NCBI GenBank assembly: GCA_018267365.1 | Contig: JAFDYQ010000001.1 | Coordinates: forward strand, 124,001-188,000 | Source: Bacteroidota bacterium | GTDB lineage: Bacteria > Bacteroidota > Bacteroidia > Chitinophagales > LD1 | Reading direction: 5' to 3' | DNA length: 64,000 bases | Shown here: positions 1 through 64,000 of the stretch, piece by piece | Layout: each line of letters opens with the position of its first letter | Position numbering within the stretch: position 1 is the stretch's first letter | The notes under the pieces: generated by a model | Told to the model about the DNA's origin: nothing | Seen by the model: only the letters and a program-made list of their open reading frames with translations | The model's database searches: none | Made by a program: the position numbers and the translations under genes

Positions 1-216
1 GTTTATGTAAGACGGCGTTGTCCAATGGTGCTCCATGCGGCCATTCAAAAAGAACTCGCGGACGTTTGTTTCATTTACATCCTCTATCCGCTCTAGTTGT
101 GTAACAATCAAAAACCGACCGATAACGCCCTTATACGCCCGAAGTGTCGCAGGGGTATATCCCCGCATATATTTGCCAGTCTCGTAGAACTTACGAGCCA
201 GTAATTCTATATCCAT
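1..216 (-). CDS. Tyrosine recombinase, N-terminal part (cut by window edge)
   Basis: An open frame of 72 codons runs leftward from an ATG at 216 and leaves the window without a stop. The visible residues look like the N-terminal SAM-like, core-binding domain of a phage-type tyrosine recombinase: an amphipathic start, the short motif TPATLRAYKGVIGRFL, and a segment in which a VNETNVREFF-like helix follows. The catalytic domain would lie outside the window, so activity cannot be judged. The start lies only 29 bases beyond the 3' end of the tRNA-Thr gene on the same strand, the usual layout for an element inserted at a tRNA 3' end and extending left. No in-frame ATG was found further upstream. 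Confidence 0.75.
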   Translation of the reverse strand, partial: MDIELLARKFYETGKYMRGYTPATLRAYKGVIGRFLIVTQLERIEDVNETNVREFFLNGRMEHHWTTPSYIN

Positions 217-245
217 AGGTGAGACAGTGATCTCAACCTTCTTTG

Positions 246-318
246 AGCCATTGGTCGGACTCGAACCGACGACCGGCCGTTTACAAAACGGCTGCTCTAC
301 CAACTGAGCTACAATGGC
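246..318 (-). tRNA. tRNA-Thr (anticodon TGT)
   Basis: A 73-base cloverleaf reads leftward from 318. The acceptor stem GCCATTG pairs with CAATGGC, the D stem is GCTC/GAGC, the anticodon stem is GCCGT/ACGGC with loop TTTGTAA, and the T stem is GTCGG/CCGAC with loop TTCGAGT. The anticodon is TGT at 285-283, reading ACA (threonine). The discriminator base is T and no CCA is encoded. The 3' end points at an integrase start, so it may serve as an attachment site. Confidence 0.95.
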
Positions 319-624
319 GATTCTGTATTAGAAGGGTAGTTATGTACAATATGTACCCGTCTGCCAAACACTTTAGCACAAATCGCCTTGCAGTACAAGC
401 CTTTTCCTAGATTATCCTGTAGAGTAAATAGTTTGTAACTAAGTCTCTACTATATATATCGAGAAAAGTCTTATTTAATAAGGCTTTTTTTGTTGTTTGG
501 CTTACAAAATTAATTCCATCATAGCGACCTGTTATTTCGCTGGAAAAATGACAAAAGAAGGGATGAGAAATTAGTTTTTAATGTAACAAGGCTATCTAAA
601 GTCTACTCTATGAGCTGCCAAGTT
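319..624. other. Gene-free interval between tRNA-Thr and integrase
   Basis: About 300 A/T-rich bases with no convincing coding frame. It holds one hairpin with a T tract near 466-491. The promoter of the tRNA, which is transcribed leftward, must lie in the part next to 319. I see no direct repeat of the tRNA 3' end here. Confidence 0.6.
466..491. terminator. Intrinsic terminator, possibly bidirectional
   Basis: AAGTCTT at 466-472 pairs with AAGGCTT at 480-486, with an A/T loop that can extend the stem by three pairs. A run of T follows on the plus strand and a shorter T-rich stretch on the minus strand. It could end leftward transcription from the integrase at 625-1566, although the better T tract is on the plus side. 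Confidence 0.5.
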
Positions 625-1566
625 TCAAGCTAAATTTTCAAAGGATAATTTATTTATGTCGTCTTGTAAGTCCTCGGTGCGCACGGATCTCAAATATGTT
701 TGTGTCATAGCGATTCCACTATGCCCCATGAGTTTCTGAATTTTTATTACTCCCACATCTTGCATTGCAAGATTAGTTGCGAAAGTATGTCTGAATCTAT
801 GCAAGTGGAGTTTGACACCTGAAGACTTTCGGATTCGTTCAACCCAATGTTTAAGACCATGCAGTGTTAATGGTCGATCACCTAAATTAGATACAAATAG
901 AAATTCTGTCTTGCAACCTCTTTTTTTTCGTTCATCCAAGTACTCGATCAGATGCATTTTCAAATACGGGTTTATGGGAATTTTCCTAAACCTCTTTGAT
1001 TTAGATGTTTCCGGCCTTACACAGATGTAACCACCATAAAGGTCTATATCTCTTACCTCAAGAGACACCAACTCATTACGCCGTATTCCGCAAAAAGTCA
1101 AAATTCCTATTATTGATATATCCCTTCTGAGCAGGAAAGAATTTGAAGCACCTTGCACTACCGCGCCCATTATCTTCTTAATGTCTTCCCCGCTCAATGC
1201 GCGTTTGTCTACAAAAACTGGCTTGGGAAGTTTCAGCGTTTCAAATGGGTTGTCGTTAATGTGCCTGTGCTGTTTCAACCATTGAAAAAATGTTTTTAAC
1301 CGATTTGCATAGTGAGCTACTGTTGCGTCCTTGACGCCCTTTCTTATTTTATCTTTCCCTACAATTCTTTCTCGCTCTTGTAATCTTTTAAAGAATACAG
1401 TTACTAATTCTGGCGAAACATCACTTAGGCACGTTATCTCGGGCACAATTTTTAAAAATTGCTTATAAGCATCTTTTGAACTTTTTATTGATGCGGGACG
1501 AAGTCGCCGTACGTATAGGCATTCGTTTATGTAGTTTTCAAAATGCTCATGTAATGATATTTGCAT
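625..1566 (-). CDS. Tyrosine recombinase / integrase
   Basis: A complete 313-residue site-specific recombinase that would catalyse DNA strand exchange through a tyrosine-DNA intermediate. The N-terminal half (about residues 1-115) is a core-binding SAM-like domain. The catalytic domain shows the full residue set: Arg162 in CGIRRNEL, Lys190 in the beta hairpin, the HxxR box at His256/Arg259 (HLHRFRHTF), His282 in LMGHSG and nucleophile Tyr291 in TQTYLR. I chose the ATG at 1566 rather than a TTG six bases upstream. The gene is divergent from the ATPase at 1670, and the pair looks like the left end of a mobile element. Whether it mobilises the island to its right is an inference. Confidence 0.9.
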   Translation of the reverse strand: MQISLHEHFENYINECLYVRRLRPASIKSSKDAYKQFLKIVPEITCLSDVSPELVTVFFKRLQERERIVGKDKIRKGVKDATVAHYANRLKTFFQWLKQHRHINDNPFETLKLPKPVFVDKRALSGEDIKKIMGAVVQGASNSFLLRRDISIIGILTFCGIRRNELVSLEVRDIDLYGGYICVRPETSKSKRFRKIPINPYLKMHLIEYLDERKKRGCKTEFLFVSNLGDRPLTLHGLKHWVERIRKSSGVKLHLHRFRHTFATNLAMQDVGVIKIQKLMGHSGIAMTQTYLRSVRTEDLQDDINKLSFENLA

Positions 1567-1669
1567 GAACAAATTCTACTCTTACCGCTTTTTGAGTTGC
1601 AGTAGAGCAGATTTGCAAGTCATAATTGACACTCTGTTTTTGAATATACTTTTAAAGGAGAATAGGAGG

Positions 1670-2857
1670 ATGAAATATAGCCCTGATATCACCTATTTTG
1701 GTAAAACGCTGTTTAGAAATGAGCTGCGTTCTTTCGGCCTATACCAAAGAGATCGCTTAATGCATAGTTATATACTTGGGAAAACAGGTACGGGTAAGTC
1801 TACCCTCTTACATACAATGATAATGCAAGACATTCATGCAGGTCGTGGACTTTGTCTTATAGACCCGCACAGCGATCTTGTTCAGAGTGTTTTTAAAGCA
1901 ATACCTAGAGAGCGAAGTAATGATGTTATCTATTTGAATGTTCCAGATCCTTCACTTACACTTAAGTACAATCCTTTTAGGAAAGTTAGTTATGAGAAAC
2001 GCTCGCTTGTAGCATCGAGTATCTTAGATGTTTTCAAAAAGCTCTGGCATGACGCATGGGGTGTAAAGTTGGAGCATATTCTACGTTACGCAATTCTGAC
2101 ATTGTTAGACCAGCCAAAGGCCACCATAGCGGATATATCACTACTGTTATTGGACAGGTCATTCAGGCATCAGGCTATAAAGCATATACAGAATCCGAGT
2201 GTCAAAGACTTTTGGCTAAAAGAGTTTAATACCTATAATCGCTATGATCTGCTCCCTGTATTGAATAAGGTCGGTGGTATGCTGGCGCATCCCGTTATTA
2301 AGCGCGTACTTATCGAGAATAAAGAGGAAATATCATTGCGTAAGGCAATGGATGAAGGAAAGATTGTATTGGTTAATCTGTCTAAAGGACATGTAGGTGA
2401 AGATGCATCTCATATTCTAGGTGCGTTACTTATTAGCTCGATAAGTTCAGCGGCGTTCAGCAGAGTAGATACGGAGGAGCCCAGGCGAGTTCCCTTTATG
2501 GTGTATATGGACGAGTTTCATAACTTCACCACCCTATCGTTGGTCAATATGTTTTCGGAGCTACGCAAATTTAAGGTTGGAATGATACTCGCGCATCAGT
2601 ACATCCACCAGTTGGAAGATGAGATCAAGCACGCAATCTTTGGTAACGTCGGGACAATAATTTCTTTTCGTTTGGGAACAGAAGACGCAATGCTCATGAG
2701 CAAAGAGATGTTCCCAGAGTTTGGATTGGAGGACTTTATCAATCTTCCTAACTATTATATCTATCTTAAAGTAATGATAGATGGAGTACCGAGCAGGCCG
2801 TTTAGTGCAGAGATTATTAAAGATGAGGCTGGTGAACTTTTTGATTTGCTCTCTTAA
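1670..2857 (+). CDS. VirD4/TraD-type ATPase (shorter of two)
   Basis: A 395-residue P-loop ATPase of the DUF87/TraM-recognition type, related to conjugative coupling proteins. Walker A is GKTGTGKST at residues 37-45 and Walker B is MVYMDEF with Asp281/Glu282. A conserved DPHSD box follows Walker A. The frame is open from 1565, but the ATG at 1670 is preceded by AGGAGG and the extra 35 residues are not family-like, so I take 1670. It resembles the ATPase part (about residues 375-770) of the protein at 9328-12420, so one element carries two homologues. It lacks the N-terminal membrane segments of classical VirD4. No relaxase is encoded nearby, so a role in DNA transfer is inference. Confidence 0.82.
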   Translation: MKYSPDITYFGKTLFRNELRSFGLYQRDRLMHSYILGKTGTGKSTLLHTMIMQDIHAGRGLCLIDPHSDLVQSVFKAIPRERSNDVIYLNVPDPSLTLKYNPFRKVSYEKRSLVASSILDVFKKLWHDAWGVKLEHILRYAILTLLDQPKATIADISLLLLDRSFRHQAIKHIQNPSVKDFWLKEFNTYNRYDLLPVLNKVGGMLAHPVIKRVLIENKEEISLRKAMDEGKIVLVNLSKGHVGEDASHILGALLISSISSAAFSRVDTEEPRRVPFMVYMDEFHNFTTLSLVNMFSELRKFKVGMILAHQYIHQLEDEIKHAIFGNVGTIISFRLGTEDAMLMSKEMFPEFGLEDFINLPNYYIYLKVMIDGVPSRPFSAEIIKDEAGELFDLLS

Positions 2858-3086
2858 TTTTTTTCTTTGGTTTTGGTTGTGAGGTTGGTGATTTGAACAG
2901 CCTAATAACAATGATAAGGATTAATATTAAAAGCAAATCTGTAACAAGATTTAAAGGCGATATACCTTGCAAGCCGATGCTCGGCTTTAGCATAAATTGT
3001 GCAAAGGCTATCAGACGTGGTTCTATTGAAAACATCAGAGCTAAAAGAGCAACTATGTCTTTCCATGAATTTTTAAGCCATTTCAT
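2817..3086 (-). CDS. Small membrane protein, unknown
   Basis: An 89-residue frame whose product has two hydrophobic stretches, about residues 10-33 and 47-63, followed by a very basic tail rich in Lys and Pro. Its last 41 bases overlap the convergent end of the ATPase gene. I do not recognise the family. Small membrane proteins of this sort are common in mobile elements. An antisense frame at 2893-3105 is less protein-like. Confidence 0.45.
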   Translation of the reverse strand: MKWLKNSWKDIVALLALMFSIEPRLIAFAQFMLKPSIGLQGISPLNLVTDLLLILILIIVIRLFKSPTSQPKPKKKIKRANQKVHQPHL

Positions 3087-3109
3087 AAGAATGATTTTAA
3101 ATTAATTGA

Positions 3110-3391
3110 TTAATGAAGTAAGCAACAATGGCTACAGCATGAGCACGATTCACCCTTAGTGCTGTCTTTTTGCAGTTTCCAGTGCGCGTACAGGTTTTTG
3201 TACTCGTCAAGCAATTTTGCATTTGGATACAGTACTTTTAGAATATTCATACGTTCTGATATGTATTCTTCTAAAATTTTGTAGGTGCATCGCCTAGTCG
3301 CTAAGGATAGCCTTAGTTCCAAATTGATGAAGTCGCTGTCAAACCTTTTCAAAGAAAGGTCTGGATCGTTGGATGGGAAATGTGTATACAT
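3110..3391 (-). CDS. Hypothetical protein with Cys-rich end
   Basis: Starting at the ATG at 3391 gives 93 residues (a longer frame begins at 3427, but its N-terminus looks non-coding). The product is mostly helical and charged and ends in a cluster of cysteines and histidine, CSCCSHCC, which could bind metal. It lies 23 bases upstream of the small membrane protein on the same strand, so the two may be co-transcribed. No family recognised. Confidence 0.45.
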   Translation of the reverse strand: MYTHFPSNDPDLSLKRFDSDFINLELRLSLATRRCTYKILEEYISERMNILKVLYPNAKLLDEYKNLYAHWKLQKDSTKGESCSCCSHCCLLH

Positions 3392-3570
3392 GGTATTGTT
3401 TTTTAGCGTGATTAACAATACCAACACGTGAAATCAGTACCGAAGAAAAGGGATGTGTAAAACGCCTATTGACTCACTATCAACAGTGGTGCATACTGAA
3501 ATTGAACAAAGGTTTTTACCTTAGTTCTTTAAATAGGGACAGGCTGTATATTGCACGGCTCTCTTCCTCG

Positions 3571-3597
3571 GTACCTACACCTCGCACGTGTAGGTAT
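3571..3597. repeat. Ten-pair inverted repeat
   Basis: ACCTACAC at 3573-3580 pairs exactly with GTGTAGGT at 3588-3595 around a 7-base loop, and the stem extends by a T-A and a G-T pair. There is no strong T tract on either side, so it is a poor intrinsic terminator. It may be a protein-binding site or a recombination-related structure. Confidence 0.45.
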
Positions 3598-3849
3598 TTC
3601 TATTTAAAAATCTTAGCTCAGAGACAATTTCAAGTCTTACTATCTATCTATAATTAGTACCTGTGGTGTATAGCTTTAAGGGTTTAGCTGAGCACTTACT
3701 ATTGCTTCCTTTTCTATAGAGGAGGGTTTTCTTAAATAAAGGTAAGTAGAAGGTACGGTATGTGCAATAGAAGCTATTAAATTTAAATGCGTTAAAACAT
3801 TGATTATCTAGTGTATTCCATACAATAAAAAGCTATATCTTTATTATTA

Positions 3850-3876
3850 CTTGTATAAGACAAGCAAATAGCTTGT
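3850..3876 (+). promoter_or_regulatory. Two mutually exclusive hairpins before the 535-aa gene
   Basis: The central ACAAGC (3860-3865) can pair with CTTGT upstream (3850-3854) or with GCTTGT downstream (3871-3876), each with a 5-base loop. The array ends 18 bases before the start codon at 3895. It could be an operator with three half-sites or an attenuator-like switch in the leader. Confidence 0.35.
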
Positions 3877-3894
3877 AAAAGATAATTTTTAGAA

Positions 3895-5502
3895 ATGGGA
3901 CAGAATAAATCTCCGATTCCTCATCCAATTCATCTAAGATTGTTGATGGAACTCTATTTGAGAGCTGCTGGCTTATATAACAAAGATGAGTCAATAGAAC
4001 CCAGAAGGTATCTTAAAAAGTTCTCAGATCTTGTAAAAGCAGATAAAATACTTTCGGAAAAGAAAGCAGATGCAGAAGGAACTGTCTCTTTGAACCTCTT
4101 CAACAAACTGCTCGGAAATCCATATCAAAGTATTGAAGCTGGAGTATTTACTGAAGGAATTAAAATATCAATCCTTGACAATATAGCTGAGAAAGTCATT
4201 CGCCACTATAAATTAGGAATTAAGGATAAAGAGGATGAGCGCATACATAAGGGTGAGCATTGGGATTTTTTCATACACAAAGTTGCTCCAATACCTGAGT
4301 ATTTTAAATATATGGCGGGCACATACTATAAATACCTCCCTTTGCCTGAACGTCAAATTATTGATAGGTACTCCCTCACGGTTCTCAATGAGCTTTTAAA
4401 CGACGATAATGCTATCATGCATTTCCGCTTATATTTTTGGGAATCTCGGAGCAAAAGAATTGAAACGGCCTGTTTGCAAATAGATGCTACTAACAAAACT
4501 GCAACATTGAAATATTTTAAGCCAGGAAAAGAAGAAGTTGCCTCAGTTCACAGAACGGATTTGGGTGGAAGTTTTTCAACCCACAACAGCACCCTTCATT
4601 TGACATTTGTCGATGAAGATCCCCGCAATACCCATATAAGAACATATATGTGCATTGCCATTCACCATACGAGGCTCGATAGTGCGGTCATCCTCAAAGG
4701 AACGTATATAACATCAGTCAATCGTGGTCATAGCCCAGTTGCAGGTGAGCTAATTCTTCAAAGGTACAGTACATACAAGGAAATTGTACACGATGTTGCC
4801 AACGAGAAAGAAGTTGACCATCGCTTGTATCTGGACTTAATTAATAAGCGTACCGAGATAGTTGAAAGTGCGATCGACACCTATAAAGACCTGAAATCAA
4901 ACTCGATTTCCAAATTGGTTGGAAAAATCCAAGGTGCATACTACTTTGGCTTTCTGAGTTCTATTCAAATGATCAAAGAAAAGAGCGCTACAGTAACCAA
5001 AGGAATATGTTTCATTGAGCCGAATGGAGTTGTTCATACAAAAATAAAAGACGGCAATGAGGTTCGAGGCTATGTGAACAACGACATATATCACAATGAA
5101 CATACATTTGTTATTTCCAATTTCTTTGACGGGAATGATGATTTTAAGTACCATTACACCTTAACCGCAATTAAGACAAGCGACGATGACGATGCCTCGG
5201 TAATAGGATTAGAAGGGGTGTATTCCGGAGTGTATTCAGATAATCCGAGAGCTGGCCAGATTTTCTACGTAAAAGTTGATAATGTCTTTTCGTGGGATGA
5301 TTTGATCAATATGAGCATTGATCTTGAAAAACTGACCGTGAGGAAAGCAGATATTCCCAGACTGGAAAAAGGAAAGGAAAAAATATGGGTTCCAATTGTG
5401 AAGCAACTAATTTGGCCTAAATATTTAATTACAAATAGCGCTCTGGATTTGAGCGAAACAGTTGATTTTAATATAGGGAGGGGCAAAAGGAATACCGAAT
5501 GA
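3895..5502 (+). CDS. Unknown 535-residue protein with duplicated beta domain
   Basis: I do not recognise the family. The first 150 residues look helical and charged. Two later segments, about residues 195-290 and 372-465, resemble each other: each ends in a hydrophobic strand, a G-x-Y turn and an AG-hydrophobic strand (LKGTYITSV...VAGELIL against LEGVYSGV...RAGQIFY). This suggests an internal duplication of a roughly 90-residue beta-rich ligand-binding or sensor domain. There is no signal peptide or membrane segment, so it should be cytoplasmic. It stands alone, with gaps or opposite-strand genes on both sides. Its place among mobile-element and defence-type genes makes a defence or regulatory role possible, but nothing in the sequence proves this. 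Confidence 0.75.
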   Translation: MGQNKSPIPHPIHLRLLMELYLRAAGLYNKDESIEPRRYLKKFSDLVKADKILSEKKADAEGTVSLNLFNKLLGNPYQSIEAGVFTEGIKISILDNIAEKVIRHYKLGIKDKEDERIHKGEHWDFFIHKVAPIPEYFKYMAGTYYKYLPLPERQIIDRYSLTVLNELLNDDNAIMHFRLYFWESRSKRIETACLQIDATNKTATLKYFKPGKEEVASVHRTDLGGSFSTHNSTLHLTFVDEDPRNTHIRTYMCIAIHHTRLDSAVILKGTYITSVNRGHSPVAGELILQRYSTYKEIVHDVANEKEVDHRLYLDLINKRTEIVESAIDTYKDLKSNSISKLVGKIQGAYYFGFLSSIQMIKEKSATVTKGICFIEPNGVVHTKIKDGNEVRGYVNNDIYHNEHTFVISNFFDGNDDFKYHYTLTAIKTSDDDDASVIGLEGVYSGVYSDNPRAGQIFYVKVDNVFSWDDLINMSIDLEKLTVRKADIPRLEKGKEKIWVPIVKQLIWPKYLITNSALDLSETVDFNIGRGKRNTE

Positions 5503-5513
5503 ATTACACATGG

Positions 5514-5741
5514 CTATTCGATAGTTACTAATTCCGAGAGACTTACTTGAAGCGCACGGGCTATTATATTAAGTGAACTAATTGTAACATTTAATTCCCC
5601 TCTTTCTATTCTTCCTATTTGTTCCGCATAGTTATTGCATTTCACTCCTAATTCTACTTGAGTTAAGTTGCGCTTTTTACGGAGTTCCCTAATCCGTTTT
5701 CCGAGCGCCTTTAAAAGCTTTTCATCTTTTACATATTGCAC
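5514..5741 (-). CDS. XRE-family HTH repressor
   Basis: A small Cro/CI-type DNA-binding protein. The motif GKRIRELRKKRNLTQVELG begins the five-helix fold, and the recognition helix region contains AEQIGRIERGE, both typical of XRE regulators. The frame is open to an ATG at 5786, but those first 15 residues (MHVLFIFCFPP...) are unlike the family and would put the start inside the palindrome at 5772-5795. I prefer the GTG at 5741, giving about 75 residues. It is convergent with the 535-residue gene and divergent from 5874, so it could control itself and the plus-strand pair at 5874-6852. Confidence 0.8.
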   Translation of the reverse strand: MQYVKDEKLLKALGKRIRELRKKRNLTQVELGVKCNNYAEQIGRIERGELNVTISSLNIIARALQVSLSELVTIE

Positions 5742-5771
5742 ATGACAAAGGACAGGGGGAAAACAAAAAAT

Positions 5772-5795
5772 AAATAGAACATGCATGTTCTATTT
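5772..5795. promoter_or_regulatory. 24-bp perfect palindrome, probable operator
   Basis: Each 12-base half reads AAATAGAACATG towards the centre, and the two halves form an uninterrupted perfect palindrome. It lies between the XRE gene and the divergent gene at 5874. Its core is GAAC-N6-GTTC. The position and symmetry suit the operator of a dimeric HTH repressor, most likely the adjacent one. Confidence 0.6.
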
Positions 5796-5873
5796 TGAAA
5801 ATTATTATATCTTGCATTTCCAGCATTTGCCGAAAAGCTGTAAGAGAGTAGGCATCATTTAAATCACATCCAC

Positions 5874-6410
5874 ATGAAAAACTTGTTAGGCCTTCTTGTC
5901 GTGTTTATAGCTTTGGTTGCACGATCACAAACAGCCAACATTCCCGACCCTGAATTTGCTTCACGTCCCTATTATCTCAAAGACAGCATTCTTGTCAGCC
6001 TCGAAAAAGTATCCGCAAGCATAGATGTGAGCGGTATGGGTGGCAAGGTGTACCTAACAGCTTTCAAGCCAAAATCCAATGTGCGATTTAGCAAGGATGC
6101 CCTGCCCAAGTTTTATATCAAGATTGATGGCGGTGGTGATGCATCCGACAAAGTGGATGTATCTATCGCAGTTGTAAAGAAAGACAGGCGGCGCTTTACG
6201 CAAGAAAGCACCGGACTGAGCGGCGCGGCAAAAGATATCGGAGCAACCAAAGCCAGCGTGTCCGTCAAAAAGGTGCGCGAAGGATTGTATCAGATAATCT
6301 TCGACAATCCCCTTTCTGCAGGAGAATATGCCTTTATGCCGGCTTTGGATATGAGTAGCCTCATGGGAGGCGGCAAACTCAACCTGTATTGCTTTGGAAT
6401 AGATCAATAA
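5874..6410 (+). CDS. Exported protein, unknown
   Basis: A 178-residue protein with a signal peptide: MKNLLGLLVVFIALVARSQ has a basic start, a hydrophobic core and a cleavage-like end. The mature part is rich in beta-forming residues and glycine, with two short stretches of Gly-Gly. I do not recognise the family. It lies 10 bases before the lipoprotein gene at 6421, and the two probably form an operon ending at the terminator at 6876-6916. Confidence 0.7.
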   Translation: MKNLLGLLVVFIALVARSQTANIPDPEFASRPYYLKDSILVSLEKVSASIDVSGMGGKVYLTAFKPKSNVRFSKDALPKFYIKIDGGGDASDKVDVSIAVVKKDRRRFTQESTGLSGAAKDIGATKASVSVKKVREGLYQIIFDNPLSAGEYAFMPALDMSSLMGGGKLNLYCFGIDQ

Positions 6411-6420
6411 ATAAATCAGT

Positions 6421-6852
6421 ATGAAAAAAATAATGAGCATATCGATATATCTCGTATTTCTTCTGCTCCTTCAATCATGTAAGGATTCAAGACCTGATGT
6501 ATTGGTGAAATACGTTAAAGAGAGAGTGAATAATGAATCTGAGGGTGCGTTCGATGTATCGGGCATTGGAAATATTAACGGGGTAGAGCAAAACATAGGA
6601 GGTAGCATCAAGTATGAAATTGACTTTACTATGACACTTGTACCCCATCGTACTTGCTGGAAAAACGGAAACGCCTTTCAGGGCTATTGGGATGATTTTA
6701 CTGTTGCAGACAAGATACCCGACGGATGGGAAGGCCGCAACTGGGCTAATGCCAAACAACTTACAGCGGGAAGCTTTATCCAGTTGAAAGGTAAAGCGAC
6801 AATGGTAAAAAAGAGCAATGGATGGGAGGTAGAAAAGATTACTATTCTCTAA
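6421..6852 (+). CDS. Small lipoprotein, unknown
   Basis: A 143-residue lipoprotein. The N-terminus has a hydrophobic core followed by the lipobox LLLLQSC, with the lipidated Cys at residue 20. The mature part contains FDVSGIGN and WEGRNWANAKQL and looks like a small beta/alpha domain. It is the second gene of the pair starting at 5874. No function can be assigned. Confidence 0.7.
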   Translation: MKKIMSISIYLVFLLLLQSCKDSRPDVLVKYVKERVNNESEGAFDVSGIGNINGVEQNIGGSIKYEIDFTMTLVPHRTCWKNGNAFQGYWDDFTVADKIPDGWEGRNWANAKQLTAGSFIQLKGKATMVKKSNGWEVEKITIL

Positions 6853-6875
6853 CCAAACGCTGACTATATAGTAAC

Positions 6876-6916
6876 GGGCAATACCCATTTTTAGGGTATT
6901 GTCCATACTCTTTTTA
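6876..6916 (+). terminator. Strong intrinsic terminator
   Basis: An 11-pair stem (GGGCAATACCC at 6876-6886 with GGGTATTGTCC at 6894-6904, one G-T pair) closes a 7-base loop and is followed by a T-rich stretch. It lies 23 bases after the lipoprotein stop and would end the 5874-6852 operon. Confidence 0.75.
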
Positions 6917-6933
6917 AACCTAACAGAAGACAT

Positions 6934-6941
6934 TATATTTG
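6934..6941 (+). promoter_or_regulatory. Bacteroidota -7 promoter element TATATTTG
   Basis: This matches the TAnnTTTG consensus exactly. It lies just after one terminator and about 50 bases before another, so it would drive a very short RNA or an attenuated leader for the gene at 7090. I see no clear -33 element. Confidence 0.4.
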
Positions 6942-6947
6942 CGATTA

Positions 6948-7018
6948 CCTCCAATTAATTGACAACAAAGTTTTCATAGGTTCAAAAGTGGTCATTCCGA
7001 AAGGAGTGGCCTTTTTTT
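6948..7018 (+). ncRNA. Candidate small RNA or attenuated leader
   Basis: The span lies between a TATATTTG element and the terminator at 6990-7018. It is about 70 bases long and has no open frame worth noting. The start is set only by the usual distance from the -7 element. It could be a stable small RNA, or a leader that controls read-through into the protease gene. Confidence 0.3.
6990..7018 (+). terminator. Intrinsic terminator with GAAA loop
   Basis: GGTCATTCC at 6990-6998 pairs with GGAGTGGCC at 7003-7011, with two G-T pairs, around a GAAA tetraloop. Seven T follow directly. It is a well-formed terminator only 70 bases before the next start codon. Confidence 0.75.
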
Positions 7019-7089
7019 CTTTGTTCTTTTAGCGGCTATCATAATTTGTAAAACGCTTTTATATTTTTTTTACCTTGTAGGAAAAAAGA

Positions 7090-7767
7090 ATGGCAACAAA
7101 AGAAGATAGAGGCCAACAACGCTATATAGATCATTTGCTGAAAGTAACTTTTAGGATTTGTCATTGGAATGAGGAAGGTGCATTAATTGGTAGAAGTTCA
7201 GGGTTCATGTATAAGAAAAATGAGAACTCTCCTATTTTAGTTATTACAGCTGGTCACAATACACCTCCAGATGGCTCGTTCATAGAGACATCGCATATGC
7301 ACAATGGACAAACGGCAGCTCTACTAGCCGGTCACTTCAATGTATTTTATGAAGAGGATGGCATTGATTACGCCTACAGTATTTTGCCAGTAGAGACTAT
7401 TCAAAAAAGTTTAGAGAATGACATGGCATTTGAATTTAAGGTTTATAACATGCCCTTCGTCAAAGCTGTCAAAGATGAAGCGTATGGTTTTGCAGTGAAA
7501 AATAATTATGAATTTGTTCGATCAGGTAATACGCTCGTACTACCACAGTATTTATGTACTGAGTTATATCTAACATTAGATGAGCAAGACGAACATATTA
7601 ATTACTTTTTGCCTTCTCGCACTATAAATACGCATGAATATTACAGAGGTGCAAGTGGTAGTCCCATTGCAGATGTAGAAGGGAGAATTTGCTCTATCTT
7701 AATTGGCGGAACTGAACCTCGGAAGCACTTAAAAGGTTTTCGCCTTGATAATATCGAGTTGCCATGA
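7090..7767 (+). CDS. Trypsin-like serine protease
   Basis: A 225-residue protein with the marks of a chymotrypsin-fold protease. A His sits in VITAGHN (His56), an Asp in EDGIDYAYSIL (Asp93), and the nucleophile in RGASGSPI (Ser189, GxSGxP). It has no signal peptide, so it should act in the cytoplasm, which is unusual for this fold outside defence and stress systems. The DUF4238 gene starts 9 bases after its stop, so the pair is one transcript. Cytoplasmic trypsin-like proteases are used as effectors or sensors in several bacterial immune systems. A role of this kind here is inference from family and island context. Confidence 0.75.
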   Translation: MATKEDRGQQRYIDHLLKVTFRICHWNEEGALIGRSSGFMYKKNENSPILVITAGHNTPPDGSFIETSHMHNGQTAALLAGHFNVFYEEDGIDYAYSILPVETIQKSLENDMAFEFKVYNMPFVKAVKDEAYGFAVKNNYEFVRSGNTLVLPQYLCTELYLTLDEQDEHINYFLPSRTINTHEYYRGASGSPIADVEGRICSILIGGTEPRKHLKGFRLDNIELP

Positions 7768-7776
7768 AGATTCAAT

Positions 7777-8643
7777 ATGACAGCTCAAATTACAAAGAAA
7801 CACCACTATATCCCTCAGTTCTTAATAAAGAACTTCTGCGATACTGACGGAAAGCTTTTTATATACGATAAGCAGGCCGATAGATTTTTGGGTAAGAAAA
7901 GTCCAGGAGGTATATTCTACGAGTTGCACAGAAACACAATAAACATGCACGGCTCCAAAGTCGATAATATGGAGCAACTGTATAGTGCTTTGGATGATAG
8001 ATTTGCTAAGGCAATACAACGTGTAGTTTCAGCCAAGAAAATTAGTGTTGAGGACCTAATGAGTATTTTACTTTTTGCTGCCACATTAAAATGGCGTGTT
8101 CCTGCAATCGACAACACGTTTAATACTTTAAAGGAAGAAGTGAAATATGCTGACCTTCCTATTACAATACGGCCAGTAGATCAAAATGGAGATGTGAGCC
8201 AAGAAATGTTAGACTACATCTTACAATCTGATGCTTTTAGGGAATCTATGCGAATGATATTCCCATTTGTTCCCTTTTTAACTGGCGAAAAACTTTTAGA
8301 GTACCATGATGGCGCTTTTATAAATACCAACGAGCGCGTCATCTCTGTACTCGGGGATTGCGGCCTCATTGAACAGCAAGGGGAAAATATAAATGACCTG
8401 GGAAACTTTGTTTTGCCGCTTAGCAGTACTGATACATTTATTTTTAAAAAAGGGAGTACAACCAATATTAAAACTGTCGCATTCTTCTCTGGCCGAGATA
8501 TATTATCGGTTATCCGGTCGGAAAGATATATCGCTTGTATGAGTAAGGACCATTTGGAAAATGTGATCAAGGCATATAAAGAGGTCAAAGAAAAGGGAGC
8601 AGAAAAGATTATTGAAAGCATAGTGTTCAGGAACATCTATTAA
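7777..8643 (+). CDS. DUF4238 protein
   Basis: A 288-residue protein starting with the DUF4238 signature: KKHHYIPQFLIKNF near residues 6-19, followed by an FIYDK strand. The biochemical role of the family is unknown to me. Members are frequent on mobile elements and beside defence genes. The rest is mostly helical with no membrane segment. It is tightly coupled to the trypsin-like protease gene upstream and may be its partner or substrate. Confidence 0.8.
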   Translation: MTAQITKKHHYIPQFLIKNFCDTDGKLFIYDKQADRFLGKKSPGGIFYELHRNTINMHGSKVDNMEQLYSALDDRFAKAIQRVVSAKKISVEDLMSILLFAATLKWRVPAIDNTFNTLKEEVKYADLPITIRPVDQNGDVSQEMLDYILQSDAFRESMRMIFPFVPFLTGEKLLEYHDGAFINTNERVISVLGDCGLIEQQGENINDLGNFVLPLSSTDTFIFKKGSTTNIKTVAFFSGRDILSVIRSERYIACMSKDHLENVIKAYKEVKEKGAEKIIESIVFRNIY

Positions 8644-8739
8644 ATCCTATGCAGAAGTGAACTAATATCCTACATGTTTAACCGGTGTCTAGTATTTTAT
8701 ATACCTATTTTGGGGTATTTTTAAATTGAAATTCAATAT

Positions 8740-8762
8740 GTAGGTTTAAAATATAAACCTAC
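8740..8762 (+). promoter_or_regulatory. Hairpin directly before the start codon at 8767
   Basis: GTAGGTTTA at 8740-8748 pairs exactly with TAAACCTAC at 8754-8762 around a 5-base A/T loop, four bases before the ATG at 8767. It would cover the ribosome-binding region of the mRNA. A smaller repeat (ATTGAA/TTCAAT) lies just upstream. It could be a translational control or a protein-binding site. Confidence 0.4.
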
Positions 8763-8766
8763 CTCT

Positions 8767-9318
8767 ATGATCCTAGACTCTGATATCGCTCTCGCAGTTG
8801 AGATAGCTATTCCAATATGTCTTCTCCTTTGGTTCACTTATTGGCTCATTAATAGGACGATTGAGAATCAGCAACACTGGCATCATACTTTCGATGGACA
8901 ACAGTTTTCCGCTGACGAGTTTTATTCGTTAGTCCAACAGCATATTGAGAAAAGAGAAATACCCGACATTGAATTTTCGCGGACGACCTATACTCAAAAG
9001 CGGATGTTGAGCGATGAACGCGAGTATTTTCACATTGAGGTAGATGACTGTTTCTATGACGTATGTGCCGCGCCGCATGGCAACTGTTATTTTGTTTCCC
9101 TCTGGTCTGCCGAGCGTCCACCGGTATTAAAGAAAATTCTGAAAAGGATTCCAATTCTCAAGCATTGGCTAGAATCGAAATCATACCATCAAATAGACAC
9201 GGATAGCGTAACTCATAATGTAATCTTCACAAGTTTTAATGAAGCCATTGATGCTATCACCACTACAAAAGGTCTACGCGCGCTAACCAAATCTGAAAAG
9301 AAGGTGGTACTCAATTAA
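8767..9318 (+). CDS. Membrane-anchored protein, unknown
   Basis: A 183-residue protein with one hydrophobic segment near the N-terminus (about residues 9-28, IALAVEIAIPICLLLWFTYW) and a soluble, charged remainder. No family recognised. It lies 9 bases upstream of the large ATPase, so the two are probably co-translated. It may tether that ATPase to the inner membrane, in place of the membrane segments the ATPase lacks; this is inference from gene order. Confidence 0.65.
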   Translation: MILDSDIALAVEIAIPICLLLWFTYWLINRTIENQQHWHHTFDGQQFSADEFYSLVQQHIEKREIPDIEFSRTTYTQKRMLSDEREYFHIEVDDCFYDVCAAPHGNCYFVSLWSAERPPVLKKILKRIPILKHWLESKSYHQIDTDSVTHNVIFTSFNEAIDAITTTKGLRALTKSEKKVVLN

Positions 9319-9327
9319 TGACAAGCT

Positions 9328-12300
9328 ATGCCCCAATCACGCTCGGAACAGATCACAGCAAACTTCTATGAATGGGAGGAGCGTGGCCGTGGCTGGCAAG
9401 TATATGATGCAGCGGTTGAGTTAGAGCCTATTTTTATACCATTTTCCCCAGTAAGGTTTAACGGATCGAACAAAGTGGATGAGGGCTTTAGGCCATCAAT
9501 GTTTACGAAGGCCACGACCTACATCAAGAAAGCGTTTACCGTTTCAAACAGTAATCAATCGGAGGATTTTTCAGAGGATGCAGATGGTCTCCTCGCATAC
9601 CTTTATACTTCAGAAGCACCATTACAGAGCTTTTCCATTTCCTTCCCAAAGGATGCAAGGCCGTTCAAGGCATACGACATAGAGAAGTTTCTAACCATGC
9701 TTTCCTATACCAATAGCACGGTATGTTTTGAAATCGTCGCTTGGAGCGATTTGATACGATTGCAATTCGTATGTCGACAGTCCGACACTTCCCATATTGA
9801 AAACCAAGTAAGGGCATACTTCCCATCCTGCATTATCCAAAATGGTACGACATATATCAATAATATAGTCGATGGCGAAAAACATTTTTCAATTGTTGAC
9901 TTCGGCTTAGAGGAAGAATACATGCGTCCAATTGCCTCGGCTGATAAGTTCGATACAGACCCTCTCACAGGTCTCTATGGAGTATTAGATCACTTGGAGG
10001 GTGGAGAGCAGGCGGTCATTCAAGTTCTATTCAAAGGGACAGTAAATCCATGGGCTCAAAGCATTATGAGTTCCGTGAGTGATGGCAAAGGAGAATCCAT
10101 GTTTTCCGATGCACCGGAAATGCCGAAGCTAGCCCAGGAGAAAATATCTGCACCCCTCTTTAGCGTGAGTATCCGTGTTATTGCACAGGATACCAGTTAT
10201 GAAGGAGCTTGCAGGACCATTGCAAAGATCGGGCGAGTGCTTACCCAAAGTTCCCAGAGTATCGGGAATAAGCTCATACCGCTGAATAACAATGGCTATA
10301 GCGACCAAAACCATTTGTATGATGTACTGTTAAGGCAGACGCATAGAGGTGGAATGCTCCTTAACGCAAAAGAGCTTGCCACATTTGTACACTATCCTAT
10401 ATCAGTCTCTGCAAAGAAGCTTGAAACGGATATCCGCAAGACAAAGCGCGCGCCCAACATAGCATGGGGGTATGATTTCTGTCTGGGTTCAAATCAGCAT
10501 CAGGGATTTGAAGGTATCGTTACTCTCAGCCCTGAGCAAAGATTGAAACATATGCATGTGATCGGTGCGACAGGCACAGGCAAATCTACACTTCTCCAAT
10601 CGTGCATTGTGCAAGATATCCTACTTGGCAATGGATTAGCTGTACTTGACCCACACGGCGATCTCATAGAAAGCATATTGCCCCATATTCCTGAGAACAG
10701 GTATGATGATGTACTACTCATTGACCCGTCAGACGCAGAATATCCTGTAGGCTTCAATATCCTATCGGCTCATTCGGACCTAGAGAAGGAAATACTTGCC
10801 TCCGACTTGGTAGCGGTATTCAAGCGGCTCTCTACGAGTTTCGGCGATCAGATGTATTCCGTACTAGCTAACGCCATCCTAGCCTTTGTGGAAAGCACCG
10901 AAGGCGGCACGCTGATAGATTTGCGTCGTTTTCTTATCGAGAAGCCATATCGAGAGCAATTCCTAAAGACTGTTTCTGACCCGAGCGTTGTGTACTACTG
11001 GCAAAAGGAATATCCATTGCTTAAGTCTAGTTCCATTGGGTCTATCCTCACAAGGTTAGATTCTTTTTTGCGACCTAAACTGATACGGAACATGGTGGCT
11101 CAGAAAAAGAGCATAGACTTTGAGAGCATCATGGATGGCAAGAAAATACTTCTAATAAAGCTCTCCCAAGGTTTAATCGGAACTGAAAACAGCTACCTCT
11201 TAGGGACGTTCTTTGTGTCTAAGATATATCAGGCGGCAATGGCACGTCAGGCTAAAAGTAAGGAAAACCGGAATAACTTTTTTCTATACATAGACGAGTT
11301 TCAGAACTTTATTACTTCCTCGACGTCCGCTATTCTCTCAGGGACACGCAAATATGGCTTAGGCTGTATTCTCGCCCACCAGGACATGAGCCAGTTGCAG
11401 AAGTATGATACAGAGCTTGCAAACTCCGTAGTGGCAAATGCAGGAACGCGAATTTGCTTTAGGGTTGGAGATTTAGATGCCAAACGTTTTGCCGAGGGCT
11501 TTTCGTCTTTTGACCCACAAGACATACAAAACTTAGGAGTGGGACAAGCGGTAGCTCGTATAGAACGTCCAGAATATGATTTTACGATGTCTACCCTTCA
11601 GTTAAAAAGCGTTGATCCCAGTATTGCTCTTGAAACAGCTAGGAAGGTTATAGATTATTCACGAGAACGATACGGCACAGCTAAGAACGAGATTGAGAAA
11701 TCGCTGGAATATTTAAGAGATGAAAAGCAGGTTGTTCAGAAGGAAGTAGCGGAAGAAGAGATGCCGGAGATAGTTTCCGGTACTCCTGGAAGTGAGCCTA
11801 AGGAGGAAGTTTCTATCCCCGAAATTCAAGAGCCAGTTAAGGCTATTGAAATAACGGATAGTAAAACAAAGCAGAAGCTCATAGAGAAGCAAGAATTGAC
11901 AGAGCACCGTTATACGCAGATGTATATTAAGAAGATGGCGGAAGCGCGGGGTTATACGGCAAAACTGGAACAACCAACAAAGGATGGCGGGCGCGTGGAT
12001 GTGTTGCTTGAAAAAAACGCTAACCGTATCGCGTGCGAAATAGGAGTTACAACCACGACAAAATGGGAGACTCATAACATTCAAAAATGCTTAGACGAAG
12101 GATATGAGCTTGTCGTTGCTCTGACAAATAAGACAAGGCTAGTTTCTTCACTTCAAAAAGAAATACAAGCGCAAATACCACCACAGTGGCATGACCGCAT
12201 TATGGTTGCAGATCTCCCAACATTCTTGTCCTTTTTGGACAAGGAAAATGCTAAAGACGCCTCCGTCGAAACAAGAATTAAGGGATATAGAGTAAAGCTT

Positions 12301-12420
12301 GAATACTCCGCAATTTCGGAACAAGAAAATAAGAGCAAAAGTGAAACTATCACTAAACTGATAGTTGATTCATTTAAGAAACAAAACCAAACTCCATATA
12401 CCGATGCACCTTTTACTTAA
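9328..12420 (+). CDS. Large VirD4/HerA-like ATPase with nuclease-like C-terminus
   Basis: A 1,030-residue protein. The first ~370 residues form an uncharacterised N-terminal region. The ATPase has Walker A GATGTGKST (413-421), a DPHGD box and Walker B LYIDEFQNF (Asp656/Glu657), typical of the DUF87/TraM-recognition coupling-protein group. After a charged, Glu-rich linker (about 780-850), residues 870-980 look like a PD-(D/E)xK fold: Asp891 in GGRVDVLLE and Glu904 in IACEIG. The usual Lys two residues after Glu is a Gly here, so catalysis would need a migrated Lys (Lys912 is near) or is lost. It is followed, overlapping, by a coiled-coil gene. It may be a conjugative motor, or a HerA-nuclease-like defence ATPase. 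Confidence 0.8.
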   Translation: MPQSRSEQITANFYEWEERGRGWQVYDAAVELEPIFIPFSPVRFNGSNKVDEGFRPSMFTKATTYIKKAFTVSNSNQSEDFSEDADGLLAYLYTSEAPLQSFSISFPKDARPFKAYDIEKFLTMLSYTNSTVCFEIVAWSDLIRLQFVCRQSDTSHIENQVRAYFPSCIIQNGTTYINNIVDGEKHFSIVDFGLEEEYMRPIASADKFDTDPLTGLYGVLDHLEGGEQAVIQVLFKGTVNPWAQSIMSSVSDGKGESMFSDAPEMPKLAQEKISAPLFSVSIRVIAQDTSYEGACRTIAKIGRVLTQSSQSIGNKLIPLNNNGYSDQNHLYDVLLRQTHRGGMLLNAKELATFVHYPISVSAKKLETDIRKTKRAPNIAWGYDFCLGSNQHQGFEGIVTLSPEQRLKHMHVIGATGTGKSTLLQSCIVQDILLGNGLAVLDPHGDLIESILPHIPENRYDDVLLIDPSDAEYPVGFNILSAHSDLEKEILASDLVAVFKRLSTSFGDQMYSVLANAILAFVESTEGGTLIDLRRFLIEKPYREQFLKTVSDPSVVYYWQKEYPLLKSSSIGSILTRLDSFLRPKLIRNMVAQKKSIDFESIMDGKKILLIKLSQGLIGTENSYLLGTFFVSKIYQAAMARQAKSKENRNNFFLYIDEFQNFITSSTSAILSGTRKYGLGCILAHQDMSQLQKYDTELANSVVANAGTRICFRVGDLDAKRFAEGFSSFDPQDIQNLGVGQAVARIERPEYDFTMSTLQLKSVDPSIALETARKVIDYSRERYGTAKNEIEKSLEYLRDEKQVVQKEVAEEEMPEIVSGTPGSEPKEEVSIPEIQEPVKAIEITDSKTKQKLIEKQELTEHRYTQMYIKKMAEARGYTAKLEQPTKDGGRVDVLLEKNANRIACEIGVTTTTKWETHNIQKCLDEGYELVVALTNKTRLVSSLQKEIQAQIPPQWHDRIMVADLPTFLSFLDKENAKDASVETRIKGYRVKLEYSAISEQENKSKSETITKLIVDSFKKQNQTPYTDAPFT

Positions 12421-12952
12421 TGATGAGCTAGAGACACTACTAGTAAAACGCTCCTTGGAAAGACAGGACAAAACTGGATATAGTGTATTGTCTGACTTTA
12501 TTGGTCTTTTTAGCGATCCCATATCTTCATTCCTCTCACCAATTATCAAATTGTGGGAGATTGAAGTTGAACGAAAAAAGCTACAGATTTTGCATGAGCA
12601 ACTTCGTAGTCGCACAGAACTTCAAAAATCAATGATTGAAGCTAAAATATTTGAAATTACCGCAGTTATTCAACAGCGAAATCAAGAATTTGAAATAATT
12701 CGAATCGCCTTTTCCCATCAATTTAGACTTCTTGATGATTATCACAAAACTCACGGCGAAACCTTTGCAATGCTTGGGAAGCAATTGATTATTGAAAAGG
12801 ATACTATAAAGATTAAAATAATTGAACATCTAATGTTAGTGATTACAAGTAATGCTTCTGCAAATATGAATGCGATGTTGAATATGGTCTCTCCATTGCT
12901 AAAAACTCAAAATGTTTTAGTTGCAAATATTCTTAACCAATTAAATTCATAA
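12404..12952 (+). CDS. Helical / coiled-coil protein, unknown
   Basis: I take the ATG at 12404, which overlaps the end of the large ATPase by 17 bases and gives 182 residues; an earlier in-frame start at 12365 lies deep in the ATPase gene. The middle (about 55-125) is rich in Lys, Glu, Leu and Ile with heptad-like spacing and should form a long helix or coiled coil. There is no clear membrane segment. Translational coupling suggests it works with the ATPase. No family recognised. Confidence 0.6.
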   Translation: MHLLLNDELETLLVKRSLERQDKTGYSVLSDFIGLFSDPISSFLSPIIKLWEIEVERKKLQILHEQLRSRTELQKSMIEAKIFEITAVIQQRNQEFEIIRIAFSHQFRLLDDYHKTHGETFAMLGKQLIIEKDTIKIKIIEHLMLVITSNASANMNAMLNMVSPLLKTQNVLVANILNQLNS

Positions 12953-12954
12953 AT

Positions 12955-13542
12955 ATGATACTAGGATGGGTGCTTTTAGGATATGGAATTTACAAACTGC
13001 TAAGCCAAGAAATTAAGGAAAAAGTACAGAGAGAGGAAGAAAAGATTGAAGAGGAAATAGCGGAATTTAAAGTACGGTATGTTGAAAGCAAAATAGAACT
13101 CGATAGGCGAATTCAGGATGCAAAACGCAACATAAACTTTCAAAACTGTATTGATGCGCACTATCAGTCCATGATGACCTCCAATATTGCTTACGGAATT
13201 TTAGATAGAGAGCAAAGGTTGAAAGGTATATACTATAATGGAATCAAAGATATTGATACAAAGATCACAAACACCAAAAAAGAAAGAGATAAATACAAAG
13301 CTCATACAAGTGAGCGTGAAGAAAAGCACAAGGAAATGCAAAGCGGTATAGATCTCAAAAACGGTATTCTTGCGCACTTAAAGATTCACTCTGATAAGTC
13401 AAAAGAAATCCTATTAGATGTGAAAGAATTAAATAATAAGACACGAGACTTAAAATTCTTAATTCGAGATAATTTTGGTCAGAAAGGTCTCGAATGGTTT
13501 AATCGATTGGAAGAACGCACAAATAATCGGAAAAGAAGCTAG
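12955..13542 (+). CDS. Membrane-anchored coiled-coil protein, unknown
   Basis: A 195-residue protein that starts two bases after the previous stop. A short hydrophobic N-terminus (MILGWVLLGYGIYKLL) could be a membrane anchor. It is followed by a highly charged helical region with dense Lys/Glu and heptad patterns over most of its length. Together with the previous gene it gives two coiled-coil partners behind the large ATPase. No function can be named. Confidence 0.65.
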   Translation: MILGWVLLGYGIYKLLSQEIKEKVQREEEKIEEEIAEFKVRYVESKIELDRRIQDAKRNINFQNCIDAHYQSMMTSNIAYGILDREQRLKGIYYNGIKDIDTKITNTKKERDKYKAHTSEREEKHKEMQSGIDLKNGILAHLKIHSDKSKEILLDVKELNNKTRDLKFLIRDNFGQKGLEWFNRLEERTNNRKRS

Positions 13543-13581
13543 TTTCAAAATTCCCTATTAGCAATAACAAAAAATCTAAAC

Positions 13582-15117
13582 ATGAAATTTAAGGTTCTAG
13601 GCAGGTTTGAAGCTCCACCCTATAATGCTAAATCAAAGGCATATTTGACATGGGATAATTGGAATGATTTTTCATATTTAACACTTTTCGGATTAATATA
13701 TGTAGATGAAAATTCTACTAGACATACTATCGGCTCTATTAAGATTGGTTATGTTGATCAAGGTGAAGGAGAACGCAGGTTAGCGATAGGTGATGTTTTT
13801 GATACTCTACAAGAAGATTGCTTTTCTCTTGGTCAATCTGATGAGTATTATGAGAATCTTAATAAGCTAGGTACTGAAACTAGGGACGATATTCTTTTGG
13901 CGCTTAGAGATATAGCTAAGATGCCGGAAATGTTTGATCTAGCTATTGAGGAAAACGTAACCCGCATTTCATTGTTGCGATATATAAGCAAAACATCAGT
14001 TCTTGGCCAGTTTCGCAGATTGGCAAATGGCGGTGTGAGACTTACTAATTATAGTTTCCAATTTAAAGCTCCAAAAATTAGAGGAAGTACGAACACAATG
14101 GAACTATCTTTCAATGTAGAACCAGAATCCTTTCCACCAACAAACATCCATGTATTGATCGGCAGAAACGGAGTTGGGAAAACTCATCTCATCAATAATA
14201 TGATTAACTCGCTTGTCGAGCCAGACCCTCTTAGATATGGTAAATTTATTTCTGATCTGCCTGATGTAAATCAGGACCAAATCTTCGCTAACTTAACTTC
14301 CATTACTTTCAGCGCGTTTGACGCAACTGAACCGCAGCAAGAAAGGAAAGATAAAACTCAGGGCATCCAGTTTTCTTATATTGGATTAAAGAGATTTCCA
14401 ACATCTACTGAGAAAAATCCTGGCCCGAAAAGCACTGTTATGCTCAGAAATGAGTTCTTCAAAAGTTTAGGCTCCTGTATCGCTGGTGGAAAAGTTTCTA
14501 GATGGAAAAAAAGTATTGAAATGCTTGAATCTGATCCTAACTTTCAAGATGCTGCTATCGGCAGTCTTGCTGATATTCAATCGGAAGAAGAACGAAAACG
14601 CATTGCATTTGAGAAATTCTGGAAACTAAGCTCAGGGCATAAAATAATTTTATTGACTGTCACACGGTTGGTTGAAACATTGCAGGAAAAGAGTTTGGTT
14701 CTGATAGATGAACCTGAGGCACATTTACATCCCCCTTTATTATCCGCTTTTACTAGAACTCTTTCTGATTTACTAATGGATACTAATAGTGTTGCTATAA
14801 TTGCAACCCATTCTCCAGTTGTTTTGCAAGAAGTACCTAGAAGTTGTGTGTGGAAACTGAGAAGAATAGGTGCAGAAGCCACTGTTGAGAGACTTAGTAT
14901 AGAATCTTTTGGTGAAAACGTTGGAACATTAACCAACGAAATCTTCGGTCTTGAGGTAACTGAATCTGGCTATTATAAAATTCTTACTGCTTCCGTTCGA
15001 GAAAGCACTTCTTTCAGAAGTGTTTTACGCAAGTTCGATGGTCAATTAGGCATGGAAGCACAGGCTGTCGTAAGATCACTTATTGCAGTTAATAATCTAG
15101 ACCATGAGGACAATTAA
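13582..15117 (+). CDS. Septu-like (PtuA-type) AAA/ABC ATPase
   Basis: A 511-residue ATPase of the ABC/SMC-like type seen in OLD and PtuA proteins. Walker A is GRNGVGKT (194-201). A KLSSGHK segment stands where the ABC signature is expected. Walker B is SLVLIDEPEAHLHP with Asp376/Glu377, followed by an IIATHSP switch. The DEPEAHLHP box is characteristic of OLD/RecF-like ATPases paired with nucleases in defence. Its end overlaps the HNH gene by 14 bases. The pair matches the PtuA-PtuB layout of Septu, in which the ATPase assembles with and controls the HNH nuclease; no reverse transcriptase is present, so it is not a retron. Assignment to Septu is by architecture only. Confidence 0.75.
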   Translation: MKFKVLGRFEAPPYNAKSKAYLTWDNWNDFSYLTLFGLIYVDENSTRHTIGSIKIGYVDQGEGERRLAIGDVFDTLQEDCFSLGQSDEYYENLNKLGTETRDDILLALRDIAKMPEMFDLAIEENVTRISLLRYISKTSVLGQFRRLANGGVRLTNYSFQFKAPKIRGSTNTMELSFNVEPESFPPTNIHVLIGRNGVGKTHLINNMINSLVEPDPLRYGKFISDLPDVNQDQIFANLTSITFSAFDATEPQQERKDKTQGIQFSYIGLKRFPTSTEKNPGPKSTVMLRNEFFKSLGSCIAGGKVSRWKKSIEMLESDPNFQDAAIGSLADIQSEEERKRIAFEKFWKLSSGHKIILLTVTRLVETLQEKSLVLIDEPEAHLHPPLLSAFTRTLSDLLMDTNSVAIIATHSPVVLQEVPRSCVWKLRRIGAEATVERLSIESFGENVGTLTNEIFGLEVTESGYYKILTASVRESTSFRSVLRKFDGQLGMEAQAVVRSLIAVNNLDHEDN

Positions 15118-15955
15118 TCGGCCTACGGATACTGCGGGCGATGTTTTTACAGAGTGTATATCACTTGTGAGAAATCCAGGACTAAGACGTCGACTGAATG
15201 ACGTTAAAAACTTAGTAATTCAAGCCTCAGATGAACTTGATCAAAAAGTTACTAAAGGAAACCTGCATACCATAGTTAGAGAAACAATCATAAACGGCAA
15301 TGTGACTGCAAAAGAGTTAGAAAATGTTTACACTACCCGAATGGTGCCCAAATCATCACCTGGAAGAAAGATATATGACAAAATAAAGATTTCGGCTCCA
15401 CTGGGAATTTGTCCGTTATGCGCCCATAGAGAAGTAAAAACCATTGACCATTATTTGCCTAAAACTAAGTATCCACGTCTTGCTGTTGCACCTTTAAATT
15501 TACTGCCCGCCTGCACAGATTGTAATGACATAAAAGATGTCTTTTATCCCACAAAAGCAAGCGAAGAATTCATTCATCCCTATTACGATGATGTTGAAGA
15601 TGATCTTTGGTTGTATGCTCGAATCGAGCAAACAGTTCCAGCGACGGTACAATTCTATGTCAACCCACCTGATAATTGGTCTGAGCTTTTGAAAGAAAGG
15701 GTTAAATATCACTTTGAAAAATTGAATCTAAATGCTTTGTATTCGGTCCAAGCTGCGGTAGAATTAAATAACATTAATTATGGCTTATCTGAAATATTTG
15801 CGAGTAGTGGTGCTAATGGCGTTGAAGAGCATCTTTTGAAACAATCGCAATCGCGTTCACAAGCCAATATAAATTCTTGGCAAACTGCAATGTATGCGGC
15901 CATGTCATCTGATAACTGGTTTTGTAATGGCGGATTTCAACTTAGAGACATTTAG
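15104..15955 (+). CDS. HNH endonuclease (PtuB-type)
   Basis: A 283-residue protein with an HNH/McrA-like domain at about residues 100-145. CPLC (Cys103, Cys106) and CTDC (Cys137, Cys140) would bind zinc, IDHYLPK carries the catalytic His116, and Asn132 and Asn141 follow in the right places. This is the nuclease half of the ATPase-HNH pair and would cut DNA or RNA when released by the ATPase. It starts inside the end of the ATPase gene, a sign of coupled translation. The flanking residues are helical with no known domain. Confidence 0.78.
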   Translation: MRTINRPTDTAGDVFTECISLVRNPGLRRRLNDVKNLVIQASDELDQKVTKGNLHTIVRETIINGNVTAKELENVYTTRMVPKSSPGRKIYDKIKISAPLGICPLCAHREVKTIDHYLPKTKYPRLAVAPLNLLPACTDCNDIKDVFYPTKASEEFIHPYYDDVEDDLWLYARIEQTVPATVQFYVNPPDNWSELLKERVKYHFEKLNLNALYSVQAAVELNNINYGLSEIFASSGANGVEEHLLKQSQSRSQANINSWQTAMYAAMSSDNWFCNGGFQLRDI

Positions 15956-16079
15956 TAATCAGCGCGAATATAGAAACATGAATATCACGAGAATGAACAG
16001 AGTAAATTTCAATAACGCCGCTATAGAAGCAATAGGTCAAATAACTAGCAAAGGATCATTAGATAGGCAATCCATTTAA
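15927..16079 (+). CDS. Possible 50-residue ORF
   Basis: A short frame starting at ATG 15927 overlaps the HNH stop by 29 bases and encodes a polar 50-residue peptide ending near IGQITSKGSLDRQS. There is no homology I recognise. It could be a small accessory gene, a displaced C-terminus or chance. Confidence 0.2.
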   Translation: MADFNLETFSNQREYRNMNITRMNRVNFNNAAIEAIGQITSKGSLDRQSI

Positions 16080-16111
16080 CTACTTTATTGAGAAAATAAA
16101 AATATAGGCAT

Positions 16112-17197
16112 ATGAAGATCAAATATACCTGGCTGTTTTTCCTTTTGCTTTTCACCATTGCAAATTTCATAGTATACAGGCATGCCATTAATACCAATAA
16201 AAAGTACTTGTATGGTACATCAAATATGCTGGCAACTTGGGACCTACGCCCCCCGGTATGTGATTCAATCTTTCTTCCTCTTCATAATTGGATTGAGGAA
16301 CGTAAGTATCAACCTAATTCATACTTTGAGAGCGAGGTGGTAGATCAAATTTTGGCAAAATTTCCTGCGCTAAGGAAATCCTGTGATACGTTGAAATTTG
16401 AAAGTTTATATGATTTAGTTGCGTATTTATCATACCAAGGACAGTATTCGAAAGAATACGAAGTACTAAGTTACTATACATCACCTGAGTTTTTAAGGGG
16501 AAACCAATTATCAAAAATTGACAAGCATTTCTTTATAAAATACATCGATGACTTCTATATAGTCCCTGCTCAATATGCAGTTTCCAACTATGAATATGAC
16601 CGAGCTAAATGGTTGATAGAAGAAGCATACAAACGAGCAATACTGCTGCACTTCCCTCCTTTAGATAAGACCTCAGGTTACATCAATAATAGGCTAAATC
16701 GGTTGTATATTCTCAAATGGCTTTTAAAATCACCATCGGCATGCTACAGAAATGCTTTAGCAGTTAAAGACCTGTATCCAGCACTTAAGGTATATCCTAT
16801 CTTCTATGATGATACCACCGGAATAGAGCCAAATGCCTCTATTAGAGCCAATATAAGAGACTCCATCTTCAATGCAATAACTAATTATTGGAATGGCGTT
16901 GCTCTTGTAAGAACTCATAATTATCAAGAAGCTCAAAGTCTATTTGCATCTATAAATACGGAGGATGGGTCGTTTGAATTTAATTTACTGAAACTAATGG
17001 AGGCGCGTTGTCTAATCTGGTCCTATTTGACCAAGCAGCGAGACGATAAAGCTGGTGTGATTCAGGAGTTATATATGATACGAAATCAAATGTCCATCCC
17101 CCACTTTTCGGATGATGTCGATAGTTATGTTTCCTATTTATATCAAACTCAAGAAGCTTCGGACAGTATAAACGCAAATGCCAATCAAGAACTATGA
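16112..17197 (+). CDS. Membrane-anchored helical-repeat protein, unknown
   Basis: A 361-residue protein with one N-terminal membrane segment (YTWLFFLLLFTIANFIVYRHA, about residues 4-24, given in part) and a large helical remainder that looks like tetratricopeptide-type repeats without a clear consensus. Its stop overlaps the next start (ATGA), so it forms an operon with 17194-18162. No family recognised; a scaffold at the inner membrane is possible. Confidence 0.6.
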   Translation: MKIKYTWLFFLLLFTIANFIVYRHAINTNKKYLYGTSNMLATWDLRPPVCDSIFLPLHNWIEERKYQPNSYFESEVVDQILAKFPALRKSCDTLKFESLYDLVAYLSYQGQYSKEYEVLSYYTSPEFLRGNQLSKIDKHFFIKYIDDFYIVPAQYAVSNYEYDRAKWLIEEAYKRAILLHFPPLDKTSGYINNRLNRLYILKWLLKSPSACYRNALAVKDLYPALKVYPIFYDDTTGIEPNASIRANIRDSIFNAITNYWNGVALVRTHNYQEAQSLFASINTEDGSFEFNLLKLMEARCLIWSYLTKQRDDKAGVIQELYMIRNQMSIPHFSDDVDSYVSYLYQTQEASDSINANANQEL

Positions 17198-18162
17198 GCA
17201 ATAACTCTAACTTAAGTAGATTTGGAGAAATCATTACAATTCTTACCGGTATAGGAGGAATATTATCAGGGTTTTACGTCTTTGTTATAGGCTTTAGCCC
17301 GGGGACTTCTCAAGATTTGAAACGCGAATTTTTCTATCATATTGCACGTCAATTCTGGTTAGAAGCCTTTGTACTTTTATTCGTAAGCTTACTATTATTC
17401 GCTGTTTATCGATTTACATTAAATGGCAATGGCAAAGTTCATCTCTCGACATTATTTACCATCATTTTGGTTTCTGTAATAGGATTGAATATTTATTGGG
17501 GATACCATTTTCTTAAAGCAAGATATTTTTTCATTAATAATCTTCTATATATTTCTTTTAAATGTAGTATCGATAGAAAAGTATGCGCAAAAGTCAATGA
17601 AGGAGACTATGAAGGCGCTAGCGATCTATATTCGAGACTATTGAAAAGTTTCCCCGTAGATTCCAGAGGATCTTACGCAGTATATCAAGTTCGAGAACTA
17701 AACTCTCGCATTGAAAGGGCGAACGAGTATCAAACGTTAGGTAACGGCGTATTTGACAAAACCAATAACAGTGTGAGCAGAACAAAATTTGCAGACCTAC
17801 TATTGTCCTATTCACTCTATCCTCAGGAAAATAAGCGCAATGACATAATCAGGGTTATAAATGTCCTAGATTCAGGAATAGTAAATGCCAGTATATTTTT
17901 CCGCATGCTCAAATCAGGTCAATTAACAGACGCTGAAAAGATTTATAATCAGTGGGGCTGGCTGTTTATCAGTAATGGAATATTAGAGAATAAGATGTAT
18001 GGCATGAGTAAATCTAGAAGCCATTTGCGATTTCAGCGTGCTATTGAATTAATTAGTACGATTGAAGATGAAACCGCATTTACTCAAAGGATCAAGGCTG
18101 CGTGGATGCTTGATAATGCCTCAAATATTATCAATTGGCAGCGAAAGGTTCGATATGATTAA
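17194..18162 (+). CDS. Multi-spanning membrane protein with helical tail, unknown
   Basis: A 322-residue protein with three membrane segments in the first 120 residues (around 10-30, 50-70 and 85-105), possibly a fourth near 110-125, then a soluble part that again looks like TPR-type helices. It is coupled by ATGA overlap to the previous gene. The shared pattern of membrane segment plus helical repeats suggests that the two proteins form a complex. No family recognised. Confidence 0.6.
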   Translation: MSNNSNLSRFGEIITILTGIGGILSGFYVFVIGFSPGTSQDLKREFFYHIARQFWLEAFVLLFVSLLLFAVYRFTLNGNGKVHLSTLFTIILVSVIGLNIYWGYHFLKARYFFINNLLYISFKCSIDRKVCAKVNEGDYEGASDLYSRLLKSFPVDSRGSYAVYQVRELNSRIERANEYQTLGNGVFDKTNNSVSRTKFADLLLSYSLYPQENKRNDIIRVINVLDSGIVNASIFFRMLKSGQLTDAEKIYNQWGWLFISNGILENKMYGMSKSRSHLRFQRAIELISTIEDETAFTQRIKAAWMLDNASNIINWQRKVRYD

Positions 18163-18215
18163 GCATTTCAAAGTACAGGAAAAGTGTAGTTTCAAAATCT
18201 ATTAATCTATGAGTT

Positions 18216-19061
18216 ATGAAATATTTCTATATACTTCTGCTTTTTTTATTACCTGTAATTTGCAAAGGCAATACATACTACCAATATGAAAATATAAAGG
18301 CGGTTACTGTTAACGTCAATTTAATTGAAACGGAATATCTAGCTTCTGTAGACTTACGATCAACACCTCAAATTGAATGGCTTGCTTTTGAAGTTATCGG
18401 ATTTATAATGTCGGAACTTTTACCTGCCGTATTCACAGAAATATGTCTTGATCTTGGAGTAAATCCACAAATATGCAATGCCGGCGGTCAAGCTATCAGT
18501 TTTCTATTGAGTCTTGAAGAAGGCAATTTACATATCGGACAAACTGGTGAAATCGAATGGAAAGTATCGCGAGGTAAAAAGGAAAGTTTTGTTTCGTTTA
18601 AAACCAAAGACCGCCTAATATCTCAACGATTAAGACAACTTTTGTTATCCTATTCAGAGAATTGTGCAAAAGACTTGATTTGGAAGAAAATAGTAAATCT
18701 TGATTTAAACAATATCCATATTAATTATGCTAATGACCGTGCGTTCCACCAAATTCAACTTCAGAATAATATTGCTAGAGGATTGAAATGGGCAGCTAGC
18801 GTAGACGGTACACAGTATACTTTTTCAAACTTACCAATAGATTTTCATGAGGGCCCAGGACTGTTCGGTGATTTGTATCCTTTTAGACCCGTGGAAATAG
18901 ATTTTTCCGAAAAGTATTTACCCTTTTATTTTAATGACGGTGCTTATGTTAGATTGGCCTACAATGGCCATACGCAAGATTTTTTCTTTAGATACGATAA
19001 ACGATATGTTTTGAATAGAAACTACGATGGGAATTTTCAAGCACTACCATATGACCTTTAG
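18216..19061 (+). CDS. Exported protein, unknown
   Basis: A 281-residue protein with a signal peptide (MKYFYILLLFLLPVICKGN). The mature part has a hydrophobic helix around residues 55-75 and a beta-rich C-terminus with several aromatic strands. It starts 53 bases after the previous gene and ends 37 bases before the convergent E2-E1-JAB gene, with no obvious terminator between. No family recognised. Confidence 0.6.
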   Translation: MKYFYILLLFLLPVICKGNTYYQYENIKAVTVNVNLIETEYLASVDLRSTPQIEWLAFEVIGFIMSELLPAVFTEICLDLGVNPQICNAGGQAISFLLSLEEGNLHIGQTGEIEWKVSRGKKESFVSFKTKDRLISQRLRQLLLSYSENCAKDLIWKKIVNLDLNNIHINYANDRAFHQIQLQNNIARGLKWAASVDGTQYTFSNLPIDFHEGPGLFGDLYPFRPVEIDFSEKYLPFYFNDGAYVRLAYNGHTQDFFFRYDKRYVLNRNYDGNFQALPYDL

Positions 19062-19098
19062 GAAGCAAGCTAATCATAGAACGTAATTCACATTTCCA

Positions 19099-21447
19099 TT
19101 AAGAGATAGTTGCAATGTTTGTTTTATAAAACAGCTTCCCACTTGGATGAATCGTACAGGAGGGATCTCCTTCATTAGAAAGTATTATCATCAGAGGTTT
19201 GTCAGTTAAATATTCTTGTTGTAACGAAATCTGAGTGAGACTCTTTATATCCATCTCGCTTGGATTATTATTTTTCGATGGGTGAGAGTGCCATTCACCT
19301 ACATAGATTGCTTTCTCTCCATATCGCTTGTACATAGTATCTAAAAATTCTTGGCAATACTTTGTATCTTTTTGAAAGCGAGTTGCACTTCTAATCGCTT
19401 TTGGTCCGGGACCGCATGCCTCCGTTACAACTATCGTTGCGTCATCATTAATATATCCGGCTAAAACTCCCCCTGTCTCAATGTCAGGATCTTGGGCAAC
19501 CAGCGATTGCATAAATTCCAACCGACCTTTCTTAATTTCTACCTTAAATACCTTTTCATAATTACATGAATGGCATTGGGGGTGGCATGGAATGAATTGC
19601 TCTGTTAATTGATATGGCCGATCTATAGCAGTTCCATCTATCTTCTCAGTACTCCATATCCAATGATTGCTTTTTGATGGTCCATTCTGAATATGTTCAA
19701 TTGCTAATCGTGCTACTATGGAAGCCAATAATTTCAAGTCAGAGGCGCTAGCTGGTCGAATAGGATTGTTACATTCATTTTTTAACGTTGGATAATCTGG
19801 GTCTTCCGGTATTTCTATAAACTCTCTTCCCTCCCTTCGATATAGATTTAGACACTGCATACAAGCATCTTTCCCAGGCACCACACGGAAGATCCTTCCC
19901 ACTTTCCCGCCACGAAGCGCACGAACGTAAAATACTTCTCTATTATAAATAATAGCCTGTTCATTTATGAAACCTTCAGTATGATCATCTGCTATACTGG
20001 ATATAGATAGACTATTATTCAGAGTATATTCGCTGAAATCACTATATAAGACATCCCTTTTCACTGGGTGCACATTTAAAAAAGGATTATGAGCACAAAG
20101 GATTTTAGCTACAGCTGAAACCTTGTCTTGGGCGATTGCTTCTATACCTGCCAAATGTCGCACTGCATTTTGCGCTTTCATAACTTGGTTATCAATCAGG
20201 ATAATAGTTCCCACTCCAGCCTTACCTATGTTATCTGCAATTTCGCTTCCCAGAGCACCTACTCCTATTATATTGATCCCAACTTTGGATAAGAGAGGAT
20301 ATTTTGCGCGTGCGCCATTTCTCATAAAAAAGCTATCTGGTGTAAGCTTTTCACTTTCTATCGCCGCGACATTTTCATAGGATTCAATGATGTGGCTACT
20401 AATTTGCAAGGGATCTTTTGAGTAAACCGTAGAGACAGGCTCATCTTTTATCGTAGTCCTAAACATTTGAAACTCCATATCTCCGCGCCTATTCGGAAAT
20501 CTGATGCCTACATATAAATTTTCGGGTCTCGTTTCTAAATATTCACTACAAGTATCATGAAATCGCTTGATGCCTTGTATATAATCATCCTCTCCCACAA
20601 GTTTTACTAAATCTTTAAAAGTTTTAAAAGGCATGGGTTCCTTCTTCAATTGAAACCATGCGCCTTTAAGAACAATTTTTCTCTCTACTAAATCTGCTAG
20701 TAATTTGTTTTGACTTTGAAAATCTTCCGAAGTTTTAAGTTTGGGGTCCAACGGTTCCTTTACCGATTTAGAAATAAATTGACCTTGTGCATTCTTGCCA
20801 TCAAGTAATATTCCAGAATAGACATATGATTCTTGATCAAGAAATCTTCCTTTGGGGACTATTGAAATAACATTGGCGTAAAATAATCCCTGTACAATTT
20901 TCTCATCTAAAAACTCTTCCGGATAAATAATCTTAAGTCCGTGAAAGACATTGTTAAAATGCGCACAAAAATCTACATCTGGACTATCCGGTGGAAAGTT
21001 ATTTGTGATTAATGCTGTGCACCATTCACGGATTCTTTTTAGAATCGTTTTTATACCAAAAAATTCAAGTTCTACATCAAGATTATCCCACTCTAATACA
21101 CAAAGAGCTCCTAAGGAATTTTGATGTCTAAGATTATAATGAAATTCAATATAGGGTTGCAATTGAAGTGGTACAAAAACTAATGGCAATCCACTGATAT
21201 ACTCTACGAGTTGTTTTGGAAGAATTTGTTTGAGCGGATAAATTTGAGGTAGAGCATATGGCATTGCGTCAGTATATACAATCAGGAATGGATATTTATA
21301 GATTTTATCCAGACGCACAATTATTTCGCCATGCGATACAAAAAGGTTTTTTCTGAATTGATACAGTTCCTTATAATTTGCATCATTGGCTAACATTTTA
21401 CTTTCATTCCTCAAAATCTGAGGATGTTTTTTAAACCAATGTATCAT
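19099..21447 (-). CDS. E2-E1-JAB fusion: ubiquitin-like conjugation/deconjugation protein
   Basis: A 782-residue protein with three parts of a ubiquitin-like pathway. Residues 1-160 look like an E2: a YPF...YALPQIYPL strand region, an HYN box and a Cys116 in GALCVLEWD. Residues 385-585 are a ThiF/E1 adenylation domain with GVGALG (395-400), Asp419, paired Cys529/532 and Cys625/628 for zinc, and Cys559 in NECNNPIRP as a possible thioester site. Residues 640-782 are a JAB/JAMM peptidase: Glu657, EWHSHP (His720, His722), Ser730 and Asp733 form a complete metal site. I use the ATG at 21447, two bases after the upstream stop, not an earlier TTG. It is the last gene of a three-gene operon. Cap2/Cap3 of CBASS and Bil systems use the same activities on separate proteins. 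Confidence 0.88.
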   Translation of the reverse strand: MIHWFKKHPQILRNESKMLANDANYKELYQFRKNLFVSHGEIIVRLDKIYKYPFLIVYTDAMPYALPQIYPLKQILPKQLVEYISGLPLVFVPLQLQPYIEFHYNLRHQNSLGALCVLEWDNLDVELEFFGIKTILKRIREWCTALITNNFPPDSPDVDFCAHFNNVFHGLKIIYPEEFLDEKIVQGLFYANVISIVPKGRFLDQESYVYSGILLDGKNAQGQFISKSVKEPLDPKLKTSEDFQSQNKLLADLVERKIVLKGAWFQLKKEPMPFKTFKDLVKLVGEDDYIQGIKRFHDTCSEYLETRPENLYVGIRFPNRRGDMEFQMFRTTIKDEPVSTVYSKDPLQISSHIIESYENVAAIESEKLTPDSFFMRNGARAKYPLLSKVGINIIGVGALGSEIADNIGKAGVGTIILIDNQVMKAQNAVRHLAGIEAIAQDKVSAVAKILCAHNPFLNVHPVKRDVLYSDFSEYTLNNSLSISSIADDHTEGFINEQAIIYNREVFYVRALRGGKVGRIFRVVPGKDACMQCLNLYRREGREFIEIPEDPDYPTLKNECNNPIRPASASDLKLLASIVARLAIEHIQNGPSKSNHWIWSTEKIDGTAIDRPYQLTEQFIPCHPQCHSCNYEKVFKVEIKKGRLEFMQSLVAQDPDIETGGVLAGYINDDATIVVTEACGPGPKAIRSATRFQKDTKYCQEFLDTMYKRYGEKAIYVGEWHSHPSKNNNPSEMDIKSLTQISLQQEYLTDKPLMIILSNEGDPSCTIHPSGKLFYKTNIATIS

Positions 21448-21449
21448 CG

Positions 21450-22538
21450 TCAACCCATTGGTTTATTATCAATCTTAGTAGTATGGATGTAGATGTTGGA
21501 TTTCGATTCATCAATCTTTTTGTCATCTTCAGGATCATCTCCCTTACCATATTCCTCAATCAATTCGGTATCTATTGTGACTTCAAGTGATCCATTTTCG
21601 TCAATATCTACTATTACAGAATAGGGAGTTTTGCCCAAGTGAAATATTCCGTCTTCATCTACATATTTCTTATATAAATCCATAGCATCGTCATGTGGGT
21701 GATCATGTGGGCTATCCTCTTTTCGTGGAGCACTTACAATTAAATAGGTAGGCTTTATATTCTCGAGATGGGTTTCATATACATCTTCGTCATCTTCGCT
21801 AGTCTTAAAAAATGTTCTAGATCCATGATGACTTGCGCTGAGAACATTGGCGGGCAATTTAGCCTTATGATATTCAGTAATATGATCTTTCCACGCAGTC
21901 TTATCCGAATCACCTGTGATTAGAATACTCTTAGGATTAGTGCCGTAGGTAAATTTGATAACCCCGCATTGTTCATGTATTCGTCTGTATCGTTCATCGG
22001 CACTCGCATCGTCTATTTCATCACAAAGGTATTCCGATGGAGACAGAACAATGAAGTCAATGTTGCCAAGTTTTTTTATTACCTCTTTATCGCTTACAGT
22101 TCTAACCTTATTGTCATCATTGGTTCCTTTTAAATGATATTCGTTATTCTTTCCCACCTTTTTCAGCACATACTCCAATTCCTTAAACTTCTCCTTATGC
22201 TCTCCTCCCGGCCTATGATTTGAATGCCAGACCTCATCAAAACCTACTTCGTCATATACCTCTTTGATACCACCAATATGGTCATTATGTGGATGCGTAT
22301 TAATAAATACCTCCAATTTGCCGGAGGTCTTAAATAAATCCTTAAGCATGAGGATTAAATCGATTTCGTTTGGCTCTTTGTCCCTGTCACAATCAACTAG
22401 GACATATTTGTAGTCATTAAGATTTGGGCCTGTGGGAATGACCAAGAGAGTGCTTTCTCCTTGACCTGTATATAAAAATACGGTACGAAATACTCCTGCC
22501 TTTTGCGGTTTAATTATTTCTTCGGCGACTGTTGCCAT
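21450..22538 (-). CDS. ComEC/Rec2-like metallo-beta-lactamase-fold hydrolase
   Basis: A 362-residue MBL-fold protein. THPHNDHIGG carries the HxHxDH metal site (His82, His84, Asp86, His87), with Asp210 in LITGD and His237/His238 in SASHHGS. The GD...HHGS pattern is that of ComEC-type MBL domains, several of which act on nucleic acids. There is no membrane domain. The last ~40 residues are a charged, flexible tail ending in KPMG, so the C-terminal residue is glycine. The gene lies 39 bases after the membrane-protein gene and two bases before the E2-E1-JAB gene. It may be the effector or the conjugated substrate of that system; the second idea is inference. Confidence 0.85.
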   Translation of the reverse strand: MATVAEEIIKPQKAGVFRTVFLYTGQGESTLLVIPTGPNLNDYKYVLVDCDRDKEPNEIDLILMLKDLFKTSGKLEVFINTHPHNDHIGGIKEVYDEVGFDEVWHSNHRPGGEHKEKFKELEYVLKKVGKNNEYHLKGTNDDNKVRTVSDKEVIKKLGNIDFIVLSPSEYLCDEIDDASADERYRRIHEQCGVIKFTYGTNPKSILITGDSDKTAWKDHITEYHKAKLPANVLSASHHGSRTFFKTSEDDEDVYETHLENIKPTYLIVSAPRKEDSPHDHPHDDAMDLYKKYVDEDGIFHLGKTPYSVIVDIDENGSLEVTIDTELIEEYGKGDDPEDDKKIDESKSNIYIHTTKIDNKPMG

Positions 22539-22577
22539 TGTTGATGTATTTATTGATGAATGAATATGTCAGAGAAA

Positions 22578-23192
22578 TTATGGCATATTAAGATTTTGAA
22601 AACTTCTAAAAACTTCTAACGCATACAGTTTAGCAAACCTGTACATCCGTGAATTTGCTAGGACAGCAATTGCTAGTGGTAGGAGCATAAATTTCCAACC
22701 CAAGCAATACCATGTCGTAATAGCCAGAATATAGAAAGCAACCGTGAGACCTCTGAACATAGAATAGTTACCACTGAAAATATCTATTCTCTTTTCTGTG
22801 ACCTTATCTTTTAATGAAAGCCAATTATATACATCTCTTCCATAATCTTTAGTCGGATTATTCCCAAACTTCTGAAATACTATGGTGCGTATCGCAAGCG
22901 TCTGAGTTTGGTCGAAAAGTTCTCTTTTAAAGCGAGGTGCCTTAGTAAGCCATTGGGTAGGCATTCCTCCAAATAGCTTCCAAAAAAACGATTCAAAAAT
23001 ATTTCCTAGTGAATGTAGTATATGCCCAAGTCCGTAAGCAATGATGAAGAAGATAAGCGACTCTCCAATCTTAGAAAAGTCCATAAGTTTTACTCCATAC
23101 ACAAGACCAATTATCTGAACGGAAAAATATAAAAGCGTAACACTGGGTACTAGAATACCTACAAATTCGTAGAAAGAAAATTCCTTTTTCAT
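22578..23192 (-). CDS. Small multi-spanning membrane protein, possible effector
   Basis: A 204-residue protein, first gene of the operon. It has two hydrophobic segments at about residues 10-34 and 43-62 and a long one or a hairpin at 149-185, with a charged cytoplasmic-looking loop between. No family recognised. Membrane proteins of this size act as pore-forming effectors in several immune operons, so a similar role is possible here. It starts 150 bases from the HTH terminator, so the operon promoter must lie in 23193-23345. Confidence 0.7.
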   Translation of the reverse strand: MKKEFSFYEFVGILVPSVTLLYFSVQIIGLVYGVKLMDFSKIGESLIFFIIAYGLGHILHSLGNIFESFFWKLFGGMPTQWLTKAPRFKRELFDQTQTLAIRTIVFQKFGNNPTKDYGRDVYNWLSLKDKVTEKRIDIFSGNYSMFRGLTVAFYILAITTWYCLGWKFMLLPLAIAVLANSRMYRFAKLYALEVFRSFQNLNMP

Positions 23193-23345
23193 AAGTGAAG
23201 AAAGGGTTTAAGGATCATAATTGGATTGTTCTACAATAGCTATATATCAAAAAAGTATCCGAAGTGAATTTCGTGCCATTTTGTCGTATAACTAAATATT
23301 TAAACTAATAAATTCTCAAAGTATTCACATTTTCTAAGGTTCAAT

Positions 23346-23371
23346 ATAAAAAGGGACATATTCTATGTCCC
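23346..23371 (-). terminator. Intrinsic terminator of the left HTH gene
   Basis: Reading leftward, GGGACATA pairs with TATGTCCC over 8 pairs with a 3-base loop (23353-23371), followed by TTTTTATA. It starts six bases after the HTH stop. Confidence 0.75.
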
Positions 23372-23376
23372 TCGAT

Positions 23377-23820
23377 TTAGATTGTTTTAAGTACCCTTTT
23401 GACTGCACTATCATTTTCTGGTTTCGGAAGGTATCCTGCTTCCCACGCTCCTATCGTTGAGCCATCAACCCCCACGAGTTTGCCCATCTGCGCATGCGTA
23501 AGGCCGTGACGATACCTATAGGCCTTTACTCTTCCGGCAAAAGTGTCAGGAAAGATTGGCGGTAGCTCACCGATAAACTGTATGATTTTAGCTACAAACT
23601 TTGCAGTGGGGTCAGATTGGTTATTCTCCCAAAGCGTAACTATGTCGGTACTTACCCCTACTATCGCGGCCACGTCCTTTTGAAAAAGTCGAAGCTCCAT
23701 TCTCCGCCTGCGCAGATAGTCCCCTAATGTCTTGGGATCTGTAGGGTAACCAGTCCCATAGGGTCTTTTGACAACTACCTCCAATTCGGAAAAAGGCAAC
23801 GCAACGACAAATTCGTGCAC
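23377..23820 (-). CDS. Tandem-HTH (XRE-like) protein, left copy
   Basis: A 147-residue protein with a GTG start. It holds two HTH units: RLFQKDVAAIVGVSTDIVTLWENN (given in part, about residues 43-66) and HAQMGKLVGVDGSTIGAWEAG (about 110-130). It is closely similar over its whole length to the protein at 37537-37962 on the same strand, roughly three residues in four being identical by eye. Both start GTG and share VALPFSE. The two copies flank the exported-protein locus as direct repeats. Solitary HTH proteins of this type are common in Bacteroidota; the target is unknown. Confidence 0.78.
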   Translation of the reverse strand: MHEFVVALPFSELEVVVKRPYGTGYPTDPKTLGDYLRRRRMELRLFQKDVAAIVGVSTDIVTLWENNQSDPTAKFVAKIIQFIGELPPIFPDTFAGRVKAYRYRHGLTHAQMGKLVGVDGSTIGAWEAGYLPKPENDSAVKRVLKTI

Positions 23821-23847
23821 TTACAGCAAGCATAAAAATCGCAGGAT
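23805..23847 (-). pseudogene. Possible decayed comM trace before left HTH copy
   Basis: Just upstream of the left HTH start, a frame reads PAIFMLAVSARICRCVA. At the right copy the same place encodes comM residues [17 protein letters not shown]. About 32 of 51 bases match with no gaps, including a shared TTTATGCTT and TTGCGTTGCC. Part of the match belongs to the HTH repeat itself, so this is suggestive only. Confidence 0.3.
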
Positions 23848-24076
23848 TGCGGCCTCCAGAGAATATTATAGTTCGGGTTAAATGCGCTTTAGGATTCTAC
23901 TACTTTGATTCTCTATATATTCTGTCCAATAGTAAATTGTGGCATTGGATTATTTTCCACCATATACAAGTTTATACTTGTATCAAGCTTCTGTTAAATT
24001 CCTCCCAAAGCCTGTTTTTAGTGACATATTATGTTTTGCTTTGACATCTTCACCTATTAAACCCAACTTTTGACTT

Positions 24077-24625
24077 ATGACTTTGAAACCTGTATTCGTT
24101 GCCATATTCATGGCATTATCCTTTGTAACCTTTGCTCAGCGATGCGCTGATGATTCTCTTAAACTCTATCCCCCTGGCAACTTCGATTATACAGGTGAGG
24201 GTTTTGCTGATCCGAATGTTCTTCCATGTGTAGAGAGTGGAGTTTACTCAGAAATAGCTGTACCATTTAAAGTATCGGGCGCTGGTGCGCGATTCATAAC
24301 TTTAGCCGACTCAACTACGGCATCTATTCTCCATATTTATTCCGTAAGAATTGATGATGTGAATGGTTTGCCTCAAGGTTTATGTTGGACAACAAGGCCA
24401 TTATCCTCCGTCATTCATAGTGATAACGTTGGCGTTTTAATCATTAAGGGAAATTCCTCTGCCCCATCTGACTCATATCCTCTAGATGTAACTATAAGTA
24501 TAGATATCAGGGGAGATAATTCTTATACTTATACAGGCTTGCATACTGTCAGCTACAAAGCTATTCTGGGCCAACCAGTTGTAAGAATTGCCGATTCAAA
24601 CGGTAATTGTCCATTGTCGCGTTGA
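24077..24625 (+). CDS. Exported protein, first gene of surface-protein locus
   Basis: A 182-residue protein with a signal peptide (MTLKPVFVAIFMALSFVTFAQ). The mature part is beta-rich, with several Asp and Ser residues and a pair of Cys, and has no T9SS sorting end. It lies 48 bases upstream of the giant gene, so it is probably co-transcribed. No family recognised; it may help export or anchor the giant protein. Confidence 0.65.
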   Translation: MTLKPVFVAIFMALSFVTFAQRCADDSLKLYPPGNFDYTGEGFADPNVLPCVESGVYSEIAVPFKVSGAGARFITLADSTTASILHIYSVRIDDVNGLPQGLCWTTRPLSSVIHSDNVGVLIIKGNSSAPSDSYPLDVTISIDIRGDNSYTYTGLHTVSYKAILGQPVVRIADSNGNCPLSR

Positions 24626-24673
24626 TTCCGACTCATATTCTCTTTTTATTTCTAAACCTATAATTCAACCCAA

Positions 24674-27600
24674 ATGTTTACTAGACAACTCAAGGCGTTT
24701 TTCGTCATGTCTGCGCTTCTTATATCACTAGGATCCTATGCTCAGTGTTATCATTGTAGTGCACCCGCAGCGCCTGCAGAATGGGCTAGCGGAAACTTAA
24801 CCATGTACAAAAATGCAGTATTGCAGTTATGGGCATTCAAGCCTTCTGTAGCGGTTGATAGCAGACAATGGTATCGCGTAAAAAGTGCCGGAGACACTAC
24901 TTTTGTAGGAACAGGTGACACTATGACATTTGTGATGGATACTACATGCAGGTTCATCGCAAGAAACGTCAACAATTGTACATGTGGAGGGACTTATTAT
25001 AGCGCCTATACGCAAATGGCCAGCATAACAGTGGTGGACTCTCCTAGCGTTCCGCAATATATGATTTCATATGATTCTCATATGTGTAGCGGCTCACAAA
25101 CCAATATATCCGTAAAGCGGCTTACTTCTCTGACGGGAGTTTCATTCCAGTACTATAGAGATGATACCCCGAACGTTACCGGCAATGTTTCAGGAAATTT
25201 TGTAGAAGGTCCACTGGGGATTACGTTAACAAATCATACAGGATCAAACCAACAGGTGAGATTTATGATTCGCATGTATAAATCTGGAGTGTATTATGAT
25301 TCCAAGAGTTTCTATATTACAGTAACCCCCGATTCCCCTTCTGTTGGAGATCATTGTAAGTTTCCGACCGCACCTAAGATCTGGCCTTTCCCACCATACT
25401 ATTATGCCCAACATTCAATCGGGGCTCATGTTCTTCTTGTAACTGACACGACCATTACCGCTGATGGAACAGATTGGTATAAGGTACTGTACGGCGATAC
25501 AACTTATGTTGGCAGCGGGTCCAAAGTGTCAATCGTAATTGATACCGTATGCCAATACATTGCTCGTAACAAGAATTTCTGCAATTGTGATTCGGGCACC
25601 TATTACAGCTCGTATGCACTTATGTCTATCATGCCAGTTGGTATTGGGAATCGAAATCTTTTTCATGTTCTGAATTATACAGATACTATGGCCAGCGGCA
25701 GCGAGACGGATATAGTGCTTCGATCGGATTCCGGCTACCAAAGCTATTTCGAGTTTTGGAGAGATAATGCCTTGGTAACAGGAGCTACCTACTTGGCAAA
25801 TGCCACAAGCATCGGTACAAATTCAGAGGTATTCGCGACCAAATTAACGAATACAACATCTGTGCCTCAAACCGTAAGATTTTACATACGGGGATCAAAG
25901 GCCGGAGTATACTACGGAGATACTTACATGGGCTACTTCACTGTAATGCCTGCACAAGACTCCGTTGCAACTGGTAGCCACTGCACAGTTCCCCCTAAGC
26001 CCACCGCGAATGTTGGAACCTCCGTCACATACGTAAAGGGAGCCACAATATACCTGAACCTTCAGGGAGCTACGAACATTGCCGGAGCCTATAATATTGC
26101 GCTCAACAGCGGCGATTCCGTGGAATACTTTAAGTCTAGAGGGCCAGGAGATACTACGTATGTTGGATCTGGAATTCCACAGCCTGTGACTGTCGATACA
26201 ACCATCAAGCTTTATGCCGTAAGCAAAAATGTATGCACATGGTCTGACGGTAGCAAGCACATTCTCAAAAGTGCTCCGTCCTATCTGAATACTATCGTTT
26301 CTACTAGCGGAACTTCGGCTGTTCTTAATATGCTGAACAAAAAGCCAACAATTTGCAACGGGGACAGCGTAAAAATTATTGATTCCATTTATGCCTCCAC
26401 GCCATCGGTTCTTTGGTACAGGAGTAATCAACAACAAGTGCTCGGTACTTATTCAGGCTCGACAGGTACGACAAGCGTAGGCCCAACAATCAGCCCTGTG
26501 CTAACAGACACCGGAACGGCTCCCCAAAGGGTCGACTTTATATCTTTTTCAAAGTATAGTAGTTCAGTATACAATTCACAGCATTACACCTCGGTAACTA
26601 TATATCCAGCATGTAGTAACTGGTCTGGCTTTGGTACCGCTATTCATGCGCTAAAAGATTCCATTTGTCCAGGTGACACTACTACTCTTACTGCCGATAC
26701 GGTGCCAGGAATCGGTAGCCACTATGCATGGAGTACCGGTGATACAACCAAGAAAATTAATCTAACTATCGGTGGCACATATTCTGTGACCGTGACTAAT
26801 TTGTGTGGATGTTATGCGACTGCAACTCATTCCATTTTTTTAAAGAGTAATCCTGTTCTATCTGTCAATAATGATACAATTTGCCCTGGCCAATCGGGCG
26901 AATTGGTAGTCCATGGCGCCAATAATTATAGTTGGAGTTCTGGGCAATCAGACAGCATAATTTTTCCCATTGATACTGGTATATATACTGTGACAGGTAC
27001 CGGGATAACTGGTTGCGTTCAAACTATACAAGCACATGTTAGTGCTGCAACGCCGCCAATTATTTCAGTCAGGGACACTAGCTTCTGTGCCGGAGATACG
27101 GCTTATGTACATGCTTATGGGGGTGTAAATTATGTTTGGAATACAGGCGATAGCGGATCTAGTATACCTGTATTCGGATCAACGATCTTGTCAGTAACCG
27201 GTTTTGATAATAGAGGATGCTATTCAAGCGCTATATCAACAATTCGAGTGCTAGACAGACCTGTAATAACAATGGAAGATACAATTGTTACTCGTCAAAG
27301 GGACTCAGTTCAACTGTGTTCTTCTGTTAGTTTTGGTCAAAGGCCTTACACTTATTCCTGGTTACCTAATACACAATTGTATCAGACAAGTGATAGATGT
27401 GTCATGGTGTATCCTGACTCTTCAGCTTTTTACACAGAAACTGTTACTGACAGTAACGGTTGTACTGCTAGTAAAGGTGTATACATCAATGTTGATCCCC
27501 GAGGAGATTCTATTAGCATTTTAGTTTTGTCTGATACACTTTTGGGTATTAAGGATACTCTGCCAATAATGGTTTCCAAAACTGTATCTGTATCATTTAT

Positions 27601-30600
27601 GAACAATGGAAATGGGAACTATGACGATTCATTGATCATAATCGGCGGATTTGACTGTGACTCCTGCGTGACTGTCACTCAATTGCGCTTAATGTCATCT
27701 TTGAGCACATTGTATGAGATCGACAAGCCAACCTTTCCTATTGTCATTCCGCGAATCATCATCCCGCAGGGAGCAAGTCTGCGGATGGAAGAAGATCTTA
27801 TCTCTATACACGACTCTTGCTTGAGCCAGCTATGCTCGCAACTCGTTTCATTGCAATGGAAAGATAAAAGCGAGTTTAATTCTACGTCACAAGTTCCAAT
27901 AAGCGTAACACACCGCCCTCGAAGCACAGGGCCAGACTTGACAGTACAGATGATTTCTTCAGGCATTAGTACTTGTGGGGGGGGCTCTGTGACAGTAGCT
28001 TTCTCTTCGAATATTAGTAGTGATTTCCAAATATCGATTACTCCACCTGCAGGCGCTACCGTAAGTCTTACCGGTTCGATCATACCTTCAGGTTTCACGG
28101 CATCTGTAAGCGGCAATCAAATTATCATTTCTACTCTAAGCCCGACTTCCTACATCGCAGGCACTTCATATTCCTTAACTTTCCAGGAGCAGCTGCCATG
28201 CAGTTTTGTCGTTCAAGGGGTGATTAATTTAGCGCACCTAGTGGAGGTGTCCAATTACAGCGGAAGTTATTCTATAGATAACGGGCCAACGAACACAAAT
28301 CAAAACCATTATGTCCCGTTAACGTATTCAAATATTGTTCTTAGCGGTAATGGCACCCAAGGCGTTGGAATGCACTTGGGCACCCCAACGATATTTGACT
28401 TAAGATATCAAAACTCCGGAAATCAAGCTTTTACAGGGGCATTGACAATAGACCAGTCTGCATCCTGCAATGCTTCGGTTGCTATCTCGTTAGTGCAGAT
28501 ATTTGAAATAGGAAATCCGACCCCGATATGGACATCTCCAGCCAATCCGGTATTCCCCTTAGTAACTTCTTCTATCTCGATTCCTGCAAATTCCTCTTTC
28601 TATATTGAAGAAACTGCTTCTCTTATTTCTAATTCCTGTTTGCAGCAGCCGTGCCAAACACATGCTACCCTTACATGGTCATGTTCTACCGGGGCTTGCA
28701 GTAGAGCAACTTCGCCTTGGACCATAAATTTCAACCCAGCCAACGGTAGTCCTGCGATTAGCGCGTCAAGATTGCTTCCAAGCCCTATTCCATTCAGCTT
28801 TTATAATGCGGGCTATCCTTGGGAAGTATCATGTGCTGATCAAGGGGCTTCCTCAGAGACACAATGGGATTATATAGTAGAAAATAATGGTCAAGGTGAT
28901 GCAAATAACGTCCGCATAGAACTTGACAAATGGATAAATGAAAGTTATACTTTTGTAGATGAAAGCACTGTTGGAGTGAATGTAAGAGCAAATGTGTATC
29001 CCAACATTGCATTTACTTCTTCTGCAACTCTTGGAATAGGAACTCCGGCGGTAACCTATCTTACTAGCGCAGATTTCTCTGGTACTCCTCCGGCATGCTT
29101 AAATTCCCTCCAGGCCCCCTTAAAGACGTGGGAAATACAGATCAATACGATGCCGGCTGGCTCGCGTATTCTAGTGAGCTTTAAGACATATAAATGCTGT
29201 CCTAGTAACGCAGATTTTGGTGATCCGATCTATTTTAATCAGTGGCATTTGACAATGCAAGGAGAAGATTGCTCCGGTAACAGTATTTCGACGCATGGTG
29301 CTGGCCCAATTAGCCTCAATGGCATTGTGACGCAAAATTCAAATACAAACATTCCAAACCTTGGCCTCACTCAAGACTATGTTCATCAGAGAAGTGAGAT
29401 TCGTGGCGTCAATAATTCATGTGGAGACTTTGAGCGTTTTTTAATTCAAAATCATACGTTCAACAATCCAGGAAGCAATAATACTCCGGACTATGATGCA
29501 ATGCTTTTTAGCCCTCATCCTACAACTGGGGGTACTTCAGGGTTGCAAGGTGGCGATCCTACGGGAACGATGCGCGTGATAATAAATTGGCAAGGCAATA
29601 TGCAATCACATGCAACCAACTTCTCGATTTTCAAAGGAGCAATAAATTGGAGCCCGACTTCCGTCACAGTCTTATCATCCACCAGTATACAGGCTGATTT
29701 TGACATTGCGACAGTAGCAGCGCAGATTGGAGCGGCGCAGATTAATAATCCGGCTTATAATGATTTCAGTTCGGGATTTAGGGATTTCCTTGCGGAATCA
29801 TATATCGGATTCGAACTGAAAGCATGCTGCCCTACTAATGTTCCTAATCCCGATATAACGGTTCAAACTTTGATTAATCTTGCTGGATACAATCAATGTC
29901 ATGACTGCTTTGTGCCGCTCGCTGAAACTACATTCCATCTCCAGGTGCATTGTCCCGGATGTGTTACCCCTGGCTTGATTTGCGATAAGAGTACATTTCA
30001 CCGGACTACTTTAGGTTATCAAGATGCAGACGATGATGGAAGGCCTGAGCCAGCCACAAGCGGAATGACCCTACAAAACATCGATGCGACTTACCAAGCA
30101 GATCATGCGCTCCTACTTGAGCGCTCAATGGTTGGTGACATATTAGAGGCGAGAGTTAGCGCCTTTTTCGAAAATGGTGATGGGACAACAAATGGTTTTT
30201 CTTATACTGATTGGCAAAATTATTGGTCTGGCAATGCTTGGGGTAGCCATCCATCAGGAGCGACTCCGTATCTCGATGACTTGTATCTGCAACAGGACAT
30301 CCCTGGAGCTAGTGCGGTCGGCCTTGCCAGTACAGGCATTATTACAGTCAATTATATTCCTCAGACCGGATCGCCTATTTCGTTTTCAGCATCCGGCGCA
30401 AATCCTATCATCGTTTCATCCAGCGGCGACCATTTCGTCTACCATGTGAATGCCTCAGATTTCGCATCTGGATTGCATTTTCTTATTGGCGATAGATTTG
30501 AGTTTGTCATGGGCTACAGCGTGTGCGGGAATCCATCTATAAAGACAGATTTAGATATTACGAATGAAATGTATTTGACTCCTTCGCCCCTGAGTAGTGT

Positions 30601-33600
30601 CTCTAACCCATATTCTAACTATACAACAGCTCCTAGTGAAAATGATAATCTCCACTACCCTGGCCCTGCTGGTTTATCGCCCGACGCCAGTTATCTATAT
30701 TATTGTGAAGGTTTCAGTGATTATCACAGCGTTTATAATGTTCATAAAACATCGGGGGAAGCTTGGCCTGCTGGCGCTTTTTGCACCGGAACAATGAATT
30801 TGAGTTACGCAGCGGCAGTAACTTCCGACGGAACTAATCCGGCCTTAAATGTCTTTCCTTATGAATATCGACCTTTGCGTAGTGTTTCTACAGCTTATCA
30901 AACCGGGTTGACATTAACGAATGGAAATCCCATTACTGCAACTGTAGCATCCATCACTGGATACATAATTTCCCCATCGCGGATTTATACGGATTGCAAA
31001 TTTTACGATAATATCATTACTCAACCGATCATACGGACGCAGACCACTACTCCGCTTCAGATAGCTAATTCTGGAAATGACTACTATTTGAATATGGCAA
31101 ATGCTGAGTATATTCCTCCTTTCGACAATGTATTACCATTTAATTCCAATCCTTCATCCGCTCCGATATTGAATCAAAGCATAGCATCTAACGGCAAGCA
31201 AATTCTGGCAATCGGTGACGAGCGTTTCTCACAGGTTTTCGAATTTAATGTGGAGACTAATTGCCCCAGCGTAACTGCTGCATCTAAAACAATACGCGCT
31301 GATGACGCCTATCTTACTGTTCCTGGCAGCGTTACTTCCTGTACTGTTTCTGATGTAAGTGAACAGAATGGCCCGCATTCAACAGGAGTATGGACCCTTA
31401 CAATTCCCAATCCCAATATTCAAGCCTCACTTTCCGCTCCCATATTTAATCAAAATACCATTTCCTATAACTTAAATATGACGCTGAATGCTAACGTGCC
31501 CAATTTAATCTACTATATAGACGTAGATCCAAACAGCGTAGCAGCAGGTGTCTCTTTGGTGGTGTCAGACGGTCACGGAGTTATCAATCCAATCTCAGTG
31601 GTTACCCCAACCACGACATATTGGAGATATAACCTGAGCTATGCTTTGGCGAATTCTACAACGGCCGACATTGCATTAAAATTCCAATTGAATAATTGTG
31701 GTAGTGTGCCATCCAATCAATCGATTGATATTTGGTATGCATGGAGTTGTTCGGGTCATGAGCTAGCCCAACTTCCGCCTATAGCCACTACTTGTGACGC
31801 CCCGGCTAAAGTAACCGTGCCTCTGGTTATCCCAAGTCCCAATTTAGTTTTGCAGTCTAGCTTTGATCCCACAGACTATAAGACTTGTCAGGTCGAAACT
31901 CTCAAGATTGTTCTGACAAATCAAAGTTTGGCATCTGTAGGATTAACGGGACTTCAAGTCACATTGCCTAGTGGCGTATCCCTCATACCAGGCAGTCCGG
32001 TAAAATTGATTTTCACTCGTCCTAGTCAGAGTGCTTCAACGATTAACGTCGCGAGTTCTTACATCACGGGCGGGTATATTAATCTAAAACCGTATGCGGG
32101 GTATATAGCTTCTGCCATATCAGGCATAGATGGATTTAATCTGGATGATGGTACTATAGAAATAGATGTACTATTTATTGCCGATTGCCATACGAATACA
32201 TCCAACAGCATACCTGTTTCCTTTACGCTCGATGCGACGCCTTACTGCGACCCCACGGGTGCTACGCCTGCGGACGTAATTATTCTAAATAGTCCAACAG
32301 GCTATGCAATTCAGCCTAATGCAAATCCCAATGCCTGCGGCCCGTTCTTTACCTATACTTATCTGTGTAATGATCAACTGACCATCAATGCAACTTCCGG
32401 ACATGCTCCTTACACTTACTACGTCGGTACCACCCCTTACACAACGAACATAATACAACCCAATGCCGGGACTTATAACATTTATGTCAAGGACAATAGC
32501 AATTGCACCGCAGACCCTATCAGCTTGACTACATACGGGGTACTCTCTGTATCAGCCGCAGGCGTTTCAGCTAACTGCTCTGTCAACGCTGCTACCGTGA
32601 CTGCCACCGTAGCAGGGGGATTAGCGCCGTATACGTTTTCCTGGAGTAATGGGAGCTCCACAACATCTTCCGCCACAGCAAACACAATAAGCGGGTTGTC
32701 ATCTAACACTTACAGCGTCACCGTAACTGACGCCCAAGGATGTTCAGTCACCGCATCGGCTTCTGTTACTTCAGCTACTTCGCTACTAAATGTTCATCTT
32801 ATTTCTAGGCCATATGGTTGCACTCCTGACAAGGGAACAATCGACCTCGATTTCGTCGGAGGATCAGCTCCATACGCCTACGTATGGTCCTCGAGCACAA
32901 ACATTACTCCTGCCACACAAAGCGGGTTGCAGGCCTACAATACCTATACAGTTACGATTACGCAATTTGGCAGCTACACTGTCACAGTGCATGACAATTA
33001 CGGTTGCAGCGTCACAGCGAGCGCAAACGTAAATACGCCAGTGAAAGTAGGTTCCAATGTATCACTTCCCACGCTATCCTCGGCCATATCTGCGAGCAGG
33101 TTGGTTTCGTCTGCCTTGTCGGGTACCACGCCACAGTCCTTCATCGTAGATGGCACATTCACAGTCGATCAGGCTTACACATTGTTTAACAGTAATGCAT
33201 ACTGCCTGGAAGGTGCTGAAATCATTGTAGACGATCCCGGTCGGCTTACTATAAGCCAGTCCACATTGCAGGGCTGTGATTACTTATGGAAGGGTATCAC
33301 GGTGAAAAACAAGGCTTTTAATATGGATAACAGTCAGATCAGCGATGCTCTCTATGCGGTAGAGTTTCGCAGGCCCGGCCATTCCATAGCAACTCTCACT
33401 CCTATACAAAACTGTAGGTTCCTAAACAACTTTATAGGCATCTATATACCAACCAGCCCTGCCGATTTTACTGGCTACCAGTTCTTTGACAACCTGTTTG
33501 ATGGTACGGGTGGCATCAAGACGCCATATACCAGCCTGCCACTTGCTTTGGGCCTCATGCCTACTCAGACTCAAATATCAAGCATAGGACAGAGCTGGGC

Positions 33601-35947
33601 GGGTATTTACGCGCAGAACGCCTTGGTATTTGTATACTCCACACAGCACTCCTATGCTACCGGGGCTGGAACACACTTCAAAAACATGTGCAATGGGATC
33701 ATGGCAGAGGGCTGTGACCTGCGCAGCTACGGCAGCATATTTGAGAATATGCCCCCTTCGTCATACTATACAAACTCCGGAGCGGCTATATATTGCGATG
33801 GATCTGTGAATGGCGCTGGCCCCCTTGGCTGGACCAATCTTCAGGTATTTGGCGGCGCCTTGGGAAGTCAATATGTCAGTAATCTGACTAACTTTTCGAA
33901 TTGCTTTGCAGGAGTAGTAGCTAAGAATCTCCGGACCAATTTGGAAATCACATCAAACAATTTTGACAACCTATGGGCTGGAATAAGTGTGATGAGTTGT
34001 AATAATATGTCGGGTTTGAAAGTGTCAAATAGCAAGATGACGAATATTAGCCTTCGGGGAATTAATATAGTAGACTGCTCTTCTGCCGACCCCGAGATTA
34101 CAGCTAATGCAATAAGTACCTTAGGTACCTCTTATCTGATACCAGGGTACATAGTTCCAGCTGTGGGGATTGATCTCCAAAATATGCAAGGACAGCATGT
34201 AGTAAATTTGCCAGCCTTTACTTCTGTAGATGGCAATGTTGTAGATCTAATGGCTCACTCTTTTGCTGGCATTAATATTGCCTCAATAATAAGTGGTGAC
34301 TATTATGATAACTTATATTCGGCCAACCACGTGAAATTTCACGATAGCGAGAATCAATACGGGCTGTGCATAGCAAACACCAGACAGACCTCTTATTGCA
34401 ACTTGGTAAATGTAGACAATACAGTGTTCAGTGCTCCGGTGCCTCTCTCTACAGGCAAGCATATCGGATTCCTCTTTGCTTCCGTATCCGGCAAAAGGAT
34501 TATCATGAATCATGCTATAGGAACTAATATCGGAATGTTGTTTAACAATAATAACCTAGGACTTGTAGGGAGCTATTCGATCTCAGACAACACGTTTCAG
34601 GATCATAATACGGGATTATACATCCCCAGCCCTACTCAGATCCCGGCACAGAGCTATTTGTCATTCAATAATTGGTCGGGATCATATGGTAATGGTGGAC
34701 ATGCGGCCGTGAATACCAATTCTTCGTTTATAGTGGCTAATCAGCACTTTGATGTAAATTCTCCGATTGGCACTACAATTTATTGGCCAAGAAATAGCAG
34801 TACTACTTTAGATATATTTCCTAGTTCTAATTGGTTTAGACATGTAAGCAATTCAGCTTCTCAGTCATCTGTTGAGCAGCCCTGTTCGCCTGCACTACGA
34901 GTAGCTGCACCAGCGGATACAGATACAACTACAGTATTAACTGATATGGATGAAGCGGTGATCAATGGAGAGATAATGGATTCAGACCTGGCTCCCTATC
35001 AGGCCACCATGCTCTGGCAGGTAGAGAAAAGTGTATATGATAAGCTGAAGCAGCACCCAGAGATGAGGCTGAGCGGATCGGCAGAGGAATACTTCTACGA
35101 TCAGCGCACCGCTACCAGCATAGGCCACATCAGCGATATAGAGGACCGCCTAGAGCAGGAGCTCAGTGCCCTGCCAGAGGGGCTCTACACCCTAATGCAG
35201 CAGAAACACGCGCAGGACTCTATCAGGGACTCTATAGTCAGCCTTCTCAATGGCAAGCCGAGTGAAGATTCAATCACCCTGACCTTGCTAATGCCCATAG
35301 ACAGCGGCATCTATACGTTGGACAGTCTTATCGGCGTCGGCCATGACTCACTGATGGCGGCGCGACTAGCCAATCTGGGTCCAATTATTAGTGATATTGA
35401 TACGTTAGGTGATGACAGCTTGGATATTGTTCAGAATGCAAAGACTGTTTACAAACGATTTGCAACTATACAGGCGCACGGTTGGGGAGTGGATAGCATC
35501 AGTCCTACTGACCGCAGTAATATAGAGTATGTAGCAGCGCAGTGCCCACTGCAGGGAGGATATCCTGTCTATGCAGCTCGTGCCGTCAAGGCGCTTTGGA
35601 GCCATGATACATATGTGGATGATAGCATTTGTGCAAATCCCCCAAGCTATAAAACTTACCGCGCTCCCGCAGCATATCACTCCCCTTCGCCAAAGAAACA
35701 AAGTGTAAAGGTCTATCCTAATCCTACAGATGGTGTGCTTTATATTCGCTATACCTATGATCCAGATGCAGATTGCCTACTCACTATCATGGATATGGAA
35801 GGCAGGCTGGTGCGAAGCGAAAAGCTTATATTTACTCAGGGTACGCTCCGCTATGATGTAGGTGACCTGCCATTTGGTTTGTATTGTGTCAGATTACAGC
35901 GTAACGGTGAAACCATCTACTCCGATAAGATCAATATCGTAAAATGA
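24674..35947 (+). CDS. Giant secreted surface protein with T9SS sorting domain
   Basis: A 3,757-residue protein with signal peptide MFTRQLKAFFVMSALLISLG. Residues 25-650 hold three tandem ~205-residue modules that begin with a Cys-Pro rich box. Residues about 655-860 hold Ig/PKD-like repeats (WSTGDTT, WSSGQSD, WNTGDSG). A long middle part contains DUF11-like and other beta domains. Residues about 2570-2790 carry SprB-like repeats (AGGLAPYTFSWSNG, GGSAPYAYVW). Residues about 2820-3390 look like a right-handed beta helix, followed by a helical region. The last ~80 residues, with VKVYPNPTDGVLYI, are a type A T9SS signal for export and surface attachment. It overlaps the next gene by 4 bases. Likely an adhesin or gliding-type protein. 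A G8 tract lies at 27977. Confidence 0.88.
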   Translation: MFTRQLKAFFVMSALLISLGSYAQCYHCSAPAAPAEWASGNLTMYKNAVLQLWAFKPSVAVDSRQWYRVKSAGDTTFVGTGDTMTFVMDTTCRFIARNVNNCTCGGTYYSAYTQMASITVVDSPSVPQYMISYDSHMCSGSQTNISVKRLTSLTGVSFQYYRDDTPNVTGNVSGNFVEGPLGITLTNHTGSNQQVRFMIRMYKSGVYYDSKSFYITVTPDSPSVGDHCKFPTAPKIWPFPPYYYAQHSIGAHVLLVTDTTITADGTDWYKVLYGDTTYVGSGSKVSIVIDTVCQYIARNKNFCNCDSGTYYSSYALMSIMPVGIGNRNLFHVLNYTDTMASGSETDIVLRSDSGYQSYFEFWRDNALVTGATYLANATSIGTNSEVFATKLTNTTSVPQTVRFYIRGSKAGVYYGDTYMGYFTVMPAQDSVATGSHCTVPPKPTANVGTSVTYVKGATIYLNLQGATNIAGAYNIALNSGDSVEYFKSRGPGDTTYVGSGIPQPVTVDTTIKLYAVSKNVCTWSDGSKHILKSAPSYLNTIVSTSGTSAVLNMLNKKPTICNGDSVKIIDSIYASTPSVLWYRSNQQQVLGTYSGSTGTTSVGPTISPVLTDTGTAPQRVDFISFSKYSSSVYNSQHYTSVTIYPACSNWSGFGTAIHALKDSICPGDTTTLTADTVPGIGSHYAWSTGDTTKKINLTIGGTYSVTVTNLCGCYATATHSIFLKSNPVLSVNNDTICPGQSGELVVHGANNYSWSSGQSDSIIFPIDTGIYTVTGTGITGCVQTIQAHVSAATPPIISVRDTSFCAGDTAYVHAYGGVNYVWNTGDSGSSIPVFGSTILSVTGFDNRGCYSSAISTIRVLDRPVITMEDTIVTRQRDSVQLCSSVSFGQRPYTYSWLPNTQLYQTSDRCVMVYPDSSAFYTETVTDSNGCTASKGVYINVDPRGDSISILVLSDTLLGIKDTLPIMVSKTVSVSFMNNGNGNYDDSLIIIGGFDCDSCVTVTQLRLMSSLSTLYEIDKPTFPIVIPRIIIPQGASLRMEEDLISIHDSCLSQLCSQLVSLQWKDKSEFNSTSQVPISVTHRPRSTGPDLTVQMISSGISTCGGGSVTVAFSSNISSDFQISITPPAGATVSLTGSIIPSGFTASVSGNQIIISTLSPTSYIAGTSYSLTFQEQLPCSFVVQGVINLAHLVEVSNYSGSYSIDNGPTNTNQNHYVPLTYSNIVLSGNGTQGVGMHLGTPTIFDLRYQNSGNQAFTGALTIDQSASCNASVAISLVQIFEIGNPTPIWTSPANPVFPLVTSSISIPANSSFYIEETASLISNSCLQQPCQTHATLTWSCSTGACSRATSPWTINFNPANGSPAISASRLLPSPIPFSFYNAGYPWEVSCADQGASSETQWDYIVENNGQGDANNVRIELDKWINESYTFVDESTVGVNVRANVYPNIAFTSSATLGIGTPAVTYLTSADFSGTPPACLNSLQAPLKTWEIQINTMPAGSRILVSFKTYKCCPSNADFGDPIYFNQWHLTMQGEDCSGNSISTHGAGPISLNGIVTQNSNTNIPNLGLTQDYVHQRSEIRGVNNSCGDFERFLIQNHTFNNPGSNNTPDYDAMLFSPHPTTGGTSGLQGGDPTGTMRVIINWQGNMQSHATNFSIFKGAINWSPTSVTVLSSTSIQADFDIATVAAQIGAAQINNPAYNDFSSGFRDFLAESYIGFELKACCPTNVPNPDITVQTLINLAGYNQCHDCFVPLAETTFHLQVHCPGCVTPGLICDKSTFHRTTLGYQDADDDGRPEPATSGMTLQNIDATYQADHALLLERSMVGDILEARVSAFFENGDGTTNGFSYTDWQNYWSGNAWGSHPSGATPYLDDLYLQQDIPGASAVGLASTGIITVNYIPQTGSPISFSASGANPIIVSSSGDHFVYHVNASDFASGLHFLIGDRFEFVMGYSVCGNPSIKTDLDITNEMYLTPSPLSSVSNPYSNYTTAPSENDNLHYPGPAGLSPDASYLYYCEGFSDYHSVYNVHKTSGEAWPAGAFCTGTMNLSYAAAVTSDGTNPALNVFPYEYRPLRSVSTAYQTGLTLTNGNPITATVASITGYIISPSRIYTDCKFYDNIITQPIIRTQTTTPLQIANSGNDYYLNMANAEYIPPFDNVLPFNSNPSSAPILNQSIASNGKQILAIGDERFSQVFEFNVETNCPSVTAASKTIRADDAYLTVPGSVTSCTVSDVSEQNGPHSTGVWTLTIPNPNIQASLSAPIFNQNTISYNLNMTLNANVPNLIYYIDVDPNSVAAGVSLVVSDGHGVINPISVVTPTTTYWRYNLSYALANSTTADIALKFQLNNCGSVPSNQSIDIWYAWSCSGHELAQLPPIATTCDAPAKVTVPLVIPSPNLVLQSSFDPTDYKTCQVETLKIVLTNQSLASVGLTGLQVTLPSGVSLIPGSPVKLIFTRPSQSASTINVASSYITGGYINLKPYAGYIASAISGIDGFNLDDGTIEIDVLFIADCHTNTSNSIPVSFTLDATPYCDPTGATPADVIILNSPTGYAIQPNANPNACGPFFTYTYLCNDQLTINATSGHAPYTYYVGTTPYTTNIIQPNAGTYNIYVKDNSNCTADPISLTTYGVLSVSAAGVSANCSVNAATVTATVAGGLAPYTFSWSNGSSTTSSATANTISGLSSNTYSVTVTDAQGCSVTASASVTSATSLLNVHLISRPYGCTPDKGTIDLDFVGGSAPYAYVWSSSTNITPATQSGLQAYNTYTVTITQFGSYTVTVHDNYGCSVTASANVNTPVKVGSNVSLPTLSSAISASRLVSSALSGTTPQSFIVDGTFTVDQAYTLFNSNAYCLEGAEIIVDDPGRLTISQSTLQGCDYLWKGITVKNKAFNMDNSQISDALYAVEFRRPGHSIATLTPIQNCRFLNNFIGIYIPTSPADFTGYQFFDNLFDGTGGIKTPYTSLPLALGLMPTQTQISSIGQSWAGIYAQNALVFVYSTQHSYATGAGTHFKNMCNGIMAEGCDLRSYGSIFENMPPSSYYTNSGAAIYCDGSVNGAGPLGWTNLQVFGGALGSQYVSNLTNFSNCFAGVVAKNLRTNLEITSNNFDNLWAGISVMSCNNMSGLKVSNSKMTNISLRGINIVDCSSADPEITANAISTLGTSYLIPGYIVPAVGIDLQNMQGQHVVNLPAFTSVDGNVVDLMAHSFAGINIASIISGDYYDNLYSANHVKFHDSENQYGLCIANTRQTSYCNLVNVDNTVFSAPVPLSTGKHIGFLFASVSGKRIIMNHAIGTNIGMLFNNNNLGLVGSYSISDNTFQDHNTGLYIPSPTQIPAQSYLSFNNWSGSYGNGGHAAVNTNSSFIVANQHFDVNSPIGTTIYWPRNSSTTLDIFPSSNWFRHVSNSASQSSVEQPCSPALRVAAPADTDTTTVLTDMDEAVINGEIMDSDLAPYQATMLWQVEKSVYDKLKQHPEMRLSGSAEEYFYDQRTATSIGHISDIEDRLEQELSALPEGLYTLMQQKHAQDSIRDSIVSLLNGKPSEDSITLTLLMPIDSGIYTLDSLIGVGHDSLMAARLANLGPIISDIDTLGDDSLDIVQNAKTVYKRFATIQAHGWGVDSISPTDRSNIEYVAAQCPLQGGYPVYAARAVKALWSHDTYVDDSICANPPSYKTYRAPAAYHSPSPKKQSVKVYPNPTDGVLYIRYTYDPDADCLLTIMDMEGRLVRSEKLIFTQGTLRYDVGDLPFGLYCVRLQRNGETIYSDKINIVK
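24746..26616 (+). repeat. Three tandem modules of about 205 residues
   Basis: Modules start near 24746, 25349 and 25976. Each begins with a Cys-x-(x)-Pro box (CYHCSAPAAP, HCKFPTAP, HCTVPPKP), then a strand region with GDTT(F/Y)VG, an aromatic-Cys segment, and ends in a strand with VRF or VDF and KxGVYY or KYSSSVY. DNA identity is low, so the duplication is old. Confidence 0.6.
27977..27984 (+). repeat. G8 tract inside the giant gene
   Basis: Eight G in a row encode Cys-Gly-Gly-Gly at about residue 1,101. A one-base slip would truncate the protein far before its T9SS signal. Confidence 0.85.
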
Positions 35948-37458
35948 AAAACCTGATCGGATTATTTTTTCTATGCTTCTCATTGGCGGGCTTATCCCAA
36001 AAGGAGGATTATGTCTGGCTTTCTGGGTATCACTCAGGAGCATTGTACGATTCAACTATCCATCATTACTTTGCTATAGATAAAATTGATTTCAACAGTT
36101 CGCCACCCCGGGTCAGTCTAGATACGGACATCACAATCAATTTTGATGCTTCAGTGGTTAGTTTTTCGGACAGCAATGGCAATCTCCTTTTTTATAGCAA
36201 CGGCATCGAGATAAGAAATAAATGGGATGAAGTGATACAAAACAGCCGCCCGATGAATGACGGATGGGTGGATAACGTTTATAATCCTAGTATTCTAAGT
36301 TATGGATATCCACATGCAGAGGCGATAATGGCTTTGCCTGTTCCGGGATCTAGAAGCGATTTTATTTTCTTCCAATGTTTCGGAGATTCGACGCCAGGTA
36401 TTACAAGTATTAATTGTCCAAAACTACTTACAACATATCTCTCTATGGCTGATAGCAATGGACATGGTAAGGTCCATTATCGAGATAGTTTACTTCTTGC
36501 TGACATTATCACGCCAAACATAACGGCATGTAAACATGCTAATGGAAATGATTGGTGGATATTGGTAAGCAAGCAAAATTCAAATTGCTATTATCGGATC
36601 CTTCTTACAGATAGCGGAGCAAAGGTTTTACCTGATCAATCCTGCCTCGGAGAAATAATTCCTTTCGACGATGGCGGGATATGCTCTTTCTCTCCGGATG
36701 GTAGTAAGTACGCTGCGTTGAACTATATGAAGGGAATGATGCTGTATGACTTTGACCGTTGTACCGGTCTTTTATCTAATACTCACTTTTATCCTATACC
36801 TAATTTAGTAGACTCTGGATGGATATTTACAGGAGCTACATTTTCCTCCAATTCCCGCTTTTTGTATGGCACTATAGGAATGTATTTGCTACAATTTGAT
36901 ACTTGGCAATCTGATCCCCTTTCAAATCCGGATACGATAGCCAGATTTGACGGCTTTGCAGATCCATTGGGTTCATATTATACCAATGGCCAACTAGGAC
37001 CAGATGAAAAAATATATATCACTGGTAATGCAGAAGGAAACTATAGTGTTATTGATTCCCCTAATCTCAAAGGAGCAGCCTGCCAATTCCGTCCGCATGG
37101 TCTAAATATGCCAGCACTTAGTTGGGGACCTCCCAATCATCCCAACTACAAACTAGGCAAGCAGATCGGAGGAGCATGTGATTCTACTCATATTGGCATA
37201 GCGGAGATAGATGCTGGTGCTGGCATACGCATATCACCCAATCCGGTATTGTCCACCGGTGTGCTCACGATCTATGCGTCTGGAGATGGCATGGTACAGT
37301 TCACGGATGGCATTGGCAGGACAGTCTATATGTCTGATCTGCATGCTGGATCTAATGCCATCCCCTGCGATGCGCTCCATACGCAGGAGGGGATGATTTT
37401 CTACTCCGTACAACTTAGGCACGGCACGGCTAATGGGAAGGTAGTGATAATGCGATGA
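35944..37458 (+). CDS. Secreted protein with T9SS sorting domain
   Basis: A 504-residue protein that starts inside the stop of the giant gene (ATGA). It has a signal peptide (MKNLIGLFFLCFSLAGLSQ) and a beta-propeller-like body with short motifs such as SDSNGNLLFYSNG and FSPDGSKYAALNY, seen in a common Bacteroidota surface family. The C-terminus has the T9SS pattern ISPNPVLSTGVLTIYA followed by short strands. It is therefore exported through T9SS, as is its neighbour. It may bind or present the giant protein. Confidence 0.78.
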   Translation: MKNLIGLFFLCFSLAGLSQKEDYVWLSGYHSGALYDSTIHHYFAIDKIDFNSSPPRVSLDTDITINFDASVVSFSDSNGNLLFYSNGIEIRNKWDEVIQNSRPMNDGWVDNVYNPSILSYGYPHAEAIMALPVPGSRSDFIFFQCFGDSTPGITSINCPKLLTTYLSMADSNGHGKVHYRDSLLLADIITPNITACKHANGNDWWILVSKQNSNCYYRILLTDSGAKVLPDQSCLGEIIPFDDGGICSFSPDGSKYAALNYMKGMMLYDFDRCTGLLSNTHFYPIPNLVDSGWIFTGATFSSNSRFLYGTIGMYLLQFDTWQSDPLSNPDTIARFDGFADPLGSYYTNGQLGPDEKIYITGNAEGNYSVIDSPNLKGAACQFRPHGLNMPALSWGPPNHPNYKLGKQIGGACDSTHIGIAEIDAGAGIRISPNPVLSTGVLTIYASGDGMVQFTDGIGRTVYMSDLHAGSNAIPCDALHTQEGMIFYSVQLRHGTANGKVVIMR

Positions 37459-37501
37459 CAAACGTTTCATTTCACAATCATTGATACATTTTCATAGGTT
37501 A

Positions 37502-37526
37502 CAAAAAAGGAACACCGAAGTGTCCC
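37502..37526 (-). terminator. Intrinsic terminator of the right HTH gene
   Basis: Reading leftward, GGGACAC pairs with GTGTTCC around a TTCG tetraloop and is followed by six T. It matches the left copy in place and partly in sequence (GGGACA). Confidence 0.75.
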
Positions 37527-37536
37527 TTAGAAGGAG

Positions 37537-37962
37537 TTATCCAATCAATCTTCTAATCATCACCTCATTTTCAGGATTCGGCAGATACCCCGCCTCCCAG
37601 GCTGAAACTGTAGAACCGTTTACGCCGACAAGCCTGCCCATTTGAGCATGCGTCAAACCATGAACATACCGATATGCTTTTACTTTTCCCGCAAATGTAT
37701 CGGGCAAGATCGGCGGTAGCTCACCAATGAATTGTATGATTTTGGCTACATATTTGGCGGTAGGGTCAGACTTGTTGTTCTCCCAAAGCGTGATGCAGTC
37801 TTCGGTTACGCCTACGATTTCCGCCACATCCTTTTGAAGAAGCCTGCGCTCCATCCTTTTGCGTCTTAGCCAGTCCCCTAGAGTCTTCGGATTTGCTGGA
37901 AAGCCCTGTCCGTAAGGTCTTGGCACTATTATGTCGATTTCGGAAAATGGCAACGCAACCAC
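37537..37962 (-). CDS. Tandem-HTH (XRE-like) protein, right copy
   Basis: A 141-residue paralogue of the protein at 23377-23820, with a GTG start at 37962, [20 protein letters not shown] as the first HTH and [21 protein letters not shown] (given to its end) as the second. Its start sits exactly where comM stops making sense, in another frame of the same strand. Transcription from the comM promoter should therefore run into it. The HTH body and terminator look intact, so it is probably expressed. Confidence 0.8.
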
Positions 37963-39019
37963 ATGGATTCATAGAAGCAATAAGCATAAAGCTGGCAGGA
38001 TACGTCACAGATGTCCGTGCACGGCTAATAGTGACACGCCGCTCCTCCATAGGCTGGCGCATCACCTCCAGCACAGTACGCTTAAACTCCGGCAACTCAT
38101 CCAAAAAAAGTACCCCATTATGGGCCAGAGATATTTCGCCCGGTTGCGGATTAGCTCCGCCGCCTACCAAGGCGACATCTGAAATAGTGTGATGGGGAGA
38201 TCTGAATGGCCTTTGATAGATGAGTGTCGCATTGCGCGGCAGCTTGCCTGACACGGAGTGTATCTTGGTAGTCTCCAGAGACTCCGGCAGCGTGAGTGGC
38301 GGCAGGATGGTAGGCAGTCGCTTGGCCAGCATTGTTTTGCCGGCACCCGGAGGGCCGATGAGTATGACATTGTGGCCACCAGCGGCTGCTATCTCCATGG
38401 CACGCTTTATATTCTCCTGACCCTTCACATCTGCAAAATCCAGATCAGAATGCAGCACGTTATCCATAAACTCCGCCCTGGTATCTACCACCGTAGGGGC
38501 TATCACCCTATCTCCATTAAGGAAATCTATAACCTCTGTCAGCGTCTCAGCGCCGTATACTTCCAGATTATTGACTATTGCCGCTTCCCGCGCATTCTGC
38601 TTGGGAAGAATAATACCTTTAAATTTTTCTTTTCGCGCCTGTATAGCTATAGGGAGTGCCCCTTTGATAGGCTGCAAGGTACCATCCAGTGATACCTCTC
38701 CCATGATAATATATTCGCTTACTCTCCCCGGGTCCTGTATTTGCTCCGATCCTGCCAGAATACCTACCGCTATGGTAAGATCATATGATGATCCCTCTTT
38801 GCGGATATCTGCCGGAGACATATTGACTACTATCTTGCGGCGGGGCCAGTGATAGCTGAGGTGCTTTATAGCAGTCTCTATCCGAAACTGGCTCTCCTTG
38901 ACAGCGCTATCAGGCAGGCCTACCAGAAAGTAGTCCTTGCCATTCTCTACACTCGTCTCTACAGTGATCGTGACGGCATCTACACCATAAACAGCACCTC
39001 CGAAAGTTTTAACCAGCAT
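37961..39019 (-). pseudogene. comM: comM / YifB Mg-chelatase-like AAA protein, truncated
   Basis: About 353 codons match ComM, a hexameric helicase that helps branch migration during natural transformation. The N-terminal Lon-like domain fills residues 1-180. Walker A is GPPGAGKT (222-229), Walker B is LFLDEL (304-309), and the conserved [13 protein letters not shown] segment ends at residue 353. Full-length family members have about 500 residues. Here the frame goes straight into the HTH gene out of register and stops at 37766 after about 64 unrelated residues. The lost part includes the arginine finger and sensor 2 region, so the product should be inactive. No C-terminal half was found elsewhere in the window. 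Confidence 0.82.
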
Positions 39020-39195
39020 ATGACTGAAATAGGCGTTGAATTTAATGATTCGCTAGTAATCTGCTATACCGTAAAAAGGATAGGGGTATTGTCAAATAGA
39101 ACTTTGTGTGATACAAATAGTGAACACCATATATCTGTGTGCTTTTATTTACTTTAGAATACCTGAGTGAATAGGGGTCTCCTCATCAAAAAAAA

Positions 39196-40491
39196 TTGAA
39201 AAGAATAAGTGATTTCCTTGCAGCCTTTATCCCGGCATCCGCTATAGCTGATGCTGAGCAGGCCCGTGCACACCGCTTTTTTATCATATCTTGCTTTATC
39301 ACTTCCTTGTTTGCCGGTATATACTGCCTCATGAGCTGGTATATACACGGACTATTATTTGCCTACGCCATGGTGGTCTCAGTGATAGTCTTTCTCGCTA
39401 TGCCATTTCTGCTTCGCAGGGGTCTGCCTCTCTATCTCCTCGAAAATTTATTTGTGCTGGATATTGTGATAGTTGTGATCCTTCTTATCTATTGGGGTGG
39501 TGGTATCCGAGTGTCTAACCTTGCCCCATGGCCGCTCGTCATACCTAGTTTCGCCATGCTGATGCAAGGCCCGGCGCGTGCATTGAAATGGCTCATGGTA
39601 TCGCTAGGTATTATAGTCTTTTTCTCTTATTTCACTTTTAAGGGTATATCATTTCCTATCAGATACGATATGGACAAAGACCCGTTATTCAATACCCTCT
39701 CGCTACTGGGTCTCGTACTGATCGTGACGGCGATCTTTTACAACTCTGAGAAACAACGTCGCGGCGCTCAATACGATCTCAAACAGCAAAATCTGAAATT
39801 GGAAGCCATGAACAGTGAAAAGGACAATTTCCTACGCATAGTATCTCACGACCTCAAAAGTCCGGCGCTGATCGTTAGTGAATTTGCCAAGTATATCGAT
39901 GATCCTGAGCTGACGGAAGAAGAGCGTAAGGAATACCTTGAGCATATTTCTGCCTCGGGAGAACGCATGCTGGAGCTGATCCGAAACCTGCTGGACATCA
40001 ATGTAATTGAGTCCGGGCGCCTGAGCTTGTCTGAAAAAGAGTTTTCACTTAATGACCTTATCTCAAATTATAGTGAGCAAATCAAACTCCTGGCAGCCAA
40101 TAGCAGCATACAAATAAAAATCGATCTTCCTGTGCAGGATATCACTATAGTGTCTGACAAGGCGCGAGTGGAACAGGTAATCGATAATTATGTTTCGAAC
40201 GCCTTAAAATATTGCCCTGATGGCAGCCGGGTAGATATCCGCCTGAATGATACGCCAGGCTACGTAGAAATATCTGTAAAGGATAATGGGCCCGGTATCG
40301 CCGCGAGAGAGCTTCCTACACTTTTTGAGCCATTTAGAACGGCTTCGTCCGTACCGCGCAAAGGAATGCATTCCTCCGGCCTCGGGCTGGCCATAGTCAG
40401 GAAGATAGCTGATGTATTGTCGGCCACTGTAGGTGGCGAATCAGAATTGGGACGTGGCTCTTCCTTTTACATTCGCTTTCCCAAAAAGTAA
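39196..40491 (+). CDS. Membrane sensor histidine kinase
   Basis: A 431-residue kinase. The first ~180 residues hold about six membrane segments with no periplasmic sensor. A short helix leads to a HisKA domain with His218 in IVSHDLKSP, and a HATPase domain with N, G1 and G2 boxes (NALKY, DNGPGIA, GLGLAIVRKI) completes it. No response regulator gene is adjacent, so the partner is unknown. The frame opens with TTG at 39196; no in-frame ATG fits better without losing the first membrane segment. Confidence 0.85.
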   Translation: MKRISDFLAAFIPASAIADAEQARAHRFFIISCFITSLFAGIYCLMSWYIHGLLFAYAMVVSVIVFLAMPFLLRRGLPLYLLENLFVLDIVIVVILLIYWGGGIRVSNLAPWPLVIPSFAMLMQGPARALKWLMVSLGIIVFFSYFTFKGISFPIRYDMDKDPLFNTLSLLGLVLIVTAIFYNSEKQRRGAQYDLKQQNLKLEAMNSEKDNFLRIVSHDLKSPALIVSEFAKYIDDPELTEEERKEYLEHISASGERMLELIRNLLDINVIESGRLSLSEKEFSLNDLISNYSEQIKLLAANSSIQIKIDLPVQDITIVSDKARVEQVIDNYVSNALKYCPDGSRVDIRLNDTPGYVEISVKDNGPGIAARELPTLFEPFRTASSVPRKGMHSSGLGLAIVRKIADVLSATVGGESELGRGSSFYIRFPKK

Positions 40492-40514
40492 AATGGATTT
40501 TTTCAACTCATAAC

Positions 40515-40522
40515 TATATTTG
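40515..40522 (+). promoter_or_regulatory. Bacteroidota -7 promoter element TATATTTG
   Basis: An exact TAnnTTTG match lies 21 bases before the start codon at 40544, leaving a leader of about 15 bases. It also serves as evidence against the earlier TTG start at 40520, which lies within the element. Confidence 0.5.
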
Positions 40523-40543
40523 ATCTCGACCAAAAATCAGATC

Positions 40544-41374
40544 ATGAAGTACATACTACTGCTGGCACTCGCAGCAATGCAAATACCGCTGCAAGCGCAA
40601 ATGAAAGTAATGACCTATAACATCCGCAACTCTAATGCAGCTGATGGAGTAAACAGATGGGAAAACCGCAGAGATGCCTGGCTAGCACTGGTACGCAAGG
40701 TGGATCCGGATATCCTGGGCACACAAGAGGTACTACTCGATCAGCTCAACTATCTCAAGAAAACGATGAAAGACTATGCTGAATATGGTGTAGGGAGAAA
40801 TGACGGCAAGAAAAAAGGTGAGCATAGTGCCATATTTTATAAGGTAGCAAAGTACGATCTCGTGAAGGGTGGCAACTTCTGGCTAAGTGAAACGCCTGAT
40901 ATCCCCGGCAGTAAGAGCTGGGATGCGGCTATCACCCGTATTTGCAGCTGGGTAGAGCTCAAAGAAAAAAATAGTGGCAAGACCTTTTTTGTATTCAATA
41001 CGCACTTTGACCATAGGGGCAAGGAAGCCCGAAGAAACAGCGCGCGTCTGATCAGGCATTATATAGATTCCTTAGTGGGAGATGATCCAGTCATAGTCAC
41101 CGGAGACTTTAATCTGGAGCCAAGTGACCCGGGCTATGCCACCATGACACAAAAAGATGAATATCGCGTTTCGCTGAATGACACCTGGATGGAGGGAGCT
41201 TTAAACTATACGGATTGCGGTTTTGAGGTGAGCAATAAAAAATGCGGTCGCATAGATTATATTTTTGCTAGTCCACAGTTCAGTAAAAACAGCTATACAG
41301 TTCACACCGATAATAACGGGACCTACTATCCCAGTGACCACCTGACGGTCAGTGTGATTTTGACTGGTTTATAA
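40544..41374 (+). CDS. Exported endonuclease/exonuclease/phosphatase family protein
   Basis: A 276-residue metal-dependent phosphoesterase. I use the ATG at 40544, which gives a clean signal peptide (MKYILLLALAAMQIPLQAQ), so it should be periplasmic or secreted. Family marks are MTYNIRN, the catalytic Glu in LGTQEVLLDQ, FNTHFDH, GDFNLEP and YPSDHLTV at the end. Members cut nucleic acids, phospholipids or sugar phosphates; the substrate here cannot be told. It is a single gene with its own promoter. Confidence 0.85.
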   Translation: MKYILLLALAAMQIPLQAQMKVMTYNIRNSNAADGVNRWENRRDAWLALVRKVDPDILGTQEVLLDQLNYLKKTMKDYAEYGVGRNDGKKKGEHSAIFYKVAKYDLVKGGNFWLSETPDIPGSKSWDAAITRICSWVELKEKNSGKTFFVFNTHFDHRGKEARRNSARLIRHYIDSLVGDDPVIVTGDFNLEPSDPGYATMTQKDEYRVSLNDTWMEGALNYTDCGFEVSNKKCGRIDYIFASPQFSKNSYTVHTDNNGTYYPSDHLTVSVILTGL

Positions 41375-41419
41375 AGCGATTTTCAGATCGCTCCTTCGTT
41401 CGCCGATGCAACTTTACCC

Positions 41420-41427
41420 TATATTTG
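41420..41427 (+). promoter_or_regulatory. Bacteroidota -7 promoter element TATATTTG
   Basis: An exact TAnnTTTG match lies 22 bases before the hemolysin III start at 41450. Confidence 0.5.
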
Positions 41428-41449
41428 TGACCAGTACAAAATAGGCAAG

Positions 41450-42172
41450 ATGGAAACCGAAGCAATCAGAGCACAGGTAGAAAAACTAAATGAAGAACTA
41501 ACCAGGCTACGCGATCAAATAGACATAGAACATATGCCCGGCCGGCTGGCCCACCTGCGGGATGAACTGGCCAACGCGGTAACACATGGTATCGGAGCTG
41601 TCTTTTTTATTGTGACTGTGCCGATACTTGTATCTTATGCTATGCAGCATAGCACGTTAGCCTATGCATGCACCGCAGCTATTTTTGGCTTCACACTTAT
41701 AGCAGCTTACTTGTCTTCTACTTTATACCATAGCATTCACCATACCGAGACTAAAAGAGTGATGCGCATACTGGACCATTCCAGTATATTTCTGCTGATC
41801 GGAGGCAGCTATACGCCGGTAGTGTATCACTATATGCCTATATCTTTTTCGGCACCGTTTCTGGCCGCTATGTGGATAGTAGTAGCCATAGGATGTATTT
41901 TTAAGATCTTCTATACGGGTCGCTTCAGGCTGGCCTCCACTACGATCTATGTTATCCTTGGATTTATGGTCCTATTCATCCTGAAACCACTCTCGATAGC
42001 AATGACCACCACCGCCCTCGTACTCATGATTGCGGGAGGTTTATCGTATGCTATTGGTGTGCCTTTTTACGTTCTAAGAAGATTGAAATACAATCATGCC
42101 ATCTGGCACGTATTTGTATTTAGTGGCAGCCTATTGCACTATGGGATGGTACTGAGCGGAGCAGGCAAATGA
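41450..42172 (+). CDS. Hemolysin III / TrhA family membrane protein
   Basis: A 240-residue protein of the PAQR/hemolysin III group, with seven membrane segments. Conserved residues expected for metal binding are present: SSTLYHSIHH, RILDHSSIFLLIGGSYTP and HAIWHVFVFSGSLLHY. In other bacteria TrhA affects membrane fluidity and lipid homeostasis rather than lysis. The first ~35 residues form a charged helix with heptad spacing, an extension not typical of short members. The next gene converges directly after its stop. Confidence 0.88.
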   Translation: METEAIRAQVEKLNEELTRLRDQIDIEHMPGRLAHLRDELANAVTHGIGAVFFIVTVPILVSYAMQHSTLAYACTAAIFGFTLIAAYLSSTLYHSIHHTETKRVMRILDHSSIFLLIGGSYTPVVYHYMPISFSAPFLAAMWIVVAIGCIFKIFYTGRFRLASTTIYVILGFMVLFILKPLSIAMTTTALVLMIAGGLSYAIGVPFYVLRRLKYNHAIWHVFVFSGSLLHYGMVLSGAGK

Positions 42173-43189
42173 TCAGGCCCAGACCTGCGTGCCCTCACTA
42201 CAGTTAGTACAGATATCTATCTGTGCACGTCCTTTCAGTATCCGGCTGCGGAAAGATCGATACAGATCGCTCTCCCATATCTCGCGGAATGATTTCGTAT
42301 TCAGATCACCCAGCTGATGCTGGGCATCCTTGTCAAAACAACATGGCACGATGCGGCCATCCCAGGTGATCACGCAGGAGTGCCAAAGCTTCCAGCAGTG
42401 ATTCAGTAGTTCATTTTTGATACGGTAGCTGCCATCAGCCTGCCGGCTATAGCGGGAGTATTGGTCTATGGTAGGTATTAGCTCATGGCCGCCTTTATAA
42501 TCATATACCTGCGCCGTCTTTAGTTTGACCTCATCAACACCTATCTCCTGTGCCAGCATTTTTACTTCCTCTATTTGATGCTCATTAGGTCTCACTACGA
42601 GGTATTGGAAGATGATATAAGGTGTTTTAGACCCGGCCTCTTTACGTGCCTTTACAAGGTTTTTAGTGCCTTCTATGACTTTCGACAGAGTTCCTCCTAT
42701 TCGGTACTGCTCATAGGTCTCTTGCGTAGTACCGTCTATGGATATTAATATTCTATCCAGCCCGGAGGCTACTGTCTCTTTGGCTTTGCGCTCAGTGAGA
42801 AAATGTGCATTCGTCGAGGTGACCGTATATATATTCCGATCTGCGGCGTAGCGCACCAGTTCCAGAAACCTGGGATGCAGGTAAGGCTCTCCCTGGAAAT
42901 AGAAGTAAAGATACAGCAGCCTATCTCCTATCTCATCTACCATCCGCTTGTAGAAATCATACTCCATATTGCCCGTAGGCCGGGTGAAGCTCTTTAGCCC
43001 GCTAGGGCACTCAGGACAGCCGAGATTGCAGGTGGTGGTCGGCTCTATGGAAACGTTGAAAGGCACTCCCCATTGTATAGGCTTGCCGGACCATCGCGAC
43101 AAATAGAACGATGCCAATACCGAGATCGCGTTTAGCGCCTTGCCGGGATTGATTTTTGACAAAAAATTGAGAGAGTCAGCTGACTGCAA
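42173..43189 (-). CDS. Radical SAM / SPASM protein
   Basis: A 338-residue radical SAM enzyme. The CxxxCxxC cluster motif is at Cys54, Cys58 and Cys61 (TTTCNLGCPEC). The C-terminus carries a SPASM-type set of Cys (CWKLWHSC, VPCCFDK, ICTNC) for a second iron-sulfur cluster. GDRLLYLYFYFQGEPYLHP is a typical family strand. The substrate is unknown; SPASM enzymes often modify peptides or sugars, but no small peptide gene is seen beside it. Its stop directly abuts the hemolysin III stop. Confidence 0.85.
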   Translation of the reverse strand: MQSADSLNFLSKINPGKALNAISVLASFYLSRWSGKPIQWGVPFNVSIEPTTTCNLGCPECPSGLKSFTRPTGNMEYDFYKRMVDEIGDRLLYLYFYFQGEPYLHPRFLELVRYAADRNIYTVTSTNAHFLTERKAKETVASGLDRILISIDGTTQETYEQYRIGGTLSKVIEGTKNLVKARKEAGSKTPYIIFQYLVVRPNEHQIEEVKMLAQEIGVDEVKLKTAQVYDYKGGHELIPTIDQYSRYSRQADGSYRIKNELLNHCWKLWHSCVITWDGRIVPCCFDKDAQHQLGDLNTKSFREIWESDLYRSFRSRILKGRAQIDICTNCSEGTQVWA

Positions 43190-43221
43190 AATGAATGAAT
43201 TACGAATGACAAGTTAAGCCA

Positions 43222-44469
43222 TTAGTCATAGATGTCATAAGCGACTGGTTCCTTTTTGAGTACTGCAGCGATCTTGAAAGACGTAGAGAGAAAAACTATC
43301 TTAGGATTGGCATTGCGCTCTATGTAGTAATGGAGGCGATTGACCAGGTTTGTCAGGGCCTCCGTCACCTCCGGATCTAGTAGTGTGGCGAGCTTCTTTG
43401 CAAACTCCAGTTCTGAGCCCTCCAGTTTATCTGATTCTAGTCCTAGAGCCAGCAGGTTACTCTCCCGGAGAAACCAGAGAAAATACTTCAGAAATATCTT
43501 TTGATTTTCCCGGCCTATCTTGGATATTTCATCTACAAAAGCCATTAATTTTAAAGATGGTTCCGACGCTTGCGCACCTCTGATACGCAGGCACACTGAG
43601 AGCCAATCTCGCAGTTGAGCATCATTTTGGTGCTCTGCACCATTAGCATATTCTACTGCAGCATTGAGATTGCCATCGGATATGCGGGCTATGCGCAGCG
43701 CGGTGCGCTCATCCATCTCAAATTGAGTGCGGAGATAGGCGGCCAAATCTACATCCTCTATAGCAGGCAGCTTGACTATCTGCGTACGAGAGATGATGGT
43801 ATTCAGTATCAGCTCGATATTTTCTACTACCAATATGAATACTGTATCCACTGGGGGTTCCTCTATGATCTTTAGCAGGGTATTTCCCGCCTCCCGCAGG
43901 TACTCTGCCATCCAGATGATCTGCACTTTATACTTCGACTCAAAGGTTTTAAGGTTCATTCCTTTGATGATCTCATGGCATTCATTTACTGTGATATTGC
44001 CCTGCTTATTCTCGTCCGTGATGGTCCGCAGCCATTCGTTGGCATTCATATACGGATTTTCTGCTAGTGCTTTGCGCCAATCCGTGATATAGTCTGCACT
44101 GACCGGAGGGCCACCCTTATTCTTGCCGGTCACTACCGGATATGTATAGTGTATATCCGGATGTATGAATTTCTGAGCCTTCTGGCAGGCAGGACACTCG
44201 CCGCAGGCATCAGACAGCGATTCCCCGCTCTGCGCGACGGGCTCTGCAGCACCAAACATGGAGGGTGCAGCGAATAGGCCAGCCTCCTCTTCTTTCCGCC
44301 CCGAGCGGCGCTCACAGACCAGATTTTGAGCTACCGCCAGTGCCAAAGGCAGTCCGCCAGACCCCTCGGGTGCCAGTATCATCATGGCATGGGGCAGTTT
44401 ACCCGCGGTGAGCAGTTCTGATAGCTTGTCTTTGACAGGCTGGTGACCTATTACGTCGGCGAGTTTCAC
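43222..44469 (-). CDS. holB: DNA polymerase III subunit delta'
   Basis: A 415-residue clamp-loader subunit that helps place the sliding clamp on DNA. Family marks include GHQPVKDKL at the start, a degenerate P-loop (APEGSGGLPLA, no Lys), the zinc-binding CGECPACQKA, and the conserved DENKQGNITVNECHEII region. An insertion of about 30 residues, rich in Glu and Ala, precedes the zinc motif. The start is a GTG. It lies 33 bases upstream of the radical SAM gene on the same strand. Confidence 0.85.
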   Translation of the reverse strand: MKLADVIGHQPVKDKLSELLTAGKLPHAMMILAPEGSGGLPLALAVAQNLVCERRSGRKEEEAGLFAAPSMFGAAEPVAQSGESLSDACGECPACQKAQKFIHPDIHYTYPVVTGKNKGGPPVSADYITDWRKALAENPYMNANEWLRTITDENKQGNITVNECHEIIKGMNLKTFESKYKVQIIWMAEYLREAGNTLLKIIEEPPVDTVFILVVENIELILNTIISRTQIVKLPAIEDVDLAAYLRTQFEMDERTALRIARISDGNLNAAVEYANGAEHQNDAQLRDWLSVCLRIRGAQASEPSLKLMAFVDEISKIGRENQKIFLKYFLWFLRESNLLALGLESDKLEGSELEFAKKLATLLDPEVTEALTNLVNRLHYYIERNANPKIVFLSTSFKIAAVLKKEPVAYDIYD

Positions 44470-44523
44470 AAACGCGAAACTGCCAAAAAATATCCAAACA
44501 GGCCGATGGCTTTATCCACCGGA

Positions 44524-45132
44524 TCAGTGCACCACCTGCACATGGGCAGTACTGCTGATGCCGTCTGCAGAGAGGGCGTGCAGGACATAGGGGCCGTCTG
44601 CTAGGTCCGATACATCGAGCGTCAGATACCCCTGTGCATTCACATGATCATCCACAGAGAGCACTGTCCTGCCCATCATATCTAACAGTGAATAGTGAAG
44701 ATCAGTTTCGCTGCCGGTGATGATGTGCAGTTGACCTGACGCCGGATTGGGATAGATGGTAGCCGACACAGCTGTGATCGCCTCGATACCATTCGGCGAG
44801 GTGACAAATATACGGCCCTTCATGCCAGCAGAAACATGCACAGAGCACACATAATAGCGAGTGCCTACCTGAGTCATTGGCACAGTAAGCATATTGCCGG
44901 AAGTAGCTGAGAAGCCACCGGTCAGCTGCGTAGAACCATTGGCGCCCCATGTAGCCGAGTCGACTTCATGCAGTGGATGCATGGAGAAATCACAGTTGAA
45001 GGTAACCTGATCGCCCACATGTACAACGAGAGAGTCAGGTGAATAGGAGAAACCTGAAGTGGTAATGGTCTGAGCAAAAGAAGGGGACAACCCTAAGAAA
45101 GTCAGAGCAATAAGAGTGTAGAAGCTTTTCAT
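44524..45132 (-). CDS. Cupredoxin-like protein with T9SS sorting domain
   Basis: A 202-residue exported protein with signal peptide MKSFYTLIALTFLGLSPSFA. Residues 25-112 look like a plastocyanin/azurin-type domain, with candidate copper ligands His55 in MHPLHEV, Cys96 and His99 in YYVCSVH, and Met104 in AGMKG. The C-terminal ~80 residues, with ATIYPNPASGQLHI, are a T9SS signal. The copper protein is thus sent to the cell surface or outside. Role unknown: electron transfer or copper binding. Confidence 0.85.
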   Translation of the reverse strand: MKSFYTLIALTFLGLSPSFAQTITTSGFSYSPDSLVVHVGDQVTFNCDFSMHPLHEVDSATWGANGSTQLTGGFSATSGNMLTVPMTQVGTRYYVCSVHVSAGMKGRIFVTSPNGIEAITAVSATIYPNPASGQLHIITGSETDLHYSLLDMMGRTVLSVDDHVNAQGYLTLDVSDLADGPYVLHALSADGISSTAHVQVVH

Positions 45133-45270
45133 ATGGATTATTATTTAGTGTATCATAAAATTAAAGCAAAAAACCTCCTTAGCGATATGTATTTTTCACA
45201 ACATTAGATCATAACATTATTTTACGCAGTAATCTTTAATTTAATTACGGCATGGCTTTTAGCACATTGA

Positions 45271-45278
45271 TATATTTG
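45271..45278 (+). promoter_or_regulatory. Bacteroidota -7 promoter element TATATTTG
   Basis: An exact TAnnTTTG match ends eight bases before the start codon at 45287, so the mRNA would have almost no leader. Confidence 0.5.
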
Positions 45279-45286
45279 CCGCCGGC

Positions 45287-46150
45287 ATGAATATCAGGAA
45301 GGGGATTTTATATATGCTGATGGCGACTTTCTTTTTTGCGCTGATGAATGTCTGCGTGAAACAGATCAGCCACATACCGCCCATGGAGGCAGTGTTTTTC
45401 CGCTGCTTCATCTCCATGCTTTTTTGTTTTGGTATCATATTTTATGATAACCTGGACTGGCGCGGCAGTGATCGCTGGCGGCTGATAGCACGTGGTGTAG
45501 CCGGTACTACGGCCGTTTACACTTTCTTTGTCACCCTGCAGAAACTACCCCTGGCCCCCGCAGTGACTATTCAGTATACCTCACCGATCTTTACCACACT
45601 GATCGCCGTATTTGTGCTGAAAGAACGCATGCGGCCTATACAGTATTTATTTTTTATTATGTCTTTTGCAGGGGTGCTATTGATCAAGGGCTTTGGCGGT
45701 CGAATCAGTATAGCATATCTGCTACTGGGCCTTTTCTCTGCACTGATGTCAGCCGTCGCGTATAATCTGGTTCGTTCGCTAAAGGAAAGGGAGCATCCTA
45801 TTGTGGTAGTGCTACACTTCCAGATAGTAGGCACGGTGATCGGATTAGCAGGTTGCCTATTTGACTGGCGCATGCCACAGGGCATGGATTGGTTTTACCT
45901 CTTTGCCACAGGCTTGCTCACACAGCTCGGCCAGACCAATCTGACCAAGGCGCTCCAGAGCGAGCGCGTAGCCATCACCTCCAGTCTCAATTATCTCGGT
46001 ATTCTATACGCCCTCATCTTTGGTGTGATGTTCTTTGGTGAGTCATATACGGTCACGATCATGACGGGCATCCTGCTGGTAGTGGCAGGAGTGGTTTTGA
46101 ACATTATCTTTGGTAAAAAGGAGGAAACTCCACCGGCACTGGATGAATAA
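45287..46150 (+). CDS. EamA/DMT-family transporter
   Basis: A 287-residue inner-membrane protein with ten membrane segments in two EamA repeats. Typical short motifs are present: MNVCVKQISHIPPMEAVFFR in the first helix pair and TSPIFTTLIAVFVLKER at the end of the first repeat. The substrate (amino acid, nucleotide sugar or other metabolite) cannot be told. Its stop overlaps the next start by eight bases, so it is co-transcribed with the rRNA methyltransferase gene. Confidence 0.85.
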   Translation: MNIRKGILYMLMATFFFALMNVCVKQISHIPPMEAVFFRCFISMLFCFGIIFYDNLDWRGSDRWRLIARGVAGTTAVYTFFVTLQKLPLAPAVTIQYTSPIFTTLIAVFVLKERMRPIQYLFFIMSFAGVLLIKGFGGRISIAYLLLGLFSALMSAVAYNLVRSLKEREHPIVVVLHFQIVGTVIGLAGCLFDWRMPQGMDWFYLFATGLLTQLGQTNLTKALQSERVAITSSLNYLGILYALIFGVMFFGESYTVTIMTGILLVVAGVVLNIIFGKKEETPPALDE

Positions 46151-47510
46151 ATACCCCGCAGCTTTTACCGATCGTATGCGCGCTCACTTTGGTGGGGATT
46201 ATGATGCATTCATCACAGCGCTGGACCAGCCACCCGTCACCTCCATACGCACTCATCCCGGTAAGTTTGAGAAGCATAGCACGACACTGCCTCTTGGTCA
46301 TCCCATCCCATGGGCTACCGGCGGCTATTATCTTTCCTCGCGCCCTTCATTTACGTTTGACCCCTTGTTTCATGCCGGTGCCTACTATGTGCAGGAGAGT
46401 TCCAGCATGTTTCTGGAGCAGGCGCTGAAAGCAACAAAACTCACAGACAAAGCCGTCCGAGTATTGGACATGTGTGCAGCTCCCGGTGGCAAAAGCACAC
46501 ACCTTCTCTCCCTGCTTAACCAGGACAGCCTACTGGTCAGCAATGAGATCATTGCCAGCCGCAATCACACCCTACGTCAAAATCTGGCGCGCTGGGGCTA
46601 TGCCAATTCTATAGTCACACAAAACAAAGCAGAAGACTTTGCCCGGCTGGGAGAAACATTTGATGTGATAGTAGTAGACGCACCATGTAGTGGGGAGGGG
46701 CTTTTCCGCAAGGATAAAGCAGCTATAGAAGAATGGAGCGAAGCCAATGTGGCTATGTGTGCTGAACGGCAGGAAGACATTCTGAATAACCTGATACAGT
46801 GCCTGAAGCCGGGTGGCTATCTCATCTACAGCACCTGCACATATGAGGAGGCCGAGAATATGCAGCATATAGAACGGCTCACGAGAGGAGGCAATTTTGA
46901 AAGCATAGAAATCGCAAACTCCGGAGATTTCTACCCACAGCTAACGGACGTTAGTAGAAATGGATTGAATGGCTATGCCTTCTATCCTCATCATACAAAG
47001 GGCGAAGGCTTTTTCATCAGCCTGCTTCGCAAAAAAGGCGAGTGGCGTGAAAACAAATCAATACTCTCAAAAATCGCAGATAAAACTATCGCAGCGATCA
47101 GGCCGCAGTTGGACAACTTCGTAGATGAGCCGGATACACTCGTGGCTCTTAAACATCAAGAGCTGTACCATATCCTTCCGGCAAAGTTCTGGCAGGACTA
47201 TCGCTCTTTGTCCCGTCTATATATCCGCAATGCAGGCATATGCGTCGGCGAGATCAAAGGTAAAGACCTCATACCTGCGCATGAGCTGAGCTTATGTCAG
47301 GAAATGAAAAGAGACTTCCCCGCTATAGATTTGGATCATGCAGGTGCTATCTCGTTTTTGAAAGGTGAGACAGTATCTGCACCTACCGATCTGAAAGGCT
47401 GGGTGATCATACGCTATCAGGGTCTTGGTTTGGGCTTTGCTAAGGTGCTGCCCAACAGGCTGAACAGCTACTTCCCAAAAGAGTGGCGCATATTGAAATC
47501 GCAGCCATAA
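46143..47510 (+). CDS. RsmF-like rRNA cytosine-C5 methyltransferase
   Basis: A 455-residue SAM-dependent RNA methyltransferase of the NOL1/NOP2/Sun group. Marks are LDMCAAPGGKSTHLLSLL for SAM binding, DAPCSGEG with the release Cys, and STCTYEEAEN with the catalytic Cys. A C-terminal domain of about 150 residues follows, as in RsmF (YebU), which methylates 16S rRNA. I use the ATG at 46143 rather than a TTG at 46110, since it gives a better family start and overlaps the transporter stop. Confidence 0.86.
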   Translation: MNKYPAAFTDRMRAHFGGDYDAFITALDQPPVTSIRTHPGKFEKHSTTLPLGHPIPWATGGYYLSSRPSFTFDPLFHAGAYYVQESSSMFLEQALKATKLTDKAVRVLDMCAAPGGKSTHLLSLLNQDSLLVSNEIIASRNHTLRQNLARWGYANSIVTQNKAEDFARLGETFDVIVVDAPCSGEGLFRKDKAAIEEWSEANVAMCAERQEDILNNLIQCLKPGGYLIYSTCTYEEAENMQHIERLTRGGNFESIEIANSGDFYPQLTDVSRNGLNGYAFYPHHTKGEGFFISLLRKKGEWRENKSILSKIADKTIAAIRPQLDNFVDEPDTLVALKHQELYHILPAKFWQDYRSLSRLYIRNAGICVGEIKGKDLIPAHELSLCQEMKRDFPAIDLDHAGAISFLKGETVSAPTDLKGWVIIRYQGLGLGFAKVLPNRLNSYFPKEWRILKSQP

Positions 47511-47561
47511 AATCCCGCTTGCATTTGTTGCAGTTATTATCTTTAGCCCACAATCTTTGTG

Positions 47562-48728
47562 ATGAAAAAAATAATGCTTTTAGGCTCTGGTGAGCTGGGC
47601 AGGGAATTTGTGATCGCCGCCAAGCGACTGGGGGAGTATGTGATAGCTGTAGACTCCTACAATGACGCACCGGCACAGCAGGTAGCAGACGAGCGTGAGG
47701 TGATCAATATGCTGGATGGGGCCGAGCTGGACCGCATCGTAGCCAAGCACCAACCGGACATCATCGTACCAGAGATAGAGGCCATCCGTACAGAGAGATT
47801 TTATGACTATGAGGAGCATGGTATTAAAGTGGTGCCGTCTGCCAAGGCTGCTAACTATACTATGAACCGCAAGGCCATCCGTGACCTTGCAGCAAAAGAC
47901 CTGGGACTGCGCACAGCAGAATATCGCTACGCCACCTCTCTGGCAGAATTGCAAAAAGCCGTGGCAGCGGTAGGTGTCCCCTGTGTGGTAAAACCTCTGA
48001 TGTCGTCCTCCGGCAAAGGGCAATCTACTATCAAAACGGCCAATGACATACAGAAAGCGTGGGACTACTCCCAATCAGGCAAACGCGGCGACATAGCCGA
48101 AGTCATCGTAGAGGCATTTGTAAACTTTGACTTTGAGATCACCCTCCTCACCGTGACCCAAAAGAATGGTCCGACGCTGTTTTGCCCACCCATAGGTCAC
48201 CGCCAGGAGCGCGGCGACTATCAGGAGAGCTGGCAGCCCTGCGCGATCAGTGAGGAGCGTCTACAGGAGGCGCAGCAGATGGCGGCCCGGGTCACAGCGG
48301 CACTCACGGGTCAGGGTATATGGGGCGTAGAGTTCTTTATAGCCAGTGATGGCGTGTACTTCTCCGAGTTATCTCCCCGGCCACACGATACCGGCATGGT
48401 GACGCTGGCCGGTACGCAGAATCTGTCCGAATTTGAGCTGCACGCGCGAGCGGTGCTTGGACTGCCCATACCTGCTGTCACACTGGAGCGCGTCGGAGCC
48501 AGTGCTGTGATATTGGCATCTGGAGAGGGTGGGAGGCCGACCTTTAGTGGTATTGACCGAGTTTTAGCTACCGATAAGGCAGATATCCGTATATTTAATA
48601 AGCCTGCCACACGGCCATATCGCCGTATGGGTGTAGTTCTGGCCTATGATGCGCCAGGCAGTGATGTAGAGGCAGTGAAGCAAAAGGCTGTGGATCTGGC
48701 CCGACAAGTAATAGTGCATATATCATGA
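47562..48728 (+). CDS. purT: Formate-dependent phosphoribosylglycinamide formyltransferase
   Basis: A 388-residue ATP-grasp enzyme that makes formyl-GAR from formate and ATP in purine synthesis. The N-terminus [16 protein letters not shown], the ATP-grasp region [14 protein letters not shown] and the metal-binding [14 protein letters not shown] are all close to PurT. The ATG at 47562 follows an in-frame GTG; I use the ATG. The next gene overlaps by four bases. Confidence 0.93.
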
Positions 48729-49318
48729 TACAAACCCGTCTCATTCTTGTTTTTATCCTGGCCGGCCTCTGCTGGTGTAGTTCTTTATCCGGCCAGAAAC
48801 TTAGATACGAAGTCACCCTCTTTGGGAAAAAAATAGGTGAGACGACCATCGAAGCCAGAGACTCTGCCGGTGGCAAATATTATAAACTGCGCAGCTCTAC
48901 TCAGGTCAAAATGCTTTTCATGGACAAGCGGTCATCTATGTCTACCGATGTCCTCTTTGGCAAAGATGGCGTCATGTCTGCTTCCCTGTTTAAAAATATC
49001 AAGGAGGATGGGATCATACTGACACAGGCTATATGGGACAAGGGAAAGTTGATCGTAGAAAAAAACGGGGAAAAAAGCTGTGTGCCCGGTCCTGTGAAAT
49101 ATTCCTCATTACTCATGTACTTTTCTGAACCCTCTAATGTCCAAAAAGTCTTTTCTGAGCGGATGGGAAAGTTTTTTGACCTGGTAAAAGAAGCCGAGGG
49201 CAAATATTCTGCAGAGATGGATAATAGCTCTGCTATCTATACCTATACCAAAGGAAGGCTGAGCGAACTGGAGATAAAAAGTTCGCTGGGATCTATTTTT
49301 GTCCGGCTTGTAAATTGA
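48725..49318 (+). CDS. Exported DUF3108/DUF6134-like protein
   Basis: A 197-residue protein with a signal peptide ([23 protein letters not shown]). The mature part has the beta pattern of the DUF3108/DUF6134 group, with [18 protein letters not shown] near its start. The role of that group is unknown to me; many members are periplasmic. It overlaps purT by ATGA, so it depends on the same mRNA, though a shared function is unlikely. Confidence 0.72.
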
Positions 49319-49319
49319 T

Positions 49320-50462
49320 TTATTTTTTAATTATTTTTTCGGACCTGCATTCCGATCTGGCATTGATGATCTGAAGAATATAGACCCCCGGTGCCAATGG
49401 AGAAAGATCTATCTCGGTGTCGCCGGCCCAATCTCTGACCACCTTACCGCACATATCTGCCACAAGCGCTCGCTCCCCGACTGCTAAAGTCACGTGCAGC
49501 ACACTGCTGACAGGATTGGGATATGCTTTTAGGCTGGGTATTCCTTCGCCTGTGATGCCTGTGGTATATATACAATTAGTTTGCTTAGTGTTGCTGTTAT
49601 CTGATGTATAAATGCTGTCAAAAGAGGAGTGTGACTGCACATTCCCCTTGAGATGAAAGTCAAGATAAGGATACAGGTAGCTAAGGACTGTATTGATCTG
49701 AGCCGATTGGCTCAAAGGTGGATTGGAGCAGCCGCTAAACGTTTCCCCAATACCGCATTGTGTATTGCTCAAACCAAAGTTGCAGTGGGAGGCGCCTGTG
49801 ATGTCTATCAGCCACTTGCAGGCAGAGGTTGTGGCATTATAGGTCGGGAGCTGATTAGTAGAGTAGGGAGCTATACAGTCATATGATCCTGCAAAACTTA
49901 GGTACGGCTTCGTGAGGTACTGGGCTGCTGTGATGGAAGATGGATTGGTCGTAGCCTCAGCGAAAGTAAAGTAACACGTGGCACTGTCACCGTACTGCGC
50001 GGACAGTACTGTAGCACCCCCGCCCATAGAGTGCCCGCCTATAGCTCCACGTGACACTACATGACCGAAAAGCGGGGAACCGCTATTATTATTCTCTGAT
50101 ATGATAGTACTGTAGATAAACAAAAGGTCTTTGGCGAAATCTGAATGGCTGGGAGAAAAGCTATTCTCTGTATTGGCAAAAGCTATGATGTATCCTCGCC
50201 GCACCAGCGAGTCAGCAAACGGATAGTACGACGAAGCGGTCATCTGAAAACCGTGACCGAAAACTACAAAAGGGAAAGAGCCATTGGCCATAGTAGTCCC
50301 ACTTCCCGGCGCAATGGCAGGATAGTGCATCTCTACAGATATAGCACGGTTGTTCCGATTCACATCTGTATATGTAGTGGTCAGCGTACCTACCATATAA
50401 GTCTGCGCTGATAGCGCATATGATAGAATATAGAAGAGGAATAGAGAGTACAGCTTATTCAT
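49320..50462 (-). CDS. Secreted alpha/beta hydrolase with T9SS sorting domain
   Basis: A 380-residue secreted hydrolase of the dienelactone hydrolase / PAF-acetylhydrolase-like type. It has a signal peptide (MNKLYSLFLFYILSYALSAQ), an oxyanion region FPFVVFGHGFQ, the nucleophile in GGHSMGGGA, a late ASHCNF that probably supplies the catalytic His, and a T9SS C-terminus (LKAYPNPVSSVLHVTL). It would act outside the cell on an ester or similar bond. It is convergent with the DUF3108-like gene, one base apart. Confidence 0.84.
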   Translation of the reverse strand: MNKLYSLFLFYILSYALSAQTYMVGTLTTTYTDVNRNNRAISVEMHYPAIAPGSGTTMANGSFPFVVFGHGFQMTASSYYPFADSLVRRGYIIAFANTENSFSPSHSDFAKDLLFIYSTIISENNNSGSPLFGHVVSRGAIGGHSMGGGATVLSAQYGDSATCYFTFAEATTNPSSITAAQYLTKPYLSFAGSYDCIAPYSTNQLPTYNATTSACKWLIDITGASHCNFGLSNTQCGIGETFSGCSNPPLSQSAQINTVLSYLYPYLDFHLKGNVQSHSSFDSIYTSDNSNTKQTNCIYTTGITGEGIPSLKAYPNPVSSVLHVTLAVGERALVADMCGKVVRDWAGDTEIDLSPLAPGVYILQIINARSECRSEKIIKK

Positions 50463-50534
50463 ACACCTACTTTATAATACTAAATATACTAAACAACCTC
50501 TGCCATAATATGTTTGCTATTTATATGGAAAATT

Positions 50535-51188
50535 TTACGGTAAAGATTTCATACGCAGATACGGGTTATGGCTGCGCTCTACCCCTATGCTGGTATCCCT
50601 GCCATGGCCGCAGTATACGCGTGTATCGTCAGGCAAATTCATCATTACATTGGTCAGAGTCTGATATAGCACGGCCCCATTTGCACCGGGCAGATCATAC
50701 CTGCCTATGCTCTGATAAAACAGTACATCCCCGCTTATCACATATTTATCAGTTGGATTGTAAAAGCTGATACTCCCCGGTGAGTGGCCCGGCGTAAACA
50801 GGACTTTGAGAACAGTATTGCCAAATTTGACTTCATCCCCTTCATTTAGATAGCCGATCACCGGCGGCATAGCGTCCATCTCTATACCAAACATATCTGC
50901 GAAATTAGGTGCATCTGCCAGCACCGGCTCTTCTAGTGGATGTATCTCTAGCCCGATGCCGTATGTATTAGCTATCAGAGGATTGCCGGGTATATGATCT
51001 ACATGGCAATGGGTGTTTAGTAGCCGCACTGGCTTAAGCTGCAGGCGGCTGATCTCAGCTATGAGCGCCTCCCGCTCGCGGGCATCCGAACAGCCCGGAT
51101 CTACGATCACACACTCAGAAGTCTCATCGTATATGATGAAGGTATTCTCCATGATAGGTCCGAATGTCAATTTAACAACCTGGCTCAC
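50535..51188 (-). CDS. Glyoxalase II-like metallo-beta-lactamase hydrolase
   Basis: A 217-residue MBL-fold enzyme. THCHVDH holds the HxHxDH site (His60, His62, Asp64, His65), followed by FTPGHSPGS and VYCGHG for the remaining ligands. The small size and layout match the GloB/YcbL group of thioester hydrolases. It has no signal peptide. It starts 91 bases from the divergent TolB-like gene. The exact substrate is not fixed by the sequence. Confidence 0.85.
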   Translation of the reverse strand: MSQVVKLTFGPIMENTFIIYDETSECVIVDPGCSDAREREALIAEISRLQLKPVRLLNTHCHVDHIPGNPLIANTYGIGLEIHPLEEPVLADAPNFADMFGIEMDAMPPVIGYLNEGDEVKFGNTVLKVLFTPGHSPGSISFYNPTDKYVISGDVLFYQSIGRYDLPGANGAVLYQTLTNVMMNLPDDTRVYCGHGRDTSIGVERSHNPYLRMKSLP

Positions 51189-51279
51189 TGCTTTGCGGTT
51201 TTGAAGATTATTAACTAATTATGGTATCAAACTAAGGCATTTATTGCCGTTTTTCGATGCCATGTGTTAATTTTATTCA

Positions 51280-54200
51280 ATGCTGCTAGCGGACCCTATT
51301 TCCAGACTCCACCTTGATCGCATCCGCGCCTACTCTTCATACTTCAAGTTGGGACTTGCCGTGCTTTTTTCGGTTATGGCAGCGCCGCAGGCATACGCAC
51401 AGGCTGCTACAGTGACATTCGGTCAAAACCGTGTTCAATATAAAGACTTTGACTGGCAGTATTATGAGTCTGATCATTTTATTACTTACTTCTACCCGGG
51501 TGGGCAGGATATAGCCAAGTACGTGATCAAATCTGCAGAGGATAATCTCAAACCTATAGAAGATTTGCTGAATCTGAAGCTTCACAAAAAGGTAGACATT
51601 ATGGTCTACAACACTATAAACGACCTCAATCAAACCAATATAGGCATCTACAGGCCAGAGGGCAATAAAGGCACCTCTGTAGACATACCGTCTTACAAGA
51701 TCTTTGTCTACTTTGATGGCAATCATGCGCATCTGGACAGACAGATCAGAGAGGGCATAGCCAAGAGATTTGTCGTGCCCCGACCAGGTAGTGACGGGAT
51801 CACAGAGATCGTCTCCAATGCGATCAGCTTTCAGCCGGATTGGTATAAGCTGGGGCTCATATCTTATATTGGTCAGGATTGGAGCTCTGACATGGAAAAC
51901 CAACTACGTGATGGTATCATGTCCGGTAGATTTAAGAAGCTCAATAAGCTCACTCCTGAGGAGGCCATATTCGTGGGCCACTCTATCTGGCACTATATAG
52001 ACGAGGTCTATGGCAAAGGGGCTGTAGCCAACCTGCAATATCTGGTACGTATCAACCGCAGTGTAGATAATGGTTTCCTATTTGCCCTTGGCACTAATTT
52101 AAATGAGACGCTCCAGAATTGGTATAAATATTATGTAGCGCGGTTTAATAATGAAGTGAAATACACCAATCCCAGAGATGATAAGGATATCGTCAAAGTC
52201 CGCCACCGCCAAGAAACTGACTACTATGAGCCGCGCCTGAGTCCAGACGGCAAATATGTGGCCTATGCATCCAACAACCTGGGTCGGTACAAGATCCATC
52301 TCATAGATCTGGAGCACCACAGAAAGAAGGTGGTCTACAGGGGGGGATGGCGCACCAAAACAATGTGGACAGACCTAGCTACACCACTGATCGCCTGGGC
52401 TCCCAAGAGTGACAAGGTTGGTTTCATCTTCGACAAGAAAATGATCGTCAGGCTGGGCGAATACTCGATAAAAAAGCAAAAAGGCAAGCGCCGTAAAGAA
52501 TACCATAGGATAGAAAAGTTCTCAAAGGTTACCTCTTTTACCTATGCCGACAGCAAGCAGCTGGCTATGGCCGCTGTACGCAATGGTCAGTCAGACGTTG
52601 TATTGTATAGTATCGCTTCACAGACGGTCAAGCAGATCACAGATGATTACTTTGACGACTTCACACCTGCTGTAGTGATGGTAGATAGTATCAGGGGAGT
52701 GGTTTTCGCTAGTAACAGGCCTGATGATACACTGCGTAAACAACGCTACGACTCCCAGGTCTTTGACAAACAAACAGATCTTTTCTTTTATCCTCTGGAT
52801 GGAGAGGAGGGGGATAACGTGCTCTACCGTATCACTAACACTCCTAACTCTAATGAAAGCTATCCGCAGCAGTTCAGTGACGATTATTTTTCCTATCTGA
52901 GTGAGGCCAATGGCATCCGGAATCAGTGGTTGGCGGGATTGGAAGATGTATTTGATCATAATCAAAAAACTTACCGCTTTTTTAATAGGGAAACGAACGA
53001 AGATGACTCCATCATCCTGCCGGAAAATATGGACTGGCGGCTAGTACTCGACACATCTATTATTACCCTCAAGGGAGTGAGCCGGGAAGCAGTAGACAGA
53101 ATTCAGGGGAAGACATTTCAATACTCCAACTTTTCTACCAATATCCAGGAGCAAAATCTGGCACCGGACAAAAGTCTCGCTTTGGATATGGTGTTTCACA
53201 AAGGCCGAAATGAGTTTTACAAATATGAAATAAATATGACCCGGCCTGCTAGGCAAAACTATATACAAACGGACTATATCAAGCGTCGCAATAATATAAT
53301 GCTGACGGCAGACTCCATCAAAAAAGCTGATGAAGAAAAAAAACGTGCAGAGTATGAGTCACACTTTCAGGGAGGCAAAAAAATATACTCAGGGCATGAT
53401 TTTCAGAGTGAATATGACTATGGGGTGAAGCTCTTTGACTGGGATAGCATAGCGGCTATCACGGAGTCTCCTACCGGCCTGCCGGCCAATACGCCTGCCC
53501 AGACCGGCTATATTTTTCGATTCTCCAAGGTACGCCCTTATTTCGTCAGATTTATGATAGATAATTTTGCGGCTCAGCTGGACAATACACCTATCGTCAC
53601 TACCTATCAGCCCTTCAATCCGCAAAACCCCGGATACATGTATCAACCATTAAACGCTCTTTTTAAAATTGGAATCACGGATATTTTTGAAGATTACCGT
53701 TTATATGGTGGTATCACGCTCCCTCTCACCGGGGCTGCCGGCTTTAGCTTCAAAGATTTAGGTTACTTTCTCACTTATGAAAATTTGAAAAAAAGATGGG
53801 ATAAGAAGTTCACAGTTTACTACCAGGGCTTTAGCAATATAGCTAACAATAAAGTCCCGTTTTACAACACTCCCATACCTGAAAACATAGGTGGCGTAAT
53901 ATATACTGTCAAAACTACTTATCTCGAATCTCAATTTAAATATCCGTTTGATGTCTTTCATCGCATCGGCCTCGGAGTAGGCTACCGCAATGACCGGTAT
54001 GTCTTCAAATCCATGGACACATTTAGCCTAAATCTACCCACATACACTACTAATTGGGTTTTTCTAAAAGCCGAATATGTCTTTGACAATACGATAAACG
54101 TCATGACGAATATCAAACGCGGTTTTCGCGCCAAGGCCTTTGTAGAGTTTCATAAAGAGTTTCCTACTCAGCTGAGTGGCGGCATACGTGTACCAGGATG

Positions 54201-54834
54201 GAATAATGAGTACTTCACAGAGATCGGGTTTGATGCCCGCTACTATCTGAAGATCTGGCACCAGATGACTTTTGCCGCACGTATGAGCTTTGCCACGTCT
54301 ATGGGCAATGCAAAAATGATACACTACCTGGGCGGTCTGGACAATAACCTGCTGAGCATACGCACCTCTCCTCAGGCTATCGTGCAGGCCCCGATCAATG
54401 ATCAGACCAATTATGTATACCAGACCATAGCCGCTCCTATGCGCGGTTTTACAGCAAACTCCCGCAATGGCAATAGCTACGCGCTGATCAATGCGGAGCT
54501 TCGCATTCCCTTGATCACTATGCTTATGAATAGACCCTCTAAATCTGAGTTTGTGCGCAACTTTATGATCGTAGGTTTTGCAGATTGTGGTACTGCGTGG
54601 GAGGGGCTCAGTCCATTTTCTGACAATAATCCTTTATTTACAGTCAGGTACACAAATTCTGCCTCTGTAGTGGCCGTGAAACAATATAAGACACCGGTGA
54701 TACTGGGCACAGGTTTTGGGTTACGCACTTCTCTATTAGGCTACTTTATGAAATTTGATACAGCATGGGGTCTGGATACCGGCATCTGGAGCGATAAACC
54801 CATCTATTATTTTAGCTTCGGTTATGATTTTTAA
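51280..54834 (+). CDS. Large TolB-like / outer-membrane beta-barrel protein
   Basis: A 1,184-residue protein with a signal sequence (LGLAVLFSVMAAPQAYAQ after a longer polar start). The N-terminal ~290 residues look like a peptidase-MA-like domain without a clear HExxH. A WD40/PD40 beta-propeller region (YYEPRLSPDGKYVAYASNN) follows at about 310-620. The last ~400 residues carry alternating aromatic strands and end in YYFSFGYDF, as expected for a surface-antigen beta barrel. Proteins of this layout are widespread in Bacteroidota; a role in the envelope is likely, the details unknown. The start may lie a little downstream. Confidence 0.78.
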   Translation: MLLADPISRLHLDRIRAYSSYFKLGLAVLFSVMAAPQAYAQAATVTFGQNRVQYKDFDWQYYESDHFITYFYPGGQDIAKYVIKSAEDNLKPIEDLLNLKLHKKVDIMVYNTINDLNQTNIGIYRPEGNKGTSVDIPSYKIFVYFDGNHAHLDRQIREGIAKRFVVPRPGSDGITEIVSNAISFQPDWYKLGLISYIGQDWSSDMENQLRDGIMSGRFKKLNKLTPEEAIFVGHSIWHYIDEVYGKGAVANLQYLVRINRSVDNGFLFALGTNLNETLQNWYKYYVARFNNEVKYTNPRDDKDIVKVRHRQETDYYEPRLSPDGKYVAYASNNLGRYKIHLIDLEHHRKKVVYRGGWRTKTMWTDLATPLIAWAPKSDKVGFIFDKKMIVRLGEYSIKKQKGKRRKEYHRIEKFSKVTSFTYADSKQLAMAAVRNGQSDVVLYSIASQTVKQITDDYFDDFTPAVVMVDSIRGVVFASNRPDDTLRKQRYDSQVFDKQTDLFFYPLDGEEGDNVLYRITNTPNSNESYPQQFSDDYFSYLSEANGIRNQWLAGLEDVFDHNQKTYRFFNRETNEDDSIILPENMDWRLVLDTSIITLKGVSREAVDRIQGKTFQYSNFSTNIQEQNLAPDKSLALDMVFHKGRNEFYKYEINMTRPARQNYIQTDYIKRRNNIMLTADSIKKADEEKKRAEYESHFQGGKKIYSGHDFQSEYDYGVKLFDWDSIAAITESPTGLPANTPAQTGYIFRFSKVRPYFVRFMIDNFAAQLDNTPIVTTYQPFNPQNPGYMYQPLNALFKIGITDIFEDYRLYGGITLPLTGAAGFSFKDLGYFLTYENLKKRWDKKFTVYYQGFSNIANNKVPFYNTPIPENIGGVIYTVKTTYLESQFKYPFDVFHRIGLGVGYRNDRYVFKSMDTFSLNLPTYTTNWVFLKAEYVFDNTINVMTNIKRGFRAKAFVEFHKEFPTQLSGGIRVPGWNNEYFTEIGFDARYYLKIWHQMTFAARMSFATSMGNAKMIHYLGGLDNNLLSIRTSPQAIVQAPINDQTNYVYQTIAAPMRGFTANSRNGNSYALINAELRIPLITMLMNRPSKSEFVRNFMIVGFADCGTAWEGLSPFSDNNPLFTVRYTNSASVVAVKQYKTPVILGTGFGLRTSLLGYFMKFDTAWGLDTGIWSDKPIYYFSFGYDF

Positions 54835-54894
54835 TTTTGGTCTATAGCTGGCTATGACAGCTGTCTCACAGACTGATAGAGTATATAGGCAAGG

Positions 54895-55644
54895 ATGATA
54901 TTACGTGCAGAAAATCTGATAAAAAGATACGGCACCCGCACCGTGGTCAATAATGTCTCTGTAGAAGTAAAACAGGGCGAGATCGTAGGGCTGCTCGGTC
55001 CCAATGGTGCCGGCAAGACGACCTCATTCTACATGACAGTGGGACTGATCAAACCTGATAGCGGCCATGTATACCTGGATACACTCGATATCACTACCCT
55101 GCCTATGTATAAGCGTGCTCAGGCAGGGATCGGTTATTTGCCCCAGGAGGCATCCGTTTTTCGCAACCTGAGTGTAGAGGACAATGTCTCAGCTGTGCTG
55201 GAACTCACTGACCTGACCAAAGCACAGCAAAAAGAAAAACTCGAGGCGCTGCTAGAGGAGTTTGGCCTGAACCGTGTGCGCACCGGTATGGGCAATGTAC
55301 TCAGCGGAGGTGAACGCCGCCGCACAGAGATAGCACGTGCGCTGGCTACCGACCCTAAGTTTATCTTGCTGGATGAGCCATTTGCGGGCATAGATCCGAT
55401 AGCTGTAGAAGATATCCAACGCATCGTAGAGAAACTCAAACAAAAAAATATAGGTGTCCTGATCACAGACCACAATGTGCAGGAGACTCTATCCATCACT
55501 GACCGCGCCTACCTGCTATTTGAAGGCAAAATACTGAAAGCCGGTACTGCAGAGGAGCTGGCCGAAGATGAGCAAGTACGCAAGGTGTACCTGGGCCAGA
55601 ACTTTGTGCTGAGACGCAAGAATCTGAGCGAAGCAAAACTCTGA
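54895..55644 (+). CDS. lptB: LPS export ABC transporter ATPase
   Basis: A 249-residue ABC ATPase. Walker A is GPNGAGKT (35-42), the Q-loop region has [20 protein letters not shown], the signature is LSGGERRR, and Walker B is [20 protein letters not shown]. The last two are near-diagnostic for LptB, which with LptFG drives lipopolysaccharide to the outer membrane. LptF/G/C genes are not adjacent, as is usual in Bacteroidota. It is coupled to the GH3-type gene by a TGATG overlap. Confidence 0.92.
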
Positions 55645-57158
55645 TGCATTTCATCAATGAAATAGCGAAATTCTACTTTAGCACGCGTGTACCGGCCATC
55701 GAGTATTTCTTGTCGCGCCCTGCCGAGACCCAGCAGCAGACGCTGGCGCACCTCTTACATCGAGCCAGGCATACCGTATATGGGCGTGAGTACGGATTTG
55801 CGGATATAGAAAACTACCGTCAGTTTGCTGCACAAGTGCCCATCCATGACTATGACGGTCTGAAGCCCTTCTTTCAGCGCATGATGCAAGGTGAGGCTGA
55901 TATACTATGGCCGGGCCGTATACAGTGGTTTGCCAAATCCAGCGGTACGACTAATGACGTAAGCAAATTTATCCCACTATCGAGAGAAGGACTTCACCAA
56001 TCTCATATCAAGACAGGAAAAGACTTTCTGAGTATTTATTTAAAAAATAACCCTTCCAGCAGATTCTTTACCGGCAAAGGCATAGTGATGGGAGGTGCCG
56101 GAAACACCAATGCAGAATACCCGGGCATATTTATAGGTGATGTATCTGCGATTCTTATGAAGAACCTTGACACGTGGATACAATACTTCAGAGAGCCCAG
56201 CCTCGATGTAGCACTGATGGCCAAGTGGGAGGAAAAACTGGACCGCATAGCATCAGTCACTATGCAACAGAATGTGACTAATATATCGGGTGTACCATCA
56301 TGGACACTCCTGCTATTGAAGAAAGTGCTGGAAAAAACCGGCAAAGATCAGATCAGCGATGTCTGGCCTCACCTGGAGTTATACTGCCATGGCGGTGTTG
56401 GCTTTGCACCTTATCGCAAACAATTTGAAGAAATAATCGGAAGGCAGGTTTTTTATCAGAATGTATATAATGCCTCGGAGGGGTTTTTTGCCTGGCAGGA
56501 TACACTGGATAGCGACGATATGCTACTCCATCTGGATAATGGTGTCTTCTATGAGTTTATGCCCTTTGATGGAAATTTAAAAACGCGCGATGTTGTGAAT
56601 ATAGAAGATGTGCGCCCGGGTGTCAATTATGCAATGCTGATAAGTACCAACTCCGGGCTCTGGCGCTACCAGATAGGAGATACTATAGAGTTTACCAGTA
56701 TCCAGCCGCATCGCATCAAAATAACAGGAAGGACCAGACAGTATATAAATGTATGGGGAGAGGAGGTGACTGTGAATAATACAGATAATGCCATCTCTGG
56801 GTGCTGCGCCGAGATGGATGCCAAACTGGCCGAATATACAGTAGCCCCGATATATACTGACAGCTGTAGCGCCGGCCGGCACGAGTGGGCTATAGAGTTT
56901 AGCCGGCCTCCGGCTGATATAGATTTGTTTGCAAAAGCTCTGGATCAGAAGCTGCAATCTATCAACTCTGACTATGCCGCCAAACGCTCTGGCAGCCTGA
57001 TACTGCAGGCCTTGACCCTGGTGCCTTTAGCTCCCGGCACCTTCTATCGCTGGATGGACAGGCGCAATAGGCTGGGTAGCCAGTGTAAGATACCACGTCT
57101 AAGCAATGAACGCAAGATGATAGACGAGCTAAAGGACATATCCCGGATGATATGCTAA
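55644..57158 (+). CDS. GH3-family acyl-adenylating-like protein
   Basis: A 504-residue protein of the GH3 group, first known from plant auxin-conjugating enzymes. The family pattern is present: WFAKSSGTTNDVSKFIPLS for nucleotide binding, YNASEGFFAWQD, and LWRYQIGDTIEFT. Bacterial members are common in Bacteroidota beside lptB and their substrate is not known. It would join an acid to an amine through an acyl-AMP. The gene overlaps lptB by one base. Confidence 0.87.
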   Translation: MHFINEIAKFYFSTRVPAIEYFLSRPAETQQQTLAHLLHRARHTVYGREYGFADIENYRQFAAQVPIHDYDGLKPFFQRMMQGEADILWPGRIQWFAKSSGTTNDVSKFIPLSREGLHQSHIKTGKDFLSIYLKNNPSSRFFTGKGIVMGGAGNTNAEYPGIFIGDVSAILMKNLDTWIQYFREPSLDVALMAKWEEKLDRIASVTMQQNVTNISGVPSWTLLLLKKVLEKTGKDQISDVWPHLELYCHGGVGFAPYRKQFEEIIGRQVFYQNVYNASEGFFAWQDTLDSDDMLLHLDNGVFYEFMPFDGNLKTRDVVNIEDVRPGVNYAMLISTNSGLWRYQIGDTIEFTSIQPHRIKITGRTRQYINVWGEEVTVNNTDNAISGCCAEMDAKLAEYTVAPIYTDSCSAGRHEWAIEFSRPPADIDLFAKALDQKLQSINSDYAAKRSGSLILQALTLVPLAPGTFYRWMDRRNRLGSQCKIPRLSNERKMIDELKDISRMIC

Positions 57159-57212
57159 GTAGTGTGGAAATAACTGACTTGCATATTTTGAATGATGAGA
57201 TTAAATTGAGGT

Positions 57213-59492
57213 ATGAGCGGCATCGAGCTTGGCAATTCGGCAGCTATCGGCACCAGATATGATGCGGATATACGCAGTATGGTAGATATCGCACCGTATC
57301 CAGCCCTCATTCATTATAACGGTACAATCAAATACGCCAACAATCTGGCCAAATCACTGCTCAAAGAAGAAGGTACAGAGCTAAGCGGCCAAAATCTTTT
57401 TGACTATATCTATCTGGACGATATACAGGTAGTGCTGGATGCTGCCCAGAGATACAATAACTCTGACGATAGCAATATCCTGCATGTACGCGTAGTAGAT
57501 ACAGCTGGTACTGTCCTGAATGTACAAGGGAAAAGCGTGTCTATCCAGTATGCCGGTCAGCTATGCCGGTATATACATGTTTACAACTTTGACCGGGTGG
57601 AACAAGCGCTGGAGCAGGTGCAGGAGAAAGAAGAAGTACTGGGCAAAATACTGGAGATCCTGCCGGACAGTGTACTGGTGACAGACAGGACGCACCGCAA
57701 GATACTGTACAGCAATAAATCACTGGTGCGCAATCTTGGCTATGAGACTTCCGACTTTGCAGATGAGTATACATTTATAGAAAGCAGGATTCACCCTGCT
57801 GATCTTCCCGGTATAATAGCTTTTCAGAGAAAACTGCTCGAGACTGTGGGAGATGGGATATTTCGCTCCATAGAGTACCGGATCCAGGACAAGGCGGGAA
57901 ACTGGCGCTGGATGATGAGCCGTAGCATCAGTACTACCGGGGTCAAACTGGGTTCGGGAAATATAAATTATAGTATCGTACAGGATATCACTGCGAGCAA
58001 GGAAAAGGAACAAGAATTACTTCATTATCAAACCTTTCAGCAAAAGGTAAATCACACCTCTCCGGTATTGATCAGCATTTTTGACCTGGAGAAAATGTCT
58101 TCCGTATATCAAAGTAAGGACATGGTAGAGTGGTTCAGATATACACCTGACACATTTCCTGCCAGGTCATTTGATGTCATACATCCTGACTATCAGCAGG
58201 ATGCTATGGATAGTATCCGCCGAGCTGCACAGCTGGCAGACGGACAGGTACAGACCACAGTCTATCCGGCAGTGCAGGGTGATGGGCTCATTAAATTCCT
58301 TCTTACCCGCACAGCGGTTTTTCATAGAAATGACAGAGGACACGCCACTCAGGTACTGATGGTACATAGCGATATCACCGATCTCAAAGAGATAGAATCC
58401 AGGCTGGACCGCAGTGAAGAAACGCGTAAAGCGATACTACATACTATACCTGATATGGTGATCATCACCAATATGGAGGGGGAGATTTTTGATTTTTATC
58501 CCAATGAACTCTTGAGAGATGTTCTCCGCTCGGTGAATTTTATCGGCAAGAATATAGCGCAGCTTTTGACTCCGGAGAATACTAAAGCCGTACTGGATGC
58601 GGTGGCAGGGGTACTCCGGGACAATAGGCTGCATACTATAGACATGGCTCACAAAGGCGGGGAGACTACCTACTATATGGAGCTGCGTATCAGTCCGTTT
58701 ATAGATGATAAGGTAGTGATCGTAGCGCGCGATATAGCCGAGCAGAAAGAGCAACAGGACAAAATAGATCATTACAATAAAGAACTCTTTGCTAAAAATC
58801 AGGAGCTGGAGCGGTATATCACCTCAAACTCCGAGCTCGAAAAGTTTGCCTATATCGCCTCGCATGACCTGAGAGAGCCGCTTCGCAGCCTCACCGGTTT
58901 CGCTCAGCTGCTGCAAAAGCGTAATGAGGGAAAACTGACCAGGGAGTCTGAGGAATTTATCGAGAATATTATCAACGGGGCCCACCGCATGAATACACTG
59001 GTGAGCGGACTGCTGGAGTACTCCCGCATCACAAGCGCTGGCAAGCCATTTGCCAATGTACAGATACCGGACCTGATCCGCAAGGTAAAGTCAGATCTCA
59101 AAATATCCTTGGAAGAAAACAAAGCTGAAGTCATACTCTTTGACTTGCCTAATCTCTACTGCGATGAACTGCAGATGCGGCAGCTTTTCCAGAACCTGAT
59201 CAGCAATGCTATTAAGTTTCGCTCCGAAGTATCGCCTATCATCAAAATCTCTGCAGAACTGGAGGAGCGCCATTGGCTATTTAGAGTAGAGGACAATGGT
59301 ATAGGACTCGACCCACGCTACAAAGAGCAGGTATTTCAGATATTTACCCGACTGCACTCTCAGGACAAATATCAGGGCTCCGGCATAGGTCTGTCTGTAT
59401 GCAAGAAGATAATAGAGCGGCACGGGGGCCGCATCTGGCTGGAGTCTACTCCAGGTCGTGGTACTACAATATTCTTTACCGTGGCGGTTTAG
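57213..59492 (+). CDS. Multi-PAS sensor histidine kinase, soluble
   Basis: A 759-residue kinase without membrane segments. Four PAS-like domains come first (about residues 20-120, 140-260, 275-400 and 405-510), the second followed by a PAC segment (FRSIEYRIQDKAGNWRWMM). A coiled coil leads to the HisKA box with His551 in YIASHDLREPL, then a HATPase with NAIKF, DNGIGLD and GSGIGLSVCKKI. It would sense a cytoplasmic signal. No response regulator is adjacent. Confidence 0.88.
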   Translation: MSGIELGNSAAIGTRYDADIRSMVDIAPYPALIHYNGTIKYANNLAKSLLKEEGTELSGQNLFDYIYLDDIQVVLDAAQRYNNSDDSNILHVRVVDTAGTVLNVQGKSVSIQYAGQLCRYIHVYNFDRVEQALEQVQEKEEVLGKILEILPDSVLVTDRTHRKILYSNKSLVRNLGYETSDFADEYTFIESRIHPADLPGIIAFQRKLLETVGDGIFRSIEYRIQDKAGNWRWMMSRSISTTGVKLGSGNINYSIVQDITASKEKEQELLHYQTFQQKVNHTSPVLISIFDLEKMSSVYQSKDMVEWFRYTPDTFPARSFDVIHPDYQQDAMDSIRRAAQLADGQVQTTVYPAVQGDGLIKFLLTRTAVFHRNDRGHATQVLMVHSDITDLKEIESRLDRSEETRKAILHTIPDMVIITNMEGEIFDFYPNELLRDVLRSVNFIGKNIAQLLTPENTKAVLDAVAGVLRDNRLHTIDMAHKGGETTYYMELRISPFIDDKVVIVARDIAEQKEQQDKIDHYNKELFAKNQELERYITSNSELEKFAYIASHDLREPLRSLTGFAQLLQKRNEGKLTRESEEFIENIINGAHRMNTLVSGLLEYSRITSAGKPFANVQIPDLIRKVKSDLKISLEENKAEVILFDLPNLYCDELQMRQLFQNLISNAIKFRSEVSPIIKISAELEERHWLFRVEDNGIGLDPRYKEQVFQIFTRLHSQDKYQGSGIGLSVCKKIIERHGGRIWLESTPGRGTTIFFTVAV

Positions 59493-59537
59493 ACACCGAT
59501 TTTACACTTATATTTGCGCAGGGTTTTTATTCTGGTC

Positions 59538-60200
59538 ATGCGGCATCCCTTATTGCTCTTCCTGGTCCTTATTTTGCTGGCTTTTGCGGGGATAAAGGTA
59601 TTTCATCGCTATCAGCAGCACAGGCTTTATGAGAATATCAGCCGCTTCGACTATTTCAGCCCCGATAGCATAGATTACAATTACTATGACCAGACCACGC
59701 TACGTATATATCTGGATAATTGCCAAGTCCTCACAGATATAGCCAAGACCCTTTGGCTGAGAGATGGTATAGACGTGACAAGGACAAAGAGCGCTAAAGG
59801 TGAAGCTCAATCCCGCATTAACCGCTACTACAGGCTGCTCGGCTATACGCGGACGCTGGAAGATAAACTGATCCAATCTCAGGATATGAAGAATCAGGGG
59901 CTGACAAATGAGGATATCAGGATAATATTGGATAGGGATATCACCATAGGTGCCGTAGAAAGTGAAAAGGATAAGATGGCGGCCTACGACTACCTGAAAG
60001 GGAAAAATGTATGCAACATATCAAAACCCAATGAAATATGGCAACTACAAAAGCTGCTCAATGCTAATGACTACAATCTCACTATAAACGGGATCTATGA
60101 TGCATCTACGGATAGTGCCCTACTGGATTTCCAAAAAGAAAATAACATCTATCCTTCGCATAGCTGTGATGATATGACCCTGCGCAAACTGGTAGAATGA
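59538..60200 (+). CDS. Membrane-anchored protein with peptidoglycan-binding domain
   Basis: I use the ATG at 59538 rather than a TTG at 59514, giving 220 residues. A hydrophobic N-terminal segment (HPLLLFLVLILLAFAGI) anchors it. The last ~60 residues, with IWQLQKLLNANDYNL and STDSALLDFQKENNI, match the PG_binding_1 fold found in cell-wall enzymes. The middle is helical and unassigned. No catalytic domain is visible, so it may be a wall-tethered scaffold. Confidence 0.75.
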   Translation: MRHPLLLFLVLILLAFAGIKVFHRYQQHRLYENISRFDYFSPDSIDYNYYDQTTLRIYLDNCQVLTDIAKTLWLRDGIDVTRTKSAKGEAQSRINRYYRLLGYTRTLEDKLIQSQDMKNQGLTNEDIRIILDRDITIGAVESEKDKMAAYDYLKGKNVCNISKPNEIWQLQKLLNANDYNLTINGIYDASTDSALLDFQKENNIYPSHSCDDMTLRKLVE

Positions 60201-61172
60201 TCAAATAGTCCGATTGATCGTAAACTGGATCATATCATAGATAGCGCGGCGCGCATCACCATCCGGGAAGGTAGCCAATATATTTTCAGCCTCAGTCTTA
60301 TAGTCCGACATTCTGGATCTGGCATAGTCTAGTCCTCCATGGTCCCTGACTATGTCTATCACCCAGCGCACCTTTTCAGTGTTTGTATTCTCGTTTTTGA
60401 TCACGTAGATGATTTTGCGCTTTTCTGCCGAAGATACTTTATTGAGTGTATGGATGAGCGGGAGGGTCATTTTGCGTTCTTTTATATCAATACCGCGTGG
60501 CTTTCCTATCTCTGCCTCCTCATAGTCAAAAAGATCATCCTTGATCTGGAAGGCTATACCGATCTTTTCTCCCATCGCTTTCACTTTAGCGATGGCCTGC
60601 GGATCTTTGGTACTGGTAGAGGCTCCGCTGGCACAGGCAGAGGCGATGAGAGACGCCGTTTTCTGACGGATTATCTCAAAGTAGATTTCCTCTTTGATAT
60701 CCAGTTTCCGTGCCTTCTCCAGCTGTAGTAGCTCGCCCTCACTCATTTCCTTGATCGTATTGGACAGAAGGTGCAACAGTTGAAACTGGTCATGCTCTAT
60801 GGAGAGGGATAGGCCTTTGGCCAGCAAAAAATCTCCCACGAGCACAGCTATCTTGTTTTTCCAGAGAGCGTTGATAGAAAAGAACCCTCTCCGCTTATAG
60901 GAGTCATCCACCACATCATCATGGACCAGTGTAGCCGTATGCAGGATCTCTACCAGCGATGCGGCCACATACGTAGCCTCATTTATCTCACCGCATAGCT
61001 TGGCACTGAGAAATACAAACATGGGTCGCATTTGCTTGCCCTTGCGGGTCACTATGTAGTGTGTGATACGATCTAGCAGCGGAGCATTGCTGCGCATAGA
61101 CTCACGAAACCTGACCTCAAACTCATCGAGCTCATGCGCTATAGGTCTTTTGATTTCATCGAGACTGGCCAT
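60201..61172 (-). CDS. Polyprenyl diphosphate synthase
   Basis: A 323-residue trans-isoprenyl synthase. The first Asp-rich motif is VHDDVVDDSYKRRG (Asp85, Asp86, Asp89) and the second is FQIKDDLFDYEE. It probably makes the octaprenyl-type side chain of menaquinone, in line with IspB-type proteins, though chain length cannot be read with confidence. It is convergent with the gene ending at 60200 (no gap). Confidence 0.9.
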   Translation of the reverse strand: MASLDEIKRPIAHELDEFEVRFRESMRSNAPLLDRITHYIVTRKGKQMRPMFVFLSAKLCGEINEATYVAASLVEILHTATLVHDDVVDDSYKRRGFFSINALWKNKIAVLVGDFLLAKGLSLSIEHDQFQLLHLLSNTIKEMSEGELLQLEKARKLDIKEEIYFEIIRQKTASLIASACASGASTSTKDPQAIAKVKAMGEKIGIAFQIKDDLFDYEEAEIGKPRGIDIKERKMTLPLIHTLNKVSSAEKRKIIYVIKNENTNTEKVRWVIDIVRDHGGLDYARSRMSDYKTEAENILATFPDGDARRAIYDMIQFTINRTI

Positions 61173-61271
61173 TTGCAGAGGCGAAAGTAATAAAGTATAT
61201 AGGTATTTTACTCATAATCTGTTTAGAAGATACCCTGTATCTCATGATGTTTTCATTATTTAGCTAGCCTG

Positions 61272-62126
61272 ATGCGTTTTCTGCAAAATATCGTACTCTA
61301 TCCTCACGGCGGTAGGCCATTTCTGGTAGATGTCTGCTACCGGCCAGATAGTCAGCCTAAACCTCTGGTCATATGGGTGCACGGATTTATGGGCTTTAAA
61401 GATTGGGGACCATATAGCCTGATGGCGGAATCTTTTGCTGCGGCTGGATTTGTGTTTGTCAAGTTTAATATGAGCCATAACGGCACCACATTAGAGCATC
61501 CCTCAGATTTTATCGATACGGAGGCGTTTGGTCAAAACAACTTTGAAAAAGAGCTGGATGACCTGGGCAGCGTGATAGACTGGATAGTTTCAGATCAGTT
61601 TCCTGTAGCTAAATGCGATGTGAGCAAAGATGAAATAAACCTCATAGGCCATAGCCGTGGCGGTGGTATAGTGACGCTGAAGGCGGGCGAAGACCCACGG
61701 GTGAAAAAGATTGCCACCTGGGCAGCTGTCAATGAGTTTGGCAAGTTTTGGAAGGCCGACCAGATGGAAAAGATCAGGCAGGATGGCGTAATATATGTGA
61801 CCAACGGACGCACCGGACAGCGACTGCCTATCTACCGGCAGATGTATGAAAATTACTTTGCACAGCCTAAGCGGCTCTATATACCCGATGTAGTAAGGCG
61901 GCTCCACGTCCCTATGCTCATAGTACATGGTGACCAGGATGAAGCTGTACCGCCCTCCTCTGCCGCAGAGATGAAGGAGTGGAAGCCAGATGCTGAACTA
62001 ATGATGGTAAAGGGTGGCAACCACGTCTTTGGTGGCAAACATCCGTGGGAAAGCAAAGTACTCCCATCAGACCTCAAAAATGTGATTGACAAGACCATAG
62101 AATTTTTCAAAAAACAGATCAAGTGA
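61272..62126 (+). CDS. Cytoplasmic alpha/beta hydrolase
   Basis: A 284-residue alpha/beta-fold hydrolase with no signal peptide. VIWVHGFMGFKDWG supplies the oxyanion region, LIGHSRGGG the nucleophile Ser, VHGDQDEAVPP the acid and GGNHVFGG the catalytic His. The substrate is unknown. Its stop overlaps the GTG start of the next gene (GTGA), so the two are translated together. Confidence 0.86.
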   Translation: MRFLQNIVLYPHGGRPFLVDVCYRPDSQPKPLVIWVHGFMGFKDWGPYSLMAESFAAAGFVFVKFNMSHNGTTLEHPSDFIDTEAFGQNNFEKELDDLGSVIDWIVSDQFPVAKCDVSKDEINLIGHSRGGGIVTLKAGEDPRVKKIATWAAVNEFGKFWKADQMEKIRQDGVIYVTNGRTGQRLPIYRQMYENYFAQPKRLYIPDVVRRLHVPMLIVHGDQDEAVPPSSAAEMKEWKPDAELMMVKGGNHVFGGKHPWESKVLPSDLKNVIDKTIEFFKKQIK

Positions 62127-62989
62127 ATACAATAATCAAAATAGGCGGTGTGCCTGAGCACTTCAATCTCCCTATCATCATGGCTATAGAGGGAGGCGAG
62201 TTTGCAGCGCATGGCATAGACCTGCAGTGGACGTACTACCCGGGCGGTACCGGAGCTATGACACGAGCCCTGGCAGAGGGTGAGATAGACCTGGCCATAC
62301 TCCTCACTGAGGGCTTTGTATCTGCCGTCAATAATGGCCTGCAGGCTAAGATCGTGAAGGTTTATATAGAGTCGCCATTAGTATGGGGCATCTATACAGG
62401 CGCCCACTCACCTACCGCATCTCTATACGACAATACGTCAAAAAAATATGCTATCTCCAGGCTCGGCTCCGGCTCTCACCTGATGGCTATGATCCACGCC
62501 GAGCAGCGCGGAGATAAACTGAGCAAAGAGGATTTTGTAATCATAGACAGCCTGGAGGGGGCCATCGAATCACTTACCAAAGGCGAAACGCAGGTTTTTT
62601 ATTGGGAAAAATTTATGACTAAAAAATATGTAGACAGCGGCGACTTACGCCTGATCGGGGAGTTTTCAGCCCCTTGGTCCAGCTTCCTGATCACTGCTTC
62701 TGACAAGGCGTTGTATGAAAACAAGCAGCAAATTCATATTGCCATGGAGATCATCAATGATGCCGGTCAGAGATTCAAAAATGATCAGTCAATAGCTGCA
62801 GAGCTCAAAAAACGCTTTGGACTTAATACTAAAGACGTAGCTAAATGGCTGGGAGGTACAATATGGAATACCGACTTTAGCATACGCCGCAAGGGCCTGG
62901 ACAACGCCATAGAAGCGCTGAATAAGATCCGGCCTACACCGGTACACATAGATATGGAGGCGCTCTGTGCAAATATGAAAGTGAAATAA
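62123..62989 (+). CDS. NMT1/THI5-like substrate-binding protein
   Basis: A 288-residue protein of the periplasmic-binding fold group that includes NMT1/THI5 and ABC riboflavin/pyrimidine binders. IKIGGVPEHFNLPIIMAIE and GTGAMTRALAEGEIDLAILL are family patterns. It starts with GTG inside the hydrolase stop, has no signal peptide, and there is no permease or ATPase gene near it. A cytoplasmic binding or enzymatic role is therefore more likely than transport. Confidence 0.82.
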   Translation: MNTIIKIGGVPEHFNLPIIMAIEGGEFAAHGIDLQWTYYPGGTGAMTRALAEGEIDLAILLTEGFVSAVNNGLQAKIVKVYIESPLVWGIYTGAHSPTASLYDNTSKKYAISRLGSGSHLMAMIHAEQRGDKLSKEDFVIIDSLEGAIESLTKGETQVFYWEKFMTKKYVDSGDLRLIGEFSAPWSSFLITASDKALYENKQQIHIAMEIINDAGQRFKNDQSIAAELKKRFGLNTKDVAKWLGGTIWNTDFSIRRKGLDNAIEALNKIRPTPVHIDMEALCANMKVK

Positions 62990-62990
62990 C

Positions 62991-64000
62991 CTAGCCTATC
63001 ATAGCCAAAAACTCATCCTCTGTCAGTATCGTGACTGTAGGTATAGCCTTTGCCTTTGCAAGTTTGCTACCGGCATCCTCACCGGCTACCAGGTAGTTTA
63101 GTTTGGCGCTCACACCGCTGAGCAGTGTACCTCCGTTTTCCTCTACCATCTGCTTGGCTCTATCTCTCGTGAAGCGCTGCAAAGAACCGGTAAACAGGAA
63201 GGTCTGCCCCTGCAGCTTATTGTTTTTCGCTATTGCATCTTCAGGCCTGTTTTCCGTATTAACCCCATATTCCTTTAGCTTTTTCAGCAGGTGCACATTA
63301 CCCTCCTTACTAAAGAAATCGAAAATGCTCTGTGCTACTTTGGGGCCTATGCCTTCTATGTGTGTGAGATTCTCCACGCTCATACCTTCAAACTCAAACA
63401 CAGTCTTTACGTGCTTTGAAAGATCCTTTGCCGTGGTGACTCCTACATGACGGATACCAAGCGCCGTGAGTAGCCGCCAAATCGGGCGATCCTTAGATGC
63501 TTCTATACCGTCGCGCAGATTTGTCACAGACTTCTCGCCCCAGCCTTCCAGTTGTCTTATCTCATCATATGGCAGGGTATAGATATCCTCGATGTTATTT
63601 AAGAAGCCGCGTGCGATGAAGTCTGTAATAATACTGCGCCCCAGGCCATCAATATCCATAGCATCTTTGGACACATAATGTATGATCCGCTCCTCCGCCT
63701 GAGCAGGGCACTCCGCATTATCACACCGCCAGACAGCCTCTTCTTCGGGCCTGACCAGTGCATTTTGGCAGGAGGGACATTTTTTAGGAAAGTGAATATC
63801 GCGCTCTGTCCCATCCCGCAGGTCTGCTACCACGCCTACTATATAGGGTATCACCTCACCCGCGCGTTCTACGATCACGGTATCGCCCAGCTTTATATCC
63901 TTATCTCTGATGAAGTCTGCATTATGCAGCGAGATAGACGAGATCGTCACTCCCGCCAAGGGTACCGGTTCTATTTTGGCCACCGGAGTCACTGCACCCG
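62991..64000 (-). CDS. ligA: NAD-dependent DNA ligase, C-terminal part (cut by window edge)
   Basis: The frame is open to the right edge and covers the last 336 codons of LigA. It starts in the OB fold (GAVTPVAKIEPVPLAG), then shows the four-Cys zinc finger (CPSC...CDNAECPAQ), the helix-hairpin-helix repeats and the C-terminal BRCT domain (LFTGSLQRFTRDRAKQMVEE). The adenylation domain lies beyond the window. It is convergent with the binding-protein gene, one base apart. Confidence 0.93.
   Translation of the reverse strand, partial: GAVTPVAKIEPVPLAGVTISSISLHNADFIRDKDIKLGDTVIVERAGEVIPYIVGVVADLRDGTERDIHFPKKCPSCQNALVRPEEEAVWRCDNAECPAQAEERIIHYVSKDAMDIDGLGRSIITDFIARGFLNNIEDIYTLPYDEIRQLEGWGEKSVTNLRDGIEASKDRPIWRLLTALGIRHVGVTTAKDLSKHVKTVFEFEGMSVENLTHIEGIGPKVAQSIFDFFSKEGNVHLLKKLKEYGVNTENRPEDAIAKNNKLQGQTFLFTGSLQRFTRDRAKQMVEENGGTLLSGVSAKLNYLVAGEDAGSKLAKAKAIPTVTILTEDEFLAMIG

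What the first reader, a model, noticed from the sequence alone, without database searches (positions are those of the whole stretch)
9328..13542. Coupling-protein ATPase with nuclease-like C-terminus and two coiled-coil partners
Seen: Walker A GATGTGKST, Walker B DEFQNF, then Asp891 and Glu904 in a PD-(D/E)xK-like setting, but with EIG instead of ExK. Two small coiled-coil genes follow with overlap or a 2-base gap, and a membrane-anchored protein precedes. Known: HerA-type ATPases with nucleases form defence systems. Inference: a motor-nuclease defence complex or an unusual DNA-transfer machine.
Basis: partly seen in the sequence, partly recalled or inferred. Interest (0 to 1): 0.6.

Follow-up and report, generated by a model that had tools for sequence, protein, structure and literature searches.

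The report
comM-inserted mobile element's two-motor DNA pump
The large ATPase belongs to the backbone of a mobile element that inserts into the bacterial gene comM: it joins a DNA-pumping motor to a nuclease-like domain, comes with a small membrane protein and a second pump, and most likely processes and moves the element's own DNA rather than acting as a stand-alone anti-phage system.

Summary
The four-gene unit is not. The small membrane protein (8767-9318) and the ATPase (9328-12420) form a conserved pair. The coiled-coil genes (12365-13542) have no counterpart beside any relative of the pair. Predicted folds: residues 93-371 resemble the VirB4 N-terminal domain (best Z 15.9), and 850-980 are a PD-(D/E)xK fold. 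H860, E881, D891, E904 and K920 are invariant in 33 homologues, so the lysine missing from ExK may lie on the next helix. The pair recurs with a second, shorter ATPase (here 1565-2857), recombinases, a phage-O-like replication protein and ArdC. In several genomes this set lies in 22-75 kb elements between two halves of comM, with no relaxase or T4SS gene found. In one contig the same backbone has a long motor without the nuclease domain, beside a separate 'replication-relaxation' protein with a similar D...E...K pattern. Best reading: a two-motor DNA-processing and transfer module of a defence-laden integrative element. Transfer is inferred, not shown.

The parts
9328..12420 (+). Long motor ATPase (1030 aa): VirB4-like N-terminal domain, VirD4/HerA-type motor, PD-(D/E)xK-like C-terminal domain
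   Evidence: Pfam TrwB_AAD_bind 2e-12, T4SS-DNA_transf 4e-10; 33-sequence alignment
9328..10440 (+). N-terminal domain, residues 1-371; residues 93-371 resemble the VirB4 N-terminal domain
   Evidence: AF2 model pLDDT 85; Foldseek 2.8e-6 and VIA Z 15.9 over 245 residues to R388 TrwK/VirB4, next unrelated chain Z 8.6; no sequence-level match to three VirB4 proteins
10480..11580 (+). Motor domain, residues 385-751 (Walker A 10564-10590, Walker B 11293-11310)
   Evidence: invariant G413, G416, G418, K419, S420, D656, E657
11875..12282 (+). C-terminal PD-(D/E)xK-like domain, residues 850-985; invariant H860, E881, D891, E904, E914, N917, K920
   Evidence: AF2 model, pLDDT above 90 over the core; Foldseek: Can2, Bax1, R2 endonuclease, PspGI; VIA Z 9.7 EndoMS, then other PD-(D/E)xK enzymes; weak Pfam CoiA_nuc, SfsA, Mrr_cat matches in some members
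8767..9318 (+). Small membrane-anchored protein, conserved upstream partner of the long motor
   Evidence: in 23 of 26 relatives from database scans, usually overlapping or within a few bases, and beside the long motor in all eight related-genome loci that reach upstream of it; no Pfam family
1565..2857 (+). Short motor ATPase (430 aa), paralogue of the motor domain, recurrent second member of the module
   Evidence: profile alignment to the long motor E 6e-81
625..1572 (-). Tyrosine recombinase beside the short motor; a large serine recombinase takes this place in most related elements
   Evidence: Pfam Phage_integrase 2e-29; LSR domains in relatives
23377..23820 (-). Double-HTH regulator, family found at element ends next to comM in relatives
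37537..37962 (-). Second HTH gene of similar type, abutting the comM junction
37949..37972 (-). Junction between the element and comM (comM sense ATGAATCCATG / TGGTTGCGTTGCC)
   Evidence: junction comparison across genomes
37925..38995 (-). N-terminal half of interrupted comM; the C-terminal half lies about 75 kb away, upstream of the window in the same contig (G000:C11:85955-86422)

Best explanation
The long ATPase is part of the backbone of an integrative mobile element that large serine recombinases insert at the MNPCPCG codons of comM. It works, as I infer, as a membrane-linked DNA pump. The N-terminal domain has the fold of VirB4. The central motor belongs to the VirD4/HerA class. The C-terminal domain is a PD-(D/E)xK-type nuclease that cuts or nicks the element's DNA and so does the work of a relaxase. 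The small membrane protein 8767-9318 tethers it, and the short motor is the second pump. After excision and replication started by the O-like protein, the pumps would drive the element's DNA out of the cell, either alone or through a helper channel, with ArdC protecting it in the next host. Shown or strongly supported: the element, the comM insertion, the domain folds (as predictions), the conserved pair, the two-motor association, and no relaxase or T4SS gene found. Inferred: nuclease activity, DNA pumping and cell-to-cell transfer. The defence genes between the two motors are cargo.
For: comM is split around the element at the same codons in G000, G004, G025, G110 and G052, and in G074 with the halves on two contigs, with shared end sequences TGCGTTGC / GCAACGCA around a TG core in several of them. 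Eight of nine related genomes with the full-length motor lack an intact comM, while roughly 150 of the 198 genomes searched have a full-length one. Conserved families over 11 regions: short motor, long motor, small membrane protein, LSR, O-like replication protein, HTH genes, ArdC. In the 22-kb element of G025, the proteins scanned with Pfam include no relaxase or T4SS component. PF03432 hits in these genomes are on other contigs, and VirB4-profile hits on the element contigs are weak: the motors themselves, and one FtsK-sized protein outside the element in G000 and in G004. Homologues of the long motor in a Bacillus and an Embleya plasmid stand next to a replication-relaxation gene inside conjugation operons. 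In contig L193 the same backbone (short motor, LSR, HTH, F9) has a 691-aa long motor without the C-terminal domain, 19 bases from a separate replication-relaxation protein. Virus-like contigs L200, L204, L205 and L208 have motor / replication-relaxation / motor. No such separate protein was found in the bacterial loci whose long motor carries the nuclease domain.
Against: No transfer, pumping or cutting has been measured, and no oriT or channel protein was found. Homology of the nuclease-like domain to the replication-relaxation family is not established (hhalign probability 5%), and the 'relaxase' role of that Pfam family is itself not shown here. Virus-like contig L189 has both a long motor with the nuclease domain and a partial replication-relaxation ORF 3 kb away. 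Some contigs with two motors look like true phages (terminase in L200), which already have another way to move. The VirB4 likeness is structural only. The window's own copy has a tyrosine recombinase; its O-like and ArdC genes were not found beside it but only with the second copy of the island.
Confidence: 0.4

Rival explanations
1. The module acts inside the cell on the element's own DNA (replication, dimer resolution, partition or excision) and does not move it to another cell.
For: Linked to an O-like replication protein, HTH regulators and recombinases; a similar set sits in phage-like contigs with a ParA-like gene; no channel gene found.
Against: Two VirD4/VirB4-type motors with a membrane partner, and ArdC, are typical of DNA transfer; plasmid homologues lie in conjugation operons.
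Confidence: 0.22
2. A coupling-protein adapter that lets the element ride a helper conjugation system of the host, as integrative and mobilizable elements do.
For: VirD4/TraG-type motor signatures; three other contigs of the same genome have PF03432 relaxases, so conjugative or mobilizable elements visit this host.
Against: The VirB4-like N-terminal domain and second motor go beyond a coupling protein; no PF03432 relaxase on the element.
Confidence: 0.18
3. A motor-nuclease defence system, like HerA-nuclease systems, that destroys phage or rival-element DNA.
For: Motor fused to a nuclease fold; surrounded by defence cargo such as a Septu-like pair; the PADLOC NsnC profile matches residues 833-926 weakly.
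Against: It belongs to the mobile-element backbone while the cargo around it changes from element to element; its matches to PADLOC models are weak motor matches (mad8, DndH).
Confidence: 0.15

Closest known systems
VirB4 / VirD4 ATPases of type IV secretion systems (TrwK, TrwB of R388)
   Same: N-terminal fold like TrwK/VirB4 (Z 15.9); motor like TrwB (Pfam 2e-12)
   Different: C-terminal PD-(D/E)xK-like domain; no T4SS genes found around it; N-terminal likeness not visible in sequence
Orphan VirD4-type coupling proteins of Patescibacteria
   Same: N-terminal domain plus motor, profile match 100% over 663 columns; a survey reports 5,713 VirD4 homologues in Patescibacteria, few near virB4 (PMC12102498)
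   Different: Chromosomal, in the loci read between cysS-like and dnaX-like genes (names by reading the sequences); no nuclease domain; N-terminal hydrophobic segment in the same protein in the loci read. That these are the survey's proteins is an assumption.
MOBC relaxases (pAD1 TraX)
   Same: PD-(D/E)xK-type nuclease used to start DNA transfer (review PMC12857230)
   Different: Separate protein; here the nuclease is fused to the motor and lacks ExK; no direct comparison made
Pfam Replic_Relax (PF13814) proteins next to related motors
   Same: Same place beside the motor; PD...E...K pattern with a late lysine in the alignment
   Different: Separate protein with extra N-terminal sequence; homology not significant
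TdtA of ICETh1, Thermus transjugation
   Same: Integrative element with a HerA/FtsK-family pump and a nuclease, no T4SS or relaxase homologues needed (PMC5365140)
   Different: Separate NurA-like nuclease, tRNA insertion site; no sequence comparison made here
Large-serine-recombinase elements targeting Mg-chelatase/comM genes
   Same: This gene family is the target of 12.4% of predicted site-specific LSRs (PMC10083194)
   Different: That survey names no two-motor backbone in the passages read

Membership tests
VirD4/TraG/TrwB-type motor | TrwB/TraG-type nucleotide-binding domain above the Pfam cut-off, with Walker A and B | tested here: met
   PF10412 46.9 bits (cut-off 20.5), PF02534 39.6 (20.1), PF12696 35.4 (22)
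VirB4 | VirB4 N-terminal domain fold | tested here: met
   Foldseek 2.8e-6, VIA Z 15.9, rmsd 3.7, 245 aligned, on a predicted model
VirB4 | Score above the NCBIfam VirB4 cut-off | tested here: not met
   TIGR00929 19.7 bits, cut-off 643
PD-(D/E)xK nuclease superfamily | alpha-beta-beta-beta-alpha-beta core fold | tested here: met
   Predicted model; top structural matches are PD-(D/E)xK enzymes; E-values are modest (best 1.2e-3), best Z 9.7
PD-(D/E)xK nuclease superfamily | Catalytic D, E and K, with K in ExK | tested here: inconclusive
   D891 and E904 invariant, 906 not K; K920 invariant on the next helix. A late lysine is catalytic in Toscana virus endonuclease D113/E127/K145 (PMC6847833)
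Conjugative element (ICE) | Relaxase and T4SS genes on the element | tested here: not met
   No PF03432 on element contigs, no canonical VirB4 there, Pfam scan of most proteins of the 22-kb G025 element; PF01076 search uninformative, other relaxase classes not searched
HerA/nuclease defence systems | Match to a known defence HerA or its partner nuclease | tested here: inconclusive
   PADLOC: only weak mad8, DndH and NsnC matches
HerA/nuclease defence systems | Protection against phage | not testable with these tools
   -
comM-targeting LSR element | Element between two comM halves with shared ends and an LSR | tested here: met
   in the window's genome the island is composite, with two copies of the module

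The most novel reading that the evidence does not exclude
A class of self-transmissible integrative elements in double-membraned bacteria that move without a conventional relaxase or T4SS, using two VirB4/VirD4-type pumps, one of them fused to a PD-(D/E)xK nuclease that replaces the relaxase, and that carry interchangeable defence islands into comM.
Probability: 0.25. Interest if true: 0.85.

Novelty: new variant of a known kind. Interest (0 to 1): 0.55.

Why it matters
Many defence islands have no known way of moving. If this reading is right, here is the engine of one widespread kind (Bacteroidota, Planctomycetota, Eisenbacteria and others): a compact pump with a built-in nuclease instead of a conjugation apparatus. 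It also makes testable why a competence gene, comM, is a preferred landing site, since insertion breaks a gene thought to serve natural transformation (role of ComM from general knowledge).

Tried and rejected
Coiled-coil partners: rejected, no relative near the motor and none of 12955-13542 in the other related genomes searched. A PADLOC model Unk_03 matches 12955-13542, but what it belongs to was not found. Relationship of the small membrane protein to the Patescibacterial N-terminus or to VirB4: not seen. Sequence match of the N-terminal domain to PDB chains: none. Nuclease-like domain against PDB by sequence: chance matches only. Nuclease-like domain against the replication-relaxation family: 0.3% with one sequence, 5% with an alignment. 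I first thought the replication-relaxation protein might be the relaxase of pWBG749-type staphylococcal plasmids; the paper puts that relaxase, SmpP, in MOBP, so this was dropped. An att-like motif was sought in the window with one pattern and not found. One review on PD-(D/E)xK variants was not held.

Full report
What is there. Pfam places its centre with coupling-protein motors. A small protein with one N-terminal hydrophobic segment precedes it (8767-9318). Two small coiled-coil genes follow, but they do not recur.

A conserved pair, not a four-gene set. Relatives over most or all of the length were found in nine of the 198 related genomes searched, in other phyla by a scan of genome contigs, and in viral contigs. 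In 26 relatives from the scans the small membrane protein was recognised in 23; the coiled-coil genes in none. The second coiled-coil gene has no match in the other related genomes.

A mobile element in comM. The relatives lie in regions with recombinases: large serine recombinases in most, a tyrosine recombinase in the window. In five genomes comM is split around these regions within one contig, in G000 with the N-half at window 37925-38995 and the C-half 75 kb away; in G074 the halves are on two contigs. In several genomes the junctions share the pattern ATGAATCCnTG / TGCGTTGC on one side and GCAACGCA..TG / CCCTTGCGG on the other, as expected for a serine recombinase with a two-base core. 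Eight of the nine genomes with a long motor have no intact comM; G083 is the exception, with an intact comM about 15 kb from the motor. Roughly 150 of the 198 genomes searched have a full-length comM (counted by eye). The G000 island is composite: it holds two copies of the module. G052 has two comM C-halves, so repeated insertion seems to occur.

Backbone genes. Clustering over 11 regions gives a short motor paralogous to the long one, LSRs, HTH genes, an O-like replication protein, ArdC, and two small proteins that look RNase-H-like by eye. Some of the 11 regions were chosen only for the short motor, so the counts are not independent. In several other bacteria the short motor, small membrane protein and long motor are directly adjacent (L116, L118, L125). 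The proteins of the 22-kb element of G025 that were scanned with Pfam contain no relaxase or channel protein. PF03432 relaxases lie on other contigs; the PF01076 search was uninformative.

Domains. A predicted model of residues 1-396 resembles R388 VirB4 (Z 15.9 over residues 93-371, next unrelated chain Z 8.6). No sequence-level match of this domain was seen with three VirB4 proteins. A model of residues 850-1030 has the PD-(D/E)xK core, and its structural neighbours are EndoMS, Can2, FokI, BamHI and Holliday-junction resolvases. Five residues, H860, E881, D891, E904 and K920, are invariant in 33 sequences. The lysine of ExK is missing, but K920 sits on the next helix. Toscana virus endonuclease has D113, E127 and catalytic K145, 18 residues after the glutamate, so lack of ExK is not evidence of inactivity. 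Activity remains untested.

The separate-protein version. In a Bacillus plasmid a homologue of the N-terminal domain plus motor (hhalign 99.8%) is followed by a replication-relaxation protein (PF13814) in a conjugation operon; the same order is seen in an Embleya plasmid. In viral-collection contigs the order motor / replication-relaxation / motor recurs. Contig L193 has the integrative-element backbone, but its 691-aa long motor lacks the nuclease domain and has the separate protein 19 bases away. No separate copy was found in the bacterial loci with the fused domain; virus-like contig L189 has both. The alignment of the separate proteins shows PD...E...K with a late lysine (read by eye). Profile comparison does not establish homology (5%). 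I take this as a suggestion that the fused domain does the same job.

Phage-like carriers. Some of these contigs carry terminase, ParA-like, O-like and ArdC genes. A transfer role is therefore not the only possibility: the module could serve DNA processing within the cell.

Judgement. The ordinary parts are a known motor class, a known insertion target and known cargo. What I did not find described in the papers read is the two-motor backbone with a fused nuclease on a comM element without a relaxase. The literature search was limited to open papers, so novelty is provisional.

Noticed in passing
window 13582-15955: Septu-like ATPase and HNH pair (PADLOC PDC-M01A / PtuA and PDC-M01B), directly after the coiled-coil genes.
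   Followed up: partly
window 19099-22538 (-): 784-aa protein that reads like an E1-JAB fusion and a metallo-beta-lactamase-like protein, resembling CBASS accessory genes; judged by eye only.
   Followed up: no
window 245-318 (-): tRNA-Thr inside the island; similar sequences at C44:167076-167155 and C25:49735-49814 of the same genome, the first beside another short motor and integrase.
   Followed up: partly
window 24674-35947: 3757-residue repetitive protein ending like a Bacteroidota surface-sorting tail, inside the comM-flanked island; judged by eye.
   Followed up: no
L090 (G052:C18:6024-6488 and 17982-18443): Two comM C-terminal halves in a row, suggesting repeated insertion into the same site.
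   Followed up: no
L039:10184-10678: Backbone family F9 (and F14 elsewhere) looks RuvC/RNase-H-like by eye; F9 has no Pfam match.
   Followed up: no
L131-L186: Patescibacteria carry a chromosomal relative of the long motor without the nuclease domain, often with the same neighbours, apparently cysS and dnaX.
   Followed up: partly
L204, L208, L200: Phage-like contigs of about 44 kb with a motor, replication-relaxation protein and second motor in a row, with an O-like protein (L204, L208) or ArdC (L204, L200) nearby.
   Followed up: partly

What the first reader, a model, noticed from the sequence alone, without database searches (positions are those of the whole stretch)
24674..35947. 3,757-residue modular surface protein with three old N-terminal repeats
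Seen: three ~205-residue Cys-Pro-led modules, Ig/PKD and SprB-like repeats, a beta-helix region and a T9SS end in one gene. I do not recognise the N-terminal module. Inference: a giant adhesin with a new repeat type at its tip.
Basis: partly seen in the sequence, partly recalled or inferred. Interest (0 to 1): 0.5.

Follow-up and report, generated by a model that had tools for sequence, protein, structure and literature searches.

The report
Swappable head on giant surface proteins
A giant bacterial surface protein starts with a head, made next to a small helper protein, that related bacteria also put on quite different giant proteins, including toxin-like ones, so the head looks like an interchangeable targeting or delivery piece.

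Summary
The 3,757-residue ORF (24674-35947) and its three ~205-residue N-terminal modules are real. They are not a wholly new repeat: each is two beta-sandwiches, a PKD_5 C-half (over Pfam's cut-off in the window) and a remotely Ig_7-like N-half (below it).

The surprise is what the head is attached to. The ~700-residue head occurs in five genes, in 4 of 7 genomes of this genus and in no other of 396 sampled genomes of the order. All 10 head pairs align (40-55%); only 1 of 10 body pairs does. Three bodies end in a T9SS tail (one weak); two are Rhs proteins without one, one of them ending in a TNT toxin domain. Conversely, relatives of the window's body without this head occur in five other genomes. 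All five heads have, 20-61 bp upstream, a ~180-residue, apparently secreted protein of no known family (window 24077-24625). Integrase or conjugation genes lie within 0.6-2.3 kb of three heads and about 22 kb from the window's.

Best reading: a mobile partner-plus-head cassette giving adhesins and toxins a common targeting head. Target binding is inferred. Closest known arrangement: TANFOR polymorphic toxins, whose defining domain was not found.

The parts
24077..24625 (+). Upstream partner gene, 182 aa, apparent signal peptide (by eye), four invariant Cys; conserved upstream of all five heads
   Evidence: Homologue ending 20-61 bp before the head gene in 5 of 5 loci, 41-62% identical, Cys 23, 51, 103, 178 invariant; no Pfam family over a cut-off
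24674..24745 (+). Apparent Sec signal peptide, residues 1-24 (ends ...SYAQ)
   Evidence: Read by eye from the translation; no predictor was run
24746..25354 (+). Head module 1 (residues 25-227); PKD_5 half at residues 136-220
   Evidence: Pfam PF19406 27.8 bits, cut-off 25; AlphaFold2 model pLDDT 89.8, two beta-sandwiches; most conserved module, 60-75% among four heads, 45-46% to the fifth
25355..25981 (+). Head module 2 (residues 228-436)
   Evidence: 35% identical to module 1, E 2e-30
25982..26608 (+). Head module 3 (residues 437-645)
   Evidence: 27% identical to modules 1 and 2
26609..26848 (+). Conserved Ig/PKD-like linker closing the shared head (residues ~646-725)
   Evidence: 60-77% identical among five heads; sub-threshold Ig_7 matches at this place in two relatives
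26849..27499 (+). Further PKD-like repeats (residues ~726-942)
   Evidence: BLAST to repeat arrays in relatives and a sequence pattern
27500..32353 (+). Body, middle region (residues ~943-2560), no Pfam family; has relatives without this head
   Evidence: Matches in six other genomes (G049, G005, G008, G006, G002, G091) of 99 searched; five examined
32354..33160 (+). SprB-like/PKD-like repeats (residues ~2561-2829)
   Evidence: Pfam SprB 23.8 bits, below the cut-off of 28, best stretch 2635-2661
33161..34843 (+). Probable right-handed beta-helix (residues 2830-3390)
   Evidence: Low-confidence model and weak Foldseek matches; relatives in L100 and L101
35711..35932 (+). T9SS type A C-terminal sorting domain (residues 3680-3753)
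   Evidence: PF18962 38.4 bits, TIGR04183 25.2 bits, both over the cut-off
35944..37458 (+). Downstream gene, 504 aa, overlaps the giant gene by 4 bp; appears to go with the body, not the head
   Evidence: 30% identical to the gene after the paralogue (E 3e-48) and 37% to the gene after the body relative in G008 (E 2e-100); no relative within 3.5 kb downstream at G004, G005 or G006 heads

Best explanation
Window genes 24077-24625 and 24674-35947 form a partner-plus-head cassette joined to a body. Shown: a small, apparently secreted partner gene lies just upstream of a shared N-terminal head (three Ig_7-like/PKD_5 module pairs plus a linker), and this head is joined to different bodies: T9SS-tailed giant proteins (window, its paralogue, G006) and Rhs proteins (G004, ending in TNT, and G005). 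Shown: relatives of the window's body exist without this head. Inferred: the head is the distal, target-contacting end. In the T9SS-tailed forms the C-terminus would be held at the producing cell's surface, putting the head at the tip; in the Rhs forms it would be the targeting or delivery end of the toxin. Inferred: the partner, exported by Sec, binds the head in the periplasm or outside, as chaperone or co-receptor. Inferred: the cassette spreads on integrating or conjugative islands and gets fused in front of new bodies.
For: Heads: 10 of 10 pairs align at E<1e-3 (best piece 40-55% over 790-972 aa); bodies: 1 of 10 pairs (window/paralogue, 22% over 343 columns at the C-terminus). Body types by Pfam/NCBIfam: DUF7948 plus T9SS tail (paralogue); T9SS tail, 20.5 bits against 27 (G006); SpvB/FG-GAP/RHS/TcdB-mid/TNT (G004); DUF6443/Rhs core (G005). 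Partner in 5 of 5 loci, 41-62% identical, and only at head loci among 107 held sequences, many of them overlapping. Body without head: in G005 C7 and G049 the similarity starts at ORF residue 41 and 84, behind an apparent signal peptide; G006 C201 has a relative next to the Mg-chelatase-like (comM, name recalled) gene that also lies next to the window's operon. SprA is 93.7-94.3% identical among G000, G004 and G005, while heads in these genomes are 40-51% identical. Mobile-element genes: relaxase and coupling protein 0.6 kb and more upstream of the paralogue's partner gene, Phage_integrase gene about 0.8 kb upstream in G006, Phage_integrase gene about 2.3 kb upstream in G004; in the window a recombinase-like ORF about 22 kb upstream, 61% identical to a second one at G004 and 31% to the Pfam-confirmed one. 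SprA in 4 of 4 head-bearing genomes.
Against: No binding or export was tested. Ig_7 domains are in 30 of 30 genomes searched, so such arrays may be mere spacers. Module 1 and the linker are the most conserved parts, which fits a constant partner or export machine as well as a target. The two Rhs forms show no T9SS tail at E<=0.1, so their export route is unknown. Only five heads are known, all in draft assemblies of one genus; 3 of 7 genus genomes lack it (one 96% complete). No mobile-element gene was found at the G005 head, by a motif search that also missed the G006 integrase. Gain rather than loss of the head is not proven, and the G006 relative next to comM points the other way from the window's gene.
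Confidence: 0.45

Rival explanations
1. The head is a trafficking/export domain, as proposed for TANFOR, and the partner its periplasmic chaperone or adaptor; it carries any C-terminal body to the outer membrane and does not itself recognise targets.
For: The Rhs forms share the head but show no T9SS tail. The partner is directly upstream in 5 of 5 loci, the position of EagR chaperone genes for T6SS Rhs proteins (position recalled; those papers seen only in a listing). TANFOR heads too are N-terminal on toxins including TNT and GIY-YIG (PMC7073777, first part and passages).
Against: Three of five head proteins have a T9SS tail of their own (one below the Pfam cut-off), so would not need a second export signal; relatives of the window body without this head exist; heads diverge far more than SprA.
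Confidence: 0.25
2. The modules are only stalk or spacer; the sharing reflects ordinary recombination among Ig/PKD repeat genes and the partner gene hitchhikes.
For: Ig_7 domains are abundant in these genomes (64 matches in the own genome). Best trees of module 1 and modules 2-3 differ, although one topology survives both tests at 0.05.
Against: The shared unit is always N-terminal, with the same partner, in 5 of 5 loci, and this head was found only in one genus.
Confidence: 0.22
3. The head-body fusions are assembly artefacts of draft genomes.
For: All five come from multi-contig assemblies.
Against: Five uninterrupted open frames of 1,952 to about 3,760 residues in four genomes.
Confidence: 0.02

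Closest known systems
TANFOR polymorphic toxins of Bacteroidetes (PMC7073777; first part and passages read)
   Same: N-terminal head of large, mostly Sec-signal-bearing proteins, variable C-terminal toxin domains (TNT and GIY-YIG among them), neighbourhoods enriched in T9SS tails, SprB and PKD repeats
   Different: No TANFOR match in the three proteins scanned; the head here is Ig_7-like/PKD_5, also sits on T9SS-tailed proteins, and has a constant upstream partner gene
Pfam PKD_5 (PF19406) and Ig_7 (PF19081) domains
   Same: C-half of the module is PKD_5 in the window; N-half has an Ig-like fold and Ig_7 domains as its best outside profile matches
   Different: N-half is not called Ig_7 by Pfam; the ~205-residue pair as a three-module head was found only in this genus
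Grappling hook protein GhpA of Aureispira (PDB 9fly, 9flx, 9flu, 9g8b, 9flw, 9flv)
   Same: N-half aligns to GhpA domains: best row Z 7.0, rmsd 1.9 over 83 residues, 22% identity. A review passage describes T9SS-secreted heptameric hooks on prey flagella (PMC11205867; that these are GhpA is recalled)
   Different: Only a common fold is shown; antibody and T-cell-receptor chains score up to Z 6.2 on the same half. No evidence for a heptamer, hook or predation here
Rhs polymorphic toxins
   Same: Two of the five head-bearing proteins have an Rhs core domain over the cut-off; one ends in TNT
   Different: The window protein has no Rhs match; the same head also sits on non-Rhs bodies

Membership tests
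PKD_5 (PF19406), C-half of the module | Pfam gathering score of 25 bits, window protein | tested here: met
   27.8 bits for the whole protein; 45.8 bits, three stretches, for the window head alone. In the other four whole proteins: over in G006 (37.3), below in the paralogue (15.0) and G005 (20.6), not listed in G004 at E<=0.1
Ig_7 (PF19081), N-half of the module | Pfam gathering score of 27.3 bits in the window's own N-halves | tested here: not met
   No Ig_7 match of the window head at E<=10. Relation seen only the other way: 8 of 38 outside matches rescanned, Ig_7 first in all 8. hhalign N-half/Ig_7 10.4%, shuffles at most 1.03%, but the C-half scored 19.2% against the same Ig_7 rows, so this is not specific
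T9SS type A substrate | Por_Secre_tail C-terminal domain | tested here: met
   38.4 bits Pfam, 25.2 bits NCBIfam, both over the cut-off
T9SS type A substrate | T9SS core gene in the genome | tested here: met
   SprA 2430 bits at G000:C19; other core genes not searched
T9SS type A substrate | N-terminal Sec signal peptide | not tested
   Looks typical by eye; no predictor at hand
TANFOR polymorphic toxin | TANFOR domain (TIGR02542) at the N-terminus | tested here: not met
   NCBIfam scans of the window protein (E<=1) and of the G004 and G005 proteins (E<=0.1) list none; whether that model is in release 20.0 was not checked; paralogue and G006 not scanned
Rhs polymorphic toxin (window protein) | Rhs core domain / YD repeats | tested here: not met
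   None at E<=1
Rhs polymorphic toxin (G004, G005 proteins) | Rhs core domain TIGR03696 over 32.5 bits | tested here: met
   44.4 and 33.1 bits
Rhs polymorphic toxin (G004, G005 proteins) | C-terminal toxin domain | tested here: inconclusive
   TNT 63.3 bits, over the cut-off, in G004; no family for the G005 C-terminus
Rhs polymorphic toxin (G004, G005 proteins) | Immunity gene downstream | tested here: inconclusive
   ORFs of 84 and 152 aa start 15 and 9 bp downstream; no Pfam family at E<=0.01
Grappling hook protein GhpA | Heptameric hook on prey flagella | not testable with these tools
   Fold similarity of one sub-domain only

The most novel reading that the evidence does not exclude
A mobile two-gene targeting cassette in Bacteroidota: a small secreted partner and a common Ig-like head that can be fused in front of either T9SS surface adhesins or Rhs toxins, so that one recognition/delivery head serves both attachment and killing.
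Probability: 0.4. Interest if true: 0.75.

Novelty: new variant of a known kind. Interest (0 to 1): 0.58.

Why it matters
How tail-less giant toxins of Bacteroidota leave the cell and find targets is unsettled: the TANFOR paper hypothesises T9SS export and says that further work is needed (PMC7073777). A head shared between T9SS-tailed proteins and tail-less Rhs proteins, with one constant partner gene, gives a direct test: express partner and head, ask what they bind, and ask whether they change export. If right, giant surface proteins and polymorphic toxins can share an interchangeable N-terminus, and bodies cannot be annotated from their heads.

Tried and rejected
A wholly new repeat fold: rejected for the C-half in the window (PKD_5) and unlikely for the N-half (Ig-like).

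PDB relatives by sequence: none at E<=10 for module 1 or the module profile; the N-half profile gave four antibody chains at E 0.23-0.5. Partner: two rows at E 0.36 and 0.83; one sub-threshold Pfam row, Y_Y_Y, E 0.12, in 1 of 5 members.

Head and partner in plasmids and in viral contigs: no relative found.

Recombination between modules: the best trees for module 1 and for modules 2+3 reject each other, but ((W,G006),(G004,G005),G000b) is rejected by neither at 0.05 (pAU 0.052 and 0.156), so it is not claimed.

GhpA kinship: a fold-level match only, close to unrelated Ig chains, not claimed.

hhalign: N-half against Ig_7 is weak (10.4%), and the C-half scores higher against the same Ig_7 rows (19.2% over 32 columns). 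The 98.6% of the C-half against PKD_5 rows is circular, since 6 of the 7 rows came from the module profile; the Pfam scores are not.

Errors mended on the way: minus-strand loci were read in the wrong direction (redone); the G006 row of the first partner alignment was a wrong ORF (the right one from the same output was used). The recombinase motif search missed the G006 integrase that Pfam finds, so its negative for G005 is weak.

Promoter/terminator scan and RNA fold before the head gave nothing beyond chance for promoters and folding; two terminator-like sites against 0.6 expected lie inside the start of the partner gene and were not followed.

Papers: PMC7073777 first part of six and passages; PMC11205867 passages; others only as listings; searches returned no paper. 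None of the titles listed concerns this head or partner; that it is not in print is not shown.

Full report
OBSERVATION. The ORF at 24674-35947 encodes 3,757 residues without interruption. The three N-terminal modules are real: residues 25-227, 228-436 and 437-645, pairwise E-values from 2e-30 to 7e-11. The T9SS tail is over the cut-off in two libraries. SprB is present but below the cut-off. The beta-helix rests on a weak model (mean pLDDT 54) whose best Foldseek rows are beta-helix proteins (by recall) at E from 7e-3, none at E<=0.001.

WHAT THE MODULE IS. Pfam PKD_5 matches the C-half of module 1 over the cut-off (27.8 bits against 25). In whole-protein scans of the other four head proteins it is over the cut-off in G006 (37.3), below it in the paralogue (15.0) and G005 (20.6), and not listed at E<=0.1 in G004. 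In head-only scans 5 of 5 match at E<=10, the window head with three stretches and 45.8 bits. A profile of 16 modules gives 20 matches outside the head loci in 30 genomes of the family, and all 20 start at model position 92 or later of 209, that is, near or in the C-half. The N-half profile gave 38 outside places at E<=0.1 in 298 genomes, the best at E 1.2e-4. Eight of the 38 (those handed out as loci) were rescanned: Pfam puts Ig_7 first in all 8, over its cut-off in 7. Direct hhalign of the N-half against 20 Ig_7 rows is weak (10.4%; five column shuffles at most 1.03%), and the C-half scores 19.2% against the same rows, so this comparison does not single out the N-half. AlphaFold2 of module 1 with 16 module rows gives mean pLDDT 89.8 and beta-strands throughout. 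In the second structural look the two halves align separately to Ig- and FN3-like chains; the N-half's best bacterial row is GhpA of Aureispira (9fly_A, Z 7.0, rmsd 1.9, 83 aligned, 22% identity), while antibody and T-cell-receptor rows reach Z 6.2; no row reaches Z 8. So the module is best read as a diverged Ig-like (Ig_7-like) plus PKD_5 pair.

THE HEAD IS SHARED. With the five-head alignment, 4 of 7 genus genomes match, and 4 of 396 sampled genomes of the order match at E<=1e-20, the same four. At E<=1e-3 with the window's head alone, 6 of 60 relatives match, the two beyond the genus only weakly and mainly in the PKD_5 part. One scan of GTDB contigs returned three loci whose contig lengths equal those of G004, G006 and G005 (JAFDYN010000014.1, JAOQAO010000094.1, DDEZ01000007.1). 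The own genome has two copies: the window and contig C25. Three genus genomes lack a match: G002 (96% complete), G001 (77%) and G003 (73%).

THE BODIES DIFFER. All-against-all BLASTP of the five N-terminal parts: 10 of 10 pairs align at E<1e-3, best pieces 40-55% over 790-972 aa. Of the five bodies: 1 of 10 pairs (window and paralogue, 22% over 343 columns at the C-terminus). Paralogue: DUF7948 and a T9SS tail. G006: T9SS tail below the Pfam cut-off (20.5 against 27). G004: SpvB, FG-GAP, RHS repeats, TcdB middle region, Rhs core and a C-terminal TNT domain. G005: DUF6443 and an Rhs core. No T9SS tail is listed for G004 or G005 at E<=0.1. ORFs of 84 and 152 aa start 15 and 9 bp after the two Rhs genes, possible immunity genes, without a Pfam family.

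THE BODY ALSO OCCURS WITHOUT THIS HEAD. Residues ~943-2560 of the window protein match in six other genomes of 99 searched; the G091 match is short and was not examined. In G005 (C7) and G049 the similarity begins at ORF residue 41 and 84, behind an apparent signal peptide. The G006 (C201) protein also starts with a signal-like peptide, and its best BLAST piece begins at residue 293. The G002 protein has another N-terminal part, and the G008 copy is cut by a contig end. The head search gave no match at these places. The G006 C201 gene lies next to a gene 90% identical to the Mg-chelatase-like (comM, name recalled) gene right of the window's operon. On its other side follow the histidine-kinase, endo/exonuclease-phosphatase and hlyIII genes in the window's order (window 37766-42172; three DNA blocks, 66-78% identical). 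But the giant gene there points the other way. The gene after the window's giant gene (35944-37458) has relatives after the paralogue (30%) and after the G008 body (37%), and none within 3.5 kb downstream at the other three heads.

THE PARTNER. DNA similarity extends upstream of the heads in four loci because of a conserved gene for 176-183 residues, present in all five. It ends 20-61 bp before the head start in 5 of 5 loci; the proteins are 41-62% identical with invariant Cys at window positions 23, 51, 103 and 178. No Pfam family over a cut-off. Among 107 held sequences (680 kb, many overlapping) it occurs only at head loci; this is weak evidence of exclusivity, because whole genomes could no longer be searched. 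Further upstream no gene is shared, apart from one 63-residue ORF similarity between two loci.

MOBILITY AND DIVERGENCE. Upstream of the partner gene lie: relaxase (0.6 kb) and coupling-protein genes at the paralogue; a Phage_integrase gene about 0.8 kb away at G006; a Phage_integrase gene about 2.3 kb away at G004. In the window a recombinase-like ORF (625-1572) lies beside tRNA-Thr (245-318), about 22 kb from the partner gene; it is 31% identical to the Pfam-confirmed G004 integrase and 61% to a second one there, and the ORF beside it (ATPase by its motif) is 66% identical over 202 aa to one at G004. None was found in the G005 stretch by a motif search that also missed the G006 integrase. 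How often such genes lie near comparable genes was not measured. SprA is 93.7-94.3% identical among G000, G004 and G005 (84% to G006), while heads in those three genomes are 40-51% identical: the head either evolves fast or moves between lineages.

MECHANISM. Shown: head sharing, different bodies, constant partner. From established knowledge (recalled): T9SS type A substrates are held at the surface through their C-terminus, so the head would be distal. Inferred: the head contacts targets, the partner binds the head, the cassette spreads on islands. The main rival is a trafficking head of the TANFOR type (PMC7073777). I prefer recognition because three of five proteins carry their own tail and heads diverge strongly, but the margin is small.

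VERDICT. The more interesting result is the partner-head cassette shared by T9SS-tailed proteins and Rhs proteins.

Noticed in passing
window 19099-23820 (-): Operon-like group: ThiF (E1)/JAB fusion protein, metallo-beta-lactamase-fold protein with weak LmuA similarity, Csx27-like membrane protein, double HTH protein; PADLOC matches suggest a ubiquitin-like defence system.
   Followed up: partly
window 13582-15955 (+): AAA_21 ATPase followed by a protein with an HNH-like Cys/His pattern seen by eye, reminiscent of Septu (name recalled, not tested).
   Followed up: no
window 245-2857: tRNA-Thr, recombinase-like ORF and an ATPase-like ORF at what may be the left edge of an integrated island; a coupling-protein-like ORF follows at 9328-12420. 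No second copy of the tRNA 3' end was found in the window.
   Followed up: partly
L028 2916-8099 (G005, upstream of the head operon): 1,727-residue ORF, collagen-like by eye, same strand, about 1.1 kb before the partner gene.
   Followed up: no
head module 1 versus modules 2-3, five heads: Best trees disagree: module 1 pairs the paralogue with G004, modules 2-3 pair G004 with G005 (both Rhs bodies). One topology survives both tests.
   Followed up: partly
L092 end and L100 start (G008 contigs C40 and C32): The two contigs share a stretch of identical translation, so the G008 body relative probably runs across both; not joined.
   Followed up: no
L102 2241-7523 (own genome, contig C36): 1,760-residue protein with the genome's best PKD_5 match and repeats 36% identical to the window protein's residues 664-963.
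   Followed up: no
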